A stretch of 64,000 nucleotides of DNA. Origin: Bacteroides stercorirosoris. GTDB lineage: Bacteria; Bacteroidota; Bacteroidia; Bacteroidales; Bacteroidaceae. Each line of letters opens with the position of its first letter. Position 1 is the stretch's first letter. Under the pieces are notes generated by a model. That model did no database searches and was not told the DNA's origin. It saw only the letters and a list, made by a program, of their open reading frames with translations. The position numbers and the translations under genes were made by a program. The stretch lies in NCBI RefSeq assembly GCF_900142015.1, contig NZ_FQZN01000005.1:1-64000 (forward strand), in the 5' to 3' direction. Below, one piece after another: positions 1 to 64,000 of the stretch.

Positions 1-33
1 CGTTTTTTGGGGGGAATGCTTAAAGATACAAAA

Positions 34-66
34 AAGGCAACTAACTCGCAATGAATTAGTTGCCTT
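34..66 (-). terminator. Intrinsic terminator of the PUL operon
   Basis: An 11-bp perfect stem (AAGGCAACTAA at 34-44 and its complement at 56-66) is followed, in the minus-strand direction, by a run of T residues (plus-strand A30-A35). It lies about 190 bp beyond the last PUL gene, so the 22-bp repeat array at 92-201 would sit in the 3' untranslated region. The plus-strand side has only a weak T tract. Confidence 0.75.
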
Positions 67-91
67 AAATTTTATTATTTTAGGAATATCC

Positions 92-201
92 CTATATAGA
101 TGGGACGCGCTGGATATATAGATGGGATACGCTGGAACTATATACCGGACATGCAGGATATATAGATGCAACGTGCATGAGTTATATCTCCTGCACGTTG
201 C
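92..201. repeat. Array of five 22-bp units (AT-rich and GC-rich halves alternate)
   Basis: Five consecutive 22-bp units begin at 92, 114, 136, 158 and 180. Units 1 and 2 match at 19 of 22 positions (shared TATATAGATGGGA and CGCTGG). Unit 3 carries the AT-rich core in the opposite orientation (CTATATA), and units 4 and 5 are more diverged. Within each unit an AT-rich core and a GC-rich core are about 11 bp apart. It lies between the last PUL gene and its terminator. The function is unknown. Confidence 0.7.
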
Positions 202-255
202 ATTTTTAGTTCGTCTCCGCATGATTCCTCAAATGCAAAGATGCATAACCTCCCT

Positions 256-2280
256 TTATTTCTGCAAGAACTCTTCTGCCCGTCCCGGAGAAAAGAGTTC
301 CCATAAAGAAGCGACCGTCCAGCCCGGAGCGAAGATATTATTATAATATCCTTTTCCATTGCGTCCATAGTCCCAGTTGGTGTGCTGCACTACTTCGGGA
401 TAATAACCCACTTTGGCAATGCCGCACATATGGCCTTCATAAGGCAACAACTGACGCATAGAAGTGGAAATCACCTTAGCAAAATCCGAGAAACGAGTCT
501 CGTTATATTCTTTGGCAAGCCAGCGCAATACATCCGCAAATTCAAAAACAAACACGTCAATGTGATTATTCTCAACTGATACGTTACCCCAACCGCGAGT
601 TTTCAAACCAATGTCACCCAACATTTGTCCTTCTGCAAAAGGAACGTCCCAAGTATAATACCAGGACAAAGCGAAATAAGCAGCTTTCTTTGCCAGCTTT
701 GCATAATGGGCGCGTTCTGTTCCTTTAGTAACCAGAGCCAGATAATACGTAGCTGTAGCAGCATACAAAGAAGCCTCTTTATCTTCACAATTAGCGTCCA
801 ATGTTGAAGAGAAATAATCGGATTTGGTAATCAGTTCCTTCTCCAGATAGTCTACCGTGCGTTTTGCACTTGCCAGATAGCGCTTATCCTTAAAGTATTT
901 GTAGGCCATTACCAAAGGCAGAGTAGCCGAAGGAGTGCTACCACCGCTCTCGTCTACGATAGAGAAATCGTCCTTGAATTTACGAGGGAAACTGCCGTCT
1001 GCATTCTGCAAACGCAGGAAACTGTCCAGCATACCTTTGATGCGTTTCTCCCATTCAGGATGTCTACGCTTTTGTTGCTTCTCGTAGTTCAAATAGTTCA
1101 GTACGGCATATACGCCTTCCGACTGACGACGGATGCTATGAACAGGATCTTTCGATTCACGGTTGTAGTGAACGACTTCGTTAATAAATCCGGCTTGGGA
1201 AAAACCATTCTGAAGATAAGTATCGAAAACACTATTGGCATTATCCACCAAATCCGAACGGTTTTGTTGCGCCCCATACTCCAAAGCGTTGAAAGCATTG
1301 AGCAATGTGCGTCCAACAAAGCCAACTTCGGCAACATCCGTACTGGCACAAGTGGCTGTTTCCAACTCTACACCGGAGTAATAGTGGGTAGATGTATTAT
1401 CCACATAGCTTTCTACAAAAAAGTTGCTCATCACTTCTTTCATCCGATCTACCGTATAATGCGTATTGACAGGTTGCGGACGATTAGTATCATAGCTATA
1501 CTCCCAAGTGCGCTGTACACATTCGGAGAAGTCAGCCACATTTATTTCCGCCAATTCCCAAGTCAATGAAATGCTATCGCCCTTGCGAAGCAACTGGAAA
1601 GCCTCAACAGCAGGAGCCAATGTCAGCTTGCGAATATAGGTCTTCGGAGCTTCCTTATATGGAAAGCCAAAAGAGAGCACGCTCACACCTCCGATATTCT
1701 CAAAACCCGTATAGCCAATAGAAGTTTCACCGGATACAATCACTTCACCTTCCTTATGAGTGACCAATGCGTCCTTATCGAACTTATCGATACGGATCAC
1801 TGACATTGCTTTCCCGTTGACCGGGTTGAAAATAGCTGTCAACGGAGTACTTAAACGGTCCTCACGAACCAACCAACTATCAGAGGTATGGAATGAAGGC
1901 GCCTTTTCCGGAGAACGCAGATTACGGCGATACCAGAATCCCGGCATATAGAATTGGCAGTCGACATGTTTATAACCAGTCTTTACTTGCTCTCCATAAT
2001 TGAAATACACATTCTCCAAAGCCTTAATCACAACATTGACACGTTGCTTTCCGTCTTTCCCTGTTACTTTACGGGTAATAAGCAAGGGCAATTCTTCATT
2101 TGCCTGGCAATTGTATGTGCTGCCATCTTGCATCTTCTGCAAAGTCAATGAATAGCGCTTAGCATTATTCCCCGGCACCTTTAGAGAAACAGAAATATTC
2201 TCCGAAACATAGTTTACCGCTCCTACTTGGACAATGCCCACTAAAAGCATTACGCCTAAAAACAATCTTTTTAACCTCAT
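256..2280 (-). CDS. Unrecognised secreted protein, probable alpha-helical barrel, last gene of the PUL
   Basis: I do not recognise the family with certainty. The start is placed at the ATG whose protein begins MRLKRLFLGVMLLVG, a typical signal peptide. A TTG six bases upstream gives a longer frame but is less likely. The mature 650 residues have a beta-rich N-terminal part (residues about 25-230) followed by a helical part. The helical part has repeats such as LRLQNADGSFPRKF and TLPLVMAYKYFKDKRYLASA that look like the hairpins of an alpha/alpha toroid, as in polysaccharide lyases and several hydrolases. The gene starts 34 bp after the GH127 stop, so it is co-transcribed. It probably acts in the periplasm or at the surface on the same glycan. 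A catalytic function is inference from context. Confidence 0.75.
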   Translation of the reverse strand: MRLKRLFLGVMLLVGIVQVGAVNYVSENISVSLKVPGNNAKRYSLTLQKMQDGSTYNCQANEELPLLITRKVTGKDGKQRVNVVIKALENVYFNYGEQVKTGYKHVDCQFYMPGFWYRRNLRSPEKAPSFHTSDSWLVREDRLSTPLTAIFNPVNGKAMSVIRIDKFDKDALVTHKEGEVIVSGETSIGYTGFENIGGVSVLSFGFPYKEAPKTYIRKLTLAPAVEAFQLLRKGDSISLTWELAEINVADFSECVQRTWEYSYDTNRPQPVNTHYTVDRMKEVMSNFFVESYVDNTSTHYYSGVELETATCASTDVAEVGFVGRTLLNAFNALEYGAQQNRSDLVDNANSVFDTYLQNGFSQAGFINEVVHYNRESKDPVHSIRRQSEGVYAVLNYLNYEKQQKRRHPEWEKRIKGMLDSFLRLQNADGSFPRKFKDDFSIVDESGGSTPSATLPLVMAYKYFKDKRYLASAKRTVDYLEKELITKSDYFSSTLDANCEDKEASLYAATATYYLALVTKGTERAHYAKLAKKAAYFALSWYYTWDVPFAEGQMLGDIGLKTRGWGNVSVENNHIDVFVFEFADVLRWLAKEYNETRFSDFAKVISTSMRQLLPYEGHMCGIAKVGYYPEVVQHTNWDYGRNGKGYYNNIFAPGWTVASLWELFSPGRAEEFLQK

Positions 2281-2314
2281 ATTCAATCTTCTTTTTATTA
2301 TAATTTAGAACGTT

Positions 2315-4249
2315 TCAACGTTCTGTCAACCAATAAATAATGTATCGTTCAAAATGAATCTTATAAAAAGGTTCAATCGTTATCTCCTTAGTTCCGTTCA
2401 TTGGCAGAGAAAAACGCAGCGGGTTTCGGCTTATAACCTTTAAATTATCTGCAACCGCGTCCGCAACATATGCCAAAGACGGTATCTCTTTCAAGTCCAA
2501 TTCCCTTCTTGCCGTATTGTTCATTGTACTCCAAAAACTATCGGGCAGATTTTTCTTCCCAAAACGTCCGGCCAAGACATAAGGACCATATAATAGTGCC
2601 ACATATTTATCTGACTTTTTCAATCTCTCAATATAGGGCTTCATAGAATACTTCAAAACAATTTTATTATCATGTGCCCATACTCTGTCAAACAGGCAAT
2701 AACCGGAACTATCCGTAACTAATTCTTCTTCTTTACCATTGATAATGAAAGTCGGATTCTTCATCCACTCAGGTTTCCGAATACGGAGCACGAAACGTTG
2801 CTCCCTCCTTGCCTTTAATCTAAACTCCACTTCGTCAGTTTCAAGAAGATTACAATGTTGCGTCAGCTCAACTCCTTTATCTTTCCATGAAAGAACCGAT
2901 GGAATAAACAAATTGACTCTAACTCCGTCGCTATCATGGCTATAAATAAACTTCCCCAATTTAGCGGGACTTTCCAGTCCCGTATGTCCGCAACACCAGA
3001 ACGAGCTGTCTCTGGAAGCGTATATCCGATAATGTCCCGGACGCATCGGGGTGAAGTAACAACACATACCTTTTTCAGGATCGTATGCAGATAGAATATG
3101 GTTAAAGAGCACCCGTTCATAATAAGCAGATTTCTCAGCGTCCGGGCGAAGACTGAAAAGGCTTTCTGTCAAACGTAACATATTGACGGAATTGCACGTT
3201 TCAGGTCCGCTAAGAAGTAGCATCTTCTTCTCAAACTCCTCTTCCGGAAAGAAATGTTCTCCTACACTATTTCCCCCTATCACCCAGGTATGATTATGAA
3301 CCACGATATTCCAAAAGTTCATTGCGGCAGTCAAGAAGCGCTCGTCTCCCGTATACAAATAGTATTTCTGGAATCCGGTAAATTTAGGAATCTGAGTATT
3401 CGCATGCCATCCGAAAAGGATGTCCTTTCCTTGCGACAAAGGCATCCACATCGCTTTGTCATGCAGTCTGCCCGCCCAGTCGAGAAAACGTTTTTCACCC
3501 GTTAATGCGTAGACATCTGTAAATGATTCGTTAATAGAACCATGTTCGCAGACCAATAGTCGTTGTACCTGTTCGTCAGTTAATTTGTCCAATACCTGAA
3601 ACCCAAACCAGTCTGCCAAGCGAATCAGCACGGACAGCGCTTCCTTACTGCCACACTGAGTATAAGCCGCAGAAAGACCAAGCATCATCTTATTTATTAG
3701 ATAAACCGGTGCCCAAGCGCCATTAACAGTTGGATTATTAGTTTGTATCCTCCCAGAAGCCACTTCACTGAACAATTTCCGTCCATCCTTAATTCCTAAG
3801 ATAAAACCGTCTTTCCCCGCCTTCTGGCAACGCGCCAACTCCTTTACCACATACTTCAACCTTCTCAGCAACTCTTTATCGCCCGTAGCTTGCCACATCA
3901 TCGATGCCGACGAGAGATAAAAGCCCAAGAATCCTCCTCTGAGAGGTCCCGCTCCCCACACATCTTGCGACTCCCAGCCGGCATACGCCCCAGCTTTTGG
4001 CGGCAATCCCGCTTCAATCCGATAAAAATGAAGAAGAGAATCAGGATTTAACCAAAGAAGATACTCTTTCCCCTTTTGTTGAAGATCTAAAAAAGGACTA
4101 TCAAGCAAACGGATATCTTTCAATGGGAAATAAACAGTTTCTTCAGGAACCGGTGCTGGAAGGGATTGAGAGAATGCAAATACACCTCCCGCACCCCATC
4201 CCGCCAACAAGAGCATCAATCTTTTTATAAATCGATTACAGGTCTCCAT
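2315..4249 (-). CDS. GH127/GH146-type beta-L-arabinofuranosidase (DUF1680 fold)
   Basis: A secreted 644-residue member of the DUF1680 glycoside hydrolases, which remove beta-L-arabinofuranose. The N-terminus is a signal peptide (to about residue 28). The family's zinc-thiolate active site is visible: Glu331 in GGNSVGEHF matches the acid/base, Glu350 and Cys352 in ETCNS are zinc ligands, and the Cys419-Cys420 pair in FWCCGHTG holds the nucleophile cysteine and a zinc ligand. HANTQIPK, also typical of the family, is present. The gene begins 12 bp beyond the GH43 stop and is part of the PUL operon. GH127 versus GH146 cannot be decided by eye. The family's known activity is on beta-L-Araf; the exact substrate here is inference. 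Confidence 0.9.
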   Translation of the reverse strand: METCNRFIKRLMLLLAGWGAGGVFAFSQSLPAPVPEETVYFPLKDIRLLDSPFLDLQQKGKEYLLWLNPDSLLHFYRIEAGLPPKAGAYAGWESQDVWGAGPLRGGFLGFYLSSASMMWQATGDKELLRRLKYVVKELARCQKAGKDGFILGIKDGRKLFSEVASGRIQTNNPTVNGAWAPVYLINKMMLGLSAAYTQCGSKEALSVLIRLADWFGFQVLDKLTDEQVQRLLVCEHGSINESFTDVYALTGEKRFLDWAGRLHDKAMWMPLSQGKDILFGWHANTQIPKFTGFQKYYLYTGDERFLTAAMNFWNIVVHNHTWVIGGNSVGEHFFPEEEFEKKMLLLSGPETCNSVNMLRLTESLFSLRPDAEKSAYYERVLFNHILSAYDPEKGMCCYFTPMRPGHYRIYASRDSSFWCCGHTGLESPAKLGKFIYSHDSDGVRVNLFIPSVLSWKDKGVELTQHCNLLETDEVEFRLKARREQRFVLRIRKPEWMKNPTFIINGKEEELVTDSSGYCLFDRVWAHDNKIVLKYSMKPYIERLKKSDKYVALLYGPYVLAGRFGKKNLPDSFWSTMNNTARRELDLKEIPSLAYVADAVADNLKVISRNPLRFSLPMNGTKEITIEPFYKIHFERYIIYWLTER

Positions 4250-4261
4250 TATTCAAATTCT

Positions 4262-5239
4262 TTAAAATAAAGGTTTCTTTGCCTTTTTGGAAGCTGAATT
4301 CCCCTTGACTGTTGGCCAGCCTTCTTTCCAAATCACCTTGTCCAGCAATAAAACCCTACCGGAAGGATTGGCAACGCTGACTCCATGATACAAAACCCAG
4401 TCATCACCGTTTTTATCCGCCACGAGTTCCGCATTATGTCCGGTACCCACAAAATCCTTGTTCTTATGAATCAATATTTCATGATTATTTTCGAGCATTA
4501 GGTTACCCTTCTTATCCACATAAGGCCCCCATAGGTTATCAGAACGTCCTACGACTGTCTGGTATGTGCTCTTCAGCCCTTCACAGCATGTACCGGTAGA
4601 AGCAAACAGATAATAATAGCCGTTCCTTTTATGAATATAGGTTCCTTCATACGCTGTTCCGGCTATTTGTTTCTTTATCGCTCCCGGAGCTACGGCAAGT
4701 CCATCCTGACTCAATTCTATCCCGTAAATTCCCCGGAAACTTCCCCAAAACAAATATTTCTTCCCATTTTCTTCAATATAAAAAGGATCGATAGAATTTT
4801 GTACGCCAATATCACTACTACGGAACATCATTCCGTGATCAATAAAAGGACCTTCCGGCTTTTCTGCGGTAGCCACTCCAATGCCGCAAGTCCATTCTCC
4901 TCCCCAACGGGACATCGAATAATAGAGTATATATCTATTGCCTATTTTATTGATATCCGGAGCCCATAGTCCACCTTTAGGTTCAAAAGTAGGACGCGTT
5001 TCTTTGGTGAAAACCGTACCGACAGATTCCCAGTTTATCAGATCTTTTGAACGATGAATAGGCATGTTACGAATATCCTCAGTAGCATATAAATAAAAAT
5101 ATCCATCATCCCCCTTAATTACCGTAGGATCCGGAAGACTATAATCTACTACCGGATTCTTGTAGCTTTTGACCGGACCTCCTGCCATAAGCAATACGCT
5201 TATGGCAGGAAATACCAATGCCAGAAATAATCTTCTCAT
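4262..5239 (-). CDS. GH43 arabinanase/arabinofuranosidase
   Basis: A 325-residue five-bladed beta-propeller hydrolase acting on alpha-L-arabinofuranosyl (or xylosyl) linkages. With the start at MRRLFLALVF, which gives a clean signal peptide, the catalytic triad falls at Asp37 (LPDPTV, base), Asp151 (NSIDPFY, pKa modulator) and Glu198 (YEGTYI, acid). WAPDI at 92-96 and the GTGHNAEL motif support the family. An in-frame ATG five codons upstream (5254) is an alternative start. A still longer frame to 5371 lies inside the neighbouring gene and is rejected. The start is 4 bp from the preceding stop, so translation is probably coupled. The WAPD and NSIDPF features resemble endo-arabinanase branches, but linkage specificity cannot be read from sequence. 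Confidence 0.9.
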   Translation of the reverse strand: MRRLFLALVFPAISVLLMAGGPVKSYKNPVVDYSLPDPTVIKGDDGYFYLYATEDIRNMPIHRSKDLINWESVGTVFTKETRPTFEPKGGLWAPDINKIGNRYILYYSMSRWGGEWTCGIGVATAEKPEGPFIDHGMMFRSSDIGVQNSIDPFYIEENGKKYLFWGSFRGIYGIELSQDGLAVAPGAIKKQIAGTAYEGTYIHKRNGYYYLFASTGTCCEGLKSTYQTVVGRSDNLWGPYVDKKGNLMLENNHEILIHKNKDFVGTGHNAELVADKNGDDWVLYHGVSVANPSGRVLLLDKVIWKEGWPTVKGNSASKKAKKPLF

Positions 5240-5243
5240 AGAC

Positions 5244-6554
5244 CTATTTCCCATGTTTTTGATGATTACTTCCTTTACCCAACGCTTCTCCCAACGCATC
5301 AAGCATGCCATATCCAAAACGGTTGTCAGGCAGCAGATAATGGCCTTCGGACCACTCGTTGAAACAGGCAATAGTGAGAATACGGGGAACTTCAGGATGT
5401 TTATTCAGATATACAAACGAAGATTGGACAAAAGCTTTAAACGAAGCCGGATTCTCATTCTTAAAGATAGTGCATGCCGGCCATTGGCTGCGATTCGGTT
5501 TCTCCGGACGACTTTGCGGGGCGATGTAGCGCGGAGTAGAATCCCATCCCGGCGCCAAAGCAGGAATATAAGGAATGTCAAACTGGGCATGATGCTCGTC
5601 CCAAAGCTTGAATGCAACATCTGCAGCCACTGTTCCGTAATCAGGCAATTCGATTTCTTTCGGCTGGAAACGTCCGGCAATCCAGTCCATCGGATTATAC
5701 GAACCAACTGTGCTGTATCCTTCTTCCTTCATATTCCCGCAACTGAAACCTGTGACGTGGAAATGAAGTCCTTTATGCCCTAACTTCTTCGCATATTCGG
5801 TCAGTTCCGCAAACAATTGCTTTACCCCCGCAATGCCTAATTTAGATTCCAGACGACGGGCATCCCAAATACATATAACCGGCTTACCGTCAATTTTCCA
5901 ATAGTTTTCAAGATGGCAATATCTGGAAATCATGTATGAGAGACTCTTCCAGCACTCTTCCTTTGAGAAGTCGGGCGCATCATAACTTGGAGGATAGGCA
6001 TTACTTCCATCGGTTCTTTTCGTCGGATATAATACATACCAGGGATGGTTGGTCCACATACAGGCGAACTTCACATCGTTCACATTGTTGGATTCCAAAA
6101 AGCCGTTCTCCAAAGCCTCATGAAGGCAGGGCTTGCCATCATACCAGTACCAGTCCCAAATCAGTACATCAATACCACTTTGCTTACAAAGCTTATTGTA
6201 AACTTCCCATGTGGAAGGTTTGCTTTCATCCAGTTCACCCAGCAAAGGAGTGCGCGGCTGTTGGTGACCATCAAACCAGGGACGTGCACTTCTGATCAGA
6301 TTGTACTCCGTCCACCCTTGTGCATATAGTTTGTTATGCAAGGCCGAAGGATGATAATTCGGAAAAGCATAAGCGGCAACAGTCAGCCCCTCCGGCTTTT
6401 TCAGCAAGTCCGGATCTCCGGCAAGCGTTTCCAAGTCATCAGGGAGACGATAGACTTTTTCTTTCCCCTTTTTCTGTGCATAAGCAGGCATCAAACCTAT
6501 TAATAAAAGACATATAATAAGTTTACCTACGCGATTTCTCATTTTTGCATTCAT
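5244..6554 (-). CDS. WbsX/GH99-like secreted protein
   Basis: A 436-residue exported protein resembling the WbsX (glycosyltransferase WbsX-like) family, whose fold relates to GH71/GH99 hydrolases. Visible family features are AYAFPNYHPS, GWTEYNLIRSARPWF with a nearby GHQQPRTPLLGE, the strand DVLIWDWYWYDGKP, and the C-terminal FNEWSEGHYLLPD. A signal peptide (MRNRVGKLIICLLLIGLMPAYAQ) directs it to the periplasm or outer membrane. An internal ATG at 6542 gives that peptide more cleanly than the outer ATG at 6554. Export and its place between a SusD and GH43 argue for a hydrolase rather than a transferase. That assignment is inference. Confidence 0.75.
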   Translation of the reverse strand: MNAKMRNRVGKLIICLLLIGLMPAYAQKKGKEKVYRLPDDLETLAGDPDLLKKPEGLTVAAYAFPNYHPSALHNKLYAQGWTEYNLIRSARPWFDGHQQPRTPLLGELDESKPSTWEVYNKLCKQSGIDVLIWDWYWYDGKPCLHEALENGFLESNNVNDVKFACMWTNHPWYVLYPTKRTDGSNAYPPSYDAPDFSKEECWKSLSYMISRYCHLENYWKIDGKPVICIWDARRLESKLGIAGVKQLFAELTEYAKKLGHKGLHFHVTGFSCGNMKEEGYSTVGSYNPMDWIAGRFQPKEIELPDYGTVAADVAFKLWDEHHAQFDIPYIPALAPGWDSTPRYIAPQSRPEKPNRSQWPACTIFKNENPASFKAFVQSSFVYLNKHPEVPRILTIACFNEWSEGHYLLPDNRFGYGMLDALGEALGKGSNHQKHGK

Positions 6555-6592
6555 CGTTTTTACTATTTAATTGTTTTGATTGTTATTCAGAC

Positions 6593-8383
6593 TTATTCCA
6601 CCGGTACATTATCCTCAGCTCCAAAATAACCAATATTCTGGTTAATCCGTCCTTGGGTGTTTGAAGTTATAGCTGTCAGAGGCACCGGCCATAAAACATG
6701 GTAGGGTTTCATGACAAAGGCATTGGTAGAATAGAAGTACTGGGATGCAAAGAAATTGTTTTTCTCCATCACACGGTCATAATACCAATTCTTCTCTGAG
6801 AAATTTTGAAGAGAATATCCATCCTTACCCAATTGTGCCTTTAAGAAAGCGATACGGGTCAGTTCCACCTTGCGATGTTCTTCTATATAAAGCTCTCTTC
6901 CCCTTTCATCCAAAATATCATCCAATGATACGGTAGAAAGTTCCGGTGCCTTGGCACGCTTGCGTATCTCGTTAACGTCACTTGTCGCAGCTGGGATATT
7001 GCCCAACCAATAGTTAGCCTCAGCCCTCATCAGATAAGTTTCCGCCAGGCGGAATACGTATTGGTCGGTAAATCCACCGGCCGGAGCCTTCCCTTTATTC
7101 AGGTCATCCTTATAAATAAGCACTTTGACTGTCGGGAAAGAGAAATAGCAACGCATTGTATCTGAAACAAATTTACGTTCAACGGGCTTTCCAAAATAGG
7201 TTGCACTCCCTCCCTTGGAAGCCGGACGATTGTAAGTGAGCCGGGAAATATCATACCAATTGTTTTCATTATGACGCAAATCAGCACCACAATTTTTCCA
7301 AAGTGCATACTGTCCATAATTGGTCGGACGGATTTTAGCAATGCCTCTCCCCAATTCTTCCACCTGTTCATATCCGTCATAAGGTGCTGCATCATAAGTT
7401 GTTCCGTTTTTCCCATCAGGTGTCTTTACAGCAGCGCCATTGCTCCAATAAGGTACAAAATTGCGCATACGGTTCGAGCCTTTAGGAGCCACATTTCCTT
7501 CTATTCCGTATCTTTCCTGAACTACAAAAATGGCTTCCTTGTTTTCTATCGCACTGATATTATCCTCCTGAAACAAATCATTAAAAACATCCAGTTTCGG
7601 ATTAGATGCATTTACTCCGAAACGTTCACGCATCAGATGCAGCCCATAATCATTGATGCATCGCGTCGTCGCTTCTACAGCCAGCTGAAAGTCACCGGTA
7701 GACAAATAAATCTTTGCCAACAAGTGTTCTCCGGCAGCTCTACTTACACATCCGCGTTCTACATTGACAGGCAACCATTTCACTGCGAATTCCATATCAC
7801 TCTTCATCTGTTGCAGAATACTCATTCGCGAAGCCGAATTAAAATCAAGTTTAGGCTCGGCAACTTCCTCCAATATCAAAGGTACATCCCCCCACTGATG
7901 AACCAATAAATAATACCAATAGGCTCTGTGGAAATAACCTTCAGCCAAAAGCTGGTTTTTATCTTCCTCGTTAGTTATGCTAGACTTTGGAACACGACTA
8001 ATGACAGTATTAGCATATTTTATCCCATTCCATGCCAGATCCCAGTATCGAAGATGCAAGGCCATATTGGTGGTTGGCGTAAGCTGAGTTTCTAGGTTAT
8101 GTATTTCCTTTACTTCCGGTGCTCCTATCACTGAAAGGTCGGACCAAGCATATTCGTAAACAAGCGGTGTCTCACAATAACCTGCGTTAAAAGCATCACC
8201 AAACCACTCCCACTTGATTTGCTTTCGGGATGTGATAAGCAAAGCATCCAAACCTTCTTTATCCATAAAAGTATTCTCTGGAGCAAAAAAGGACAAAGGT
8301 TCCGGGTCAAGATCAACACATGACATCAAGCCTGTCAGCAAAAAGACCGGAATATACCGAGCCATTTTTTTTATCTTTCTCAT
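6593..8383 (-). CDS. SusD-like surface glycan-binding lipoprotein (copy 1)
   Basis: A 596-residue SusD/RagB-family lipoprotein that would bind glycan at the cell surface and lid the SusC channel. The chosen ATG gives MRKIKKMARYIPVF followed by a lipobox ending GLMSC. Longer frames reach an ATG at 8407 and a TTG at 8422, but they add residues before the signal peptide. SusD features include the helical TPR-like core (LLAEGYFHRAYWYYLL), RLAETYLMRAEA and the C-terminal LDERGREL..EEHRK stretch. By eye it is about four-fifths identical to the second SusD at 9947-11743, including near-identical C-terminal ends. The sulfatase lies between the two copies, and only one SusC is present. Confidence 0.93.
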   Translation of the reverse strand: MRKIKKMARYIPVFLLTGLMSCVDLDPEPLSFFAPENTFMDKEGLDALLITSRKQIKWEWFGDAFNAGYCETPLVYEYAWSDLSVIGAPEVKEIHNLETQLTPTTNMALHLRYWDLAWNGIKYANTVISRVPKSSITNEEDKNQLLAEGYFHRAYWYYLLVHQWGDVPLILEEVAEPKLDFNSASRMSILQQMKSDMEFAVKWLPVNVERGCVSRAAGEHLLAKIYLSTGDFQLAVEATTRCINDYGLHLMRERFGVNASNPKLDVFNDLFQEDNISAIENKEAIFVVQERYGIEGNVAPKGSNRMRNFVPYWSNGAAVKTPDGKNGTTYDAAPYDGYEQVEELGRGIAKIRPTNYGQYALWKNCGADLRHNENNWYDISRLTYNRPASKGGSATYFGKPVERKFVSDTMRCYFSFPTVKVLIYKDDLNKGKAPAGGFTDQYVFRLAETYLMRAEANYWLGNIPAATSDVNEIRKRAKAPELSTVSLDDILDERGRELYIEEHRKVELTRIAFLKAQLGKDGYSLQNFSEKNWYYDRVMEKNNFFASQYFYSTNAFVMKPYHVLWPVPLTAITSNTQGRINQNIGYFGAEDNVPVE

Positions 8384-8457
8384 ATCAATAACTATTTCAT
8401 AATTCATATACAATATTTTCAACTAACATATACTGTTCTAAATATATATTTTTACAC

Positions 8458-9930
8458 TTAGAAGGCAGTATTCATACATCCTTCTTTCAATATCGGCAAT
8501 AAAGACTTTACAATTTTACTTTTATTCTTACTTATATCCTTTCTTTCAAAAGTATCTTTGTTATACTGATAAAGCTCTAATACACTGTCATTATCATGCC
8601 AATATTGTATTAAACGATATTTAGGTACCCTAACGGAAACTGCATTATTAAAATAACTATAAGAGACATCTTTCCAATCCACATCTTTAGGGTCATTAAG
8701 TAGCTCTATCAGGCTGTTCCCATCTAACCTCTTGGGGCATTGTACCCCACACAAATCCATCAAGGTAGGATAGATATCAACTGAGTTCACAATTCTTTCA
8801 TTTTTGACACCTTTTTTCATCATAGGCGCTTTTATAATAAGAGCACTACTAAGAGCGGTTTCATATAAAGTATGCTTTCCCCAGATTCTATGATCACCTA
8901 AATGCCAGCCATGATCACCCCATAACACAATGATGGTATTATCAAACTCTCCCGTATCTCTAAGCACATCTAATAATTTCCCAACTTGAGCATCAACATA
9001 ACTGATACATGCATAATAAGCATGACGCAATTTACGAGCATATGCATCTGATACTCTTTGATTTAATGATGCCTTTTCTTCACCCAGTAAGTATCCATTA
9101 AATTCATCACTGTTGTGAAATCCTAGTTTAGAGCAACCATCTGGCAGATCAGGAATTGGCGATAATAGAAGTTTCTTTTCATCGTACATATCCCAATACT
9201 TTTGAGGAGCTGCGAAAGGAAGATGAGGTTTAAAAAAGCCTACCGCTAAGCAAAAAGGTTGTTCTCTATTCAAAAGCTCCTTAAGCTTACTAACAGCCAA
9301 ATTAGCAGTCAATCCATCAGGGTATCCGTCGTCTGGCACATCTGCACATTCATAGGGTTTAACTTCCTTACTCCGACTTTGACGATTAGAGCCATCCGAA
9401 TAACCAAAAAAAGCATTCCAACCGGTTCCCCATTTTCCCGCATCAAAGAGCATTTCACTCCAACTATAAGGCAATTCCAGTTTCTGACTCACCGGTTTTG
9501 AGTATCCATAAAGATAACCATCAGCATAGTGACTGATTTTACCAATGCCAACTGTGTAATAACCGTTTCTTTTTAATTGATGAAATAAAGTTTCCGGTTC
9601 ATCTCCTTCCGCCTTACTCGAAAGCCTAATTTTGCAAGCTTCATTTGATAAATCATTTTTGTTCTTAGGCAAGCATCCTGTGAGCATACATGCTCTGGAT
9701 GCACCACTCGTAGGAACCTGAGCATAATGATGAAGAAACAAACTTCCTTCTGCTGCTAATCCATCGATATTAGGAGTTATAACTTCCGAACCATATACCC
9801 CTAATTCACGGCGCAAATCATCAATACAGATAAAAAGAACATTAGGCCTTTTCCTCTGCTTGCATTGAGCATTGATGTGTAAGGCAGTAACTAACAAACA
9901 AGTATATAACAATAAATATTTTTTTCGCAT
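8458..9930 (-). CDS. S1-family sulfatase, Ser-type, iduronate-2-sulfatase-like
   Basis: A 490-residue exported sulfatase (signal peptide MRKKYLLLYTCLLVTALHINA). Metal-binding residues appear in VLFICIDDLR and in LWGDHGWHLGDH, the latter typical of iduronate-2-sulfatase relatives. The residue to be converted to formylglycine is Ser75 in SGASRACMLTG, so this is a Ser-type enzyme needing the radical-SAM maturase anSME, which is not encoded in this window. Alanine replaces the usual proline two residues after the serine, which the C/S-x-P/A-x-R rule allows. It sits 16 bp after the upstream SusD stop and 74 bp before the next SusD start. It implies that the target glycan carries sulfate esters. 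By eye this gene is more AT-rich than the GH genes downstream. Confidence 0.92.
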   Translation of the reverse strand: MRKKYLLLYTCLLVTALHINAQCKQRKRPNVLFICIDDLRRELGVYGSEVITPNIDGLAAEGSLFLHHYAQVPTSGASRACMLTGCLPKNKNDLSNEACKIRLSSKAEGDEPETLFHQLKRNGYYTVGIGKISHYADGYLYGYSKPVSQKLELPYSWSEMLFDAGKWGTGWNAFFGYSDGSNRQSRSKEVKPYECADVPDDGYPDGLTANLAVSKLKELLNREQPFCLAVGFFKPHLPFAAPQKYWDMYDEKKLLLSPIPDLPDGCSKLGFHNSDEFNGYLLGEEKASLNQRVSDAYARKLRHAYYACISYVDAQVGKLLDVLRDTGEFDNTIIVLWGDHGWHLGDHRIWGKHTLYETALSSALIIKAPMMKKGVKNERIVNSVDIYPTLMDLCGVQCPKRLDGNSLIELLNDPKDVDWKDVSYSYFNNAVSVRVPKYRLIQYWHDNDSVLELYQYNKDTFERKDISKNKSKIVKSLLPILKEGCMNTAF

Positions 9931-9946
9931 AAGCCTATCTGTTTAA

Positions 9947-11743
9947 CTATTCAACAGGGATATTATCCTCAGCTCCAAAATAGCCAATATTCTGATTAAT
10001 TCGCCCTTGAGTATTTGAAGTTATTGCAGTCAAAGGTACTGGCCACAAGACATGGTATGGTTCCATTACATATGGATTACTTGAATAAAAATATTGGGTT
10101 GCATAAAAATTATTTTTTTTCATAATCCTATCGAAATACCAGTTCTTATTCGAGAAGTTATTCAAAGAATAACCTTCAAGCCCCATCTGCGCCTTTAAGA
10201 AAGCAATCCGCGTCAACTCCACCTTTCTATGCTCCTCAAGATATAACTCTCTTGCCCGTTCATCCAAAATATCATCTAATGAGACTGATGACAATTCAGG
10301 GGCATTAGCTCGTCTACGTATTTCATTTACATTATTCTTCGCTTCGGAAATATTACCTAACCAATAATAAGCTTCTGCCCGCATTAAATATGTCTCAGCC
10401 AACCGAAATACATATTGATCAGTAAAACCACCCGTAGGAGTTTTTCCTTTATTAAGATCATCCTTATAAATCAAGACCTTATTAATAGGAAAAGAAAAAT
10501 AGCAACGCATCGTATCCTTGACAAATTCTCTTTGCACTTGCTTTCCAAACCATTTAGCACTTCCCCCTTTAGATGGAGGCCGATTATACCACAAACGAGA
10601 AATATCATACCAGTTATTACGATTATGTCTCATATCCTGCTTACAATTATTCCATATCTCATACTGTCCATAATTTGTAGGACGTATCTTCGCAATTCCC
10701 CGCCCTAAAGTATCGAGTAAAGAATATCCATCATAAGGTCCTGCATCATATGTCGTCCCGTTCTTCCCGTCCGGAGTCTTAACATCAGCCCCATTGCACC
10801 AATAAGGCACAAAATTACGCATCCTGTTAGAGCCCTTAGGTGCAACGTTACCCTCTACTCCGAAACGTTCCTGAACTACGAATATAGCTTCTTTATTTTC
10901 GCTGGAACTTATATTCTCTTCATTAAACAAATCATTTATCACATCTAACTCAGGGTTAGCCGCATTAATACCAAAACGTCCTGTCATTAAATGTAATCCA
11001 TTCTCCTTTATGCAACGAGTGGCAGATTCAACGGCATCCTCAAAATCTCCCGTTGATAAATATATTTTTGTAAGCAAATGTTCACCTGCCGCTCTACTCA
11101 CACATCCTGGTTTAACTTCTTTTGGAAGCCACTTTACTGCAAATTCCATATCAAGTTTCATCTGTTGCAGAATTTTCATCCTCGGAGTTGAGTAGAAATC
11201 AAGCTTAGGCTCTGATATCTCCTCCAATATAAGAGGTACATCCCCCCACTGATGAACCAACAAATAATACCAGTATGCTCTATGGAAGTAACCTTCAGCA
11301 AGAAGTTGATTTTTATCCTCCTCGCTTGTGATGTTTGATTTAGGGACACGAGTGATTACACAATTAGCATACTTAATCCCATTCCATGCTAAATCCCAGT
11401 AACGAAGATGCAATGCTGCATTCGTTGTTGGAGTCAACTGAGTTTTTAAATCATGTATCTCTTTTACAGGCGGAGAACCTATAACGGATAAATCAGAAAA
11501 AGCATATTCATAAACAATCGGAGTCTCACAATAACCAGCGTTAAAAGCATCACCAAACCATTCCCATTTAATTTGTTTACGCGATGTAACAAGTAAAGCA
11601 TCCAACCCCTCTTTATCCATAAATGTATTCTCTGGGGCATAAAATGATAAAGGTTCCGGAGTAAGATCAACACAAGATGACGTACTACTTATTACCAACA
11701 AACTGGCAGTAATAAATCTAACAGTTATCTTTATTATTCTCAT
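9947..11743 (-). CDS. SusD-like surface glycan-binding lipoprotein (copy 2, next to SusC)
   Basis: A 598-residue SusD/RagB lipoprotein encoded directly after susC with a 15-bp gap, the normal position for the cognate partner. The N-terminus MRIIKITVRFITASLL ends in a lipobox (SSTSSC), followed by VDLTPEPLS, which is nearly identical to copy 1. Conserved blocks include LLAEGYFHRAYWYYLL, VAPKGSNRMRNFVPYW and RLAETYLMRAEA. The base composition looks more AT-rich than copy 1 despite the high protein similarity. This suggests that the copies separated some time ago or that one was re-acquired. Which copy pairs with the single SusC is unknown. Confidence 0.94.
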   Translation of the reverse strand: MRIIKITVRFITASLLVISSTSSCVDLTPEPLSFYAPENTFMDKEGLDALLVTSRKQIKWEWFGDAFNAGYCETPIVYEYAFSDLSVIGSPPVKEIHDLKTQLTPTTNAALHLRYWDLAWNGIKYANCVITRVPKSNITSEEDKNQLLAEGYFHRAYWYYLLVHQWGDVPLILEEISEPKLDFYSTPRMKILQQMKLDMEFAVKWLPKEVKPGCVSRAAGEHLLTKIYLSTGDFEDAVESATRCIKENGLHLMTGRFGINAANPELDVINDLFNEENISSSENKEAIFVVQERFGVEGNVAPKGSNRMRNFVPYWCNGADVKTPDGKNGTTYDAGPYDGYSLLDTLGRGIAKIRPTNYGQYEIWNNCKQDMRHNRNNWYDISRLWYNRPPSKGGSAKWFGKQVQREFVKDTMRCYFSFPINKVLIYKDDLNKGKTPTGGFTDQYVFRLAETYLMRAEAYYWLGNISEAKNNVNEIRRRANAPELSSVSLDDILDERARELYLEEHRKVELTRIAFLKAQMGLEGYSLNNFSNKNWYFDRIMKKNNFYATQYFYSSNPYVMEPYHVLWPVPLTAITSNTQGRINQNIGYFGAEDNIPVE

Positions 11744-11758
11744 TTTATTATAAATTTA

Positions 11759-14700
11759 TTATAAAGTCACATTCACTCCCAAAGTCCAAATACGAGGACA
11801 GGTTCCCATATTCTCCGGATCATAATAGTTCCACTTCGTCAAAACAAACGCATTATCGACATTCAAACTGACCTTCAGATTTTCAATTGCAAATTTCTTT
11901 AAGAGAGTTTTAGGGAATGTATATGCAAGTGAAATATTCTGCATACGAACAAAATCCCTCTTCTTAAATATCAGGACGGAAGGATTACCACAATTAGCTC
12001 CTAAACGAGCATACTCATTATTGGGATTCCAAGGTGTCCAATATTCAGTCATGATAGAGTTGGAACGATCAAAGAAACGATTATCCTCATTTCTTCTCAA
12101 GTTGTCCTCACCCAAGAAATTAAATTCTCCACGAAGAACAAAAGAAAAGTCCAAACAATCGAATAGATTCAAATCACTGCGTAACGACATACGATAACGA
12201 GGAGTCCGTGAACCTAACCACACTTTATCATCCTCCGTGATCTTACCATTCTGATCAACATCGAGAAGTTTAGGATCACCCGGTTGCTTTCCGTATTTTT
12301 TAGCCTCCTCTTCTTCGCCAAGCTGCCAAACCCCTGTCCATTTATAGTAATAAATATCTTTAATGCCATGACCTATATACCAGCCATTCTGTACGTCATC
12401 ATCTTCACGCTCGCCAATCACATTGCCTTCCGCGTCTTTCACATCTACCATTTTCCCATACAAATGTTTAATCGTATTCTTGTTAGTAGAGTATATAAAC
12501 GTAGTTGACCAATGCACTTTCTTGGGAATACTAACATTAACACTGGTGAGTGTCAGCTCCAAACCCTTATTATCAACCTGCCCAAGATTAGCAATAACAC
12601 TACTAAAACCAGTTATCGTTGGCAATGAACGGTTAACAATCAAATCAGTCGTTTTATTATAATACATATCCAGTACACCGGATAAGCGGTTACCCAACAA
12701 TCCAAAGTCCAATCCCAGATTCATGGCTCTGGTCCTTTCCCATTTCAACTTACCATTAGCCAAATTGTTAGTATATACACCTTTTATATTTTCTCCTCCA
12801 ATGATAGCGTCTGTCACTTTCAGACGTGACAGAGCAGCATAACGACCGATGTCCCGATTACCATTTTCTCCCCAAGAAAAACGTAATTTCAGATTGTCCA
12901 CAAATCCCAGTTTCTGAATAAAATCCTCTTCAGACATACGCCATCCAAATGCAAAAGCCGGATAAGTTCCATAAGGGTTTTCCAAACCAAAGGCAGAGAA
13001 GCCGTCCCGACGTACAGATGCGGTCAACAAATAACGGTCCATCAACGAATAATTTAAACGCGCCAACAAAGCATTGCCTGTTTGCGCTTCATCATTCGAA
13101 GACGTAACAGGATTAATCCCGGCATTCATATTATGAAATCCTAAAACTCCACTCGGGATAAAGCCCTCGTTGTTGGCAACCGTATTCCAGAATTGATATT
13201 TCTCCGCACTATACAAAAGAGTGACATCCAGATTATGGATCTTTGCAAGGGTATAATTCCATTTTAACATATTGTCAATCACCCACTCATAATCAGAGTA
13301 TTCATCGCGACTCGCTTCACCTCCTTCTACAATACCAGGTTTAATGTCAGGTTTATAATAATACTGCTTTCTCCAGCCATAACGAGTATTAAAATTTGTC
13401 TGAAAACTCAGTCCATAAGGAAGAGTCAGTTTACCGTAAATTGTAGATGTCAAAGTTTGAGTTTTATAAAACTTTTGATCTACCTGATTGGACAATAACG
13501 GATTAACAATTCGAGCATCATCGGTCGGATATATCTTCAAACTACCATCCTCTTCATACATCGTACCATAAGGACTCATTACATCAGCATTACCCGTGTC
13601 AGCCACAACATCTTTATTACCTCTGTCTGCGAACTGGGCATTAACACCAACTTTCAACCATTTAGTTATTTCAGTATCCAAATTCACTCTGGCTCTAACT
13701 GTACGGAAACTATCTCCCACCTTATATCCTTCATTATTAGTATATCCCAGCGAAGTGTAATAATTAGTCCGAGACGATTTTCCCGAAGCAGACAAATTAT
13801 AATCTTGACGGAATCCTGAACGATAGACGTGATCTCTCCAGTCGACAGTTTTTCCTGCCTTATAATTCTGAATTTCAATATTTGCCAATTGGAGACGGGT
13901 TAACCAAGTTTCAACGTAATCGCCTGAAAAGGACGGGTCATAAGCAGCCCATTGTTCCTGAGTCACTCCATCCGGAAGATTATTCGGGTCATCATAATAT
14001 CCAAGTCCTTTCTGATCGGCAGAAGGTTTAAAATAGTCAATGGTTTTCCAGTAATCAGCGCGCCTTTGTATGTACTGCTGAGGGGTGGGAAGATCAGGAA
14101 TATCCAGTAAAGTCGCAATACCGACCTTAGCGCTCAAATTGATAACCGGTTTCTCCGAAGTTCCTCTTTTTGTAGTAATCATCACTACACCTGCAGATCC
14201 CTTAGAGCCATAGACAGCCGTCGAGCTTGCATCTTTCAGTACATCCATACTTTCAATGTCGTTCGGATTGATATCACTGATATTACCATAATAGATGTTT
14301 CCATCCAAAACTATCAAAGGAGAAGTTGAAGCCGTCAAAGAAGCAGGACCACGCACTTGGATAGATCCTCCACCTGATGCATTATTATCTACACTAATAT
14401 TAACACCAGCAATGTTACCCTTCAGGAAGTCAACTGCATTGGTAGCCACTTTAGTTTCCATTATTTCTTTACCAATATGAGAAACGGAACCTGTAACATC
14501 TTTTTTCTTCATCGTGCCATATCCGACCACAACAACCTCTTCCAGCAGCTCCGTATCTTCTTCCAAAATAACATCTAATTTAGCGATACCGGAGGGCACT
14601 GCTTTTTCTAACGTTTTATACCCAATAAATGAAAAGACAAGGATTCCTTTCTTATCAGGTATTTTAAGAGAGTAATTACCATCTATATCAGAGATAGTAC

Positions 14701-14884
14701 CAACAGTAGCGTCGCCTTTGAGCACTACATTCACACCAATAATTGGTTCACCGGCAGCATCTTTTATTACACCGGAAACATTCTTCGCAATTTGCCCATA
14801 AGCATAAGCCGAAATTGCACATAGGAAAAACAAACATGACCAAAACCGGCCAACAAGTACTACTACTTTTTTTCTGTTTACCAT
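11759..14884 (-). CDS. SusC-like TonB-dependent outer-membrane glycan importer
   Basis: A 1041-residue TonB-dependent transporter of the SusC/RagA family, moving oligosaccharides across the outer membrane. Order of parts: signal peptide (to about residue 30), carboxypeptidase-D-like domain (about 35-110, with GVIKDAAGEPIIGVNV), TonB-box-like EEVVVVGYGTMKKKDVTGSV (about 115-135), plug domain with VRGPASLTAST and LKDASSTAVYGSKGSAGV, then the 22-strand barrel. The C-terminus IWTLGVNVTL fits an outer-membrane insertion signal. It is the first gene of the eight-gene segment running to the left. A promoter with a shared operator lies upstream (14990-15055). Confidence 0.96.
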   Translation of the reverse strand: MVNRKKVVVLVGRFWSCLFFLCAISAYAYGQIAKNVSGVIKDAAGEPIIGVNVVLKGDATVGTISDIDGNYSLKIPDKKGILVFSFIGYKTLEKAVPSGIAKLDVILEEDTELLEEVVVVGYGTMKKKDVTGSVSHIGKEIMETKVATNAVDFLKGNIAGVNISVDNNASGGGSIQVRGPASLTASTSPLIVLDGNIYYGNISDINPNDIESMDVLKDASSTAVYGSKGSAGVVMITTKRGTSEKPVINLSAKVGIATLLDIPDLPTPQQYIQRRADYWKTIDYFKPSADQKGLGYYDDPNNLPDGVTQEQWAAYDPSFSGDYVETWLTRLQLANIEIQNYKAGKTVDWRDHVYRSGFRQDYNLSASGKSSRTNYYTSLGYTNNEGYKVGDSFRTVRARVNLDTEITKWLKVGVNAQFADRGNKDVVADTGNADVMSPYGTMYEEDGSLKIYPTDDARIVNPLLSNQVDQKFYKTQTLTSTIYGKLTLPYGLSFQTNFNTRYGWRKQYYYKPDIKPGIVEGGEASRDEYSDYEWVIDNMLKWNYTLAKIHNLDVTLLYSAEKYQFWNTVANNEGFIPSGVLGFHNMNAGINPVTSSNDEAQTGNALLARLNYSLMDRYLLTASVRRDGFSAFGLENPYGTYPAFAFGWRMSEEDFIQKLGFVDNLKLRFSWGENGNRDIGRYAALSRLKVTDAIIGGENIKGVYTNNLANGKLKWERTRAMNLGLDFGLLGNRLSGVLDMYYNKTTDLIVNRSLPTITGFSSVIANLGQVDNKGLELTLTSVNVSIPKKVHWSTTFIYSTNKNTIKHLYGKMVDVKDAEGNVIGEREDDDVQNGWYIGHGIKDIYYYKWTGVWQLGEEEEAKKYGKQPGDPKLLDVDQNGKITEDDKVWLGSRTPRYRMSLRSDLNLFDCLDFSFVLRGEFNFLGEDNLRRNEDNRFFDRSNSIMTEYWTPWNPNNEYARLGANCGNPSVLIFKKRDFVRMQNISLAYTFPKTLLKKFAIENLKVSLNVDNAFVLTKWNYYDPENMGTCPRIWTLGVNVTL

Positions 14885-14989
14885 AGCTTTTTAAAATAAA
14901 ATTAACAAATTACTATATAATCACCAAATCCAGTTATATTATCTTATTCTTAAGACTTACTCCAACAATTTCGGAGTGATATCCTGATA

Positions 14990-15055
14990 CAAAGGTAGCG
15001 AAATACACATTTGACAGATGTAACAAGTGTCCCATTAAATAGAAAAAGCGTCTCA
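14990..15055 (-). promoter_or_regulatory. susC promoter with putative HTCS operator
   Basis: On the minus strand a -7 box TACCTTTG (plus 14990-14997) fits the Bacteroides consensus TAnnTTTG. Upstream lies a direct repeat, read on the plus strand as GTCCCA (15029-15034) and GTCTCA (15050-15055), 21 bp apart start to start. The near half-site starts 32 bp after the end of the -7 box. The same geometry occurs at three other PUL promoters. That this is the HTCS binding site is inference. No good -33 TTTG is seen, which fits an activator-dependent promoter. Confidence 0.7.
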
Positions 15056-15228
15056 ATCGACCATTATATATACTAAAATCTGTTCAGAGTGAGATATCCG
15101 TCCTATACAAGTAATTTTTCAAGCGTAATGACACATAATGGCGTAGTTTTAAAGATTCGGACAGGAGGCAAAAATAGAAGCGCATGCGTTTTCAGGATGA
15201 TTGCAAATCCTAATACACAATTCCGACG

Positions 15229-15275
15229 AGAGGTGATAAATGAAACGGTACTCTGCCGTTTCATCTACCACCTCC
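15229..15275. other. Long imperfect hairpin in the susC-GH115 intergenic region
   Basis: A perfect 9-bp stem (ATGAAACGG at 15240-15248 with its complement at 15256-15264) is extended by outer arms GAGGTG and CACCTC, giving about 17 paired positions around a 7-base loop. There is no T tract on either strand, so it is not a simple terminator. The rest of 15060-15340 holds no convincing gene; the open frame there has no family features. Confidence 0.5.
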
Positions 15276-15344
15276 AAAATTGAAAAGCAGCGAACCATCC
15301 TTGCTAAGGCATTTAAGCAACTAACTGATTATCAGCAGATAGTA

Positions 15345-15460
15345 TTTACACGCTATTTACCTTATAATGTAAAAGCATTTACCGCAGGATGTAACGACCT
15401 TTATCCTTTATTGTAACGGCCTTTACCCCTTATTGTAACGACCTTTACCTCGGCATGTAA
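15345..15460. repeat. Array of eleven alternating half-sites, 22-bp period (TTTAC / TGTAA)
   Basis: TGTAA occurs at 15368, 15390, 15412, 15434 and 15456, spaced exactly 22 bp. TTTAC, whose core is the complement, occurs at 15345, 15356, 15378, 15422 and 15444, with TTTAT at 15400. So eleven half-sites follow one another about every 11 bp. The first two face the same way and the rest alternate. The consensus unit resembles TGTAACGACCTTTACC plus six bases. It lies between the GH115 3' end and the susC promoter. Confidence 0.75.
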
Positions 15461-15555
15461 ATGAAGTGATCATTTGGGGTAAACAGAATTTTCACGAGAG
15501 GAAACAACCATGTACTTATAAGGTAAAGAAAGATGTTCACATCGGAAAGGAATGA

Positions 15556-15612
15556 AGCTACGGGCTACAAGTAGCTGCGCTATATTCCGAAAGGTACTTG
15601 TAGCCCATAGCT
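15556..15612. other. 20-bp-arm inverted repeat just downstream of the GH115 pair
   Basis: Arms at 15556-15575 and 15593-15612 are inverted copies with two mismatches (shared GGGCTACAAGTA) around a 17-base spacer. It starts about 20 bp past the GH115 stop at 15633. It could end or protect the GH115 transcript, although no T tract follows. It may also be an extragenic palindrome. Confidence 0.6.
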
Positions 15613-15632
15613 TGTAACTGATTTGATATGCA

Positions 15633-18587
15633 CTATTTTGTTTTAGTTGGTCTGGGACCAAGGTATGAACGCTGCATACCCCCAAAATCTAATACAACTT
15701 TCTGTAGAACGGTGCCCGGATCTCCACACAACACTTTCACAGTATGTTTGCCCGGCTCATTAATATGCAATGTCGTTTTATTTATTCGACAATTCTTCAA
15801 CACGCTCTCATACCATATTTGCGCATATTCAAAAGAAGAGGTGGAAGGATTCATCACCGGACCATCGTCAATGCAGACTCCATACTTTGTTTCAATATTT
15901 GTAGCCTCATGACCTGCATAATCCTTATCGGTGCTCAAAGTAAATGTAGGCAGCACATACGTATATACATCTACAGAACCTTGCCCAAAAGCATAAAAGT
16001 CATATTCAACACGCGGCACGGTGCTGTTGCCCGTTCTCTGTACCGGTGCTATGGGATTACCCAGTTGTACTGAAGCATCTTCAAAGCCTAAGTTCGGAAT
16101 CAGTTTAATCTTAATATCCTCATTTTCAACTTTTCGATGATAATCAGCCGCATTAATGGAAACATATCCATTATGTTCCACGAACAAGGTATCCAGTTCT
16201 TGCAAAGAGGGAGAAGATGGATTGAAGACCGAAACATATATTTTATCTTTTCCGGCATTTCCGGCCATCACATCAATCACTCCTGACACGCGTTCTCCTA
16301 CAGGTACCCGACTCCAGTCAACAGACACCCAAATACGTTCTTCCTGCTTTGTTACACCTTCTTTTCTATTAACAATAATCCAATCGTCAGAAACTTCAAG
16401 GTTCCACTCCAACGGGGCAAGGCCTTTATTAAATAAGTCAAAATAATAAGATTGACGGAAATATGTGTTGAAAGCAGGTAAAGTGCGAATACTGCTCTTT
16501 CCCCGAAGCACATCCTCTCCCTCAGTCAACACTCCCAAAGACGCAGCTGCAGGCAAACTGACATCCAACAGTTTCGGGAGTTCAAAATAGGAAGCCGCAA
16601 AACCCTGGCGTGTCGTCATTACCGGATTCCACTTCCCGTTCAACAGCGAATTGTATCCTTGGGTTATTATTTGCAAACTATCATAACAGGCTTTCGCCTC
16701 TTTAGCTATACTATCCGTAGCTGCCCTTCCCTGCAATGCGTACCAGCGGTTTTTCTGTCCGTAAAGCACCATTTTGTTTAAGTATTCACAACCTTTCACC
16801 GGATAATACAGGAGTTGATAGAACCCGGCTTTCTCACTTTCCGGCAATTGTTGCAAAATGGAATCCACTTTTGTTCCGATGCGGTCATATTCCGCCAAAC
16901 GGGTATCTGCCTCACGATAGTTCGTGAACGAGAAATCGGTATCAGTATTTCGCTCCTTGCCATGCTTATTGGTGGACCACTGATATCCCCACCCCATGAG
17001 TTCGGGCTTACGGGAAAAGGATTGGTGGTAGAACGTGGTGGTTATATCCCGAAAATCTTCATAATACTCCTGTCCGAACATGTCGGCCAGCCAACGGGCC
17101 TGACAGGTAGATATATTATGATAACCGAACGCATTAATATCGTAAGCCATGGACAAAAACAGATTCATTGAGAACTCACAAGACTTTATATCACCTACAT
17201 TCAAAAGCCATACGCGGTCTGCTGTCGCGTCGTACGCTTTACGGAGTTCCTCATACATCAATGCAGGGGATATGGTACTCATCCATAAGTAGTCATGCGG
17301 CTTTCCCAGATATGAAACATGGTAATAGACACCTGCACGACCGGAGCGTTTCTGTTCACGCGGACTGCTCAGGCGTTTCATATAACCGTAATTGTCATCA
17401 GGCCAAATAATCGTAACATCATCCGGCAACTCAAGCCCGGCATTGTATACATCCAACACCTCTTTATAAGGAGTAAAGGCTTGCGGGATTTCATTGGCTG
17501 GCTTCTTTATCACATCAACCAGCAATTGCCGTTGAGCATTCAACGCATCGCCCAGAAGTTTGACACGCTCCTTCATGTCACTGCTTCCGCCCATAGCCTT
17601 ATCATGCAGACCACGTAAGGCCAGTGTATACACATTCTCATAAGGAGAATTATCTACGACCCTTTGCCTCAAAACCCTGTCAAGCATTTCTTTGTTATTC
17701 ACATAGTCCCAGTCTCCCATGGTTTTCTTATCCCACTCACTGGCATTGTTGAACAATAACGGTTCACAGTGCACAGACCCCATCACAATGGCAAAGCTAT
17801 CTGCTACCAATTTATTTTCAGGAATCTTATTGAAAGCTGTGGAGGCTTCATGCATTGCAGGACAAAGATAGTTCGCTTTCAACCGCAAAAGGAGTTCACA
17901 AACTTTGGCATAAGTTTTAGGACCAATATTACCACGCTCTTTCTCGAAATTTGTTTTAGCCCATCGGAGCAATCCCCAATCCTCATCATTTATAAATATG
18001 CCACGGTATTTTACTGTGGGTTCTTCGGAAGTCATCTTTTGAACTTTAAGACACAATTCTTTCCGTTTCGCTACGGGAGCATCCGCCCACCAGTACCACG
18101 GAGAAACGCCTATCGACTCTGAGATTGAGAATAAGCCATAGGCCGTCCCCCTGCGGTCACTTCCAACCACAACCAATGCTTTCTTTACTCCGGGGAAAGG
18201 GTTACGGACTACTTCTATATGGAAGCTCTCCCATTTGTCTTTCAAAGTGCTTACATCCAGTTTCTTTTTGAGAATAAGCTTGTCTATCAACTCATTATGT
18301 CCCAATGTACCCACAATTATACAATTCGAAGACATCTCTTCCACAGCCTCGCTAACTGCTATTTCGCGGTCGGTCACCAACCGTACGTCATTACTAAATA
18401 GATGAGCCGATTTCTTTATTACTTCAAAATCCCGGATATCGTAATAAAGCTTGGCTGCCTTCCCCGACTTTACCAATTCAAATTCATCAGCTCCACTTCC
18501 ACCTTTCGTCAATGAAACTTGAGCCCAAACTGTTGATACACCTGACAGACATGCCACCAGGATTAAAATCACTTTTAATTTCGTCAT
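15633..18587 (-). CDS. GH115 alpha-glucuronidase (copy 1)
   Basis: A 984-residue exported enzyme of family GH115, which removes glucuronic or 4-O-methylglucuronic acid from internal or terminal positions of xylans and arabinogalactans. A signal peptide (MTKLKVILILVACLSG) is followed by the N-terminal alpha/beta domain (VVVGSDRRGTAYGLFS), the TIM-barrel block (SPWYWWADAP, KYRGIFINDEDWGL, RLKANYLCPAMHEA, DVTIIWPDDNYGY, WLLNVGDIKSCEF) and C-terminal beta domains ending FGGMQRSYLGP. It starts 8 bp after the stop of the second GH115, so the two form one transcript. By eye the pair is about half identical, so they likely have different regiospecificity. Confidence 0.95.
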   Translation of the reverse strand: MTKLKVILILVACLSGVSTVWAQVSLTKGGSGADEFELVKSGKAAKLYYDIRDFEVIKKSAHLFSNDVRLVTDREIAVSEAVEEMSSNCIIVGTLGHNELIDKLILKKKLDVSTLKDKWESFHIEVVRNPFPGVKKALVVVGSDRRGTAYGLFSISESIGVSPWYWWADAPVAKRKELCLKVQKMTSEEPTVKYRGIFINDEDWGLLRWAKTNFEKERGNIGPKTYAKVCELLLRLKANYLCPAMHEASTAFNKIPENKLVADSFAIVMGSVHCEPLLFNNASEWDKKTMGDWDYVNNKEMLDRVLRQRVVDNSPYENVYTLALRGLHDKAMGGSSDMKERVKLLGDALNAQRQLLVDVIKKPANEIPQAFTPYKEVLDVYNAGLELPDDVTIIWPDDNYGYMKRLSSPREQKRSGRAGVYYHVSYLGKPHDYLWMSTISPALMYEELRKAYDATADRVWLLNVGDIKSCEFSMNLFLSMAYDINAFGYHNISTCQARWLADMFGQEYYEDFRDITTTFYHQSFSRKPELMGWGYQWSTNKHGKERNTDTDFSFTNYREADTRLAEYDRIGTKVDSILQQLPESEKAGFYQLLYYPVKGCEYLNKMVLYGQKNRWYALQGRAATDSIAKEAKACYDSLQIITQGYNSLLNGKWNPVMTTRQGFAASYFELPKLLDVSLPAAASLGVLTEGEDVLRGKSSIRTLPAFNTYFRQSYYFDLFNKGLAPLEWNLEVSDDWIIVNRKEGVTKQEERIWVSVDWSRVPVGERVSGVIDVMAGNAGKDKIYVSVFNPSSPSLQELDTLFVEHNGYVSINAADYHRKVENEDIKIKLIPNLGFEDASVQLGNPIAPVQRTGNSTVPRVEYDFYAFGQGSVDVYTYVLPTFTLSTDKDYAGHEATNIETKYGVCIDDGPVMNPSTSSFEYAQIWYESVLKNCRINKTTLHINEPGKHTVKVLCGDPGTVLQKVVLDFGGMQRSYLGPRPTKTK

Positions 18588-18594
18588 ATTCCTT

Positions 18595-21510
18595 TCAATT
18601 TATTCTTGTTGTTTCCGGTCCCATATAGGAACGTTTCAAGCCTCCGAAATCCACAACTATCTTTTGCAGCATCATTCCCGGATGGGCACAATAGATTTTT
18701 ACGGTGTGCTTTCCCGGCTTATTAATGAAATGGGTAGTCTTATTGATTCTACAATTTCTCAACACACTCTGAATCCACGGAGTACTATAATATGTCGCCC
18801 CCGCTTCCGGCAAATATACCGGACTGTTATCTACCATCACTCCATAGCGTGAACCATGCTCATTATCTAACGGGAAGATAGGCATCATATAGGTATAAAC
18901 ATCTACCGGCCCCGTCTGAAAAGAATAGAAATCATACTCCAAAACCGGATATTTATCGCCACGCACCGGAGCTACATAGTTAGAAGTCAGTATCAGCCCA
19001 TCCAGATAGGGCGTCTTTGCAAATGCATCTCCTAAACGCATCACTTTATTATCAAATCCCAATCCTTCGACCACGTCAAATTTTATATTCGCATCCTCAC
19101 GCTTCCGGTGAAAACCTGTAGCGTCAATAGAAACATAACCATTATTTTCCACATATAGTCCTTTCAACTCTTCCACCGAAGGAGTTTCCGGATTAAAGAC
19201 TGATACAAACACTGTCTGCTTTTCACCACTCCCTGAAGAAATATCAATAGATCCTGAAACAGACTCTCCAACAGGAACTTTGCTCCAATCTACAGATACA
19301 TTGATACGCTCCTCTGAATATGTCGCCCCGCTCTTTTTATTAACCAATATCCATGGGTCAGAAGGAACAGCTTTCCACTTCAATTTTCCCATGCCGCTAT
19401 TAAATACATCCACATAATAAGATTGGGGTAGATATTTATTAAAGCATGGTATCACATGCACATTGGAGACTCCTTTCATATTGTCCGCAGCTTCACAGGA
19501 GACTCCCAAAGTCGGTACCGGACTCAATGAAACGGAATCAGTCCGCGCACGCTCAAAGGAACGCGCTCCACCATGAATCAAGGACATCATTCCCTGCCAT
19601 TTGCCATTCAACAAGGAGTTATATCGCTTCGTTATAATCTCCAGGCTATCGCCATAGGCTTTCACCCGACTCCGCAGTAAATTAGCCGCAGATCTTTTTT
19701 GCGAAGCATATAGCCTATTTTTCTGGGCATTAAGAGTCATTTGGTTAACTAATGCCGCTCCCTTCACATTGTAATATACCAACTGGAAAAATGCGGGTAC
19801 GGCTTCTTTATCCAATTTATTCAAGATAGCCTCTGCCTTTGCTGATATACGCTCATAAGCTGCCAAACGCTTGTCCGCTTCCCGATAGTTCTGAATGGAA
19901 AACTCAGTATCTGTGCTTCGTTCCATATATTCCGGTTTGCGGGCAAATGCCAATTGGAAATAGGTCTGTTGGATATCTGACAAATCTTCTCTATACTCCT
20001 CTCCAAACATCCGACAAAGAAAATCTACACTGTGCGTATTTATATTATTGAAATTAAAACGCTCTATATCATAAGCCATATCCATAAACAAAGTGATGTG
20101 GTATTCCGCAGGCTTAATATCACCGACATTCACCACCCACAGCCTGTCGGCCGTGGCACGATACGCCTTTTCCAGTTCCTCATACATCAGCGCAGGAGGA
20201 GTAGTTGCTATCCATAAATAATGCTTCGGAGGTCCCCAATAAGAAACATGATAATAGACTCCGGAACGACCGGAACGCTTACGTTCTTCTGAGTTACTTA
20301 ATCTTTTTATATATCCGAAATCATCTTCAGACCATACAATAGTCACGTCATCCGGCAAAACCATTCCGTGATCGTAGGTTTCCAAAACCTCCTTATAAGG
20401 GGTAAACGCTTGGGGTATCTGATTGGCCGGTTTCGAAATTTCACTTTCCAAAATATTCCGTTGGTCGTCAAAAGCCTTTTCAAGCACGCGCGCCTGCTCT
20501 TCCAACGACAAATTCCCTGCCATCACCGCATCATGAATGCCTCGCATTGCCAATGTATAAACATTCTCGAACTTTCCATTCTCCTGTACGCGTTTGCGCA
20601 ATACCTTATTAATGCCATCACGGTTCTTTACGTAATTCCACTCGCCCATAGTACTTCTATCCCATTCACTTGCATTGTTAAATAACAGAGGCTCGCAATG
20701 TACCGACCCCATCACAATTGCAAAACTGTCCGCAACCAACTTATTCTTAGGATAATGATTGAAGGCTTTTGTGCAAGAGTGCATTGCAGGACACAAGTAA
20801 TTTGCTTTCAGACGAAGCAACAACTCACAGATCTTAGCATACGTTTTAGGACCTATATCACCGGTTTCCGGTTCAAACACTTTTGAGGCCCAAGGTTTTA
20901 ATCCCCAATCTTCATCATTAATAAAAATTCCTCTATATTTTACCGAAGGCTCTTTCGACACAATAGTATTTACTTGCAAACGCAGTTCTTTCTTTTTAAC
21001 CACCGGAGCATCCGCCCACCAATACCACGGAGATACTCCAATGGCTTCTGAAACAGAGAAGAGACCATAAGAAGTTCCTCTACGGTCACATCCTGCTATC
21101 ACCAACGCTTTTCCGACACCGGCAAACGGATTATTGATTATAGTAATTACATATTGTTCCCAACCATTTTTAATTGAGCTTATATCTAGTTTACCTTGGG
21201 CAACCAACTGATTGATATATTTATTTTTCCCTATCATCCCAACAAGTATGACATCCTTGCCGGAAGGCATTTTCTCCTTTAATTCCAACCGTTTCCCTGT
21301 AACGCGTTCAACATCTTCTACAAACAGCTTCACTGTTTTCTTTACCGATTCTTCATCCGACCTGTCATAGCATACTACCGATTTTGAGGCTGAAGTGACA
21401 ACAGGAAAGACATCCTCCCCTTGTTGTTTATCTACTAAAACAAGCTGAGAATAACTACTCACAGTGAAACTGAATAATAACAATAATAATAAACTGATTT
21501 TCTTCATCAT
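18595..21510 (-). CDS. GH115 alpha-glucuronidase (copy 2)
   Basis: A 971-residue GH115 enzyme with the same blocks as its neighbour (SPWYWWADAP, KYRGIFINDEDWGL, DDVTIVWSEDDFGY, WVVNVGDIKPAEY) and the same C-terminal end (FGGLKRSYMGP). The start is placed at MMKKISLLLLLLFSF, which gives a normal signal peptide. An ATG at 21579 adds a second hydrophobic stretch and is less likely, though it also lies downstream of the predicted transcription start. It is the first gene of the GH115 transcript, with a shared-operator promoter at 21620-21685. One clear difference from copy 1 is a shorter stretch around the IQQTYFQLAFARKPEYMERS segment. Confidence 0.94.
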   Translation of the reverse strand: MMKKISLLLLLLFSFTVSSYSQLVLVDKQQGEDVFPVVTSASKSVVCYDRSDEESVKKTVKLFVEDVERVTGKRLELKEKMPSGKDVILVGMIGKNKYINQLVAQGKLDISSIKNGWEQYVITIINNPFAGVGKALVIAGCDRRGTSYGLFSVSEAIGVSPWYWWADAPVVKKKELRLQVNTIVSKEPSVKYRGIFINDEDWGLKPWASKVFEPETGDIGPKTYAKICELLLRLKANYLCPAMHSCTKAFNHYPKNKLVADSFAIVMGSVHCEPLLFNNASEWDRSTMGEWNYVKNRDGINKVLRKRVQENGKFENVYTLAMRGIHDAVMAGNLSLEEQARVLEKAFDDQRNILESEISKPANQIPQAFTPYKEVLETYDHGMVLPDDVTIVWSEDDFGYIKRLSNSEERKRSGRSGVYYHVSYWGPPKHYLWIATTPPALMYEELEKAYRATADRLWVVNVGDIKPAEYHITLFMDMAYDIERFNFNNINTHSVDFLCRMFGEEYREDLSDIQQTYFQLAFARKPEYMERSTDTEFSIQNYREADKRLAAYERISAKAEAILNKLDKEAVPAFFQLVYYNVKGAALVNQMTLNAQKNRLYASQKRSAANLLRSRVKAYGDSLEIITKRYNSLLNGKWQGMMSLIHGGARSFERARTDSVSLSPVPTLGVSCEAADNMKGVSNVHVIPCFNKYLPQSYYVDVFNSGMGKLKWKAVPSDPWILVNKKSGATYSEERINVSVDWSKVPVGESVSGSIDISSGSGEKQTVFVSVFNPETPSVEELKGLYVENNGYVSIDATGFHRKREDANIKFDVVEGLGFDNKVMRLGDAFAKTPYLDGLILTSNYVAPVRGDKYPVLEYDFYSFQTGPVDVYTYMMPIFPLDNEHGSRYGVMVDNSPVYLPEAGATYYSTPWIQSVLRNCRINKTTHFINKPGKHTVKIYCAHPGMMLQKIVVDFGGLKRSYMGPETTRIN

Positions 21511-21619
21511 ACTTAATAGTATTAGGGTTTGACTTATTCTCAGAAAGCATATAATACTATAAAAGGAATATGTTTTCATAGCATTAACTTAACTCTGAGA
21601 CTCCATTAAATGGATGTGG

Positions 21620-21685
21620 CAAATTTAGGTCCTCTGCCTATTCAGTCATAAAAGAAATATCCCAATAAATAAAAGAAACGTCTCA
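21620..21685 (-). promoter_or_regulatory. GH115-operon promoter with putative HTCS operator
   Basis: The minus-strand -7 box TAAATTTG (plus 21620-21627) is preceded by the direct repeat ATCCCA (21659-21664) and GTCTCA (21680-21685), spaced 21 bp. The 27-base block starting at 21660 differs from the block at the susC promoter (from 15030) at only four positions. The distance from -7 box to operator is identical to that at susC. Confidence 0.72.
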
Positions 21686-21735
21686 AACTCTCAAAAACCA
21701 CATTCATCGCATGAGAATATAATATTCGCCCATTT

Positions 21736-23160
21736 TTATTGAATAACCACAAGAGGAATTCCTAAGATAAAAGCAATTTTTTTCAACTCCTTTACTTTAT
21801 GTCCTACGCCGATAGCACAATGGTGTGAAGGTCCTGCCTTACTCCACTGCTCCATAAAATGACGAGCTCCACAAGGAAAACGGTAACGACTATTAGTATT
21901 GCCAATGTGTAATGTTTCTCCCGGAACAGCTTCTCCTTCAGTTGCCAGTAAGAAAAATCCATCCACTCCTTCACAGACAGATAAAAGAGTTACTTTTCCT
22001 TGTTTCACACTCATCTGTATAGATAAGCCCTTTCCCGGTTTCCCATGATACAACGGAAGCGGAACCAACTTGACCTGACCTTCGGCAATAGCGAAATGAG
22101 CCGGACCATCATGTCCTAACAATATGACATCATCGTCAAAATCCATAGCATAGAATTCCGAAAAGGAACCTCCCGAACCTAACAACGATAATATTTTCAT
22201 CGCTTGTGCATTTTTCACCTCGCACTCACCGGCAACGGGTATACCGTATCCAGTTAAAAGCGTATTGCCTGCTATAACCGAAGTCACAATATTCTCATAA
22301 TCGTTCCCTTGAAATCCTTCATAATAATACGCCATCGCAGTCAATCGATGGGATTTTACCAGTTTATCCAACGCAACAGAAGTCTTAGCCGCCCTCGTCA
22401 GTTCGATAGATTCACACAATGAAGACACTTCAAACTTTTCATGAAACTCTTTTAATTTCTCATTCATTTCCATGTCAGTCACTTCGTCTCTCAAAGCCTT
22501 CAACTCACACATTTCCAACATTTCTATATGAGTGCCGAAAGTTGCGCTCAAACGCGTCACATCCGTATAAACGTCAAGCATTCCACAATAATAGTGGCCT
22601 AAAATGCCCAGTCTGTTATTACGCAATCCATAAACTACGCGAGACGCAGCAACCCAAGAGGTCACTTCCTCCCAAACCGATTCATCAGACAGATAGCCGG
22701 TGACAATGTCATACTTAATGCCAGCTCGGTTGAACACACTCGCAAATTCCGGAACAGAACATGCCTGACAATGCGCCAACCACTCACCGGTCATCTTCCC
22801 TCTGTCAGACATTGAATTTACAAAAGCATAATCAATAGCCGAAGTCGGCTGCACATTCAGCATCACAATAGGTTTGCCAACTACCTGTGCTACCGGCAAT
22901 ATTGTGGAAGACAGAGCATAAGTAGAAATAAACAAAAATACGACCTCGACATCCGCCTGTTTCAAAAACATTGCGCTCTGTCTTGCCTTCTCCGGTGTAT
23001 CCACCATTCCTACATTTATAACTTCGGCATCCATTGCACCTATTTGGGAGGATATGCTGTCCTGATAACTCAACAAACGGGCAAGAAGCCCATCAAATTG
23101 CTTCCAATATGTATCCAGACCTACTCCTAAAAGACCAACTTTTACTTTCTCTCGTGTCAT
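21736..23160 (-). CDS. L-arabinose/fucose-isomerase-family protein
   Basis: A 474-residue protein without a signal peptide, resembling L-arabinose isomerase (aldose to ketose). The four metal-site residues of that family can be placed: Glu in YYYEGFQG, Glu in VAGECEVKN, His in LLGHDGPAH and His in IGVGHKVKE. An N-terminal alpha/beta domain starts [14 protein letters not shown]. It is cytoplasmic, 31 bp downstream of the HTCS gene and probably co-transcribed with it. This is unusual, because PUL neighbours are mostly exported. It may convert a monosaccharide released by the PUL. Arabinose is the natural guess given GH43 and GH127, but related proteins act on other sugars, so no gene symbol is given. 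Confidence 0.8.
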
Positions 23161-23191
23161 GATTCTTCTTTTTTATAATTAATTCATAAGT

Positions 23192-26100
23192 TTATCCCAC
23201 AAAATCTTTCGGCAAAACACCGAATTGTTTCAAAAAGCACTTAGCAAAATAAGATGGCGAATTAAACCCAACGCGGTAGCAAACCTCATTAATACGGTTC
23301 TCACCTTCCTTAAGCAATTGAGCAGCCTGTTTCAGACGCTCCAACCGCAAATATTCATTCGGACTCAAATCCAGAATTCCCTTTATTTTCCGGTAGAAAC
23401 TGGAACGGCTCATGTTTAGGATATCCGCGATATCATCCATGCCAAAATCCGGATTATGCAGATTGGCGAGAATTATCTCATTCAAGTGCTTGATAAACTC
23501 TTCATCCGCTTTCGTTAAAGCCATTGTATTAACCGCAACGAATGGAGACTTTGCAAATGTTTGACGCAATTTTTCCCGATTGGCTATCAGGCTGGAAATG
23601 CATGCATACAGGTATTCTACCGAAAAAGGCTTCTCTATATAGGCATCCGCACCCAGTTCCAGACCTTCGATTTTCGACTGGATATTCGTCTTCGCAGTAA
23701 GCAAAATAACCGGAATATGGCTATAATCAAGTTTTGACTTTATCGTCTTGCAAAGTTCGAAGCCATCCATTACCGGCATCAGTACATCACTTACTACCAG
23801 ATTTACATAATTGTCATCCAAAGTCCGCAAGGCTTCTTCTCCGTTGGAGGCAGTCAAAACGGAATAATACCCTGATAACTGGCGAGTAATAAATGCCTGC
23901 ATATCCGAGTTATCTTCTACTACTAAAATAGTAGCCTGATTACTCTTATTATTATCCAATACCCCTCTCTGTTGCTCCACGACTTTATCCGCATTGACCG
24001 ACATTGTTTCATGCGCCAATGTAATTGCAGAATCTTGTATCATAGGTAAAGTTAAACAGAAACTATTCGTCAGTTCTCCCTTATCCATTTGCAAGGTACC
24101 TTGATGGAATTCAGCCAAAGAACGGGAAAGAGCAAGTCCGATTCCTGTGCCTGTAGCCACTTGCCGCTCTCCCTCTTCAGTAAAGCGTACAAAAGGCTGG
24201 AATATTTTTTCTTTCATAGCATCCGGAATAATTGCCCCGTCATTTACCGTACGAATCCGGAATACGTTCTTCTCAGCTCGCTGATCTACTTCGAGGGAAA
24301 TTTGTACATAAGACTCAGAATACTTCACTGCATTATTCAACAAATTACTTATTATCTTCGTAAGGGCTTCTTTATTGACATGAGCCAACAAATCTCCTTC
24401 CGGCAATTGCAATTTGAAATCCAGCCCTTTCTGCTTTGCCAAAGAAGTAAAACGTAAATAGGTTTCGCGTAAAAGTTCTGTAATGTTACATTCGGCAAAA
24501 TTCAAACGGAATCCCTGTGTTTCCGTCTTACGGAAGTCAAGTAGCTGATTTGTCAAGTTTAACAAACGTTCGGTATTCTGCTTCATAATGTTCAAGTCTT
24601 CCCTCGTTTCAGTATCGACTTGTTTTTTCAGAATAATATTTTCCAAAGGTCCCTTTATCAGAGTCAGCGGTGTACGTATTTCATGTGCCACATTAGTAAA
24701 GAAATCTATTTTTGCATTATAAACTTCACGTTCCTTTTTCTGTTCGAACTTCTCCATCTGTCGACGATGTTTACGATTGTTGCGGCGCTTAAAATAAAGA
24801 ATAGCATAGACAGAGCAGCCTATAGCCAGCAATGCATACGCAAGATAAGCCCATATTGTGAGGTAAAAGGGGGGAAGAATATGAACTTCTACAGCAGCCT
24901 CTTCTTTATTCCAAAGTCCATTTCCATTAGAAGCTCTAACCCGAAATGTGTAGTCTCCATAAGTCAGGTTAGCATAAGTAGCCACCGGACTTTCACCTAC
25001 GGGCAACCATTCTTTGTCAAAACCTTCTAACTTATACATAATTTTATTCATCCTCGGAGCTTGATAACTCAATGCAGCAACTCTGAAAGAAAAAGAATTC
25101 TGATTATGCTTCAACACTATTTTATCAGTAAAAGTGATGTTTTTGGTCAGCGGAGAATTTTGTTCGCCTGCCAATACTTCTTTTCCAAATAGAGAAAAAT
25201 CAGTAATTACTGCCGGAGATAAGTATTTATTTTCTGTAAATGTAGTTGGTTTGAACGACACAAAACCTTCGATTCCTCCAAGATAAATCGTTCCAGACTC
25301 ATCTTTATAACTGGACTGATAATTGAATTGGTCACAAAGTAACCCGTTAGCTGTAGTAAAAACTTTCATGTGTTCTGTAGTAGGGTCGAAGCAGACCAAT
25401 CCAGCATTTGTAGTCAACCAGATCAATCCGGAATTATCTTCCACCATTTGGTAAACGACATCATTAGGTAACCCCTTGCGAGAATTGTAGCCAACAAAAC
25501 TCTCGTCTTCACGATTAAATCGACAAAAACCACCCCCTTGAGTAGTCAGCCAAATTTGTCGGCGAGAATCTTCAAAAATGCTCGATACCTTATTATAAGA
25601 CAAACTCTTTTTGTTTCCTTCATCGTGCAGATAGTTTTTCCATTTCTTCTGATTGACATCATAGCAGAACGCACCGTTTGCATAAGTAGCCAACCAAAGA
25701 TTTCCGTAAGAGTCTTCCTTTACATCATATACAAAACAACCGTTCAATTCAGCGATTTGGTCAAAATCATCTGTTTGCAAATTATAATGTAATAATCCAA
25801 ACATTGTGCCCAAATAAATTTCTCCTGCTGCCGTCCTGCAAATAGAAAAGACACTATTATCTATCAACGACCCCGAGCTACTGTCTTTCATATAGGTTTT
25901 CAGCACTCTACCTGTATGAGTATCTACGATATGTAAACCTTTCGAAAAGGTTCCTACCCACAACTTATCATCCACCAAACATAACCCGTGAATATTGGTA
26001 AACTCGGTACTAGGAGCAAAAAAATGAAACTCTTTAGTACGAGGATCAAAACGGTTTAATCCGCCATCTTCTGTCCCTATCCAAAGAATACCTTTGGTAT

Positions 26101-27208
26101 CCATACAAAATTCACGTACCCGTTTCCCATGCATACCATTTTTATCATTTACGGGATAATATTTTTCAAAGTAAGTATAAGAACGAGGGTAATAATTTAT
26201 CCCTCCAAAGTACGACCCAATCCAGACCCCACCTTCTTTATCTTTACACAAAGAATAAATGGCATTATCCGATAAAGAGTAAGGATCATAAGATGAACTA
26301 CATAGATGAGTGTATTTATCAGTACGAAGATTATAAATATAAATACCGGATTCAGTGCCTAACCATAATTCATTATCCGACATCAACATCAAATTCCTAC
26401 AATAAATAGCCTCTCCATTCTCATCTTCCGATAAAAGATTGCGCATCTTGCCGGAAGTCAGATTCAATTCTTTCAAACCTTCTTTAGCAGAACCTATATA
26501 CAAACAGTTATAAGGTCCTGAAACGATATCAGAGACAACGTCATTTACATACTCAGAACCATCTTCCTGACCGCAATAAGGCAAAAGAGTCTTCAAATCA
26601 TCTTTTGAATAAAACAACCCATCGCCATAGAAACCTATCCATAAGACACCACTATTATCAAACGTGAAGCTCTTTATATTTGTAGTTATATGAGGATAAT
26701 CGCTTAATGGAAAATTAGATAAAGAATGGGTGTCCAAATTATAACAAAACATACCTTGCGCCTCAACCGCTATCCAAATCTGCCCGTCAGCATCACTTGA
26801 AATCATAGATATGGCTCTATCAATCCCTATATTTGTAGAAGTTTGTTCTACAAAGTGTTCAAAGACATCTCTATCCGGATAATAAATATAAAGCCCCACA
26901 TCCGTACCAACCCAAATATTTCCTTTCTTGTCCTCATAAAGAGCTGTCACAAAATTATTACCGATACTTTTATTATTAAGTTCATCATACTTAAACTTGC
27001 GGAAAGAAAAACCATCATAGCGATTCAGACCATCTTTAGTACCGAACCACATAAAGCCTTTCCTATCTTGCAAAATAGAAGTAACAGAGTTTTGAGACAG
27101 CCCATTCTGAATATTAAGACTTCTAAAATAGTAATGCCCTTCGGCAGCTTGTAGGAAGTAAAATACACTTTCCAACAGACAGAACAAAAAAATAAATGCG
27201 TTTCTCAT
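23192..27208 (-). CDS. Hybrid two-component system regulator (HTCS) of the PUL
   Basis: A 1338-residue one-chain sensor and regulator. Order: signal peptide (about 1-22), two beta-propellers built from Reg_prop repeats (about 25-700, many WIGT.GGL motifs), Y_Y_Y domain (about 720-785), transmembrane helix (about 790-812), histidine kinase with His842 in NVAHEIRTPLT, ATPase domain with GTGIGLALSR, receiver domain with Asp1141 in VVSDVLMPVMDG, and a C-terminal AraC-type helix-turn-helix (about 1240-1338, YLRLERLKQAAQLL and GFNSPSYFAKCF). The periplasmic part should bind an oligosaccharide from the PUL glycan, and the AraC part should bind DNA. Its own promoter carries the shared direct repeat, which suggests autoregulation. 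Confidence 0.96.
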   Translation of the reverse strand: MRNAFIFLFCLLESVFYFLQAAEGHYYFRSLNIQNGLSQNSVTSILQDRKGFMWFGTKDGLNRYDGFSFRKFKYDELNNKSIGNNFVTALYEDKKGNIWVGTDVGLYIYYPDRDVFEHFVEQTSTNIGIDRAISMISSDADGQIWIAVEAQGMFCYNLDTHSLSNFPLSDYPHITTNIKSFTFDNSGVLWIGFYGDGLFYSKDDLKTLLPYCGQEDGSEYVNDVVSDIVSGPYNCLYIGSAKEGLKELNLTSGKMRNLLSEDENGEAIYCRNLMLMSDNELWLGTESGIYIYNLRTDKYTHLCSSSYDPYSLSDNAIYSLCKDKEGGVWIGSYFGGINYYPRSYTYFEKYYPVNDKNGMHGKRVREFCMDTKGILWIGTEDGGLNRFDPRTKEFHFFAPSTEFTNIHGLCLVDDKLWVGTFSKGLHIVDTHTGRVLKTYMKDSSSGSLIDNSVFSICRTAAGEIYLGTMFGLLHYNLQTDDFDQIAELNGCFVYDVKEDSYGNLWLATYANGAFCYDVNQKKWKNYLHDEGNKKSLSYNKVSSIFEDSRRQIWLTTQGGGFCRFNREDESFVGYNSRKGLPNDVVYQMVEDNSGLIWLTTNAGLVCFDPTTEHMKVFTTANGLLCDQFNYQSSYKDESGTIYLGGIEGFVSFKPTTFTENKYLSPAVITDFSLFGKEVLAGEQNSPLTKNITFTDKIVLKHNQNSFSFRVAALSYQAPRMNKIMYKLEGFDKEWLPVGESPVATYANLTYGDYTFRVRASNGNGLWNKEEAAVEVHILPPFYLTIWAYLAYALLAIGCSVYAILYFKRRNNRKHRRQMEKFEQKKEREVYNAKIDFFTNVAHEIRTPLTLIKGPLENIILKKQVDTETREDLNIMKQNTERLLNLTNQLLDFRKTETQGFRLNFAECNITELLRETYLRFTSLAKQKGLDFKLQLPEGDLLAHVNKEALTKIISNLLNNAVKYSESYVQISLEVDQRAEKNVFRIRTVNDGAIIPDAMKEKIFQPFVRFTEEGERQVATGTGIGLALSRSLAEFHQGTLQMDKGELTNSFCLTLPMIQDSAITLAHETMSVNADKVVEQQRGVLDNNKSNQATILVVEDNSDMQAFITRQLSGYYSVLTASNGEEALRTLDDNYVNLVVSDVLMPVMDGFELCKTIKSKLDYSHIPVILLTAKTNIQSKIEGLELGADAYIEKPFSVEYLYACISSLIANREKLRQTFAKSPFVAVNTMALTKADEEFIKHLNEIILANLHNPDFGMDDIADILNMSRSSFYRKIKGILDLSPNEYLRLERLKQAAQLLKEGENRINEVCYRVGFNSPSYFAKCFLKQFGVLPKDFVG

Positions 27209-27243
27209 AAAAATAATTTTTCAATAAGCAGATAAACACACCT

Positions 27244-27309
27244 CAAAAATAGACAAAATCCAAACCCAACAATGAAAAATTCATCTCAATGAATAAAAAT
27301 ATCATCTCA
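27244..27309 (-). promoter_or_regulatory. HTCS promoter with putative autoregulatory operator
   Basis: The minus-strand -7 box TATTTTTG (plus 27244-27251) has a possible -33 TTG at 27270-27272. The direct repeat ATCTCA (27283-27288) and ATCTCA (27304-27309) is spaced 21 bp and stands at the same distance from the -7 box as in the other three PUL promoters. Confidence 0.68.
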
Positions 27310-27339
27310 TTCTGTTTTAACAAGAAAATAATTATAATA

Positions 27340-27366
27340 TAGGTAGCACCTCAATAATGCTACCTA
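27340..27366 (-). terminator. Probable terminator after the GH2 gene
   Basis: A stem of about nine pairs (TAGGTAGCA with TGCTACCTA) around a short loop lies 12 bp past the GH2 stop. On the minus strand it is followed by an AT-rich, T-biased stretch. Confidence 0.55.
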
Positions 27367-27377
27367 AATCTGGAAGA

Positions 27378-29195
27378 TTATTTTTTCAATGAATTGCAAA
27401 TACGCGCATTTATCTCTTTGACACGCTTTTCATCCAGTTTTATCACCTTGCGGTCATAAGTTATCAGACCGTTCACTTCCACCTCTACGTCAGTGGTCTG
27501 TGTATAAACGGCTGCTGAAAATCCTCTGTCTATCATCTGATACAGCATATCCGCATACTTCACATATTCATCCGTAGCCTCTTTGGAAGAATTAAACTGA
27601 ACATATCCCCAGTTACGGTTCGGTTCCCAAAGATGGTCTTTCAAAACGAGGCCGATGCCACCGTACTCACCCAAGACCGTCGCACGCTGCGCATCATACA
27701 GATACATCTCCGGCGCAGGATAATTATGAAGATCAAGCATATCTCCACAAGTGTAATGATTACCGCCGCTTGCCGGATTCACAAAACGGGTAGGATCATA
27801 TTGTTTCGTCCATTCAGCTATCTCAACAGTCTTGAATTGTCCCCATGCCTCATTGAACGGCACCCAAGTGCCAATGCAGGGATAAGAATAAAGACAATCC
27901 ATAATTTCTTTCCACTCTTTCCGATAATAATTCTCGGATTCCGCAGAACGTTTCATCTCAGTACCATCAAAATATTTGCGGTTCTGCCATTGCGGGCTAC
28001 GGTCTCCACTCGGCATATCCTGCCATACAATGATTCCAAGCTGGTCGCAATACGTATACCAACGGGCAGGTTCCACCTTGATATGTTTACGAATCATGTT
28101 GAAACCAAAATCTTTCGTTTTCTGGATGTCATACAGCAATGCCTCATCCGTAGGAGCTGTATATAAGCCATCAGGCCACCATCCTTGGTCAAGAGGGCCA
28201 AACTGGAATAAAGCCTCATTGTTCAGTTCCAAACGTACAATACCATTGGCATCCCGACGGGTAGAATATTTACGCATGGCGGCATAACTATCCACTTTAT
28301 CTACCACCTTTCCATCACTCTTCAAAGTCACCTTCAACGTATAAAGAAAGGGCGAATCAGGACTCCACAACTTAACAACCTCAGGCATGGCTACTTCTAC
28401 AGCCTCTCCATTGATACTTTTACCCGTAGCCACCAGTTGCTTACCATCGTAAACATTCACCTCTACAAAATCAGACGCACAGTTTGCATTCAGTTCAGCC
28501 TTTACAGTCAGCTGGTTACGGTCAATATCGGGAGTGATACGAAGATTCTCAATATGTTTTCCGGCAACAGGTTCCAACCATACAGTTTGCCAGATTCCGG
28601 TTACAGGAGTATACCAAATGCCTGCCGGTTTGTTGACCTGTTTACCACGTGGTTGAGGTCCTTTGTCCGTAGGATCCCAGACTTTCACTACCAGGCTATT
28701 ATTTCCTTTAGCGGTCAAAGCAGGGGTTATATCGAAAGAGAACGGGGTAAATCCTCCAGTATGGCTTCCAACCTTCACATCATTCACCCATACATCTGTT
28801 TTCCAATCGACAGCACCAAAATGCAACAAAATCCGCTTGCCTTTCCAACTTGATGGTATTTCAAAACTCCGTTGATAAATCACTTCCTGATTCTCTGTCA
28901 CTCTCTTTGCTACTCCGGACAAGGAGGATTCCACTGCAAACGGAACAAGAATTTTACCCTCAAAATCAGTTGGAATGCTTCCACCTTTATCAATAATGGC
29001 ATAATCCCACAAACCATTCAGGTTCTTCCAATCATTACGTTGCATGATGGGTCTTGGGTATTCCGGTAATACTTCGGATGGATTAATCTGTTCGGCCCAA
29101 TTTGTCTTTATCCTATCACCGGCAGGTTTCCATTGAGCCAGACTCTCTAAAACAAAAAACGTTACTAATAATAATGAGATGAATAATCTTTTCAT
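27378..29195 (-). CDS. GH2 glycoside hydrolase (beta-galactosidase/beta-glucuronidase type)
   Basis: A 605-residue exported GH2 enzyme. Order: signal peptide (MKRLFISLLLVTFFVLESLAQ), sugar-binding jelly-roll (about 45-200, with VDWKTDVWVNDVKVG), immunoglobulin-like domain (about 215-310), and TIM barrel with acid/base Glu449 in FNEAWGQ and nucleophile Glu510 in GEYGG. RKHIKVEPARWYTYCD and GIIVWQDMPSG are typical of the family. It is shorter than classic LacZ and lacks the extra C-terminal domains. It has its own promoter and terminator but shares the PUL operator geometry. The actual sugar (galactose, glucuronate, arabinopyranose or other) cannot be told from sequence. Confidence 0.92.
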   Translation of the reverse strand: MKRLFISLLLVTFFVLESLAQWKPAGDRIKTNWAEQINPSEVLPEYPRPIMQRNDWKNLNGLWDYAIIDKGGSIPTDFEGKILVPFAVESSLSGVAKRVTENQEVIYQRSFEIPSSWKGKRILLHFGAVDWKTDVWVNDVKVGSHTGGFTPFSFDITPALTAKGNNSLVVKVWDPTDKGPQPRGKQVNKPAGIWYTPVTGIWQTVWLEPVAGKHIENLRITPDIDRNQLTVKAELNANCASDFVEVNVYDGKQLVATGKSINGEAVEVAMPEVVKLWSPDSPFLYTLKVTLKSDGKVVDKVDSYAAMRKYSTRRDANGIVRLELNNEALFQFGPLDQGWWPDGLYTAPTDEALLYDIQKTKDFGFNMIRKHIKVEPARWYTYCDQLGIIVWQDMPSGDRSPQWQNRKYFDGTEMKRSAESENYYRKEWKEIMDCLYSYPCIGTWVPFNEAWGQFKTVEIAEWTKQYDPTRFVNPASGGNHYTCGDMLDLHNYPAPEMYLYDAQRATVLGEYGGIGLVLKDHLWEPNRNWGYVQFNSSKEATDEYVKYADMLYQMIDRGFSAAVYTQTTDVEVEVNGLITYDRKVIKLDEKRVKEINARICNSLKK

Positions 29196-29223
29196 GGTAT
29201 CTAACTATTTAAATGTTCGAAAG

Positions 29224-29289
29224 CAAAGCTAACCATAAATTCATTTTTCAAATAACGTAATTGACTCAATAAATGCAATTATCTTTTCA
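29224..29289 (-). promoter_or_regulatory. GH2 promoter with weaker HTCS-like operator
   Basis: The minus-strand -7 box TAGCTTTG (plus 29224-29231) has a TTTG 17 bp upstream (plus 29249-29252). GACTCA at 29263-29268 sits exactly where the near half-site lies in the other three PUL promoters, followed by AATAAAT as in them. The far half-site position (29284-29289) reads TTTTCA, a poor match. Confidence 0.55.
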
Positions 29290-29457
29290 TTTTAACGTGT
29301 TAATCAGAAAGAGGGGGAACTTTTTCATCGCAAATACACGGGATAGCCGCATTTTCCTCCACATTCCGCAAGGAGAATAAGTTCAATGTAGGGATTGATT
29401 GCGTCAATCTCCTATATTTTTTAAGTCTACTACCTATGTTTCTTATATTCGGAAAGC

Positions 29458-29528
29458 ACAGGGCAGACGCATTTTAATGCGCCTACCCTGTGAGTGCAAA
29501 GATAAAGGAAAGCCTATGTAAAGGCAAA
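29458..29528 (-). promoter_or_regulatory. Strong promoter-like element with hairpin at the predicted RNA 5' end
   Basis: On the minus strand a TTTG (plus 29525-29528) lies 20 bp before TATCTTTG (plus 29497-29504), a near-ideal Bacteroides promoter. Just downstream is an imperfect inverted repeat (29458-29493, arms CACAGGG...CGCATT and complement), so a leftward RNA would begin with a hairpin. It could be a 290-base leader of GH2 or a small RNA. No open reading frame of note follows before 29195. Confidence 0.5.
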
Positions 29529-29552
29529 GAAAGTGCGATGTGTAGGTACACA

Positions 29553-29587
29553 AACGGTGACCATCTTCATATCCGATGGCCACCGTT
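29553..29587. other. 13-bp-arm hairpin between GH2 and the DUF3244 gene
   Basis: Arms 29553-29565 and 29575-29587 (AACGGTGACCATC and its near-complement, one mismatch) enclose a 9-base loop. It lies about 95 bp beyond the DUF3244 stop on the minus strand. It may end that transcript, though only a weak T tract follows. Confidence 0.5.
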
Positions 29588-29682
29588 GCGAAAGATTGCA
29601 CAATTTAATTGTCTAAAGGAAAATTGCACATGAAAAAGAGGAAAGATGCTCTCTATAAAGAACAGATAGAAAGAACATTTGC

Positions 29683-30051
29683 TTATACGATTTCTACCGT
29701 ATAAGATTCTCCCGGATTAGTTAAGTTTATTGTAAGAGTGGTACCGGTAAAAATGCCGGAATAGACGATTTCACCGGATTCGGTGTCTTTAACTATTAAA
29801 TATTCATCTTCAACAGGTACCCGAAAACAAATGAAAAGTTGATTGTCCTCAATATAACCGGGGACTACGGGCAATATAGAGCGAGTGTTTGTTTCTCCCT
29901 TCAATAAATGAATATTGGCTGGCTTCCTGATTTTTTTCTTCTCAGTGGGAATAGATAAGATTTCAGTAACTATGGCTGATGCGTTTAAAGACAGTATAGT
30001 CGGTTGCAGTAAGAACAGACTTCCTAACAAAACAAATGATAATGCTTTCAT
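29683..30051 (-). CDS. DUF3244-like small secreted protein
   Basis: A 122-residue protein with an N-terminal signal peptide (MKALSFVLLGSLFLLQ) and a short beta-rich C-terminal domain (IEDNQLFICFRVPVEDEY, VKDTESGEIVYSGIF, NPGESYTVEIV). This pattern matches DUF3244, a small immunoglobulin-like domain seen in many Bacteroides species, often next to a TPR regulator as here. The function is unknown; it may be a periplasmic partner of the TPR protein. A promoter box lies 35 bp upstream. Confidence 0.8.
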   Translation of the reverse strand: MKALSFVLLGSLFLLQPTILSLNASAIVTEILSIPTEKKKIRKPANIHLLKGETNTRSILPVVPGYIEDNQLFICFRVPVEDEYLIVKDTESGEIVYSGIFTGTTLTINLTNPGESYTVEIV

Positions 30052-30085
30052 GTATCTCGCGCATTTTAAAGGATTAATAATACGC

Positions 30086-30093
30086 CAAAGTTA
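30086..30093 (-). promoter_or_regulatory. -7 box of the DUF3244 gene
   Basis: TAACTTTG on the minus strand, 35 bp before the start codon, fits TAnnTTTG. No convincing -33 element is visible. The rest of 30052-30199 shows only a short stem (TTTACA and TGTAAA, 30137-30154). Confidence 0.5.
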
Positions 30094-30199
30094 GCCACAT
30101 AATAGCAAGGAGAAGAATAAAAGCGATAACATTCGCTATTTACAAAAGACTGTAAATCAATATATTAAAATACACAACAATAACATTTTCATCTATAAA

Positions 30200-31852
30200 T
30201 CACTGGGCCTCAGACTTTTGTTTTATTCGATGCCTTCTTTGGGCGACAATTTGCTTATTTACATTGCCAAAGCAAAAAGCGATGGTGAAATCATCCCAGC
30301 CACAAAGCGAAAGACACAGGAATATATAGTCGTTCTCGGTATATTTCGGATAGGTTTCACGCAAGTAAGCTATATAATCTTTATATATGTCCATAATGGT
30401 CAACCGAAGTTGTCTTTGTTCGTCTTCCAGCAAAATACGCAAATCCTGCTTCTTCTTCGTTTTTTCCTGGCGGCTCAGTTGCTCTACTTTCCTGTAAATA
30501 GGCGTTTTTTTGAAGATCATATTGCATAATTCCGCCTTTTCATCGGCCAATTTCCTTATTTCACGTTCTTTTTCCGATATCTTTGCTTTGTCTTGTTCCT
30601 GCTTCATACGTAATGAAGCTATATAATATTGAAGTCCTGCAATATCAGCTTTTAATGAAGCTACATCACGCTCATACTCTAATTGCAGGATTTTCTTACG
30701 GCGCCTTACCCGCTGAACATACCAAACGGCGAAGACAATCACGAGCAAACAGAAAATAATAAGAAAAAGATGTCTTCTTTCCATCTCTACTTTGTCCTTA
30801 TAGAGCTTCATTTCCGCCTCATGCTCATAGATTTTCCGTTCTGTTTCAGAACTTTGTTTATGGAAATAGATAGAATCCATCGCAACCGAGTAATCTTCCA
30901 AGTATTCCAGTGCTTGCCGAAGTTCTCCTTCCATATCCATCACATCTTTCAAGCCATACAGGGCCAAAGCTCTTGTTTCAATCAGTGTATCACGCAAAGC
31001 CTGCCTGAAATAGTACTCCGCAGAATCGGGATGTTCTTGATTCAGGTATGCATACCCTATCATAATAGCGGATTTTGAGGCCAAACTTTTACTGAAAGCT
31101 AAAGACTGTTTTCCATAAAAGAGTATGGAATCCATATCTTCGTAGGAACAGCTCAGATTATGATAGATTGTCGCAATAATTGCGGAATCATTCTGTTCGA
31201 GAGCAAATTCCAGTCCCTTTTTCATGTGTTCGCGGGCAAGCGGAGCATTACCCTGCAACAAGTAATTCCAACCTGCATCATTAGCCACAGAAGCCAATCC
31301 CGCCTTGTATGCACACCGGGCAAAGCAATCCTCAGCTTTTTGAAACATTTCGGTCGACTTTGCAGTCAGCACCTGATCGGAGTACAGATTGCCCAAATCC
31401 TCATAAATCATCCCTTTTATCCGCAACTCTTCTTTGTCTGTTTCTCCAAGTTCCTTCAACGCCGCAAAGTAATTCTCCATAGCCTCTTTATGCATATTCA
31501 TCCGGGATTGCAGACGCCCTTTATACATCAGAGCTTTCGCACGCTTCAGACCTCCGTTATAGTAACGGATAGCCTCGTTCAGCAATGAGTCACAGGGTAA
31601 AAGAGAAAGATACTTTTTATCTGTCGCCTCGGCTAAAAGCAATCCGTAATGCATCTGTTCTGACTTAGAAAGAGTTTCGGAAGAGACGGATCGGAGAATC
31701 CGGTAGCTGCTGTCGGGAGAAGAAGCCATTAAAGCTTCCGCACGAAGCAGTTGACCGTCTTCTACTTTTTTCTCATTGCAGGAGACAAAAATCAGAATGC
31801 CCCAAAAGCCATATAGTAGATTATTCAGCCGGTTAAACATAAAATAATTCAT
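30200..31852 (-). CDS. Membrane TPR regulator with LuxR-like C-terminal domain
   Basis: A 550-residue protein. The N-terminus is a short hydrophobic segment ending ILIFVSC, which looks like a lipobox (an alternative start is the ATG at 31840). Residues about 30-330 are TPR-like helical repeats (LKRAKALMYKGRLQSRM, MIYEDLGNLYSDQ). A transmembrane helix is at about 357-377 (HLFLIIFCLLVIVFAVWYV), followed by a basic patch and a coiled coil (about 385-450). The end (YPKYTENDYIFLCLSLCGW to RRHRIKQKS) resembles a LuxR-type helix-turn-helix found in Bacteroides TPR regulators. It is probably a membrane-bound transcription regulator sensing a periplasmic signal, possibly the adjacent DUF3244 protein. 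The ligand is unknown. Confidence 0.8.
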   Translation of the reverse strand: MNYFMFNRLNNLLYGFWGILIFVSCNEKKVEDGQLLRAEALMASSPDSSYRILRSVSSETLSKSEQMHYGLLLAEATDKKYLSLLPCDSLLNEAIRYYNGGLKRAKALMYKGRLQSRMNMHKEAMENYFAALKELGETDKEELRIKGMIYEDLGNLYSDQVLTAKSTEMFQKAEDCFARCAYKAGLASVANDAGWNYLLQGNAPLAREHMKKGLEFALEQNDSAIIATIYHNLSCSYEDMDSILFYGKQSLAFSKSLASKSAIMIGYAYLNQEHPDSAEYYFRQALRDTLIETRALALYGLKDVMDMEGELRQALEYLEDYSVAMDSIYFHKQSSETERKIYEHEAEMKLYKDKVEMERRHLFLIIFCLLVIVFAVWYVQRVRRRKKILQLEYERDVASLKADIAGLQYYIASLRMKQEQDKAKISEKEREIRKLADEKAELCNMIFKKTPIYRKVEQLSRQEKTKKKQDLRILLEDEQRQLRLTIMDIYKDYIAYLRETYPKYTENDYIFLCLSLCGWDDFTIAFCFGNVNKQIVAQRRHRIKQKSEAQ

Positions 31853-31941
31853 AATTAAGCGACAAAGGAAACAAAAAGGAAAAGATATAGCAACAAATAA
31901 GTTCAGAAAGTTCAGACTTATCTATGATGAAACACATTGAA

Positions 31942-32715
31942 TCAGACTACTTCGGCTTCATCTGTTTGCTCCGTCACTTGCAGAAGCACAACACTTATGT
32001 TATCTCTGCCACCTGCCGCTTTTGCCGCTTCTATCAGATGGACGGCGGTAGGGGTATATTGAAGGAGCTCTTCTATCTGATCATCTGTAAGCATATCGCT
32101 TAACCCGTCAGAACAAAGCAGGAAGAGATCTTCGTCCAATAATTGTCCCGTCAGCTCGATGAAATCGGCAAAAGCGGACGTTCCGGCACCCAAAGAGTTA
32201 TATATCATATTGGAGGGAGCAGACTCATCTCCTGTCAGTTCGCGCATGGAATGGTCTGCAGACAGTTGTTTTAAGATGCCGCTGCGATAACGATACAGGC
32301 GGCTGTCCCCGATATTCATCATATAAACCCTGCCTTCATAGCTGAACATACCGATAAAAGTAGTCCCCATACCCTCGTATTGCGGCAATTCAAGACCTTT
32401 GTTGACTATCAAGGCATGGGTTTCATCTACCCAGTTTTTTATTTCACGAGAAAGCGTTTCATGAGAAAGCCCGGAAGGGAGGTCGGTAATAAACCGATCG
32501 AAGGCCTGGGTAGCCAGTTCACTGGCAAATTCCCCCCCCTCATGTCCGCCCATACCATCCGCCACAAAAGTGGTGAAACGGGCCTGGGGAGCAAGTTCAA
32601 ACTTCTGTTCGTACCTTTCGTCACGATAAAGCCCGCCGTTGAAGAGTATCATGTCTTCGTTGTTGGTACGCAGGCAACCCATGTCACAGGCAAGCTGGCA
32701 TTTCAATAATAACAT
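31942..32715 (-). CDS. PP2C-family protein phosphatase
   Basis: A 257-residue soluble PPM/PP2C Ser/Thr phosphatase. All metal-site motifs are present: DMGCLRTNNED near the N-terminus, FVADGMGGHEGGE, GDSRLYRYRSG, LLCSDGLSDML and GGRDNISVVLL. There is no transmembrane segment. It is encoded on the same strand as the FHA, ATPase and kinase genes upstream but is separated from them by 400 bp holding a REP-like palindrome, so co-transcription is uncertain. By context it should reverse phosphorylation by the kinase at 37219-40626. That pairing is inference from the standard kinase/phosphatase/FHA grouping. Confidence 0.93.
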   Translation of the reverse strand: MLLLKCQLACDMGCLRTNNEDMILFNGGLYRDERYEQKFELAPQARFTTFVADGMGGHEGGEFASELATQAFDRFITDLPSGLSHETLSREIKNWVDETHALIVNKGLELPQYEGMGTTFIGMFSYEGRVYMMNIGDSRLYRYRSGILKQLSADHSMRELTGDESAPSNMIYNSLGAGTSAFADFIELTGQLLDEDLFLLCSDGLSDMLTDDQIEELLQYTPTAVHLIEAAKAAGGRDNISVVLLQVTEQTDEAEVV

Positions 32716-32810
32716 AAGGCTATTAGTTGTTAAATTTATTACTATCTTATGCGAATCAGTAGTTGAATTGGTGCATTATTATTAGGTTATGAATGAAACA
32801 GATGATTATT

Positions 32811-33013
32811 GCGCAGCTCAAGGCTGAAAGCCTTTCATCTTACAGCCCAGGGCGTTGCTCTGGGCTGTAAGTAATGTTTATCCCCGCGCCCTGTAAGGGC
32901 ATAACAGCACACATCAGCTTTTGCCCTTACAGGGCGTAAGATTGTGGGGAACGATTCATTCCCAGGGCGTTGCCCTGGGCTGTAAGATGAAAGCCTTTCA
33001 GGCTTAGGCTGCG
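32811..33013. repeat. REP-like nested extragenic palindrome
   Basis: Outer arms of about 53 bp (32811-32863 and 32961-33013) are inverted copies with few mismatches. Each arm contains a smaller palindrome around CCCAGGGC...GCCCTGGG. Inside lies a second perfect 15-bp inverted pair (32887-32901 and 32921-32935 region, CGCCCTGTAAGGGCA). The sequence style matches extragenic palindromes common in Bacteroides. No transposase gene is nearby. The flanks 32716-32810 and 33014-33117 show no gene. Confidence 0.8.
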
Positions 33014-33117
33014 TTAAATTATCATTTGATTCCCTTTTTATCAGTTATGAACAATAAATTCAACTACTAATTCGCATTATTTACTATTAAAGCATTCTTA
33101 TTTCATCCTATATTGCG

Positions 33118-33792
33118 TTATTCGACTTTGAAATCAAGATTTGCGATACGAACGATATCACCGACACCGAACGTAGCCGGAATATTAGGTGAAAGGCGAT
33201 TCCCATTGATAAATGTCCCGTTGGTAGAATTCAAATCAGTGATTTCCCATTGGTTAGAGACATTCTTTTGCAACCGGGCATGAGTTCCCGACACATAGCC
33301 CTGAGAAGCAAAAGCTGATACGTAATCACCATGACGACGCCCGATAACTGCACCGTCACCTAACCCTAAACGTATCCCCGCAGCCGAACAAACCAGACGA
33401 ACCGGCAACGGAGCCACAGGCGCTCCCGGACGCATGGTCTTTTCAGGTTCGGGAACCGGAGGTGTACTTGTAGATTTGGGGGTCGGAGGGGTCTTTTCCG
33501 CTTCAGGCATCGAAGATGCCACAATCTGTCTCAGAGGGTTCTGCACAGCAGGGTTGTATGACTCAGCAGGCTCAGGAGATGAAGGTTTTGCCGAAGAAAC
33601 CGGGTGCACCGCGCCCTCTCCTGCCGCCTCTTTTGCAGAGACCAGCGGCTGGCCACATTGCGTGCACCTCTTTCCTTTACCAAACACATGACATTTTGGG
33701 CATATATACAGTTCAACGCCGCATTGGTCGCAATAGTAACTATCGCTTTCTATCTCTATCCTGCACTTGGGACAGTTGACTAATGTACTCAT
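33118..33792 (-). CDS. Zinc-ribbon and FHA-domain protein
   Basis: A 224-residue soluble adaptor. Two zinc ribbons come first (Cys7/10/21/24 and Cys31/34/43/46), then a proline-rich linker (about 55-130), then an FHA domain with IGRRHGD (150-156), SGTHARL (168-173) and LNSTNGTFING (187-197). The phosphothreonine-binding residues Arg152, Ser168 and Asn191 are all present. The linker contains EKTMRPG (Thr119), matching the repeated KTLRPG motif of the kinase two genes upstream. It probably reads phosphothreonine on the kinase and bridges it to the ATPase. The partner choice is inference. Confidence 0.92.
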   Translation of the reverse strand: MSTLVNCPKCRIEIESDSYYCDQCGVELYICPKCHVFGKGKRCTQCGQPLVSAKEAAGEGAVHPVSSAKPSSPEPAESYNPAVQNPLRQIVASSMPEAEKTPPTPKSTSTPPVPEPEKTMRPGAPVAPLPVRLVCSAAGIRLGLGDGAVIGRRHGDYVSAFASQGYVSGTHARLQKNVSNQWEITDLNSTNGTFINGNRLSPNIPATFGVGDIVRIANLDFKVE

Positions 33793-33799
33793 TTCTTTA

Positions 33800-33834
33800 A
33801 TGATTAATATTAATGATTAACGGTCAATGATTAA
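33800..33834. repeat. Three direct copies of ATGATTAA
   Basis: ATGATTAA occurs at 33800, 33813 and 33827, in the 78-bp gap upstream of the FHA gene. It could be an operator or chance AT-rich repetition. Confidence 0.4.
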
Positions 33835-33870
33835 CACCCCCACCACCGTTTCCCTCTTAATTATCAATTG

Positions 33871-36800
33871 TCAATTATTCACGTCTTCCTGCAACAGTAT
33901 GCCATAGCTTGCCGGATCAAAGTCAGGACGTTCCATCTCATGGCGGAGACGTGAACTCTGATTCTTCTTCACCCGGTCGAAATAGTTGTTTACTTCGCGG
34001 GCATTGGCAAAGTTGCGGTCACGACGATTATACAATTCTTCAAAATAAGCATGCATGGCATTCTCCGCTTCAGGGGTCAGGGTGAGTTTGTCCTTCTTTG
34101 CTTTCATCATGAAGATTTGCGCCAATTCATCGGGATTATAGTCCTCGAAATGGATCACTTTGGTGAAGCGTGACTCCAAACCGGAATTTGTATCAATCCA
34201 CTGACGGATTTCACGCGGATAACCGGCTGCAATGCAAACCATCTTACCCTTATAATCAAGCATCATGGGCAAAATCGTATTGGTTGCTTCCTGGCCAAAA
34301 TTATCTCCCATCAATGAGTAGGCTTCATCAATAAAAAGTACTCCACCCACCGCACGTTTCACCACGCGCGCCGTTTTTTTAGCGGTTTGTCCCACATAGC
34401 CTTCCACCAAATCTTTCCGCGTCACTTCGAGCAGGCGATTGCTGGGTAATACTCCCAAAGAATAGAATATATTCCCCATAATACGCGCCACAGTGGTCTT
34501 TCCCGTACCCGGATTTCCCACAAAGAGGTAATGGTCTACCACTCCCTGGAACTTCTTGCCCATCGCTTCAGCCTTCGCACGTTCCACTTTGATGTAATCG
34601 ACAATTTCTTTCACCTCACGCTTCACACCCGTCAGCCCAATTAATTGGTTGAGTTCAGTCATACATTCTTCCTCGTCAATCATCTTCGGCGGATCATACG
34701 GAATATCTTCCGCCTCAATGGTCAGATACAGTTCACGGGTTAATGTCTGCCCGCCGGCATGCAACTGAGCCAAACGATTGGCACGACGGCTCTTGGTTTT
34801 CTCGAAAAGCTTCACCATTTCACCGGCATTTCCGAAATTCTCATCCTTGGACGCCAACATCTCATCCACCAGTTTCGTCAGCACCTCTTCGGCTTCAGGA
34901 GTTAGCGTATTGCCTTTCTTCCTGATAAGAGAACGATAGATAGCTATCAGCTGGTCCGCCGTATAGTCCTCTATATGCAGGAAGTTGCTGAAACGACGGC
35001 GGAAACCCGGATTAGCATTATTGATGAATTCCTCCATCTCAGTCCGGTAACCGGCACATATCACGACAAACTTTCCGGCATCTTTCACCATACGGGTCAT
35101 CAGAGCCTCCACAGCCTCCACTCCCGTCTGATCCTTGCTGCCTCCGGCACTGATAGGCATCAGAACGTATGCTTCATCGATGAAAAGGATGCCTCCCATA
35201 GCTTCATCACAAGCCTTGTCCATCAGTTTGGCAGTCTCATTCTGATAGGTGCTTATCAGACTTTTCCGCTCCCGCTCTATCACTTTATCGGTAGGCAGCA
35301 AGCCGATAGCTTTGAAGATTTCACCCAGTTTACAGGCAATGGTCGTTTTGCCGGTCCCCGGATTACCTGTCAGAACGATATGTACGGGTGTTATTTCAGC
35401 ATCGGCAATGCCCATCTCCATCATTTCCTTATCCATTGCTATCTTATTTGCCAATGCCCGTATTTCAGCTTTCACACTATCCATGCCGACAAATTCATCC
35501 AACTCGGCAAGTACAGCATCAAGGCTCTTTACATTCTTGCTTTCCTCACCTTCGATATCGGCACGCGTCAGCACGTGTACCATAGAAGTATCATAATCCG
35601 GCGTACCTTTCAGTTCCAGCAAACGCACTCCCTGGTTCTTGATGGCACGGTCCAGCGCATTCCTCATTTCACGGGCATTACCGAAATTGCGTGTACGTGT
35701 CAGATACATCTTCGAGAAGTAATTACGGATAAATACCTCAGCCTCTTCATCCAGCGTCAGATGCTCCTTTTTCACCTGCCGACGGAAGATTTCCGCCAAT
35801 TCATCGGCTTTATAATCGCGGAAGTTCACTGTTTCATTGAATCGGGAAGCCATACCGGAATTGGAGCTCAGGAACTCTCCCATCTCCTTCGTATATCCGG
35901 CGGCAATGGCAACGAATTGCCCGCGCCTGTCTTCCACCAGTTTCAGCAATGTATCAATCGCTTCCTGCCCAAACTGGTCATTATCTCCCTGTTTCAACGT
36001 ATAGGCTTCATCAATAAAGAGCACACCGCCCATAGCCATATCTACATATTTCTCCACAGCCAAAGCTGTCTGTCCTACGTATCCGGCCACCAGTTCTTTA
36101 CGGGAAACTTCCACTAACTGGCCGACAGGCAATACTTCCAGTGAATTAAGTATATCGGCGAAGATACGGGCAATCGTAGTCTTACCCGTTCCGGGATTAC
36201 CGAGAAATAAGAAGTGATCCTTCACTTCGCGCCGGGCACCGTCTCCCTTCCGGTCGCGTTCAAAATCTATTTTATTAATGATTTTCCGTACCGTTGCCTT
36301 GATTTCATCGATTCCGACAAATTCGTCCAGTTCAGCCATGATTTCTTCATAACTCTTCTGCCGGAATTCCTTGCCGGGAACATCCGCCGCAACAGCAACC
36401 GATGCATTCGGATCACGCTTGATAGTATTCGCAAAAATATCCGCCGCCTTTTTCACTGCCAGATGTCCGTTGCCAAAGTCATCAGATTTCTGCCGCATCT
36501 CTTGTTTGAACACACGCTCCAGCTTGGCATCCGCTTCTTCATCCAATGTTATTCCATAGCGGTTCTTGAGTTCATTGACGCAAATCTGTTTCAATTCGTC
36601 CACGCTGAAATCTTTCAGATCAAAGTAATACTCAAAGCGGTTCCGTACATCCGGATTAGAAACCAGAAACTCTTTAAACGCCGATGAAAGCCCGGAAAGG
36701 ATAACAATCGGGTCGTTATTCCACTTGTCCATACAACTGAATAACTTATCGAGTTTATTGATGTCATTGGCAGCCCCCGAAGGCAGAAGTTTCTGTGCAT

Positions 36801-37203
36801 TCTCAATACAGAGAATACCTCCTTTTAAGTCGGAAGTGTTCTTATCCCACTCTTTGGCAAACTCTTCATAATCCACCGCATCAATCACTTTCATAGCAGG
36901 TTTCTTGATGATGCCACTGGAATACAGCAGCTTTTGCAACACAGCCGCCAACTTCGTCTTACCCGTTCCGGTATTTCCCGTAATAATCATATCCATTCCC
37001 AAACGGATGGCGATTCCACTACTCTGCGCACGTAAGGTAAGCGACTCACAAGTGTTCACCAAATCCTGCAACTGATTCTTCACGGTCTCCATACCCACCA
37101 GTTCGCGCAGAGGCTCGGTAGCTTTGGTCACTACATGGGCGCCACACCATTTACAGAAGACTGCGCTTTCACGGTTCGGTTTATTACATTTCGGACAATT
37201 CAT
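33871..37203 (-). CDS. Zinc-ribbon ATPase with four tandem CbbX-like AAA modules
   Basis: A 1110-residue protein. An N-terminal zinc ribbon (Cys3/6/17/20) precedes four AAA modules of the CbbX/SpoVK type. The Walker A motifs are GNTGTGKT (about residue 76) and three copies of GNPGTGKT (about 334, 612 and 894). Modules 2-4 have normal Walker B motifs (FIDEAYTL, FIDEAYVL, FIDEAYSL). Module 1 has CIENAQKL, so the catalytic Asp-Glu is Glu134-Asn135 and it probably binds but does not hydrolyse ATP. Modules 2 and 4 share pore-like YVGQTA segments, and module 3 has YQNETA. Four modules in one chain is more than usual for this family. It starts 15 bp after the kinase stop. It is probably a remodelling ATPase controlled by the kinase. 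Confidence 0.92.
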   Translation of the reverse strand: MNCPKCNKPNRESAVFCKWCGAHVVTKATEPLRELVGMETVKNQLQDLVNTCESLTLRAQSSGIAIRLGMDMIITGNTGTGKTKLAAVLQKLLYSSGIIKKPAMKVIDAVDYEEFAKEWDKNTSDLKGGILCIENAQKLLPSGAANDINKLDKLFSCMDKWNNDPIVILSGLSSAFKEFLVSNPDVRNRFEYYFDLKDFSVDELKQICVNELKNRYGITLDEEADAKLERVFKQEMRQKSDDFGNGHLAVKKAADIFANTIKRDPNASVAVAADVPGKEFRQKSYEEIMAELDEFVGIDEIKATVRKIINKIDFERDRKGDGARREVKDHFLFLGNPGTGKTTIARIFADILNSLEVLPVGQLVEVSRKELVAGYVGQTALAVEKYVDMAMGGVLFIDEAYTLKQGDNDQFGQEAIDTLLKLVEDRRGQFVAIAAGYTKEMGEFLSSNSGMASRFNETVNFRDYKADELAEIFRRQVKKEHLTLDEEAEVFIRNYFSKMYLTRTRNFGNAREMRNALDRAIKNQGVRLLELKGTPDYDTSMVHVLTRADIEGEESKNVKSLDAVLAELDEFVGMDSVKAEIRALANKIAMDKEMMEMGIADAEITPVHIVLTGNPGTGKTTIACKLGEIFKAIGLLPTDKVIERERKSLISTYQNETAKLMDKACDEAMGGILFIDEAYVLMPISAGGSKDQTGVEAVEALMTRMVKDAGKFVVICAGYRTEMEEFINNANPGFRRRFSNFLHIEDYTADQLIAIYRSLIRKKGNTLTPEAEEVLTKLVDEMLASKDENFGNAGEMVKLFEKTKSRRANRLAQLHAGGQTLTRELYLTIEAEDIPYDPPKMIDEEECMTELNQLIGLTGVKREVKEIVDYIKVERAKAEAMGKKFQGVVDHYLFVGNPGTGKTTVARIMGNIFYSLGVLPSNRLLEVTRKDLVEGYVGQTAKKTARVVKRAVGGVLFIDEAYSLMGDNFGQEATNTILPMMLDYKGKMVCIAAGYPREIRQWIDTNSGLESRFTKVIHFEDYNPDELAQIFMMKAKKDKLTLTPEAENAMHAYFEELYNRRDRNFANAREVNNYFDRVKKNQSSRLRHEMERPDFDPASYGILLQEDVNN

Positions 37204-37218
37204 ACTTATTCGCTTTTA

Positions 37219-40200
37219 TCAGTTCCCGACAGCCGCTTTTGCTTTCGTAAAACTGAATTTCACTTGTTTTTTAGTCGTATAATTCTCGTAAGTTCCTTCA
37301 AAAGCATCCATTCCATCGCCGGAGAATGAACCATTGTACTGGCCGTCAAGCGTGCCGTTCTTGTGTACATCGTCAAAATGAATGGTATTCGTAACCGTAT
37401 TCACGCTACCCTTCAACTCTTCATTAGTGAGGTTTTTATATTGTACATGTATGGTTGCTTTCAGTCCCTCCGAACTTGCATTCGTAATATTCAGTGTCGC
37501 ATCGCGTCCCTCAAACGTACCTGTCCATGTGCCCACCAGCTCTTTAATCTTACCGTCATTCTGCAAAAATCGAGAAGCATCCAAGCCAAATGCAGGAGTG
37601 TATTGCATAAACAGATAGGCCAACCATCCCACCACTACCATTGAGAGTATAGCCCGATAGGAAAATTTACGGATACAGTCTTTCAGGTATTTGGCATATT
37701 GCGCGGATTCACCGCCAATAGAAGACTCAAAGTGGCTTCCCACATCCGCCTTAAAAGCAAAGTGTAACGGCTCCAAACCGGTCTCTTCAAAACCGGGATT
37801 CAACAGATGCTCATGCGACCTCCGTTCAACCGGAAGCTTCAGATAACAACTCTTCATCAGATAATAAGCCAACAGAAGCAAAAGTCCTGCCAAGACATAA
37901 TGTGCGTATGGCATAATCAGATTCAAGACAAAATACACTGCATAGTAGACAATTGCCCCCACAATAAAGCCCAGAATCACACTTCCGATAAGATTCTCGA
38001 AGTCAGAGGTCACAAAAATGAGAATACCCAGAATAATACCCATCGTCACAATAGCGCCCAGCGAGAAGCCCGGCAATGGGTTCTCGGTAAACGGGAGCCC
38101 ATAAAAACACAATGCGGCCGCAAAAGAAAGTATGGGAATAAAGCAAAGCACTCCAAGCAACACACGCATTATAGTCAGTGTGCGGCAACGCAAACGTACT
38201 TTTCGGATATTCTTATTCACAAAATCCGTAGCGATGCGGAAGTTAGAGACATCTGTATCCTTACTGTCTATTTTCTCGATGAATTCGAGGTATTTTACCG
38301 TTTCCTGTTCATAAGCAAACTTGGGTGACAGGTTCTTAAGCGGATTTTCCTGGAAGAAGGAGGTCAGCCAGTCTCTTAAATACCCGTTTTCCAGTTCATT
38401 CTTCACTTCCTTCGATGGAATGGACTTTAATTCGCTTAAATCAGTGATACTCTTATCGCTACCTTTGAAGTAATAGTAAGGTTGAGCACCCAATCCTTTA
38501 ATAGCTTTAAACGTAGCGATAATCCAGTTGTAAGGTCCTGCCTTACGGAGATTGTCTTTGGATTTCAGTTCGAAGCAATAGTCTATCCACTTAATCTTAT
38601 CATCATATACTCCTTTTGATTTCAGATAGAAGTAGAGGCGTGAACCTTTCATGCCGGACAGCATTCCGAGAATGTAATCGGCATATTCATGGTCCGAATC
38701 ATTCTTGGGTGTGTTCTTGTAAATCATCAGTTGCTGATTGATGAATTGGGCTATTTGAGTATGCGTAAAGTAATAATTGCTTGCCGTTTCATCCATTTGC
38801 AGGGTAAAGGACACCTTCGGACTCAAATTATAAAGTACGCCATAAGTGACGGCCGCATTAGAGGCATTAAAGCCTTTCAGCTGGGTACGTATTTTCCCCA
38901 CCAAGCCCTTGTCACGAGCTGCCAGCCACACCAAGAAAGAATCTTCCGCCAAATCATTCCATGAATCGGCACTAAGCATATGGTTATAAGCGTAATGCAA
39001 TACATCTTCCGGAGTGTTGCAACGTCCCAGATTCCCCTTTTCATCGATCAATTCATAAGGGCGTGAGGGATCAAGCTCGTAAATCAAGCGCCACAAAGCT
39101 TCCCGCTGGCGGTCTTTCTTATTAAACAACGGAACAACATCGTCCGTAAGCCGCTTCAAATCATGCGCATTAAAGAAAAGGAAAAGAGGGTCATTGGAAT
39201 TTGCCAATGTCGACTGATAAGTACCGAAATTCTCGACGAGCGACTGGGCTATTTCTTCGGCAGTAGTCCGCGGACGGCCTTTGATATCATAATAAGGCAT
39301 ATCCACATTGAGCATATAACACGCCGCATACAATCCGGCTGTCTGATCTTTCGGATAGCGTTTTTCGACAATGTCTTCAATCTCCGTAGCCAGTTCAGGA
39401 CGCTGATTATCCGTCAACCATTTAGTCAACTTCCCCGTATAGAGATATTTAATGGCAAGACTTTGGTCTTGTCGCATAAAATCGGCCAATTGCTCGGGAG
39501 AATGGGCTACCTGATTCTTTCCGGCATTAAAAATAATGCTGAAGCTACGTCTGCTCTCCTGTCCTGCAAAGTCACTGAATACATCTTCTCCGCGTGCCCA
39601 ACGGACAATCTCCATAAAACCGCAACGTTTTTCCGGTTGTGGAGCAGTCAGTGCCTTTATCAGCTTCAATGTACGTCCGGACAAGTCCGCCGGAAAGGGC
39701 AAATCACCGGTACGCTTGCGCTTCATCAGCTCAAATTCTCTTTCTTTGAACTCTTTTTCTCCCATCCACAGACAAAGCAAAACCATGCCAAGAGAATAAA
39801 AGTCACTCTTCGTATCAATTTCCACCCGATTTTCTCCCGGAACGGTGTAGTACATTTCGGGTGCCGCATAAATACGGGTACGGGCCTGGTCGGTACGGGC
39901 AATACCGTTTTCATTACACCTCACCGAAATACCGAAATCTCCCAGCAATACTTGTTTCTGTGTCTCATCGGCAAAGAAAAAGTTACCCGGCTTTATATCA
40001 CGGTGAATGAAACCATGCTTATGACAAAAATCAATGGCAGCCGCCGCCTGTTTAGCTATTTCACAAAGTTTACTTTCATTTCCACGCAAACTTATCTTAT
40101 CCAAAGAACCACCTTTGCAATAGTTCATTATCTCATAATGCCTCAATTCACCGTGAACACGGGGATTATCCCACTGACCGTGATCTATTATATCCACCAA

Positions 40201-40626
40201 TAGTCCGGAGCGAGGAGATTGTCTGATAATTTCAAGTATCTGATGATTAGGAGGAGGTTCAATACCAACATAATAGAGTTTCAGAACGTATTGCTTTCCC
40301 TTATTCTCTACCAAGAATATCTGGGCTTCTCCAGTTCCGTCCGAAATAGCCTTTATCACCCTGTAATTCAGCCCTTTAATCAGATACTCGGTATCATATT
40401 GACGAGTGATTGCCTCAATCACCTTTTGTTGTTCGGCACGCAGAGTGGCATCATTGGCTGACGCCGGACGCAGAGTCTTATCTTCTACAGCACCGACATG
40501 CAAAGTCTTATCGATACCTGCCGCGCCGGGACGCAAGGTTTTATCAACATTGGCAACACTTGGGCGCAAAGTTTTCTCCCCCTCGCCAGGGCGCAGTGTT
40601 TTATCACTGTCTCTCAAGTCGCTCAT
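37219..40626 (-). CDS. Transmembrane Ser/Thr protein kinase with KTLRPG-repeat N-terminus
   Basis: A 1135-residue Hanks-type kinase. Residues 1-65 hold six spaced threonine motifs (Thr10, 19, 30, 41, 51, 61; core D/E-K-T-L-R-P). The kinase domain (about 85-345) has the lysine in YVLKLYY, HRDIKPGN with Asp210, and DFG in LLGDFGISV. A long helical region (about 360-800) follows, then four or five membrane helices (about 815-945), a loop, another helix (VVVGWLAYLFMQY, about 1010), and a C-terminal beta-rich domain (LVGTWTGTFEG to the end) likely outside the membrane. It sits between the zinc-ribbon protein and the ATPase with short gaps, as one operon. The repeat region is a likely autophosphorylation tail. 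Confidence 0.92.
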   Translation of the reverse strand: MSDLRDSDKTLRPGEGEKTLRPSVANVDKTLRPGAAGIDKTLHVGAVEDKTLRPASANDATLRAEQQKVIEAITRQYDTEYLIKGLNYRVIKAISDGTGEAQIFLVENKGKQYVLKLYYVGIEPPPNHQILEIIRQSPRSGLLVDIIDHGQWDNPRVHGELRHYEIMNYCKGGSLDKISLRGNESKLCEIAKQAAAAIDFCHKHGFIHRDIKPGNFFFADETQKQVLLGDFGISVRCNENGIARTDQARTRIYAAPEMYYTVPGENRVEIDTKSDFYSLGMVLLCLWMGEKEFKEREFELMKRKRTGDLPFPADLSGRTLKLIKALTAPQPEKRCGFMEIVRWARGEDVFSDFAGQESRRSFSIIFNAGKNQVAHSPEQLADFMRQDQSLAIKYLYTGKLTKWLTDNQRPELATEIEDIVEKRYPKDQTAGLYAACYMLNVDMPYYDIKGRPRTTAEEIAQSLVENFGTYQSTLANSNDPLFLFFNAHDLKRLTDDVVPLFNKKDRQREALWRLIYELDPSRPYELIDEKGNLGRCNTPEDVLHYAYNHMLSADSWNDLAEDSFLVWLAARDKGLVGKIRTQLKGFNASNAAVTYGVLYNLSPKVSFTLQMDETASNYYFTHTQIAQFINQQLMIYKNTPKNDSDHEYADYILGMLSGMKGSRLYFYLKSKGVYDDKIKWIDYCFELKSKDNLRKAGPYNWIIATFKAIKGLGAQPYYYFKGSDKSITDLSELKSIPSKEVKNELENGYLRDWLTSFFQENPLKNLSPKFAYEQETVKYLEFIEKIDSKDTDVSNFRIATDFVNKNIRKVRLRCRTLTIMRVLLGVLCFIPILSFAAALCFYGLPFTENPLPGFSLGAIVTMGIILGILIFVTSDFENLIGSVILGFIVGAIVYYAVYFVLNLIMPYAHYVLAGLLLLLAYYLMKSCYLKLPVERRSHEHLLNPGFEETGLEPLHFAFKADVGSHFESSIGGESAQYAKYLKDCIRKFSYRAILSMVVVGWLAYLFMQYTPAFGLDASRFLQNDGKIKELVGTWTGTFEGRDATLNITNASSEGLKATIHVQYKNLTNEELKGSVNTVTNTIHFDDVHKNGTLDGQYNGSFSGDGMDAFEGTYENYTTKKQVKFSFTKAKAAVGN

Positions 40627-40668
40627 ATATTATACAGTTTTAAATTGGCTTATCGGTTTCCACCAGAA

Positions 40669-41658
40669 TCAATCATCCTGATATTCAAAAGTCTTCGTAA
40701 CAGTTACCACATCTTCATAAATCCATGTACCTCCCAGTTCCGGCTGCGCACATTCACTCGGCTGATTATGCTGGCAGCCGCAAAGATTGCATACCCAGCA
40801 AACAGGAGCTTTCGAAACCGACTTCCGCAAAACAGGCAGTTTTCTTGCTGAATAATAATTCCGTTGCATTTGCGGAGTCATATCTCCTTCCGGACGAAGT
40901 TTTTCCATAAGACCCCGCATTTCTTCCAACTTCTCTTTATACAATTGCTTCGCCTCGTCGAGATCCACTCTTTTCACATTCAATTGTATTTTGGGACGTG
41001 CCTGCACGGGAGTTTCTTTGAGGGGTTTGGGTTTGGGAATGGAGATTTCTTCCAAAGAACCGCTACCGGCAAAAAGGTCTTTATATTGCTGTATCAGTTT
41101 TTTGTCGGCTTCACTCAGCTCAAGCTGTGGAGGTTCCGAATCTTCTTCGGATATTTCTCCGGAAGGAGTGTCCAGTATTCGTTCTTCCAAATCGGCAAGT
41201 TCCTGTGCCAACGCCAGCATTTCCTGAAAGACCGGATCATGCTTGGCTTTCTGCATTTCCTGCATAGCCATTTCATTCAGCGGACGATTACACTTCCGGC
41301 AGAAACTGCGAAAATTCAAAGTATTGCAATCCGGGCAGATAATTCCTGTGCGCGGATTACCGCAGTCGGGACAAAAGGAATCATCCGCTTCCATCGATGC
41401 CCCGCAAAAAGAACATAACTCTGCATGCAGACTTTGCCCGCAATGGGGACAAATCTCCCAATCTGCTTGAATCGGGACACCACAACGAACGCATGATTTC
41501 CCCTTCAACGGCATCCCACATTCCTCACAGAATTTATCACCACTGTGGCAGGGCGTCCCACAATTAGGGCAACATTGCGGCTGTTCCGCTTGCTTTTCCG
41601 TAGTTTTTTGTTGCGTCTTTACCTGCTGTTCCGATAAAGACTGATGTTGTTGTTCCAT
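40669..41658 (-). CDS. Four-ribbon zinc protein, first gene of the kinase cassette
   Basis: A 329-residue soluble protein. After a Gln-rich start come four tandem double-cysteine zinc ribbons (about residues 29-150: CPNCG/CEECG, CVRCG/CPHCG, CSFCG/CPDCG, CPDCN/CRKCN). A helical acidic middle region (DLEERILD, SEEDSEPPQLELSEADKK) follows, then a further cysteine cluster near the C-terminus (CWVCNLCGCQ). There is no enzyme motif. Zinc ribbons also open the ATPase and the FHA protein, so this may be a scaffold that joins the same complex. The function is unknown. The gene diverges from mnmG. Confidence 0.85.
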   Translation of the reverse strand: MEQQHQSLSEQQVKTQQKTTEKQAEQPQCCPNCGTPCHSGDKFCEECGMPLKGKSCVRCGVPIQADWEICPHCGQSLHAELCSFCGASMEADDSFCPDCGNPRTGIICPDCNTLNFRSFCRKCNRPLNEMAMQEMQKAKHDPVFQEMLALAQELADLEERILDTPSGEISEEDSEPPQLELSEADKKLIQQYKDLFAGSGSLEEISIPKPKPLKETPVQARPKIQLNVKRVDLDEAKQLYKEKLEEMRGLMEKLRPEGDMTPQMQRNYYSARKLPVLRKSVSKAPVCWVCNLCGCQHNQPSECAQPELGGTWIYEDVVTVTKTFEYQDD

Positions 41659-41703
41659 AAACCGTATTCAGACTTTAAGTTGACTTACCAGATTTTAAGT
41701 TTC

Positions 41704-41783
41704 CAAATATATCAATTTATTCAGTGAATAAAGTGGCAATACGTAAAAAAGATGGAGGAATAGCTGTTTTTTTCGTAACTTTG
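41704..41783. promoter_or_regulatory. Divergent promoter boxes for the kinase cassette and mnmG
   Basis: The minus-strand TATATTTG (plus 41704-41711) lies 46 bp before the zinc-ribbon gene. The plus-strand TAACTTTG (41776-41783) lies 25 bp before the mnmG start. Both fit TAnnTTTG. Good -33 elements are not clear for either. Confidence 0.55.
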
Positions 41784-41807
41784 CACGGTTTTAAATACAT
41801 TGAATGA

Positions 41808-43682
41808 ATGGAGTTTAAATACGACGTTATTGTAATTGGCGCCGGACACGCCGGCTGTGAGGCTGCCGCTGCCGCAGCAAATCTGGGTTCAAAAACCTGT
41901 CTTATCACCATGGACATGAACAAGATAGGACAGATGAGTTGCAATCCTGCCGTAGGTGGTATTGCCAAAGGGCAAATCGTACGCGAAATAGATGCATTAG
42001 GAGGATACATGGGGTTGGTTACCGATCAAACCGCCATCCAGTTCCGCATACTAAACCGTTCTAAAGGTCCCGCCATGTGGAGCCCGCGTGCGCAATGCGA
42101 CCGCAACAAGTTTATCTGGACATGGCGCGAAATCCTGGAGAATACTCCGAACCTGCATATCTGGCAAGATACCGTACGTGAAATCCTCGTTGAAAATGGA
42201 GAGGTAGTAGGCTTGACGACTTTGCTGGATGTTACTTTCCGTGCCAAATGCATTGTATTAACCGCCGGAACTTTCCTGAATGGTTTAATGCACGTTGGGC
42301 GCACCAAACTTGCCGGTGGCCGTATGGCAGAACCTGCATCCTACGAATTAACCGAATCCATCGCAAGACATGGCATTGAATACGGGCGTATGAAAACCGG
42401 CACTCCCGTCCGCATTGATGGTCGGAGCGTGCACTATGAATATATGGAAATACAAGATGGAGAATCTGACTTCCATAAGTTCTCATTCATGGACACCAGC
42501 GTCCGCCACTTGAAGCAACTTCCATGCTGGACTTGCTTCACGAACGAAGAGGTGCACCGTGTGTTACGTGAAGGGCTACCAGATTCTCCCCTTTTCAACG
42601 GACAAATCCAAAGCATCGGCCCCCGCTATTGCCCCAGCATTGAAACTAAAATCGTCACCTTCCCCGACAAAGAGCAGCACCAACTTTTTCTGGAACCCGA
42701 AGGAGAAACAACGCAAGAACTTTACTTGAACGGCTTCTCTTCTTCACTCCCGATGAATATCCAAATCGAGGCATTAAAGAAAATCCCGGCATTCAAAGAT
42801 TTGGTTATATACCGCCCGGGCTATGCCATCGAATATGACTACTTCGACCCTACCCAACTGAAGCATACGTTGGAAACGAAGAAAATCAAAAATCTGTTCT
42901 TTGCCGGACAAGTGAACGGAACCACCGGATATGAAGAAGCGGCCGGACAAGGAATCATCGCCGGCATCAACGCACATATCAATTGCCACGGCGGCGAGCC
43001 ATTTACACTGGCACGCGACGAAGCATATATCGGCGTATTAATCGACGACCTCGTCACGAAAGGAGTAGACGAGCCTTATCGTATGTTTACTTCACGTGCT
43101 GAATACCGCATCTTATTACGCATGGACGATGCCGACATGCGCCTTACTGAAAGGGCATGGAAACTCGGACTCGTCAAGGGCGACCGCTACGAACTGTTGA
43201 GACGGAAGCGTGAAGCCATCAACAGCATTGTAGAGTTCACCCGCAGTTATTCGATGAAACCGGCGCTAATCAATCCGGCATTAGAAAGATTAGGCACTAC
43301 TCCCCTGCGTCAAGGATGCAAATTAGTAGATCTGATAAACCGTCCGCAAGTGACTATCGAGAATATGGCGGAACACGTCGATGCCTTCCGCCGGGAACTG
43401 GAGAAGATTACCGAAAGAAAAGAAGAAATCATTGAAGCCGCCGAAATCCTCATCAAGTATGAAGGGTACATCGGACGCGAACGAATCATTGCCGATAAAC
43501 TGGCCCGACTGGAAAGCATCAAGATAAAAGGAAAGTTCGACTATAATTCTATTCAATCCCTTTCCACCGAAGCCAGACAAAAGCTGATGAAGATTGACCC
43601 GGAAACAATCGCTCAGGCAAGCCGAATTCCGGGAGTATCACCAAGCGATATAAACGTCCTGCTGGTACTTTCGGGCAGATAG
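41808..43682 (+). CDS. mnmG: tRNA uridine-5-carboxymethylaminomethyl modification enzyme MnmG (GidA)
   Basis: A 624-residue FAD protein that, with MnmE, modifies the wobble uridine of several tRNAs. The dinucleotide-fold GAGHAGCEAA is at residues 11-20. Family signatures include MSCNPAVGGIAKG, GRMAEPASYEL, RYCPSIETKI, GQVNGTTGYEEAAGQG and the C-terminal helical domain ending RIPGVSPSDINVLLV. Length is normal. An ATG at 41804 is in another frame; the start at 41808 fits the family. A parS-like site follows directly after the stop. mnmG near the origin is common in bacteria, which fits that site. Confidence 0.98.
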   Translation: MEFKYDVIVIGAGHAGCEAAAAAANLGSKTCLITMDMNKIGQMSCNPAVGGIAKGQIVREIDALGGYMGLVTDQTAIQFRILNRSKGPAMWSPRAQCDRNKFIWTWREILENTPNLHIWQDTVREILVENGEVVGLTTLLDVTFRAKCIVLTAGTFLNGLMHVGRTKLAGGRMAEPASYELTESIARHGIEYGRMKTGTPVRIDGRSVHYEYMEIQDGESDFHKFSFMDTSVRHLKQLPCWTCFTNEEVHRVLREGLPDSPLFNGQIQSIGPRYCPSIETKIVTFPDKEQHQLFLEPEGETTQELYLNGFSSSLPMNIQIEALKKIPAFKDLVIYRPGYAIEYDYFDPTQLKHTLETKKIKNLFFAGQVNGTTGYEEAAGQGIIAGINAHINCHGGEPFTLARDEAYIGVLIDDLVTKGVDEPYRMFTSRAEYRILLRMDDADMRLTERAWKLGLVKGDRYELLRRKREAINSIVEFTRSYSMKPALINPALERLGTTPLRQGCKLVDLINRPQVTIENMAEHVDAFRRELEKITERKEEIIEAAEILIKYEGYIGRERIIADKLARLESIKIKGKFDYNSIQSLSTEARQKLMKIDPETIAQASRIPGVSPSDINVLLVLSGR

Positions 43683-43689
43683 CGCGGGA

Positions 43690-43705
43690 CGTTCCACGTG
43701 AAACA
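43690..43705. other. parS-like chromosome partition site
   Basis: The 16-base sequence from 43690 fits the widespread ParB-binding consensus TGTTNCACGTGAAACA at 14 of 15 defined positions; only the first base (C for T) differs. The central CACGTG and the GAAAC arm are intact. It lies in the 57-bp gap between mnmG and apt. I saw no other such site in the window. parAB is not in the window. Confidence 0.75.
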
Positions 43706-43739
43706 AAAGAATTCAATAAACGCATTAAAAATACTGATT

Positions 43740-44264
43740 ATGAGCAAAGAAACTCTTGCGAAAAGCATTCGGGAAATCCCCGATTTCCCTATACCGGGAA
43801 TCCTCTTTTACGACGTAACAACATTATTCAAAGCCCCTGCCAGACTGCAGGAACTTTCGGACACCATGTACGAAATGTATAAAGACAAAGGCATCACGAA
43901 AGTCGTAGGCATTGAATCAAGAGGGTTCATTATGGGACCTATCCTTGCCACCCGCCTGGGCGCAGGTTTCATCCCCATCCGTAAGCCCGGCAAACTCCCC
44001 GCAGAAACAATAGAAGAAAGCTACGATAAGGAATACGGCAAAGACACCATTCAGATACACAAGGATGCATTGGATGAGAACGACGTCGTGTTGCTTCACG
44101 ACGATTTGCTTGCAACAGGTGGAACAATGGAAGCAGCCTGCAAGTTAGTGCAGAAGATGAACCCGAAGAAGATTTATGTAAACTTCATCATCGAGTTGAA
44201 GGAATTACATGGAAAAGATTTATTCAGCAAAGACGTAGACGTGCAGTCGGTACTTTCTTTATAA
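43740..44264 (+). CDS. apt: Adenine phosphoribosyltransferase
   Basis: Converts adenine and PRPP to AMP in purine salvage, in the cytoplasm. The start is set at MSKETLAKSIREIPDFP, which gives the normal family length (174 residues). A longer frame from 43698 would start inside the parS-like site region and is rejected. Visible motifs are IPGILFYDVTTLF, the GIESRGFIMG block, and the PRPP-binding loop VVLLHDDLLATGGTMEAA. It lies 34 bp before uvrC and is probably co-transcribed with it. Confidence 0.96.
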   Translation: MSKETLAKSIREIPDFPIPGILFYDVTTLFKAPARLQELSDTMYEMYKDKGITKVVGIESRGFIMGPILATRLGAGFIPIRKPGKLPAETIEESYDKEYGKDTIQIHKDALDENDVVLLHDDLLATGGTMEAACKLVQKMNPKKIYVNFIIELKELHGKDLFSKDVDVQSVLSL

Positions 44265-44298
44265 CCGGCTTCTTAGCCCAAACAGACTAAAGAAATCC

Positions 44299-46128
44299 AT
44301 GGAGAATAACCCGGAACTGAAAACCAGCGAATATCTGAAAGGGATCGTGTTGAACCTCCCCGAAAGCCCCGGTATTTATCAATATCTGAATACCGAAGGG
44401 GTTATCATATACGTAGGCAAAGCCAAAAACTTAAAGCGAAGGGTTTCCTCCTATTTCAATAAAGAGCACGAACCGGGAAAAACAAGGGTACTTGTCAGCA
44501 AGATTGCAGACATACGTTACATTGTCGTTAATTCCGAGGAAGACGCACTATTATTAGAGAATAATCTGATCAAGAAGTATAAGCCGCGCTATAACGTGCT
44601 TTTAAAGGATGATAAGACTTATCCTTCTATCTGCGTGCAAAACGAATACTTCCCGCGGATATTCAAGACACGCAAGATCATACGCAACGGTTCTTCTTAT
44701 TTTGGTCCTTATAGCCATGTGCCTTCCATGAATGCATTGCTCGATCTTATCAAGCATTTGTATCCGTTGCGTACTTGCAACCTCAACCTCTCGCCCGAAA
44801 ACATCAACGCAGGCAAATTCAATGTTTGTCTGGAATACCACATCAAGAACTGTGCAGGCCCCTGTGTAGGCAAACAATCACTGGATGACTACATGAAAAA
44901 CATCGGTGAAATCAAGGAAATCCTCAAAGGGAACACGCAGGAAATAGAACGGATGTTATTCCAACAGATGCAGGTACTGGCGGCTGAAATGAAGTTTGAA
45001 GAAGCGCAAAGGGTCAAGGAAAAGTATATGTTGATAGAGAACTACCGTGCCAAATCAGAAGTAGTGAGCAATGTACTGCACAACATTGACGTATTCTCTA
45101 TAGAGGAAGACAGCGATGAGAAATCAGCTTTCATCAATTATCTCCACATCACAAATGGCGCCATCAATCAGGCATTTACCTTTGAATACAAAAAGCGGCT
45201 GAACGAGACGAAAGAAGAGCTTCTGCAATTGGGTATCATCGAAATGCGCGAACGCTACAAGAGTCTTTCACGCGAAATCATCGTACCTTTTGAAGTGGAT
45301 ATGGAACTGAAAGATGTCGTCTTCACCATTCCCCAAAGGGGAGATAAGAAGAAGCTGCTGGATCTTTCCATCTTGAACGTGAAACAGTATAAGGCCGACC
45401 GATTGAAACAGGCTGAAAAGCTGAATCCGGAACAGAGAAGCGTCCGGCTAATGAAAGAAATACAGGATGAGCTGCACTTGGACCGACTGCCTATACAGAT
45501 AGAATGTTTCGATAACTCGAACATTCAAGGCTCCGATCCCGTAGCTGCCTGTGTAGTATTCAAGAAAGCCAAACCCTCCAAACAGGACTATAGAAAATAT
45601 AATATAAAGACGGTAGTAGGCGCAGACGATTATGCTTCTATGAAAGAAGTCGTCAGACGCCGCTATCAGCGCGCTATCGAGGAGAAAGCATCCTTACCCG
45701 ACCTTCTTATCACCGACGGCGGAAAAGGGCAAATGAGCGCCGTAAAAGAGGTGCTGGACGAACTGAATCTGAACATTCCTATCGCCGGACTTGCCAAAGA
45801 CGGTAAACACCGCACATCAGAGCTGCTCTACGGCTTTCCACCGCAAACTATCGGATTAAAGCAAAACACCCCCCTTTTCCGGCTTCTGACGCAGATACAG
45901 GACGAGGTTCACCGTTTTGCCATCACCTTCCATCGCGACAAACGCAGCAAGCGGCAGATTGCCTCCGAACTGGATGAGATAAAAGGCGTCGGCGAAAAAA
46001 CGAAATCAGCCCTACTCAAAGAGTTCAAGAGCGTGAAACGCATCAAAGAAGCATCTTTAGAAGCCCTCACGGCAGTGGCAGGAGAAGCCAAAGCGAAAGT
46101 CATTAAAGAGCACTTCGGGATGGCTTAA
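44299..46128 (+). CDS. uvrC: Excinuclease ABC subunit C
   Basis: A 609-residue nuclease that makes both incisions in nucleotide excision repair with UvrB. An N-terminal GIY-YIG domain (SPGIYQYLNTEGVIIYVGKAKNL, about 23-45) is followed by a cysteine group (CAGPCVG), the UVR helix pair (AAEMKFEEAQRVKEKY), the RNase-H-like second nuclease domain (IECFDNSNIQGSDPVAACVVF, LITDGGKGQMSAV) and C-terminal HhH motifs (IKGVGEKTKSALLKEF). Length is normal. A 22-bp repeat array begins 23 bp after its stop. Confidence 0.98.
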   Translation: MENNPELKTSEYLKGIVLNLPESPGIYQYLNTEGVIIYVGKAKNLKRRVSSYFNKEHEPGKTRVLVSKIADIRYIVVNSEEDALLLENNLIKKYKPRYNVLLKDDKTYPSICVQNEYFPRIFKTRKIIRNGSSYFGPYSHVPSMNALLDLIKHLYPLRTCNLNLSPENINAGKFNVCLEYHIKNCAGPCVGKQSLDDYMKNIGEIKEILKGNTQEIERMLFQQMQVLAAEMKFEEAQRVKEKYMLIENYRAKSEVVSNVLHNIDVFSIEEDSDEKSAFINYLHITNGAINQAFTFEYKKRLNETKEELLQLGIIEMRERYKSLSREIIVPFEVDMELKDVVFTIPQRGDKKKLLDLSILNVKQYKADRLKQAEKLNPEQRSVRLMKEIQDELHLDRLPIQIECFDNSNIQGSDPVAACVVFKKAKPSKQDYRKYNIKTVVGADDYASMKEVVRRRYQRAIEEKASLPDLLITDGGKGQMSAVKEVLDELNLNIPIAGLAKDGKHRTSELLYGFPPQTIGLKQNTPLFRLLTQIQDEVHRFAITFHRDKRSKRQIASELDEIKGVGEKTKSALLKEFKSVKRIKEASLEALTAVAGEAKAKVIKEHFGMA

Positions 46129-46150
46129 CCGCTACGATTTATTTGTTAAG

Positions 46151-46265
46151 TGCCAATACCTTGCCATGCGCTTGGCAAGGTTGTGCCATAAGCTTGGCAA
46201 GACAGTGCCACAGGCATGGCAAGACTGTGCCATAGGCATGGCAATGTTGTGCCAATGCGATGGCA
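46151..46265. repeat. Array of eleven half-sites at exactly 11-bp spacing (TGCCA / TGGCA)
   Basis: TGCCA is at 46151, 46162, 46184, 46206, 46228 and 46250. Its complement TGGCA is at 46173, 46195, 46217, 46239 and 46261. All eleven starts are exact multiples of 11 bp apart. The first two face the same way and the others strictly alternate, giving a 22-bp repeat. The spacer bases vary. An open frame covers the array but is an artefact of the period. The remaining gap to 46400 has a small stem (GCCCC/GGGGC, 46294-46310) and no gene. Confidence 0.85.
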
Positions 46266-46400
46266 AAGACAAAGGGATTAATGCCGGTAAAACGCCCCTA
46301 CAAGCGGGGCAAATTCACATAGACGCGAACAAATCCCCATCAATAAGTGTAGTAGTGAATAATCATACGCCCAAATTACAGGCAATCACGAATTTATTCG

Positions 46401-46408
46401 TAACTTTG
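46401..46408 (+). promoter_or_regulatory. -7 box of the dtd operon
   Basis: TAACTTTG, 39 bp before the dtd start, fits the Bacteroides -7 consensus. No clear -33 box is seen. Confidence 0.55.
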
Positions 46409-46446
46409 CAGTCCGGAAAAGATTAAAAAAATTAGGATAAAAGAAC

Positions 46447-46899
46447 ATGAGAATAGTCATACAACGTACCGGACACGCATCCGTTACAATCAATGGAACT
46501 TGCAAATCTGCTATTGGAAAAGGACTTTTGATACTGGTAGGCATTGAAGAAACAGACGGGCAGGAAGATATCGACTGGCTCTGCAAAAAGATTGTCAACC
46601 TCCGCGTCTTCGACGATGAAAACGGAGTGATGAACAAATCCATTCTTGACATCGACGGAGAAATATTGGTAATAAGCCAGTTCACCCTCCACGCCTCCAC
46701 TAAAAAAGGTAACCGTCCCTCGTACATACGGGCAGCTAAACCTGAAATTTCCATCCCGCTGTATGAACAGTTTTGCCAAGAATTGAGTTCTTCATTAGGT
46801 AAAGAAATAGGTACTGGCGAATTTGGCGCCGATATGAAGGTAGAATTATTGAACGATGGTCCTGTGACCATCTGTATGGATACAAAAAATAAGGAATGA
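46447..46899 (+). CDS. dtd: D-aminoacyl-tRNA deacylase
   Basis: A 150-residue cytoplasmic enzyme that frees tRNA from D-amino acids and mischarged glycine. Signature motifs are SQFTLHA (about 79-85), which contributes the active site, and the C-terminal GTGEFGADMKVELLNDGPVTI block with the cross-subunit GP motif. Length matches the family. Its stop overlaps the start of the MazG-like gene by 4 bp, so translation is coupled. Confidence 0.97.
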   Translation: MRIVIQRTGHASVTINGTCKSAIGKGLLILVGIEETDGQEDIDWLCKKIVNLRVFDDENGVMNKSILDIDGEILVISQFTLHASTKKGNRPSYIRAAKPEISIPLYEQFCQELSSSLGKEIGTGEFGADMKVELLNDGPVTICMDTKNKE

Positions 46900-47237
46900 T
46901 GACATTAGAAGAAGCTCAGCTACAAGTAGACAGCTGGATTAAAAAGTATGGTGTACGCTATTTCAGCGAACTCACCAACATGGCCGTCCTTACCGAAGAG
47001 GTAGGCGAACTGGCAAGAGTTATGTCCCGCAAATACGGCGACCAGTCCTTCAAAGAAGGAGAAAAAGACAATATCGATGACGAAATAGCGGATGTCCTCT
47101 GGGTACTTCTCTGCATTGCCAATCAGACGGGTGTAAACGTCACAGAAGCCTTTGCCCGCAACCTGGAGAAGAAAACCAAACGGGACAACACCCGACATAT
47201 CAATAATCCTAAATTGCATGACCATGGAGAAGAATGA
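46896..47237 (+). CDS. MazG-like nucleotide pyrophosphohydrolase
   Basis: A 113-residue small all-alpha NTP-PPase. The metal-binding residues are visible as EEVGEL and, further on, DDEIADVLW, fitting the EExxE...ExxD pattern. Such enzymes remove abnormal nucleotides; the exact substrate is not known. It overlaps dtd upstream and the start of deoC downstream. The three genes form one operon of small cleanup and salvage enzymes. An ATG three bases later (46899) is an equal alternative start. Confidence 0.9.
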   Translation: MMTLEEAQLQVDSWIKKYGVRYFSELTNMAVLTEEVGELARVMSRKYGDQSFKEGEKDNIDDEIADVLWVLLCIANQTGVNVTEAFARNLEKKTKRDNTRHINNPKLHDHGEE

Positions 47238-48126
47238 ACCCACACAGAACAAGTATGATGCCGCATTGGCAAAGTACAACACCCAGCTGAACGATGCGGA
47301 AGTAGCCGCCAAAGTAGCAAAACTCATCGCAGAAAAAGTGCCCGGAAACCATACGGAAGAAGTCAAAAAGTTCTTGTTCCACTGCATCGACCTCACCACG
47401 CTGAACACCACGGACAGCGATGAAAGCGTGATGAAATTCACGGAAAAAGTAAACCAGTTCGATGATGAGTTCCCCGATTTGGAGAATGTTGCAGCCATCT
47501 GCGTCTATCCTAATTTTGCGGAAATCGTAAAGAGCACCCTGGAAGTGGAGGATGTAAAGATAGCCTGCGTTTCGGCCGGATTCCCCTCTTCACAAACCTT
47601 TACGGAGGTGAAAGTTGCAGAAACCGCTATGGCACTGATGGAAGGTGCGGATGAAATAGACATCGTCATTTCAGTGGGAAAGTTCCTGAGCGGAGATTAC
47701 GAGAGTATGTGCGAGGAAATACAGGAACTGAAAGATGTCTGTAAAGAACATCACATGAAAGTCATACTGGAAACAGGTGCCCTGAAGACAGCTTCCAACA
47801 TCATGAAAGCCTCTATCCTATCCATGTATTCGGGTGCGGACTTCATCAAAACCTCTACCGGAAAACAGCAACCTGCCGCAACGCCGGAAGCCGCCTATGT
47901 GATGTGCCAGGCCATCAAGGAATATTATGACATGACCGGTAATAAGGTAGGTTTCAAGCCTGCCGGAGGCATTAATACTGTAAATGATGCGGTTATTTAC
48001 TATACCATCGTTAAAGAGGTGCTTGGCGAAGAATGGCTTGACAATCAATGGTTCCGCCTGGGTACCAGCCGTTTAGCCAATCTTTTGCTTTCTGAAATCA
48101 AAGGGGAGGAAATGAAATTCTTCTAA
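47224..48126 (+). CDS. deoC: Deoxyribose-phosphate aldolase
   Basis: Cleaves 2-deoxyribose 5-phosphate to glyceraldehyde 3-phosphate and acetaldehyde in deoxynucleoside catabolism. The start at MEKNEPTQNKY gives 300 residues; an ATG two codons earlier (47218) is possible. A frame reaching back to 47152 runs through the MazG-like gene and is rejected. TIM-barrel motifs are present: ADEIDIVISVGKFL, KVILETGAL, and the Schiff-base lysine in DFIKTSTGK. It overlaps the upstream gene by 14 bp and ends at a shared terminator with the converging polyprenyl synthase. Confidence 0.96.
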   Translation: MEKNEPTQNKYDAALAKYNTQLNDAEVAAKVAKLIAEKVPGNHTEEVKKFLFHCIDLTTLNTTDSDESVMKFTEKVNQFDDEFPDLENVAAICVYPNFAEIVKSTLEVEDVKIACVSAGFPSSQTFTEVKVAETAMALMEGADEIDIVISVGKFLSGDYESMCEEIQELKDVCKEHHMKVILETGALKTASNIMKASILSMYSGADFIKTSTGKQQPAATPEAAYVMCQAIKEYYDMTGNKVGFKPAGGINTVNDAVIYYTIVKEVLGEEWLDNQWFRLGTSRLANLLLSEIKGEEMKFF

Positions 48127-48144
48127 GAAGAAGCATATTCAGTC

Positions 48145-48206
48145 AAAAATAAAAGCGAAGGGCTCATCCTCTTCTTACTGAGAAATGAGTCCTTCGCTTT
48201 ATTTTT
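48145..48206. terminator. Bidirectional terminator between deoC and the prenyl synthase
   Basis: Arms at 48145-48167 and 48185-48206 pair over about 20 bases (AAAGCGAAGG...CCTTCGCTTT core, outer A and T runs on both sides), with a loop of about 17 bases. The A and T flanks make it work for both converging genes. Confidence 0.85.
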
Positions 48207-48223
48207 GAGGCAATATCTTATAG

Positions 48224-49198
48224 TTACTTATCTCTGTCCACCACAAAATCCAGATAAGCCACGAGAGCGGCTTTCACATCTGTATCAGCCAGGGTCTCCA
48301 GCAAAGATAAGGCCTTTTCTTTATACGCGTGCATTGTCTTTATCGCATATTCAATGCCCCCATACTGCTTGGCGAACTCGATTAAACGGGCGATTTCATC
48401 GGATGTAGCACTTCCATCCTTTACCTTCATAGCGATTTCTTCAGCTGCCTTGTCGCAAGTTGAGTTCAAAGCATAGAGCACAGGGAGGGTTAACTTGCCT
48501 TCAAGCATATCGTTGCCCGTAGGCTTGCCTATCTCCTTACTGTCGTAATAGTCGAAAATATCATCCTTAATCTGGAAACAAAGACCGATATATTCACCAA
48601 ACAGGCGCGCAAATTCAGCCTGTTCATCGGTCACTCCCACCGAAAGAGCACCCGCTTTGGTGCAAGCCGCAAAGAGCACAGCCGTCTTCTTACGGATTAC
48701 ATCGAAATAGATTTCTTCGGAGAACTGGAGATTGCTTACATTGGAAAGCTGAAGAAGCTCCCCTTCCGACAGGTTCTGTCCGAGGCGGGAAACCACGTCG
48801 ATAATAGCATAATTATGCGTCTTGCCCACCTGCACAAGCGAGGTTGCCAACAGATAGTCGCCCACCAACACCGCTACCTTATTATTATAAATAGCATTCA
48901 CCGACAACTGCCCCCGACGTTCGGTGCTTTCATCCACCACATCGTCATGAACCAGACTGGCCGTATGCAATAATTCAAGGGAAACCGCCGCATGAAGGGT
49001 CTCCGGACAAACCGGACCATATAATTTGGCTATAAGCAAGAGCAACATCGGACGCATCATTTTCCCGTTCTTTTTCCGAATGTGTGAGATTGCTTCATTC
49101 AGTAAAAAGTTGGAACTGGTAAGTGAAGTGTCGAACAGCTTCTTAAATTCATCCAGTTCTGCCGCTATCGGAGATTTTATAAGTGATGAGTTGTCCAT
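48224..49198 (-). CDS. Polyprenyl diphosphate synthase
   Basis: A 324-residue trans-prenyltransferase that extends isoprenoid chains, probably for the menaquinone side chain. Both aspartate-rich motifs are present: LVHDDVVDES (about residues 85-94) and QIKDDIFDYYDS (about 208-219). The family block GDYLLATSL and the N-terminal KNGKMMRPMLLLL are also present. Chain length of the product cannot be given with certainty, so octaprenyl synthase (IspB-like) is only the likely name. It diverges from polA with a gap of less than 90 bp. Confidence 0.93.
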   Translation of the reverse strand: MDNSSLIKSPIAAELDEFKKLFDTSLTSSNFLLNEAISHIRKKNGKMMRPMLLLLIAKLYGPVCPETLHAAVSLELLHTASLVHDDVVDESTERRGQLSVNAIYNNKVAVLVGDYLLATSLVQVGKTHNYAIIDVVSRLGQNLSEGELLQLSNVSNLQFSEEIYFDVIRKKTAVLFAACTKAGALSVGVTDEQAEFARLFGEYIGLCFQIKDDIFDYYDSKEIGKPTGNDMLEGKLTLPVLYALNSTCDKAAEEIAMKVKDGSATSDEIARLIEFAKQYGGIEYAIKTMHAYKEKALSLLETLADTDVKAALVAYLDFVVDRDK

Positions 49199-49284
49199 GC
49201 ATCGCTATTTTCCCACAAAAATAGTAATAAAACAGTTAATACCGTATTTTTTTGTACTTTTACCATGAAAAAAAGGATAAATAT

Positions 49285-52110
49285 ATGAATTCTGACGATA
49301 AACTGTTTCTTCTCGATGCCTATGCATTGATATATCGCGCCTATTACGCGTTCATCAAAAACCCGCGGACCAATTCCAAAGGGTTCAATACCTCTGCCGT
49401 TCTTGGCTTTGTGAACACGCTTGAGGAAGTGCTCAAAAAAGAAAATCCAAGCCATATCGGCGTCGCTTTCGACCCTGCCGGACCCACCTTCCGCCATGAA
49501 GCATATGAACAATATAAGGCACAACGGGAGGAAACTCCGGAAACCATACGGCTTTCCGTACCTATTATAAAGGATATCATCCGCGCATACCGCATCCCTA
49601 TCCTGGAAGTACCGGGCTATGAAGCCGACGATGTTATCGGCACGCTTGCCACGGAGGCGGGGAAGCAGGGCATCACCACCTACATGATGACCCCTGATAA
49701 AGACTACGGCCAGTTGGTATCCGAAAACGTATTTATGTACCGACCCAAGCACACAGGCGGCTTTGAGGTCATGGGCATAGAGCAGGTGAAAGCCAAGTTC
49801 GACATCCAGTCCACCCGGCAAGTCATTGATATGCTCGGACTGATGGGTGACGCCTCCGACAACATTCCCGGTTGTCCGGGCGTCGGAGAGAAAACCGCAC
49901 AAAAGCTGATCAGCGAATTCGGCAGCATCGAAAATCTGTTGGAACATACCGACCAACTGAAAGGCGCCCTGAAGACCAAAGTGGAGAACAACCGCGAAAT
50001 GATTACCTTCTCCAAATTCCTTGCGACCATCAAAATTGATGTTCCTATCCAGCTTGATATGAAAGCACTCGTTCGCGAAGAACCGAATGAAGAAGAACTC
50101 CGGAAAATTTTCGAAGAGATGGAATTCCGCACGCTCATCGACCGCGTACTTAAAAAAAGCAATTCCCCCTCCCCTTCTTCCGAAACTCCCGACCTTTTCT
50201 CAGCAAGTCCGCTTTTTGCCCAAAATAATGGTCCTGTCCAAGGCAATTTGTTTGAAGAATTTGCGCCCGACGGGACGGAAGAGCCGAAAAAATCAAATCT
50301 CGCGCGTTTAGAAACGCTTAATCCGGACTATCAACTCATTGATACAGAAGAGAAAAGAGCGGGAATTATTAAAAAGTTACTTACAACGAAAATTCTCTCA
50401 ATAGATACAGAAACCACTTCGGCCGAGCCAATGGAGGCAGAATTGGTAGGAATGAGTTTCAGCGACACCGAAAATCAGGCTTACTATGTTCCGGTTCCGC
50501 CCGAACGGGAAGAAGCGTTAAAAATAGTAAATGAGTTCCGCCCGCTTTACGAAAATGAAAATTCGGTGAAGGTGGGACAAAATATCAAGTACGACATTCT
50601 TGTCCTCCAAAACTATGAAGTGGAAGTGAAAGGCGAACTTTTCGACACAATGCTTGCCCATTATGTGTTGCAACCCGAACTTCGTCATAACATGGATTAT
50701 CTGGCGGAGATTTATCTGCAATATCAAACCATCCACATCGACGAGCTTATCGGTCCGAAAGGAAAGAACCAGAAAAACATGCGCGACCTTCCGCCGGAGG
50801 ACGTTTATAAATATGCCTGCGAAGATGCGGACGTAACCCTGAAATTGAAGAACGTACTCGAAAAGGAGTTGAAGGAGCAAGGCGTGGAACATCTCTTCTA
50901 TGAAATAGAGATGCCCTTGGTGCGCGTGCTTGTCAATATGGAAAGTAACGGAGTCCGTATAGACACCGAAGCGCTGAAACAGACGTCCGAACACTTCACC
51001 GCCCGCCTGCAAGAAATTGAGAAAGAAATCTATGAGCTGGCAGGAGAGACTTTCAACATCGCCTCGCCCAAACAGGTAGGTGAAATCCTGTTCGACAAAC
51101 TGAAAATCATTGATAAGGCGAAAAAGACCAAGACCGGGCAATACGTCACCTCCGAAGAAGTACTGGAAAGCCTGCGCAACAAGCATGACATCATCGGGAA
51201 AATTTTGGAATACCGTGGACTGAAGAAGCTCTTGGGAACATACGTAGATGCTCTCCCTCTATTGATTAATCCACGCACAGGGCGCATCCATACCTCTTTC
51301 AACCAGGCAGTCACAGCCACCGGACGGCTCAGTTCCAGCAATCCGAACTTACAGAACATCCCCATCCGCGACGAAGACGGCAAGGAAATCCGTAAGGCTT
51401 TTATTCCGGACGATGATTGCGAGTTCTTCTCTGCCGACTACTCACAGATAGAGCTGCGCATTATGGCGCATCTGAGCGAAGACAAAAACATGATTGACGC
51501 ATTCCTCAGCGGATATGACATTCATGCCGCCACCGCCGCTAAAATATATAAGATAGATATCAAAGACGTCACCTCCGATATGCGCCGTAAAGCCAAGACA
51601 GCCAACTTCGGCATCATCTACGGCATCTCCATCTTCGGACTGGCAGAACGTATGAACGTAGACCGTAAAGAGGCCAAGGAACTGATTGACGGATACTTTG
51701 AAACCTATCCGCAAGTACGTGAATATATGGATAAGAGCATACAAGTAGCCCGCGAGCAAGGTTATGTGGAGACCATCTTCCACCGCAAACGCTTCTTGCC
51801 CGACATCAATTCAAGAAACGCAACCGTGCGCGGGTATGCAGAGCGCAATGCCATCAATGCCCCCATCCAGGGAAGTGCCGCCGACATCATCAAAGTTGCC
51901 ATGGCGCGCATCTATAAACGCTTCCAAGCTTACAATCTGAAAGCAAAGATGATTTTACAGGTTCATGACGAACTAAATTTCAGCGTTCCAGAGGCTGAAA
52001 AAGAGTTCGTGCAACAAATTGTAATCGAAGAGATGGAACGAGCATATCGTATGCACGTACCTCTGAAAGCCGATTGCGGGTGGGGAAAGAACTGGCTTCA
52101 AGCCCACTAA
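49285..52110 (+). CDS. polA: DNA polymerase I
   Basis: A 941-residue repair and primer-removal polymerase. The start is MNSDDKLFLLDAYALIYRA; a frame from 49252 adds an unlikely tail. The 5' nuclease domain (about 1-290) has VPGYEADDVIGTLA and GDASDNIPGCPGVGEKTA. The 3'-5' proofreading domain (about 330-510) keeps its acidic residues (SIDTETT, GQNIKYDIL, YACEDADVTL). The polymerase has motif A (FSADYSQIELRIMAHL), motif B (RRKAKTANFGIIYG) and motif C (QVHDELNF). A seven-codon open frame (49265-49288) ends on the polA start codon (ATGA overlap) and could couple translation. Confidence 0.98.
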   Translation: MNSDDKLFLLDAYALIYRAYYAFIKNPRTNSKGFNTSAVLGFVNTLEEVLKKENPSHIGVAFDPAGPTFRHEAYEQYKAQREETPETIRLSVPIIKDIIRAYRIPILEVPGYEADDVIGTLATEAGKQGITTYMMTPDKDYGQLVSENVFMYRPKHTGGFEVMGIEQVKAKFDIQSTRQVIDMLGLMGDASDNIPGCPGVGEKTAQKLISEFGSIENLLEHTDQLKGALKTKVENNREMITFSKFLATIKIDVPIQLDMKALVREEPNEEELRKIFEEMEFRTLIDRVLKKSNSPSPSSETPDLFSASPLFAQNNGPVQGNLFEEFAPDGTEEPKKSNLARLETLNPDYQLIDTEEKRAGIIKKLLTTKILSIDTETTSAEPMEAELVGMSFSDTENQAYYVPVPPEREEALKIVNEFRPLYENENSVKVGQNIKYDILVLQNYEVEVKGELFDTMLAHYVLQPELRHNMDYLAEIYLQYQTIHIDELIGPKGKNQKNMRDLPPEDVYKYACEDADVTLKLKNVLEKELKEQGVEHLFYEIEMPLVRVLVNMESNGVRIDTEALKQTSEHFTARLQEIEKEIYELAGETFNIASPKQVGEILFDKLKIIDKAKKTKTGQYVTSEEVLESLRNKHDIIGKILEYRGLKKLLGTYVDALPLLINPRTGRIHTSFNQAVTATGRLSSSNPNLQNIPIRDEDGKEIRKAFIPDDDCEFFSADYSQIELRIMAHLSEDKNMIDAFLSGYDIHAATAAKIYKIDIKDVTSDMRRKAKTANFGIIYGISIFGLAERMNVDRKEAKELIDGYFETYPQVREYMDKSIQVAREQGYVETIFHRKRFLPDINSRNATVRGYAERNAINAPIQGSAADIIKVAMARIYKRFQAYNLKAKMILQVHDELNFSVPEAEKEFVQQIVIEEMERAYRMHVPLKADCGWGKNWLQAH

Positions 52111-52188
52111 ACCATCTTATAACTTTATTTAACTTACAATCAGAAAGCAACCGAAGCATTTCATTCAAAATACAGTTTGCTCACCAGA

Positions 52189-52221
52189 ATATCCGGCAAC
52201 ATCACTGCCGGATATTTTTTT
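52189..52221 (+). terminator. Terminator after polA
   Basis: A perfect 10-bp stem (ATATCCGGCA and complement) with a 7-base loop is followed by a run of T. It lies about 80 bp past the polA stop. Confidence 0.88.
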
Positions 52222-52295
52222 GTCATCAATATTGGCAAAAAGAAAGAGTAAGCAACTACGCACTCCTAACATTTTGACTATATTTAAACTATTTA

Positions 52296-52327
52296 TTGCA
52301 TTTATGTCAATTTAATCCGTACCTTTG
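52296..52327 (+). promoter_or_regulatory. Promoter of the DUF3836-like gene
   Basis: TTG (52296-52298) and TACCTTTG (52320-52327) are separated by 21 bp, a good Bacteroides -33/-7 pair. The predicted leader is about 55 bases. Confidence 0.65.
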
Positions 52328-52389
52328 CGGCGGTTTTAATGACATATTGATAAAAAACAGTAAGAGATAACTTAAAAACATATAGAGCC

Positions 52390-52782
52390 ATGAAAACAAA
52401 AGTATTTTTAAAAACAGTTGCTTTGTCAGCAGTAATTCTGTTTGGTAGCATTGTAGCTTCTGCAGCTAACAAAAACAACCTCATTTACAATTCGGAAGAA
52501 AAAGACGGAGTGATGGTAGGACAGACCGTTTACAAGATGGACGGCAGCACTTTAGCAAACTATATGAAGTACAGCTACAAGTATGACGACCAGAAACGCA
52601 TGACGGAAAGTGAAACGATGAAGTGGAACAGCACAAAGAACGCTTGGGAAAACGATCTCCGCGTTTGCTATGTTTACCAGGGAAAAAGTCTCACTACTAC
52701 TTACTACAAGTGGAACAGCAAACAAAAAACATATGTCCTTGTTCCTGACATGACAGTTACAATGGACAATCCTAATCTGTAA
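52390..52782 (+). CDS. DUF3836-like small secreted protein
   Basis: A 130-residue protein with a clear signal peptide (MKTKVFLKTVALSAVILF, cleavage near SAANKN). The mature part has repeated Tyr/Trp/Lys-rich beta strands (YMKYSYKYDDQKRMTES, ETMKWNSTKNAWEND, YYKWNSKQKTYVLV). This is typical of DUF3836, a Bacteroides-specific family of unknown function. It stands alone with its own promoter and terminator. Confidence 0.8.
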   Translation: MKTKVFLKTVALSAVILFGSIVASAANKNNLIYNSEEKDGVMVGQTVYKMDGSTLANYMKYSYKYDDQKRMTESETMKWNSTKNAWENDLRVCYVYQGKSLTTTYYKWNSKQKTYVLVPDMTVTMDNPNL

Positions 52783-52858
52783 AAGACGACAGATTCTCTC
52801 TTAAAATTCTAACAAATTGAACAAACCGAAACCTTTATAAGTTTTGTACACCAAGTGA

Positions 52859-52891
52859 AAGCCGGAATACGTGATGTATCCCGGCTTTTTT
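52859..52891 (+). terminator. Terminator after the DUF3836-like gene
   Basis: The stem GCCGGAATAC / GTATCCCGGC (one mismatch) with a short loop is followed by six T residues. It lies about 75 bp past the stop. Confidence 0.82.
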
Positions 52892-52925
52892 CATAACTTT
52901 GCCGCCCATAGACTAAAAGTTAAGT

Positions 52926-52933
52926 TATCTTTG
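52926..52933 (+). promoter_or_regulatory. -7 box of the DUF1016 nuclease gene
   Basis: TATCTTTG, 30 bp before the start codon. A second box, TAACTTTG, lies at 52894-52901. Either could serve the gene. Confidence 0.5.
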
Positions 52934-52962
52934 TATCCCAAAAAGAAATAGCCGACAATACA

Positions 52963-53991
52963 ATGGAAGATAAAAATATAACTACCGAATATACCTGCTT
53001 CCTGAATGAGATAACCCTTCGCATCCGTTCTGCCCAATATGAAGCACTGAAAGCAGTCAACAAAGAAATGATTGCCCTTTACTGGGAAATAGGCAAACGA
53101 ATTACAGAACAGCAAGCTATCTCAGGATGGGGAAAATCTGTAGTAGAAACTTTATCCCGGGATATACAGAAAGAATTTCCGGGAATAAAAGGTTTTGGTG
53201 TTTCCAACATGTGGGACATGGCCCGTTTTTATGCTGAATATCAATCAAATGAAATTCTCCAACCATTAGTTGGAGAAATCAGTTGGTCTAAACATATCGT
53301 CATCCTAACAAAATGCAAAGAGACACAACAACGCCAATTCTACATTTTGGCAACCAGAAAGTTTGGATGGACCAAAGATGTACTCATCAATAAAATAGAG
53401 CTAAAAACTTACGAGAAATATTTGCTCGGGCAAAACAACTTCGACAAGACCTTACCCGAAAAGATAAGAAACCAGGCTGTTCTTGCACTTAAAGATGAAT
53501 ACTCACTGAACTTCGCCGGATTGGACGAAGAGCATTCCGAATACGAACTGGAGCAATCTATCGTTAAGAATATCCGGTCATTCCTGATGGAGTTCGGACC
53601 GGATTTCTCATTCATTGGCAATCAATATAAGTTAGTAGTGGATGATACAGAGTATTTCATCGATTTACTTTTATACAACAGGCGTTTGCAGGCTATGATT
53701 GCTATTGAACTAAAAATCGGAGAGTTCAAACCGGAATACAAAGGAAAGATGGAATTCTACCTGAACGTACTTAACGATACCGTAAAACTCCCTCACGAAA
53801 ACCCCGCAATCGGCATCATTATTTGCAAATCCAAGAAGAGAACAACTGTAGAATACGCCCTAAAGAGTTCTAATCTCCCTATTGGTGTAGCTACTTACAG
53901 CCTGTCGTCAGAATTACCGGATGATTATAAAAAGCTGCTCCCGGCACCGGAGGACATTGCAAAGAAATTAGAAGTACTGATAACTAAATAA
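52963..53991 (+). CDS. DUF1016/YhcG-family PD-(D/E)xK nuclease
   Basis: A 342-residue cytoplasmic protein of the YhcG type. The N-terminal helical DUF1016 domain (about 10-170) has ALYWEIGKRI, GWGKSVVETLSRDIQ and GFGVSNMWDMARFY. The C-terminal nuclease fold (about 190-342) has FIDLLLYNRRLQ and AIELKIGEF, giving the Asp...Glu-x-Lys site. Family members occur as orphan genes or beside restriction-modification and defence genes. Here it is an orphan between housekeeping genes, with an HD hydrolase 10 bp downstream that is probably co-transcribed. The substrate is unknown. Confidence 0.92.
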   Translation: MEDKNITTEYTCFLNEITLRIRSAQYEALKAVNKEMIALYWEIGKRITEQQAISGWGKSVVETLSRDIQKEFPGIKGFGVSNMWDMARFYAEYQSNEILQPLVGEISWSKHIVILTKCKETQQRQFYILATRKFGWTKDVLINKIELKTYEKYLLGQNNFDKTLPEKIRNQAVLALKDEYSLNFAGLDEEHSEYELEQSIVKNIRSFLMEFGPDFSFIGNQYKLVVDDTEYFIDLLLYNRRLQAMIAIELKIGEFKPEYKGKMEFYLNVLNDTVKLPHENPAIGIIICKSKKRTTVEYALKSSNLPIGVATYSLSSELPDDYKKLLPAPEDIAKKLEVLITK

Positions 53992-54001
53992 AGGAAGAAA
54001 C

Positions 54002-54622
54002 ATGATACCTGCCTCCCTCACCCACTACATCGAAACGGAAATTATCCCGCGTTACGAGCATTTTGATAAAGCTCACAACCTTTCACATGTGCAGACAGTG
54101 ATTGAAGAAAGCCTTTCACTTGCCGCGAAATATGACGTAAATGAAAGCATGGCATATACCATCGCTGCATACCATGATACAGGACTTTGCCGGGACAGAG
54201 CTACGCACCATCTCCTTTCAGGCGAGATTCTGAAGCAAGACGAAACACTCCGCCAATGGTTTAGTGAGGAAGAAATCGAAATCATGAAAGAAGCGGTGGA
54301 AGACCATCGCGCATCTGCCGAGCACGAACCACGAAGCATTTACGGTAAAATAGTAGCAGAGGCAGATCGTGTGATTGACCCCATCATCACCCTGCGCCGT
54401 ACCGTACAATATGGCTTGAAGCAGAAACCGGAAGCGGAAAAAGAATGGCATTATCAGCGTTTTCATCAACATCTGATGGAGAAATATGCACCGGGCGGAT
54501 ACCTGAAGCTTTGGTTCCCGGAATCAAAGAATGCAGAACGGCTGAAAGAACTGCAAAAGATTATCGCAGACGAAGCACAGTTGAGGAGTATCTTCCAACA
54601 GTTGTTTGCCGAGAAAAAGTAA
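54002..54622 (+). CDS. HD-domain metal-dependent hydrolase
   Basis: A 206-residue cytoplasmic HD-superfamily protein. The metal ligands fall in order: His in NLSHVQTV, His-Asp in AAYHDTGLC, His in EDHRASAEH, and Asp in AEADRVIDP. It probably hydrolyses a phosphate ester of a nucleotide, but no specific substrate can be told. It follows the YhcG nuclease by 10 bp and is followed by a 23-bp repeat array. Confidence 0.88.
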   Translation: MIPASLTHYIETEIIPRYEHFDKAHNLSHVQTVIEESLSLAAKYDVNESMAYTIAAYHDTGLCRDRATHHLLSGEILKQDETLRQWFSEEEIEIMKEAVEDHRASAEHEPRSIYGKIVAEADRVIDPIITLRRTVQYGLKQKPEAEKEWHYQRFHQHLMEKYAPGGYLKLWFPESKNAERLKELQKIIADEAQLRSIFQQLFAEKK

Positions 54623-54701
54623 TAAGCATGAATAACCACGCTTAATATATTCTTTACCTCATTCTCTTTAAACTATGCCCTCTTCTTCTTTAATACTTCC
54701 A

Positions 54702-54796
54702 CTTACCAACACCCCCATGTTAGTAACTACGACACCCGGGTGTTAGTACTACTTACATCCCCATGTTGATATTACCAACACCCGGGTGTAGGTAAG
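54702..54796. repeat. Array of four palindromic units at 23-bp spacing
   Basis: ACA starts at 54709, 54732, 54755 and 54778, and the matching TGT starts at 54718, 54741, 54764 and 54787, both spaced exactly 23 bp. Units 2 and 4 hold the perfect palindrome ACACCCGGGTGT; units 1 and 3 hold ACACCCCCATGT and ACATCCCCATGT. Between units lie GTTAGTA-type spacers. The whole array is framed by CTTACC (54702-54707) and its complement GGTAAG (54791-54796). No gene is seen in the rest of 54623-55009. Confidence 0.8.
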
Positions 54797-54968
54797 TATA
54801 TCTTAGCATAATAACAAAGACATCTTTAAAGGACATGCAGAGTATGTTCTACTCTCCATCCTTTCAAAAAGCTGAATCTACTTGCATTTACCACTAATCT
54901 TCAGATGAAAACAAATGCCCCCAATGGTAAAAAAGTACAATCCGTAAGGCAATAAACAGAAGAATACC

Positions 54969-54976
54969 TATCTTTG
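54969..54976 (+). promoter_or_regulatory. -7 box of ychF
   Basis: TATCTTTG, 34 bp before the start codon, fits the Bacteroides consensus. No clear -33 element. Confidence 0.5.
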
Positions 54977-55009
54977 CAGGCAGAAAACAAAGTAATAACG
55001 AAATAGATA

Positions 55010-56113
55010 ATGGCTTTACAATGTGGTATTGTCGGCCTGCCGAACGTAGGCAAGTCGACGCTTTTCAACTGTTTGTCCAACGCAAAAGCGCAGGCGGCAA
55101 ACTTCCCTTTTTGTACAATAGAACCAAATGTGGGTGTAATCACCGTGCCCGATGAGCGCCTAACGAAGCTCGCCGAACTGGTACATCCGGGACGCATCGT
55201 GCCCACTACGGTGGAAATCGTAGACATTGCCGGACTCGTAAAGGGTGCCAGCAAAGGCGAAGGACTGGGTAACAAATTCCTCGCGAACATTCGTGAAACG
55301 GATGCTATCATCCACGTACTGCGTTGCTTCGACGACGAGAACGTGACACACGTGGACGGAAGCATCAACCCGGTGCGCGACAAGGAAATCATCGACTACG
55401 AGTTGCAACTGAAAGACCTGGAAACCATTGAAAGCCGCATCCAGAAAGTGCAGAAGCAAGCACAGACGGGTGGCGACAAAGCTGCCAAACTGGCTTACGA
55501 TGTACTGGTGCAGTATAAAGAAGCACTGGAACAAGGCAAAAGCGCACGCACCGTGCAGTTCGAGACCAAAGACGAACAGAAGATTGCCAAAGAGCTTTTC
55601 CTCCTGACCAGCAAACCGGTGATGTACGTCTGCAACGTGGACGAGGCAAGTGCAGTGAACGGCAATAAATACGTGGAAATGGTGCGCGAAGCAGTGAAGG
55701 ACGAAAATGCCGAAATCCTGATTGTAGCCGCCAAGACCGAAGCGGACATCGCCGAGCTGGAAACATATGAAGACCGCCAGATGTTCCTCGAAGAAGTAGG
55801 ATTAAAGGAATCCGGTGTAAGCCGCCTGATTAAATCGGCCTACCAATTGCTGAATCTGGAAACCTTCATCACCGCCGGAGAAATGGAAGTGAGAGCATGG
55901 ACCTATCAGAAAGGTTGGAAAGCTCCGCAATGCGCCGGAGTTATTCACACCGACTTTGAAAAAGGATTCATCCGTGCCGAAGTTATCAAGTACGAAGACT
56001 TCATCCAGTATGGCAGCGAGGCTGCTGTACGCGAAGCCGGAAAGCTGGGCGTGGAAGGCAAAGAATACGTGGTGCAGGACGGAGACATCATGCACTTCCG
56101 GTTCAACGTCTGA
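55010..56113 (+). CDS. ychF: Ribosome-binding ATPase YchF (OLA1/EngD family)
   Basis: A 367-residue Obg-family P-loop protein that prefers ATP to GTP and is linked to translation and stress. P-loop GLPNVGKST is at residues 8-16, G3 is DIAGLVKGASKGEG, and the base-recognition site is NVDE rather than NKxD, which fits ATP preference. A coiled-coil arm (about 130-170) and a C-terminal TGS domain (ITAGEMEVRAWTYQKG onward) complete the family pattern. Length is normal. Confidence 0.98.
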   Translation: MALQCGIVGLPNVGKSTLFNCLSNAKAQAANFPFCTIEPNVGVITVPDERLTKLAELVHPGRIVPTTVEIVDIAGLVKGASKGEGLGNKFLANIRETDAIIHVLRCFDDENVTHVDGSINPVRDKEIIDYELQLKDLETIESRIQKVQKQAQTGGDKAAKLAYDVLVQYKEALEQGKSARTVQFETKDEQKIAKELFLLTSKPVMYVCNVDEASAVNGNKYVEMVREAVKDENAEILIVAAKTEADIAELETYEDRQMFLEEVGLKESGVSRLIKSAYQLLNLETFITAGEMEVRAWTYQKGWKAPQCAGVIHTDFEKGFIRAEVIKYEDFIQYGSEAAVREAGKLGVEGKEYVVQDGDIMHFRFNV

Positions 56114-56130
56114 TTTACGGAACTCATTAT

Positions 56131-56158
56131 AAATCGCCCGCCGGATGGCGGGCGATTT
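56131..56158. terminator. Terminator after ychF
   Basis: A perfect 12-bp stem (AAATCGCCCGCC and complement) with a GGAT loop. Flanking A and T bases are short. Confidence 0.85.
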
Positions 56159-56186
56159 AATCACAGAATAATACTGCAAACCAACC

Positions 56187-56348
56187 ATGAAGCAATTCTT
56201 CCCTACCCTATTCCTCATGCTTCTGTGCAGTGTCGCCTATGCACAGCAACAAGACTCAGTGACCATCTCCGGTCGTGTGACAGACTATAAGAACGGTGAC
56301 CGCGGCGAAGGGCTTTACTATATGGAAAAAGAAATCTACGTAAAATAG
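56187..56348 (+). pseudogene. Truncated exported-protein gene (53 codons)
   Basis: An open frame of 53 codons starts MKQFFPTLFLMLLCSVAYAQ, a perfect signal peptide. VTISGRVTDYKNGD follows, which looks like the first strands of a carboxypeptidase-D-like regulatory domain as found at the start of TonB-linked receptors and related proteins. It then runs RGEGLYYMEKEIYVK and stops. The domain is cut after about one strand pair, so this is best read as the remnant of a longer gene with an internal deletion. It could also be a genuine very small secreted protein. It lies between the ychF terminator and the reductase gene, 11 bp before the latter. Confidence 0.55.
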
Positions 56349-56359
56349 TACATTGCAAA

Positions 56360-57283
56360 ATGGAGAACAATCATATGAAATACCTTATAGCCGGCACAGG
56401 TGGCGTGGGAGGCAGTATCGCCGCCTTTCTTTCCCTTGCCGGAAAAAATGTCACCTGCATTGCCCGCGGTGAGCACCTGGCTGCCCTGCGCGAACACGGG
56501 TTGCGTCTGCACTCCGATCTGAAAAGTGAACATACACTACCCATAAAAGCCTATACCGCCGAAGAATATACAGGCAAAGCCGACGTCATCTTTGTATGCG
56601 TCAAAGGCTATTCCGTAGACTCGATAACGGAGTTGATAAAACGTTCCGCCCACAAGGACACGGTTGTAATCCCTATTCTCAATGTCTACGGCACAGGTCC
56701 CCGCATCCAACGCTTGGTGCCCGGAGTGACGGTTCTGGACGGTTGCATCTACATTGTCGGCTTCGTGTCCGGCAAAGGGGAAATCACGCAAATGGGCAAG
56801 ATATTCCGTCTGGTTTACGGTGCACACAAAGGTACGGTTGTTCCCCGTGGAACGTTGGAAACTATCCAACAGGATTTGCAGGAAAGCGGTATCAAAGCCG
56901 AAATATCTCCCGACATCAACCGGGATACTTTCGTGAAGTGGTCTTTTATCTCCGCTATGGCTGTCACCGGAGCCTATTACGATGTGCCCATGGGCGAAGT
57001 GCAGAAGCCGGGAGAGGTGCGCGATACGTTTATCGGACTGTCTCAGGAAAGTGCCGCACTGGGCGCTAAGCTCGGCATTGACTTCAAGGAAGACATTGTA
57101 GAATATAATCTTAAAGTTATCGACAAACTGGACCCGGAAAGTACCGCTTCCATGCAGAAGGATATGGCTAAAGGACACGAAAGTGAAGTGCAAGGGTTGC
57201 TCTTTGATATGATTGCTGCCGCAGAAGAACAGGGGATTGATATTCCGACGTACAGGATGGTGGCGGAGAAGTTTAAACAATAA
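56360..57283 (+). CDS. panE: Ketopantoate-reductase-family oxidoreductase
   Basis: A 307-residue NADPH-dependent reductase of the ApbA/PanE family (2-dehydropantoate to pantoate, coenzyme A pathway). The Rossmann motif AGTGGVGGSIA is near the N-terminus. The catalytic-lysine block FVKWSFISAMAVTGAYY and the C-terminal helical domain (SMQKDMAKGHESEVQGL) are visible. A second ATG at residue 6 (MKYLIAGTG, 56375) may be the true start. No other pantothenate gene is adjacent, so the exact substrate is not proved. It is followed by lgt with a 21-bp gap. Confidence 0.82.
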   Translation: MENNHMKYLIAGTGGVGGSIAAFLSLAGKNVTCIARGEHLAALREHGLRLHSDLKSEHTLPIKAYTAEEYTGKADVIFVCVKGYSVDSITELIKRSAHKDTVVIPILNVYGTGPRIQRLVPGVTVLDGCIYIVGFVSGKGEITQMGKIFRLVYGAHKGTVVPRGTLETIQQDLQESGIKAEISPDINRDTFVKWSFISAMAVTGAYYDVPMGEVQKPGEVRDTFIGLSQESAALGAKLGIDFKEDIVEYNLKVIDKLDPESTASMQKDMAKGHESEVQGLLFDMIAAAEEQGIDIPTYRMVAEKFKQ

Positions 57284-57304
57284 ACCATATAATCAGATAT
57301 ATTT

Positions 57305-58147
57305 ATGCCATCACTGCTCACCATCAACTGGAATCCCGACCCCGAACTGTTCAACCTCTTCGGAATCTTCCCCCTCCGCTACTACGGGCTACTGTGGGGC
57401 ATCGGCATCGTACTTGCCTGCATCATAGTCCAGCGTCAATACCGCGACCGAAAAATCAGTGAGGACAAATTCACCCCGCTCTTTTTCTATTGCGTAATCG
57501 GTATCACCCTCGGAGCAAGGTTAGGGCATTGTATCTTCTACGACTGGAATTACTTCCAGAATCATCTGATAGAGATGATACTTCCCATCAGGCAGTTTCC
57601 GGGCGAAGGCTGGAAATGGATAGGCTACAAGGGACTTGCCAGTCATGGCGGTACCCTCGGACTGATTATCGCCTTGTGGCTCTATTGCCGCAAAACCAAG
57701 ATGCACTACATGGACGTGCTGGACATGATAGCCGTAGCCACCCCCATCTGCGCCTGCTGCATCCGCCTTGCCAACCTGATGAACTCCGAAATCATCGGCA
57801 AGCCCACTGATATGCCTTGGGCTTTTGTGTTCGAACGGATAGACATGCTACCCCGCCATCCGGCACAGCTTTACGAAGCCATCGCCTACTTCATCTTCTT
57901 TCTGGGAATGGTTTACTTATATAAGAAATCAGATCACGGCACAAAGCTGTACCGCGGCTTCTTCTTCGGACTTTGCCTGACAGAGATATTCACCTTCCGC
58001 TTCTTCGTGGAATTCCTCAAGGAAAACCAAGTGAATTTTGAGAATACAATGACTCTCAACATGGGACAATGGCTCAGTGTTCCGTTCATTATCATCGGAA
58101 TATACTTCATGCTCTTTTACGGGAGAAAGCAAACGATAAAAAAGTAA
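57305..58147 (+). CDS. lgt: Prolipoprotein diacylglyceryl transferase (copy 1)
   Basis: A 280-residue inner-membrane enzyme adding diacylglycerol to the lipobox cysteine of lipoproteins, the first step of lipoprotein maturation. About seven membrane helices are seen. Key family features are [10 protein letters not shown] near the start, [10 protein letters not shown], the SHGG motif in [11 protein letters not shown], the signature [16 protein letters not shown], and [12 protein letters not shown] near the end. By eye it is about three-quarters identical to the next gene. Cells usually have one lgt. Confidence 0.95.
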
Positions 58148-58181
58148 ATAAACTTATCTATAAACCAATATAATTGAAAAT

Positions 58182-59015
58182 ATGCTCTCATTATTAACCA
58201 TCAACTGGAACCCCAACCCCGAACTGTTCAACCTCTTCGGTCATGTACCCGTTCGTTACTACGGTCTGTTGTGGGTCATTGGCATCGCATGCTCCTATTT
58301 CGTAGTCCGCTACCAGTACAGAGACAAAAAAATCGGCGATGACAAGTTCGAACCGCTGTTCTTCTATTGCTTCTTCGGCATCCTCATCGGAGCACGCCTG
58401 GGACATTGCCTGTTCTATCAGCCGGAATACTATCTTCATCATTTCTGGGAGATGATATTGCCTATACAGTTCCTGCCCGATGGAGGCTGGAAATGGACCG
58501 GCTATGCAGGTCTCGCCAGTCATGGAGGCACGCTGGGGCTGATGATAGCCCTGTGGATGTACTGCCGCAAGATGAAAATGCACTATATGGACGTATTGGA
58601 CATGATTGCCGTGGCAACTCCTATCTGCGCCTGCTTCATCCGTCTTGCCAATCTGATGAATTCTGAAATTATCGGTAAAGCAACCGATGTGCCTTGGGCA
58701 TTTGTATTCGAACGGGTAGATATGCTTCCCCGGCATCCGGCACAGCTTTACGAGGCAATCGCCTACTTCATCTTCTTCCTGCTGATGATTTTCCTGTATA
58801 AGAATTACGGCAAGAAGCTACATCGTGGTTTCTTCTTCGGACTCTGTCTGACAGAAATATTTGTATTCCGCTTCTTCGTGGAGTTCTTGAAAGAGAACCA
58901 AGTAGATTTCGAGAATAGCATGTCACTGAATATGGGACAATGGCTCAGTGTTCCGTTTGTAATCATAGGAGTGTATTTCATGTTCTTCTACGGAAAGAAG
59001 AAAGCACAGAAATAA
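58182..59015 (+). CDS. lgt: Prolipoprotein diacylglyceryl transferase (copy 2)
   Basis: A 277-residue tandem paralogue of the preceding lgt, 34 bp downstream. All the active-site blocks are intact: [47 protein letters not shown] and [12 protein letters not shown]. Differences cluster in the loop after the second helix (residues about 35-50 and 75-95) and in the cytoplasmic stretch near residue 215. Both copies therefore look functional. The operon ends at the terminator at 59022-59063. Bacteroides carry very many lipoproteins, which may favour two enzymes; this is inference. Confidence 0.95.
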
Positions 59016-59021
59016 AAAGAA

Positions 59022-59063
59022 GAATGAGGATGTATCAGACACGATTCTGATGCATCCTCATTC
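59022..59063. terminator. Bidirectional terminator between lgt and the solenoid gene
   Basis: An 18-bp arm (59022-59039) and its complement (59046-59063) with one mismatch and a 6-base loop separate two converging genes. Confidence 0.85.
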
Positions 59064-59066
59064 ACA

Positions 59067-60608
59067 CTATTTACGTTGCCACTTACTCTTCGAGGCATGC
59101 TCCCGCTTCAGAATATCACTTAGGGGAACTTCAAATATCTTGGCCTCAACCCATGCCACAAAGTCAAACTTACGCAAAATCTGAGTCTCATATTTATCCG
59201 CATACAAAGCGTGAACTTCCTCCGCCATACTTTCCCATATTTTCGCTCGTTTTTTCCGGTCTGTATCAACAAAAGAGTAATTCAAGAATTTAAGCAGAAA
59301 AGATTCTACCTTCAGATTATACCCTTTATTTTTGGACATTTCCCGCTTGATAGAGCGAACTTCGGACTGGATATAGTCTACATCCCCCAACTCATAATGA
59401 ATCATCACATTCACGATCCTAATGGTGCGAAACAGCGGCAGAGAATATAAGTGTCCTCGCCCGATAGTCGTACTCAACCGTTTCCGGGCTTTCCTGTACT
59501 CTCCGTTCCCCAAATGAATCAAGGCGACATACAAGGACATTTCCGCCTGTTGCTGTTCTTTTAATAAGGCCATTTTGTCAATCAGCGAAGCCTGATGTTC
59601 AGCAATCCATAAACCAGCCTGCTCAAACTCTCCCCTATCGATATAGGAGAATAACCTGTATATGAATATCACATAAGTTACATTCAACTGAAAACTCGAT
59701 GACGGCGAAGACAGTTTCTCCAACTTCCCTATAAAGTAATCCATACCCTCATAATTGTGCATGATGCGAAGACTCTCTAACATTCCTTCCACCGCCATCA
59801 GATAATATACCGGAGGATTATTCCAAAGATGGGTGTTCTCTTCAAACAACTTGTTCAGTTCCACAAACGAATTGAACGCAGCTCTGTAATCTCCCACCGT
59901 CACAAAGTAATTGGCCTGGAAAAGCTGGTGATTCTTCTTTATCTCAAAGTTCTCGACGCCTGCACTGGCCACGATACTTATCTCACTGGTCACCAGGTCA
60001 TCCAGTTTCTGAGTCTCCTCCAATGATCGTGAAGCTCCCCTATTAAGCATTCTCAACTTCAATAACTCATACAATGAAGACTGTTCATTCAGCTGCCTGA
60101 TATTCTTTAGGGTATTATTCATCTTATATTGCTTGTTCAGGAGCTTCTTTTCATCCACCTCTTCAAAATCCAGTGTCAAGAGATAATTCAGTTCCAGCCT
60201 TTGCGCCACAAGCAGTGCAAAATGATTCTCATAATAGACAGCTTTTTCCTTCACTTTTTTCAGTACCTGGAAGCACTCCTGATACATTGATTTCTCATAC
60301 AACACCCTGGCATGCAGCAGCTCATTGAACAGCAGATAATAGCTATCCTGCTCTGTCCGTAACTCCGTCAATATCTCTATCAGCAGATCGAACAGGTAAA
60401 TAACCACTGTATTGAAAGAAGAAGTGGGCTTTGCCTTCAGGAAACACTGTTTCAGTTCTTCAGGGTCACTGATCTTCTTGTCATCAATCAATCTGAAAAG
60501 GAAGATATAGTCTTTCTCCGGCTTATTGGATATATAGATAGAGAATTCTTTCTTCTCTTGTTTCGTGAGACTATTTATCAGTTGGATAAGCGATTCGGAC
60601 TTTAGCAT
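59067..60608 (-). CDS. Helical-repeat protein, possible regulator of the ribose locus
   Basis: A 513-residue soluble protein with no signal peptide and no membrane helix. I do not recognise a named family. The N-terminus (LIQLINSLTKQEKKEFSIYI) is followed by long alpha-helical repeats resembling TPRs (LFNELLHARVLYEKSMYQECFQVLKKV, FNSFVELNKLFEENTHLW). The C-terminus is basic (REHASKSKWQRK). It diverges from ribokinase, the place taken in Bacteroides thetaiotaomicron by the regulator of the rus ribose locus (RusR), as I recall it. A regulatory role is therefore inferred from position only. Confidence 0.7.
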   Translation of the reverse strand: MLKSESLIQLINSLTKQEKKEFSIYISNKPEKDYIFLFRLIDDKKISDPEELKQCFLKAKPTSSFNTVVIYLFDLLIEILTELRTEQDSYYLLFNELLHARVLYEKSMYQECFQVLKKVKEKAVYYENHFALLVAQRLELNYLLTLDFEEVDEKKLLNKQYKMNNTLKNIRQLNEQSSLYELLKLRMLNRGASRSLEETQKLDDLVTSEISIVASAGVENFEIKKNHQLFQANYFVTVGDYRAAFNSFVELNKLFEENTHLWNNPPVYYLMAVEGMLESLRIMHNYEGMDYFIGKLEKLSSPSSSFQLNVTYVIFIYRLFSYIDRGEFEQAGLWIAEHQASLIDKMALLKEQQQAEMSLYVALIHLGNGEYRKARKRLSTTIGRGHLYSLPLFRTIRIVNVMIHYELGDVDYIQSEVRSIKREMSKNKGYNLKVESFLLKFLNYSFVDTDRKKRAKIWESMAEEVHALYADKYETQILRKFDFVAWVEAKIFEVPLSDILKREHASKSKWQRK

Positions 60609-60799
60609 AGCATTAGTAGATTTTGAAATAACGAAAGCAAGGTAGAGAAAAAAACAAAAGGAAACAATCTTTTCGCGGAATAATATAAGCTTTAGCTATA
60701 TTACAAATATTAAAACTACGCATATACATATACACAAAATTCATTATATATCAATCAATTAACACTTACATCAACGATATTATATAAATTTACCAGTAT

Positions 60800-60807
60800 T
60801 ATATTTG
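60800..60807 (+). promoter_or_regulatory. -7 box of the ribokinase operon in an AT-rich gap
   Basis: TATATTTG fits the consensus and gives a leader of about 90 bases. The 298-bp gap 60609-60906 is otherwise AT-rich with short imperfect repeats (ATTATAT-type) and no gene. Confidence 0.5.
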
Positions 60808-60906
60808 TGCACATTTTGTTTGCTTATGAATTATCTATCGCATACATTTGGCGTAGAAAAAGAAAGCACAGTTCCGAATTATTTAATCTTAAACTAATTA
60901 ATAGCC

Positions 60907-61815
60907 ATGAGCAAGAATATCATTGTAATAGGTAGTTGTAATACAGATATGGTCATCAAAGCCGACCGCCTCCCCGTTCCCGGAGAAACAGTAATGGGCG
61001 GCAGTTTCATGATGAACCCCGGAGGTAAAGGGGCCAACCAGGCTGTAGCCGCTGCCCGATTAAAAGGAAATGTGTACTTCATAGCCAAGACCGGCAACGA
61101 TCTATTCGGCAAACGTTCCATAGAGCAGTACGAAGACGAAGGAATCCACGTTGAAAATATCTATTCAGACCCCACCCTCCCTTCCGGAGTGGCACTGATT
61201 ATGGTAGACGTGAACGGAGAAAACAGTATCGCTGTCGCCTCCGGAGCCAATGGTTCACTGAGTCCTGAAGATATCCGGAAAGCACAGCCCGTCATCGAGA
61301 AAGGAGATATCCTGCTGATGCAACTGGAAATTCCCATAGAAACAGTGGAATACGCAGCCCAGATAGCAAGCGAACAGGGCATCAAGGTTATCCTGAACCC
61401 GGCACCCGCCCGCGCGCTCTCTAACAAGCTGCTGCAAAACCTGTATATGATTATCCCCAACGAAACGGAAGCCGAAATCCTTTCGGGAATCAAAGTGACC
61501 GACTGGGAAAGCGCCCGGAAAGCTGCGGATATCATCAGTGCCAAAGGAGTGGACATTGTCGTGATTACAATGGGTTCCAAAGGAGCCCTGATTAAAGAAA
61601 ACAACGAATACCACGAGGTTTCCGTCCCCAAAGTGAAAGCAGTGGATACCACGGCTGCCGGAGACACCTTCTGCGGGTCCCTGTGCGTTGCTTTATCCGA
61701 AGATATGAATGTGCTGGATGCCGTGAAGTTTGCCAACAAGTGCGCTTCCATCACAGTGACCCGCATGGGAGCACAGTCCGCCCTGCCCTATCGCAAAGAA
61801 ATAGATGTTTTATAA
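60907..61815 (+). CDS. rbsK: Ribokinase
   Basis: A 302-residue PfkB-family kinase phosphorylating D-ribose. Signature 1 is NPGGKGANQAVAAARL (about 38-53), and signature 2 is DTTAAGDTFCGSL (about 247-259) with the catalytic aspartate. The N-terminal IGSCNTDMVIKADRLPVPGET is typical of RbsK and contains the sugar-binding NTD. It is followed by a sugar permease and a SusC, as in ribose-scavenging loci of Bacteroides. The start ATG is the only good choice. Confidence 0.92.
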   Translation: MSKNIIVIGSCNTDMVIKADRLPVPGETVMGGSFMMNPGGKGANQAVAAARLKGNVYFIAKTGNDLFGKRSIEQYEDEGIHVENIYSDPTLPSGVALIMVDVNGENSIAVASGANGSLSPEDIRKAQPVIEKGDILLMQLEIPIETVEYAAQIASEQGIKVILNPAPARALSNKLLQNLYMIIPNETEAEILSGIKVTDWESARKAADIISAKGVDIVVITMGSKGALIKENNEYHEVSVPKVKAVDTTAAGDTFCGSLCVALSEDMNVLDAVKFANKCASITVTRMGAQSALPYRKEIDVL

Positions 61816-61839
61816 ATAATAACTTTAAATTCTGATACC

Positions 61840-62844
61840 ATGTTTATTGTAGACAGTTACTCATTAGCCGTTATTTTCTGCGTTATCACGATGCTCTGTT
61901 GGGGTTCGTGGGGTAATACACAGAAACTTGCCGGGAAGACCTGGCGTTACGAATTGTTCTACTGGGATTACGTTATCGGTATCCTGGTCTTCTCCCTCCT
62001 TTTAGGATTCACGCTGGGCAGTACGGGAGATGCCGGACGCGGTTTCGTTGAAGATTTGAAACAGATCAGTATGGAGAACTATGCAAGCGCTTTTGCAGGA
62101 GGGGTTATATTCAACCTATCCAATATCCTGCTGTCAGCTTCCGTCTCGATGGCCGGGCTTACGGTAGCATTCCCTCTGGGAGTTGGCATAGCATTGGTAT
62201 TAGGGGTTTTCGTCAACTACTTTGGCGAGCCCAAAGGTGATGCGGTAATCCTTTTCAGTGGTGTGGCGCTGGTGGTACTGGCCATTATTTTCAATGCCAT
62301 AGCTGCCGGAAAGATGAATAAGAAAGGAAGCAGTACGAATAAGAAAGGAATTCTTATCGCCATCATAGCAGGTGTACTGATGTCCTTCTTCTACCGGTTC
62401 GTTGCCGCTGCCATGGACTTAAATAACTTTGAGTCGCCTACTCCCGCAATGGCTACTCCGTATTCGGCATTCTTTATATTCGCAATAGGTATCTTCATAA
62501 GCAATTTCATTATCAACACCATCGTGATGAAGAAGCCGTTTGTAGGTACTCCGGTAAGCTATAAAGAGTACTTCCAAGGCAAATTCAGCACACATATGGT
62601 CGGAGTGCTGGGAGGAGCCATCTGGGGATTAGGTACGGCTCTGAGTTACATTGCAGCAGGGAAAGCCGGGGCGGCCATCTCGTATGCACTGGGACAGGGA
62701 GCGCCTATGATTGCAGCTTTGTGGGGCATATTCATCTGGAAAGAGTTCAAAGGCTCTTCACGGACGGTAAATATCCTTCTGGCTTGCATGTTCGTTCTGT
62801 TTATATCCGGTTTAGGAGCAATTATCATCTCCGGAGCCAATTAA
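61840..62844 (+). CDS. Ribose-type sugar permease (GRP/DMT family)
   Basis: A 334-residue inner-membrane protein with about ten hydrophobic helices (ITMLCWGSWGNTQKL, VIGILVFSLLLGFTLG, FNLSNILLSASVSMAGLTVAF, GILIAIIAGVLMSFFYRF, HMVGVLGGAIWGLGTALSYI). The pattern matches sugar permeases of the drug/metabolite superfamily such as the glucose/ribose uptake family. It lies 24 bp after ribokinase, which suggests ribose uptake. It corresponds to the RusT permease of the B. thetaiotaomicron ribose locus by position and type; this match is from memory. Confidence 0.85.
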   Translation: MFIVDSYSLAVIFCVITMLCWGSWGNTQKLAGKTWRYELFYWDYVIGILVFSLLLGFTLGSTGDAGRGFVEDLKQISMENYASAFAGGVIFNLSNILLSASVSMAGLTVAFPLGVGIALVLGVFVNYFGEPKGDAVILFSGVALVVLAIIFNAIAAGKMNKKGSSTNKKGILIAIIAGVLMSFFYRFVAAAMDLNNFESPTPAMATPYSAFFIFAIGIFISNFIINTIVMKKPFVGTPVSYKEYFQGKFSTHMVGVLGGAIWGLGTALSYIAAGKAGAAISYALGQGAPMIAALWGIFIWKEFKGSSRTVNILLACMFVLFISGLGAIIISGAN

Positions 62845-62960
62845 TCCGGCTCTCACTCGATCTCATAAATTAATGCTTTCTTTTTCTACCTTTCATCGAG
62901 TGAAAGAGGAAATTGCCTGAACTAAATATACATTTTCGTTCAACCTAAAATTTTTAATAC

Positions 62961-64000
62961 ATGAGACTAATTAAAGCAATATTATTCTGTCTATGCATGT
63001 GTTCGTTCGACTTGTATGCACAAGTCAATGTCACAGGTATTGTAAATGATAACACCGGGGAGACACTTCCCGGAGTATCTATCCTGGCAAAAGACGGCGA
63101 CCGTACTTACGGTACCACCACCGATATGAATGGCAAATACCAGATTAAAGTCAATCAAGGCACTACCCTTGAGTTCAGTTTCATCGGCTTTGCCACACAA
63201 AAGGTGAAAGTGGGCACCGGCAACGTCATCAACATCACTCTGGAGCCCGAAAACAAACTACTGGACGAAGTAGTGGTCATCGGTTACGGTACTGTAAAGA
63301 AGAAAGATTTGCTGGGTTCCATATCTACCGTCAAGGAAGATGCTCTGGCCGAACGCGTTTCGGGCAATGTAGTGGAATCTATGCGTGGTCTGACTTCCGG
63401 TGTAAAGATTACGAGCAGCGGTCAGCCCGGCTCCAATGCCAACATCACAATCCGCGGTTTAGGCAGTCTGACGAACAATAACCCGCTGTTCATCATCGAC
63501 GGTGCCTATGGCGGCAGCGACTTGGGTGTCAATGTGGAAGATATCGAATCCATCCAGGTGTTGAAAGATGCCTCATCAGCGGCCATCTACGGATCGCGTG
63601 CAGCCAACGGCGTTGTAATCATCACCACCAAACAGGGTAAAGAAGGTGAGTTGAAGGTAAAATTCGACTCCCAACTGACGCTGAGCTGGCTGCCCCGTTA
63701 CGACCTGATGGATGCCGAGACATATAAAATCTACAACGACCGCGCCTACGACGAAGCCATACTGGCAGGCGTCTCAGGCATTACCAAACGTCAGAACCAC
63801 TACGACGGGAATACCGACTGGCAGGATGAAATGCTGAGCACCGGCGTTTTGCAGAACTACAACGTCTCTCTGTCCGGTGGTTCCAAAACGGTGAAGTACT
63901 ACGCCTCACTGAACCGCATGGTCGACGACGGCGCCCTATTGAATACCAAGTATGACAAATACGGCTTCCGCATCAACACAAGCGGCCAGAAGGGTATCTT
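62961..64000 (+). CDS. SusC-like TonB-dependent transporter (partial, runs off the window)
   Basis: The first 346 codons are visible and the frame is open to the window edge. Signal peptide MRLIKAILFCLCMCSFDLYA is followed by a carboxypeptidase-D-like domain (VTGIVNDNTGETLPGVSI), a TonB-box-like LLDEVVVIGYGTVKKKDLLGS, a plug domain (IRGLGSLTNNNPLFIIDGAYGG and VLKDASSAAIYGSRAANGV) and the first barrel strands. It differs clearly from the PUL SusC at 11759-14884. With ribokinase and the permease upstream it is likely the ribose or nucleoside transporter of this locus. A SusD should follow outside the window. Confidence 0.95.
   Translation, partial: MRLIKAILFCLCMCSFDLYAQVNVTGIVNDNTGETLPGVSILAKDGDRTYGTTTDMNGKYQIKVNQGTTLEFSFIGFATQKVKVGTGNVINITLEPENKLLDEVVVIGYGTVKKKDLLGSISTVKEDALAERVSGNVVESMRGLTSGVKITSSGQPGSNANITIRGLGSLTNNNPLFIIDGAYGGSDLGVNVEDIESIQVLKDASSAAIYGSRAANGVVIITTKQGKEGELKVKFDSQLTLSWLPRYDLMDAETYKIYNDRAYDEAILAGVSGITKRQNHYDGNTDWQDEMLSTGVLQNYNVSLSGGSKTVKYYASLNRMVDDGALLNTKYDKYGFRINTSGQKGI

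Follow-up and report, generated by a model that had tools for sequence, protein, structure and literature searches.

A two-part direct repeat fixed to the core promoter as probable operator of the HTCS encoded in a Bacteroides stercorirosoris PUL

HTCSs are a main regulator class for glycan use in gut Bacteroides, and to our knowledge few of them have measured binding sites. In a 64,000-nt stretch of Bacteroides stercorirosoris DNA (the window), four promoters around an HTCS gene share a direct repeat, which raises the question of whether the HTCS encoded in this locus reads all four of them, its own promoter included. Our analysis makes it very probable that the four sites are operators of the locus-encoded HTCS, which would bind and activate there by the mechanism proposed below.

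The features of the locus are collected in Table 1. The HTCS gene encodes a propeller/Y_Y_Y sensor, HisKA, HATPase, a receiver and an AraC-type HTH in one polypeptide (Pfam), and its AraC-type domain is the proposed reader of the operator. The receiver, as read from the translation, carries a SHIP motif, covering only the SHIP part of the S/CHIP-DK motif that is described as marking the inhibited, phosphorylation-dependent HTCS class (PMC11253607). The genes of the susC unit encode SusC, SusD, a sulfatase, a second SusD, a WbsX-like protein, GH43, GH127 and a 676-aa protein; we infer its operon structure from the gaps between these genes.

Table 1. Genes, transcription units and composite promoter-operators of the locus (positions in the window)
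Feature	Positions	Strand	Details
HTCS gene, 1338 aa	23192..27208	-	Pfam: propeller (Reg_prop), Y_Y_Y, HisKA, HATPase_c, receiver, AraC-type HTH_18
AraC-type DNA-binding domain of HTCS, residues 1257-1336	23201..23440	-	Pfam HTH_18 1260-1336, HTH_AraC 1257-1288
Putative susC-site transcription unit	256..14884	-	gaps 12-38 bp, one overlap
GH115 pair	15633..21579	-	7-bp gap
HTCS and sugar-isomerase-like gene (21736-23160)	21736..27208	-	31-bp gap; putative single unit under the self-operator
GH2 enzyme, 605 aa	27378..29195	-	Pfam
susC composite promoter-operator	14990..15055	-	distal unit 15038-15055; proximal unit 15017-15034
susC -7 box TACCTTTG	14990-14997	-	105 bases to susC ATG
GH115-pair composite promoter-operator	21620..21685	-	distal unit 21668-21685; proximal unit 21647-21664
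GH115-pair -7 box TAAATTTG	21620-21627	-	40 bases to ATG
HTCS-gene composite promoter-operator (self-site)	27244..27309	-	distal unit 27292-27309; proximal unit 27271-27288
HTCS-gene -7 box TATTTTTG	27244-27251	-	35 bases to ATG
GH2 weak composite promoter-operator	29224..29289	-	distal unit 29272-29289; proximal unit 29251-29268
GH2 -7 box TAGCTTTG	29224-29231	-	28 bases to ATG

An earlier note on this DNA had placed RTCYCA-N15-RTCTCA upstream of susC, the GH115 pair and the HTCS gene, and a weaker copy upstream of GH2. All its coordinates proved correct: within the window, exact matches occurred only at 15029-15055, 21659-21685 and 27283-27309, while shuffled windows held a mean of 0.12 exact pairs and 0/100 shuffles reached three. 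When the -7 box was included (CAAAnnTA on the plus strand, which is TAnnTTTG on the coding minus strand), CAAAnnTA-N31-RTCYCA-N15-RTCTCA matched exactly at these same three promoters (0.00 expected; 0/100 shuffles reached 3), and allowing up to 3 mismatches gave exactly four sites in the window, the fourth being the GH2 copy with 3 mismatches (0.53 expected; 0/100 shuffles reached 4). The geometry also held in all four, with half-site starts 21 bp apart and 31 bases separating the box from the near half-site, whose first base lies 32 bp past the final base of the box. Searched for alone with up to 2 mismatches allowed, the half-site pair was found 27 times in the window against 29.95 expected, no excess over chance, and it is therefore useless for a genome scan. 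Because the pattern was written after the sites had been seen, the tests in other genomes weigh more than these window shuffles.

The repeat is wider than first noted, occupying about 18 of every 21 bp as a unit TRRGAY-N6-TTYATT. The two units of a site are identical at 12, 14 and 15 of 18 bases in the strong sites and at 9/18 in the GH2 site, and in a position weight matrix (PWM) built from orthologous sites only, unit-to-unit similarity was maximal at a shift of 21 (0.789) and did not exceed 0.39 at any other shift between 15 and 27. The bases after the near half-site are indeed alike, as had been claimed; CAATAAATA, however, is not spacer but belongs to the repeated unit as its second element. 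The TAnnTTTG boxes, which lie 28-105 bases before start codons, mark primary sigma (sigma-ABfr) promoters, and the end of the proximal unit falls some 20 bp upstream of the box, a position at which a -33 element is mostly absent: a TTG with its end 18-22 bp upstream of the box was present in 3/41 operators, 37 of which are related orthologous sites, versus 37/130 control boxes (p 0.005). The sites thus combine direct-repeat half-sites, a proximal half on the -35/-33 region and a scarce -33 element, as in AraC-like class II sites.

Across the genome, the composite with up to 2 mismatches occurred at 17 sites, 3 in this locus and 14 elsewhere (2 exact and 12 near matches), and the pattern read backwards gave 0. 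With 14 of the 17 outside the locus, RTCYCA-N15-RTCTCA plus box was rejected as a definition of the regulon, and the geometry and the short half-site are both found outside the regulon as well. The 14 outside matches, 5 of them with another HTCS gene at most 10 kb away, would suit sites that are read by a paralogous HTCS or by several HTCSs of TGAGAC-type preference, with no private regulon. We consider this very unlikely, since the whole two-part unit separates the four promoters from all others, site presence tracks the HTCS orthologue across genomes, and the nearest DNA-binding domains among the HTCSs examined share only 55/97 and 52/97 residues with this one.

A profile (R2) was built from 37 sites of orthologous loci, this genome being left out. 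A profile of 41 sites that included the window's four (R1) was discarded, its own-genome ranking and most of its genus matches being circular, and we therefore relied on R2 and on a profile of the window's four sites alone (R3). The 37 sites had been chosen by the window-derived half-site and box pattern, so that conservation at those positions is partly selection, while the other columns are unaffected; near-duplicate loci (L079, L091, L092) and sites with a TGACCT half (L077:7135, L078:4794, L079:7054, L082:10678, L097:10709) were left out. In a scan of 6.27 Mb with R2, the three strong sites came out on top (E 6e-11 to 2e-8; the next match 0.19), in the order susC (E 5.8e-11), GH115 pair (E 1.4e-9) and HTCS self-site (E 1.5e-8). 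Over 1184 -7 boxes, the orthologue-only PWM ranked the HTCS, GH115, susC and GH2 promoters 1 to 4, with 44.0, 41.8, 38.6 and 14.4 bits and the next promoter at 8.1. The earlier proposal that the operator pattern would define the regulon holds better for the whole unit and fails for the short pattern.

By eye, an SRxx(F/L)(Y/F)RK first recognition helix is common to HTCSs with TGAGAC-like units (the window's and those of L109, L111, L122 and L124). L137 lacks the helix, while in L126 and L136 the helix is present and the scan showed no such unit. A link between helix and unit may be taken as a weak lead.

The link to this particular HTCS was followed in genomes of the genus. R3 matched in 28/31 genomes with an HTCS orthologue (at least 57% identity) versus 1/87 without, a comparison in which the genomes, being related, are not independent, the 57% cut-off was chosen once the identities were known, G042 and G052 are partial matches among the 31, and the protein scan scored few candidates per genome (5 in one scan). 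Among the R3 matches, 60/64 lay within 39 kb of the HTCS orthologue; the three orthologue genomes without an R3 match were G026, G052 and G108. The self-site was present before the HTCS gene in 23/29 orthologous loci and absent in six (L095, L098-L101, L103). A site also stands at the orthologous GH115 promoter of L084; where a GH115b-type orthologue had no GH115a neighbour, no site of up to 2 mismatches stood directly upstream of it in the orthologous loci. In the R2 family scan, four genomes had an HTCS at least 60% identical; G026 and G106 had supplied training sites, and this genome and G125 were held out. G125, which belongs to another genus, stands outside all models and has a 64% identical HTCS, carries a site 27 bases before the HTCS match. 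In G095 a sulfatase resembling the window's has a site upstream, yet the HTCS relatives there reach only 30-33% identity. The conservation expected of the earlier note's sites at orthologous PUL promoters was found at many orthologous loci, in front of the HTCS and GH2 genes: the sites lie at PUL promoters beside the HTCS gene and are conserved together with it. The orthologue linkage, the orthologous loci and the published 21-bp direct-repeat form strongly support reading them as HTCS operators.

The GH2 site is the weakest of the four. Its 3 mismatches, its low unit identity and its place in the noise genome-wide (rank 7, E 0.41, with the held-out orthologue-only profile) would suit a chance match or a decayed relic, with GH2 controlled otherwise. 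This is fairly unlikely, given its rank of 4/1184 once conditioned on the -7 box and the presence of a site of up to 2 mismatches just upstream of 5/5 GH2 orthologues in the 29 orthologous regions, plus two further loci that were fetched for their site. On the strength of the composite, the orthologue-only rankings and the linkage of matches to the HTCS orthologue, the four promoters most likely form the regulon of this HTCS, autoregulation included.

We also examined repeat periods before -7 boxes in 35 regions around this genome's HTCS genes. The dominant period was 21, with peaks 20-23 bp before the box: a 21-bp repeat stood at 10/181 boxes, against a mean of 0.41 for other periods (Poisson p 3e-11). 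In 20 control regions, which include some other sensor kinases and one locus with a weak AraC-domain match (L254), it stood at 3/130 boxes versus 0.47 for other periods (p 0.01), and the HTCS and control regions did not differ significantly in this excess (Fisher p 0.25). Because both sets show the 21-bp period clearly, the test shows the geometry and not its confinement to HTCS loci. The small excess in controls, together with the T-rich units just upstream of the -7 box, would be expected if the repeat were an AT-rich Bacteroides promoter feature (curvature or an UP-like element) and no regulator site; the sharpness of the period at HTCS loci, the recurrence of the TRRGAY and TTYATT positions across orthologues and the single match among the 87 genomes without an orthologue make this extremely improbable. 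In a phylum set of 47 of 80 loci (L215-L238 and nine of L159-L214 left out by hand), an excess appeared at period 22 as well (4 boxes), and the 21-bp repeat was spread over a broad range of positions, with peaks at 14 and 21 bp upstream of the box.

A wider generalization may be suggested tentatively, and we would give it somewhat less than an even chance: one fixed HTCS-promoter grammar across Bacteroidota, reaching beyond Bacteroides (Flavobacterium L171, L201), in which two-part half-sites lie 21 bp apart, the proximal copy stops some 20 bp short of the -7 box and stands in for the -33 element, the letters vary with the two recognition helices, and a self-operator serves as a positive-feedback switch in some lineages, this one included. 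The lack of a significant difference between HTCS and control regions lowers our confidence in it. If such a grammar were true, HTCS regulons would be readable from sequence.

Returning to operators of the locus-encoded HTCS, we propose that the periplasmic sensor binds an oligosaccharide, upon which the receiver would be phosphorylated; HTCS fragments are reported to bind promoters in a phosphorylation-dependent manner (PMC11253607). Two AraC-type domains would then bind next to each other, one on each of the direct 21-bp units, the two elements of each unit, about 10 bp apart (TRRGAY, TTYATT), each taking one helix-turn-helix. Since the proximal unit lies where a -33 element would be expected but is mostly absent, the bound dimer may recruit sigma-ABfr RNA polymerase by direct contact, as class II activation by AraC at araI1-I2. 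The predicted regulon would comprise four units, namely the susC operon, the GH115 pair, HTCS-isomerase and GH2.

Autoregulation is predicted from the self-site, through which the HTCS would raise its own synthesis in a positive feedback. The sign cannot be read from sequence, and HTCS genes are described as typically constitutive at low level and uninduced (PMC6874557), so a self-site that represses, while the HTCS activates the other three promoters, has to be weighed. We regard it as unlikely: the distance from self-site to -7 box is the same as at the other promoters, and BT0366 was reported to raise its own transcription, with positive autoregulation suggested (PMC5061871). The positive sign is the likelier one because the self-site is arranged just as the sites at the other three promoters are. 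Of the 37 HTCS genes of this genome that we examined, only this one has such a predicted self-operator, which would imply a feedback, possibly all-or-none, response. A full operator fixed to the core promoter would offer a way to predict HTCS-controlled operons, transcription starts and activation mode.

Among known systems, E. coli AraC at araI1-I2 uses half-sites of about 17 bp as a direct repeat with a 21-bp period, two HTHs per half-site, and the promoter-proximal half overlaps the -35 region in class II activation. The present sites differ in their sigma-ABfr, -33/-7 core promoter, their membrane-bound phosphorylated regulator and their bases. SusR-type operators are also direct repeats upstream of PUL genes, with 67 or 77 bp between tandem sites (PMC3878776); the 21 bp of all four sites here rules out that identity and is the tandem-site spacing of HTCS direct repeats. 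For 16 Bacteroides HTCSs, 21-bp direct-repeat operators have been described (Ravcheev 2013, PMC3878776), and for those of B. thetaiotaomicron, upstream of PUL genes, a dimer on one DNA face, two turns apart, was proposed (PMC3878776). Our sites match them in direct-repeat form, average distance of 21 bp and position upstream of PUL genes, a comparison of form and spacing and not of motif letters, so that the same motif may be among them. The fixed -7 box distance and the missing -33 element, neither apparently given in PMC3878776, the site at the HTCS's own promoter and the following of one HTCS through 119 genus genomes set the present case apart. In EMSA, a fragment of the arabinan HTCS BT0366 bound both the promoter of its PUL and its own intergenic region (PMC5061871, PMC3404733); BT0366 is another regulator, and the likeness drawn to this HTCS concerns PUL-promoter and own-region sites. 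The literature found, supplements aside, states no distance from HTCS repeat to -7 box; in Fig. S3 of PMC5061871, predicted BT0366 sites are marked along with -7 boxes, and the distance may be visible there. The operator type, a 21-bp direct repeat, is already known, and what is probably new is this motif and its exact placement.

The composite CAAAnnTA-N31-RTCYCA-N15-RTCTCA occurred exactly before susC, the GH115 pair and the gene of the hybrid two-component regulator (HTCS), as the earlier note had claimed, giving three matches in the window compared with 0.00 expected, and none of 100 shuffles matched this. Along the minus strand the order was distal unit, proximal unit, -7 box (TAnnTTTG) and ATG, and 31 bases separated the end of TRRGAY from the box. 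The four sites are predicted operators, and transcription starts after their -7 boxes are likewise predicted.

Predicted operators in the window and their distance to the gene
Promoter	Positions	Gene strand	Match to composite	Bases to ATG
susC	14990-15055	-	exact	105
GH115	21620-21685	-	exact	40
HTCS	27244-27309	-	exact	35
GH2	29224-29289	-	3 mismatches	28

Pfam identified a SusC-like gene with plug and CarbopepD_reg domains, two GH115 genes and one GH2 gene, and assigned propeller, Y_Y_Y, kinase, receiver and AraC-type HTH domains to the HTCS. Gene gaps suggest four transcription units spanning 256-29195, the first of which holds SusC, two SusD, sulfatase, WbsX-like, GH43 and GH127 genes and a gene for a 676-aa protein with no Pfam match. 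This putative operon has one SusC gene but two of the SusD family, at 6593-8422 and 9947-11743, on either side of a sulfatase gene. Adjoining the PUL on the same strand, window 30200-41658 carries a eukaryote-like signalling cluster of TPR, PP2C phosphatase, FHA with zinc ribbon, Ser/Thr kinase-like and zinc-ribbon genes.

We ran a profile of 37 orthologous sites, built without the source genome, over its 6.27 Mb. The three strong sites came first (susC, E 5.8e-11; GH115, E 1.4e-9; HTCS, E 1.5e-8), the best match after them had E 0.19, and the GH2 site ranked seventh (E 0.41). When a PWM of the same sites, restricted to columns 1-42, was applied to 1184 distinct TAnnTTTG boxes in ~1.2 Mb of the source genome, the four promoters occupied ranks 1-4 (44.0, 41.8, 38.6 and 14.4 bits), and the fifth box scored 8.1. 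The weaker GH2 copy proposed earlier stood out among the boxes but not genome-wide.

The window's four sites were aligned with the 37 of orthologous loci (41 in total). Columns with little or no variation included, for the first unit, 5, 12, 16-18 and 20 and, for the second, 22, 23, 26, 31, 33 and 38; the pairs 5/26, 12/33 and 17/38 lay 21 apart. Displaced against itself, the 37-site PWM gave its highest mean correlation, 0.789, at 21 positions, compared with at most 0.39 for other shifts from 15 to 27. Each unit approximates TRRGAY-N6-TTYATT; the proposed direct repeat at 21 bp held, but its unit extends beyond the RTCYCA/RTCTCA half-sites. The HTCS DNA-binding domain has two HTHs, according to PMC11253607. 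Judging from the known fold, an AraC-type domain could place its two HTHs on two elements one turn apart, and a pair of units could accommodate two such domains. A solved 279-aa fragment of a hybrid two-component system protein (PDB 12aw chain A) matched the receiver-DBD of the window HTCS over residues 6-251/253 (E 8.9e-62) and could serve as a template for modelling the operator complex.

A -33 element (TTG whose last base lies 18-22 bp before the -7 box; consensus from PMC7366714) was found at 3 of the 41 mutually related operators compared with 37 of 130 control boxes (Fisher P = 0.005). The proximal unit sits where this element would be, a place that fits class II activation from an overlapping site.

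Orthologous promoters were compared in 29 regions around HTCS orthologues. A site in the HTCS self-promoter was found in 21 by pattern, and in L096 and L102 by a profile of the window's four sites, giving 23/29. Neither method detected a self-site in L095, L098-L101 and L103; these six loci had a site right after the HTCS gene, and at the three in which GH2 was identified (L095, L098, L099) this site preceded it. All five GH2 orthologues found (L086, L095, L098, L099, L102) had an upstream site. The sole orthologue of GH115a, one gene of the GH115 pair, had a site (L084), with a second after the other gene, GH115b, like the window's susC site. Where a GH115b orthologue occurred without GH115a, no site with up to two mismatches lay immediately upstream of it, and the link to GH115 therefore does not hold generally.

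The four-site profile (E ≤0.01), applied to 119 genus genomes, matched in 29 besides the source: 28 of 31 other genomes with an HTCS orthologue (at least 57% identity, a line drawn after the identities were known; the matches in G042 and G052 are partial) and one of the 87 that lack it (Fisher P ~1e-22, kinship ignored). Sixty of the 64 matches lay within 39 kb of the orthologue on the same contig; three of the others were on different contigs of orthologue genomes, and one was in G030. In a scan of 301 family genomes with the 37-site profile, the site was present in each of the four whose HTCS reached 60% identity, two of which (G026, G106) had supplied training sites. G125 belongs to a different genus and contributed to no training set; its site lay 27 bases before the HTCS match, and the locus also has GH115 (65%) and SusC (63%). 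Eleven of the 301 genomes matched at E ≤0.001 without such an HTCS, mostly weakly, the better ones being G095, G130 and G262. In G095 a good predicted operator (L151:9916-9981, E 8.7e-8) directly precedes the gene of a sulfatase that shares 69% identity with the one of window 8458-9930, although the HTCS relatives in G095 are only 30-33% identical; an orphan site and a regulator swap are candidate readings. G262, of the same family but another genus, has tandem arrays (L153:9998-10053, L154:9984-10040) of three or more 21-bp units resembling ATGGGACTTTTTTCCCATTTG, which match the operator model but have no -7 box in its normal position. In that genome no HTCS matched at E ≤1e-150; the arrays may represent an operator in several copies or a repeat of unrelated origin.

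Autoregulation, proposed in the earlier note, is predicted by the exact self-site, which recurs at the orthologous loci other than the six lacking it. Among 37 HTCS genes of the source genome, with the start taken as the first ATG of the frame, which may miss some promoters, only the window HTCS had a convincing 21-bp repeat (13/16) and -7 box before its own start. The next candidate, L138 (12/16), was rejected by eye as a divergent gene's operator seen from behind. HTCS genes are typically constitutive, without induction, according to PMC6874557, and BT0366 seems to increase its own transcription according to PMC5061871. From the survey and these reports, a self-operator looks uncommon among HTCS genes, yet has precedent.

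What is peculiar to the window HTCS is largely the letters, not the geometry. In a motif-free period test of sequence upstream of 181 intergenic TAnnTTTG boxes, from 35 regions surrounding other HTCS genes in the source genome, a 21-bp repeat (at least 11/16 bases; offsets 19-24 bp) occurred at 10 boxes, compared with a mean of 0.41 and a maximum of 2 for periods outside 20-22, and peaked 20-23 bp before the box. Some repeats differed greatly in their letters; the one at L138, for example, is TTTGTCCACCTC. Twenty control regions of the source genome (L239-L258), lying apart from the listed HTCS genes, gave 3/130 boxes (other periods, 0.47), not significantly fewer (Fisher P = 0.25); the geometry may therefore serve non-HTCS regulators, or the controls may hold HTCS targets, and the three control boxes perhaps belong to other AraC-type regulators or are distant HTCS targets. 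At Bacteroidota HTCS loci the repeat occurred at 8/191 boxes compared with 0.71 for other periods, in a broader place. Two of these eight are in Flavobacterium (L171, L201), near HTCS homologues, as direct repeats of other letters (GAATATmTACCAATAT type, 13/16) upstream of the -7 box. Of the 14 short-pattern sites outside the window locus, five had a different HTCS gene no more than 10 kb away. By eye, the first recognition helix is often SRxx(F/L)(Y/F)RK in HTCSs at source-genome loci with TGAGAC/TGAAAC units (L109, L111, L122, L124) and contains NKK at L131 and L138, which have other letters; with L137, L126 and L136 as exceptions, this match is a weak lead towards a recognition code.

Binding of promoter DNA by two HTCS fragments was repressed without phosphorylation, as described in PMC11253607, and the window HTCS carries the SHIP motif of that work, which probably places it in the inhibited, phosphorylation-dependent class. 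For 16 HTCSs, PMC3878776 predicted direct repeats spaced 21 bp apart on average and proposed a dimer on one DNA face. The kind of operator is therefore already known. A fixed distance from repeat to -7 box, in place of -33, was not found stated in the available portions of the literature on HTCS operators. The predicted HTCS operators presumably resemble araI1-I2.
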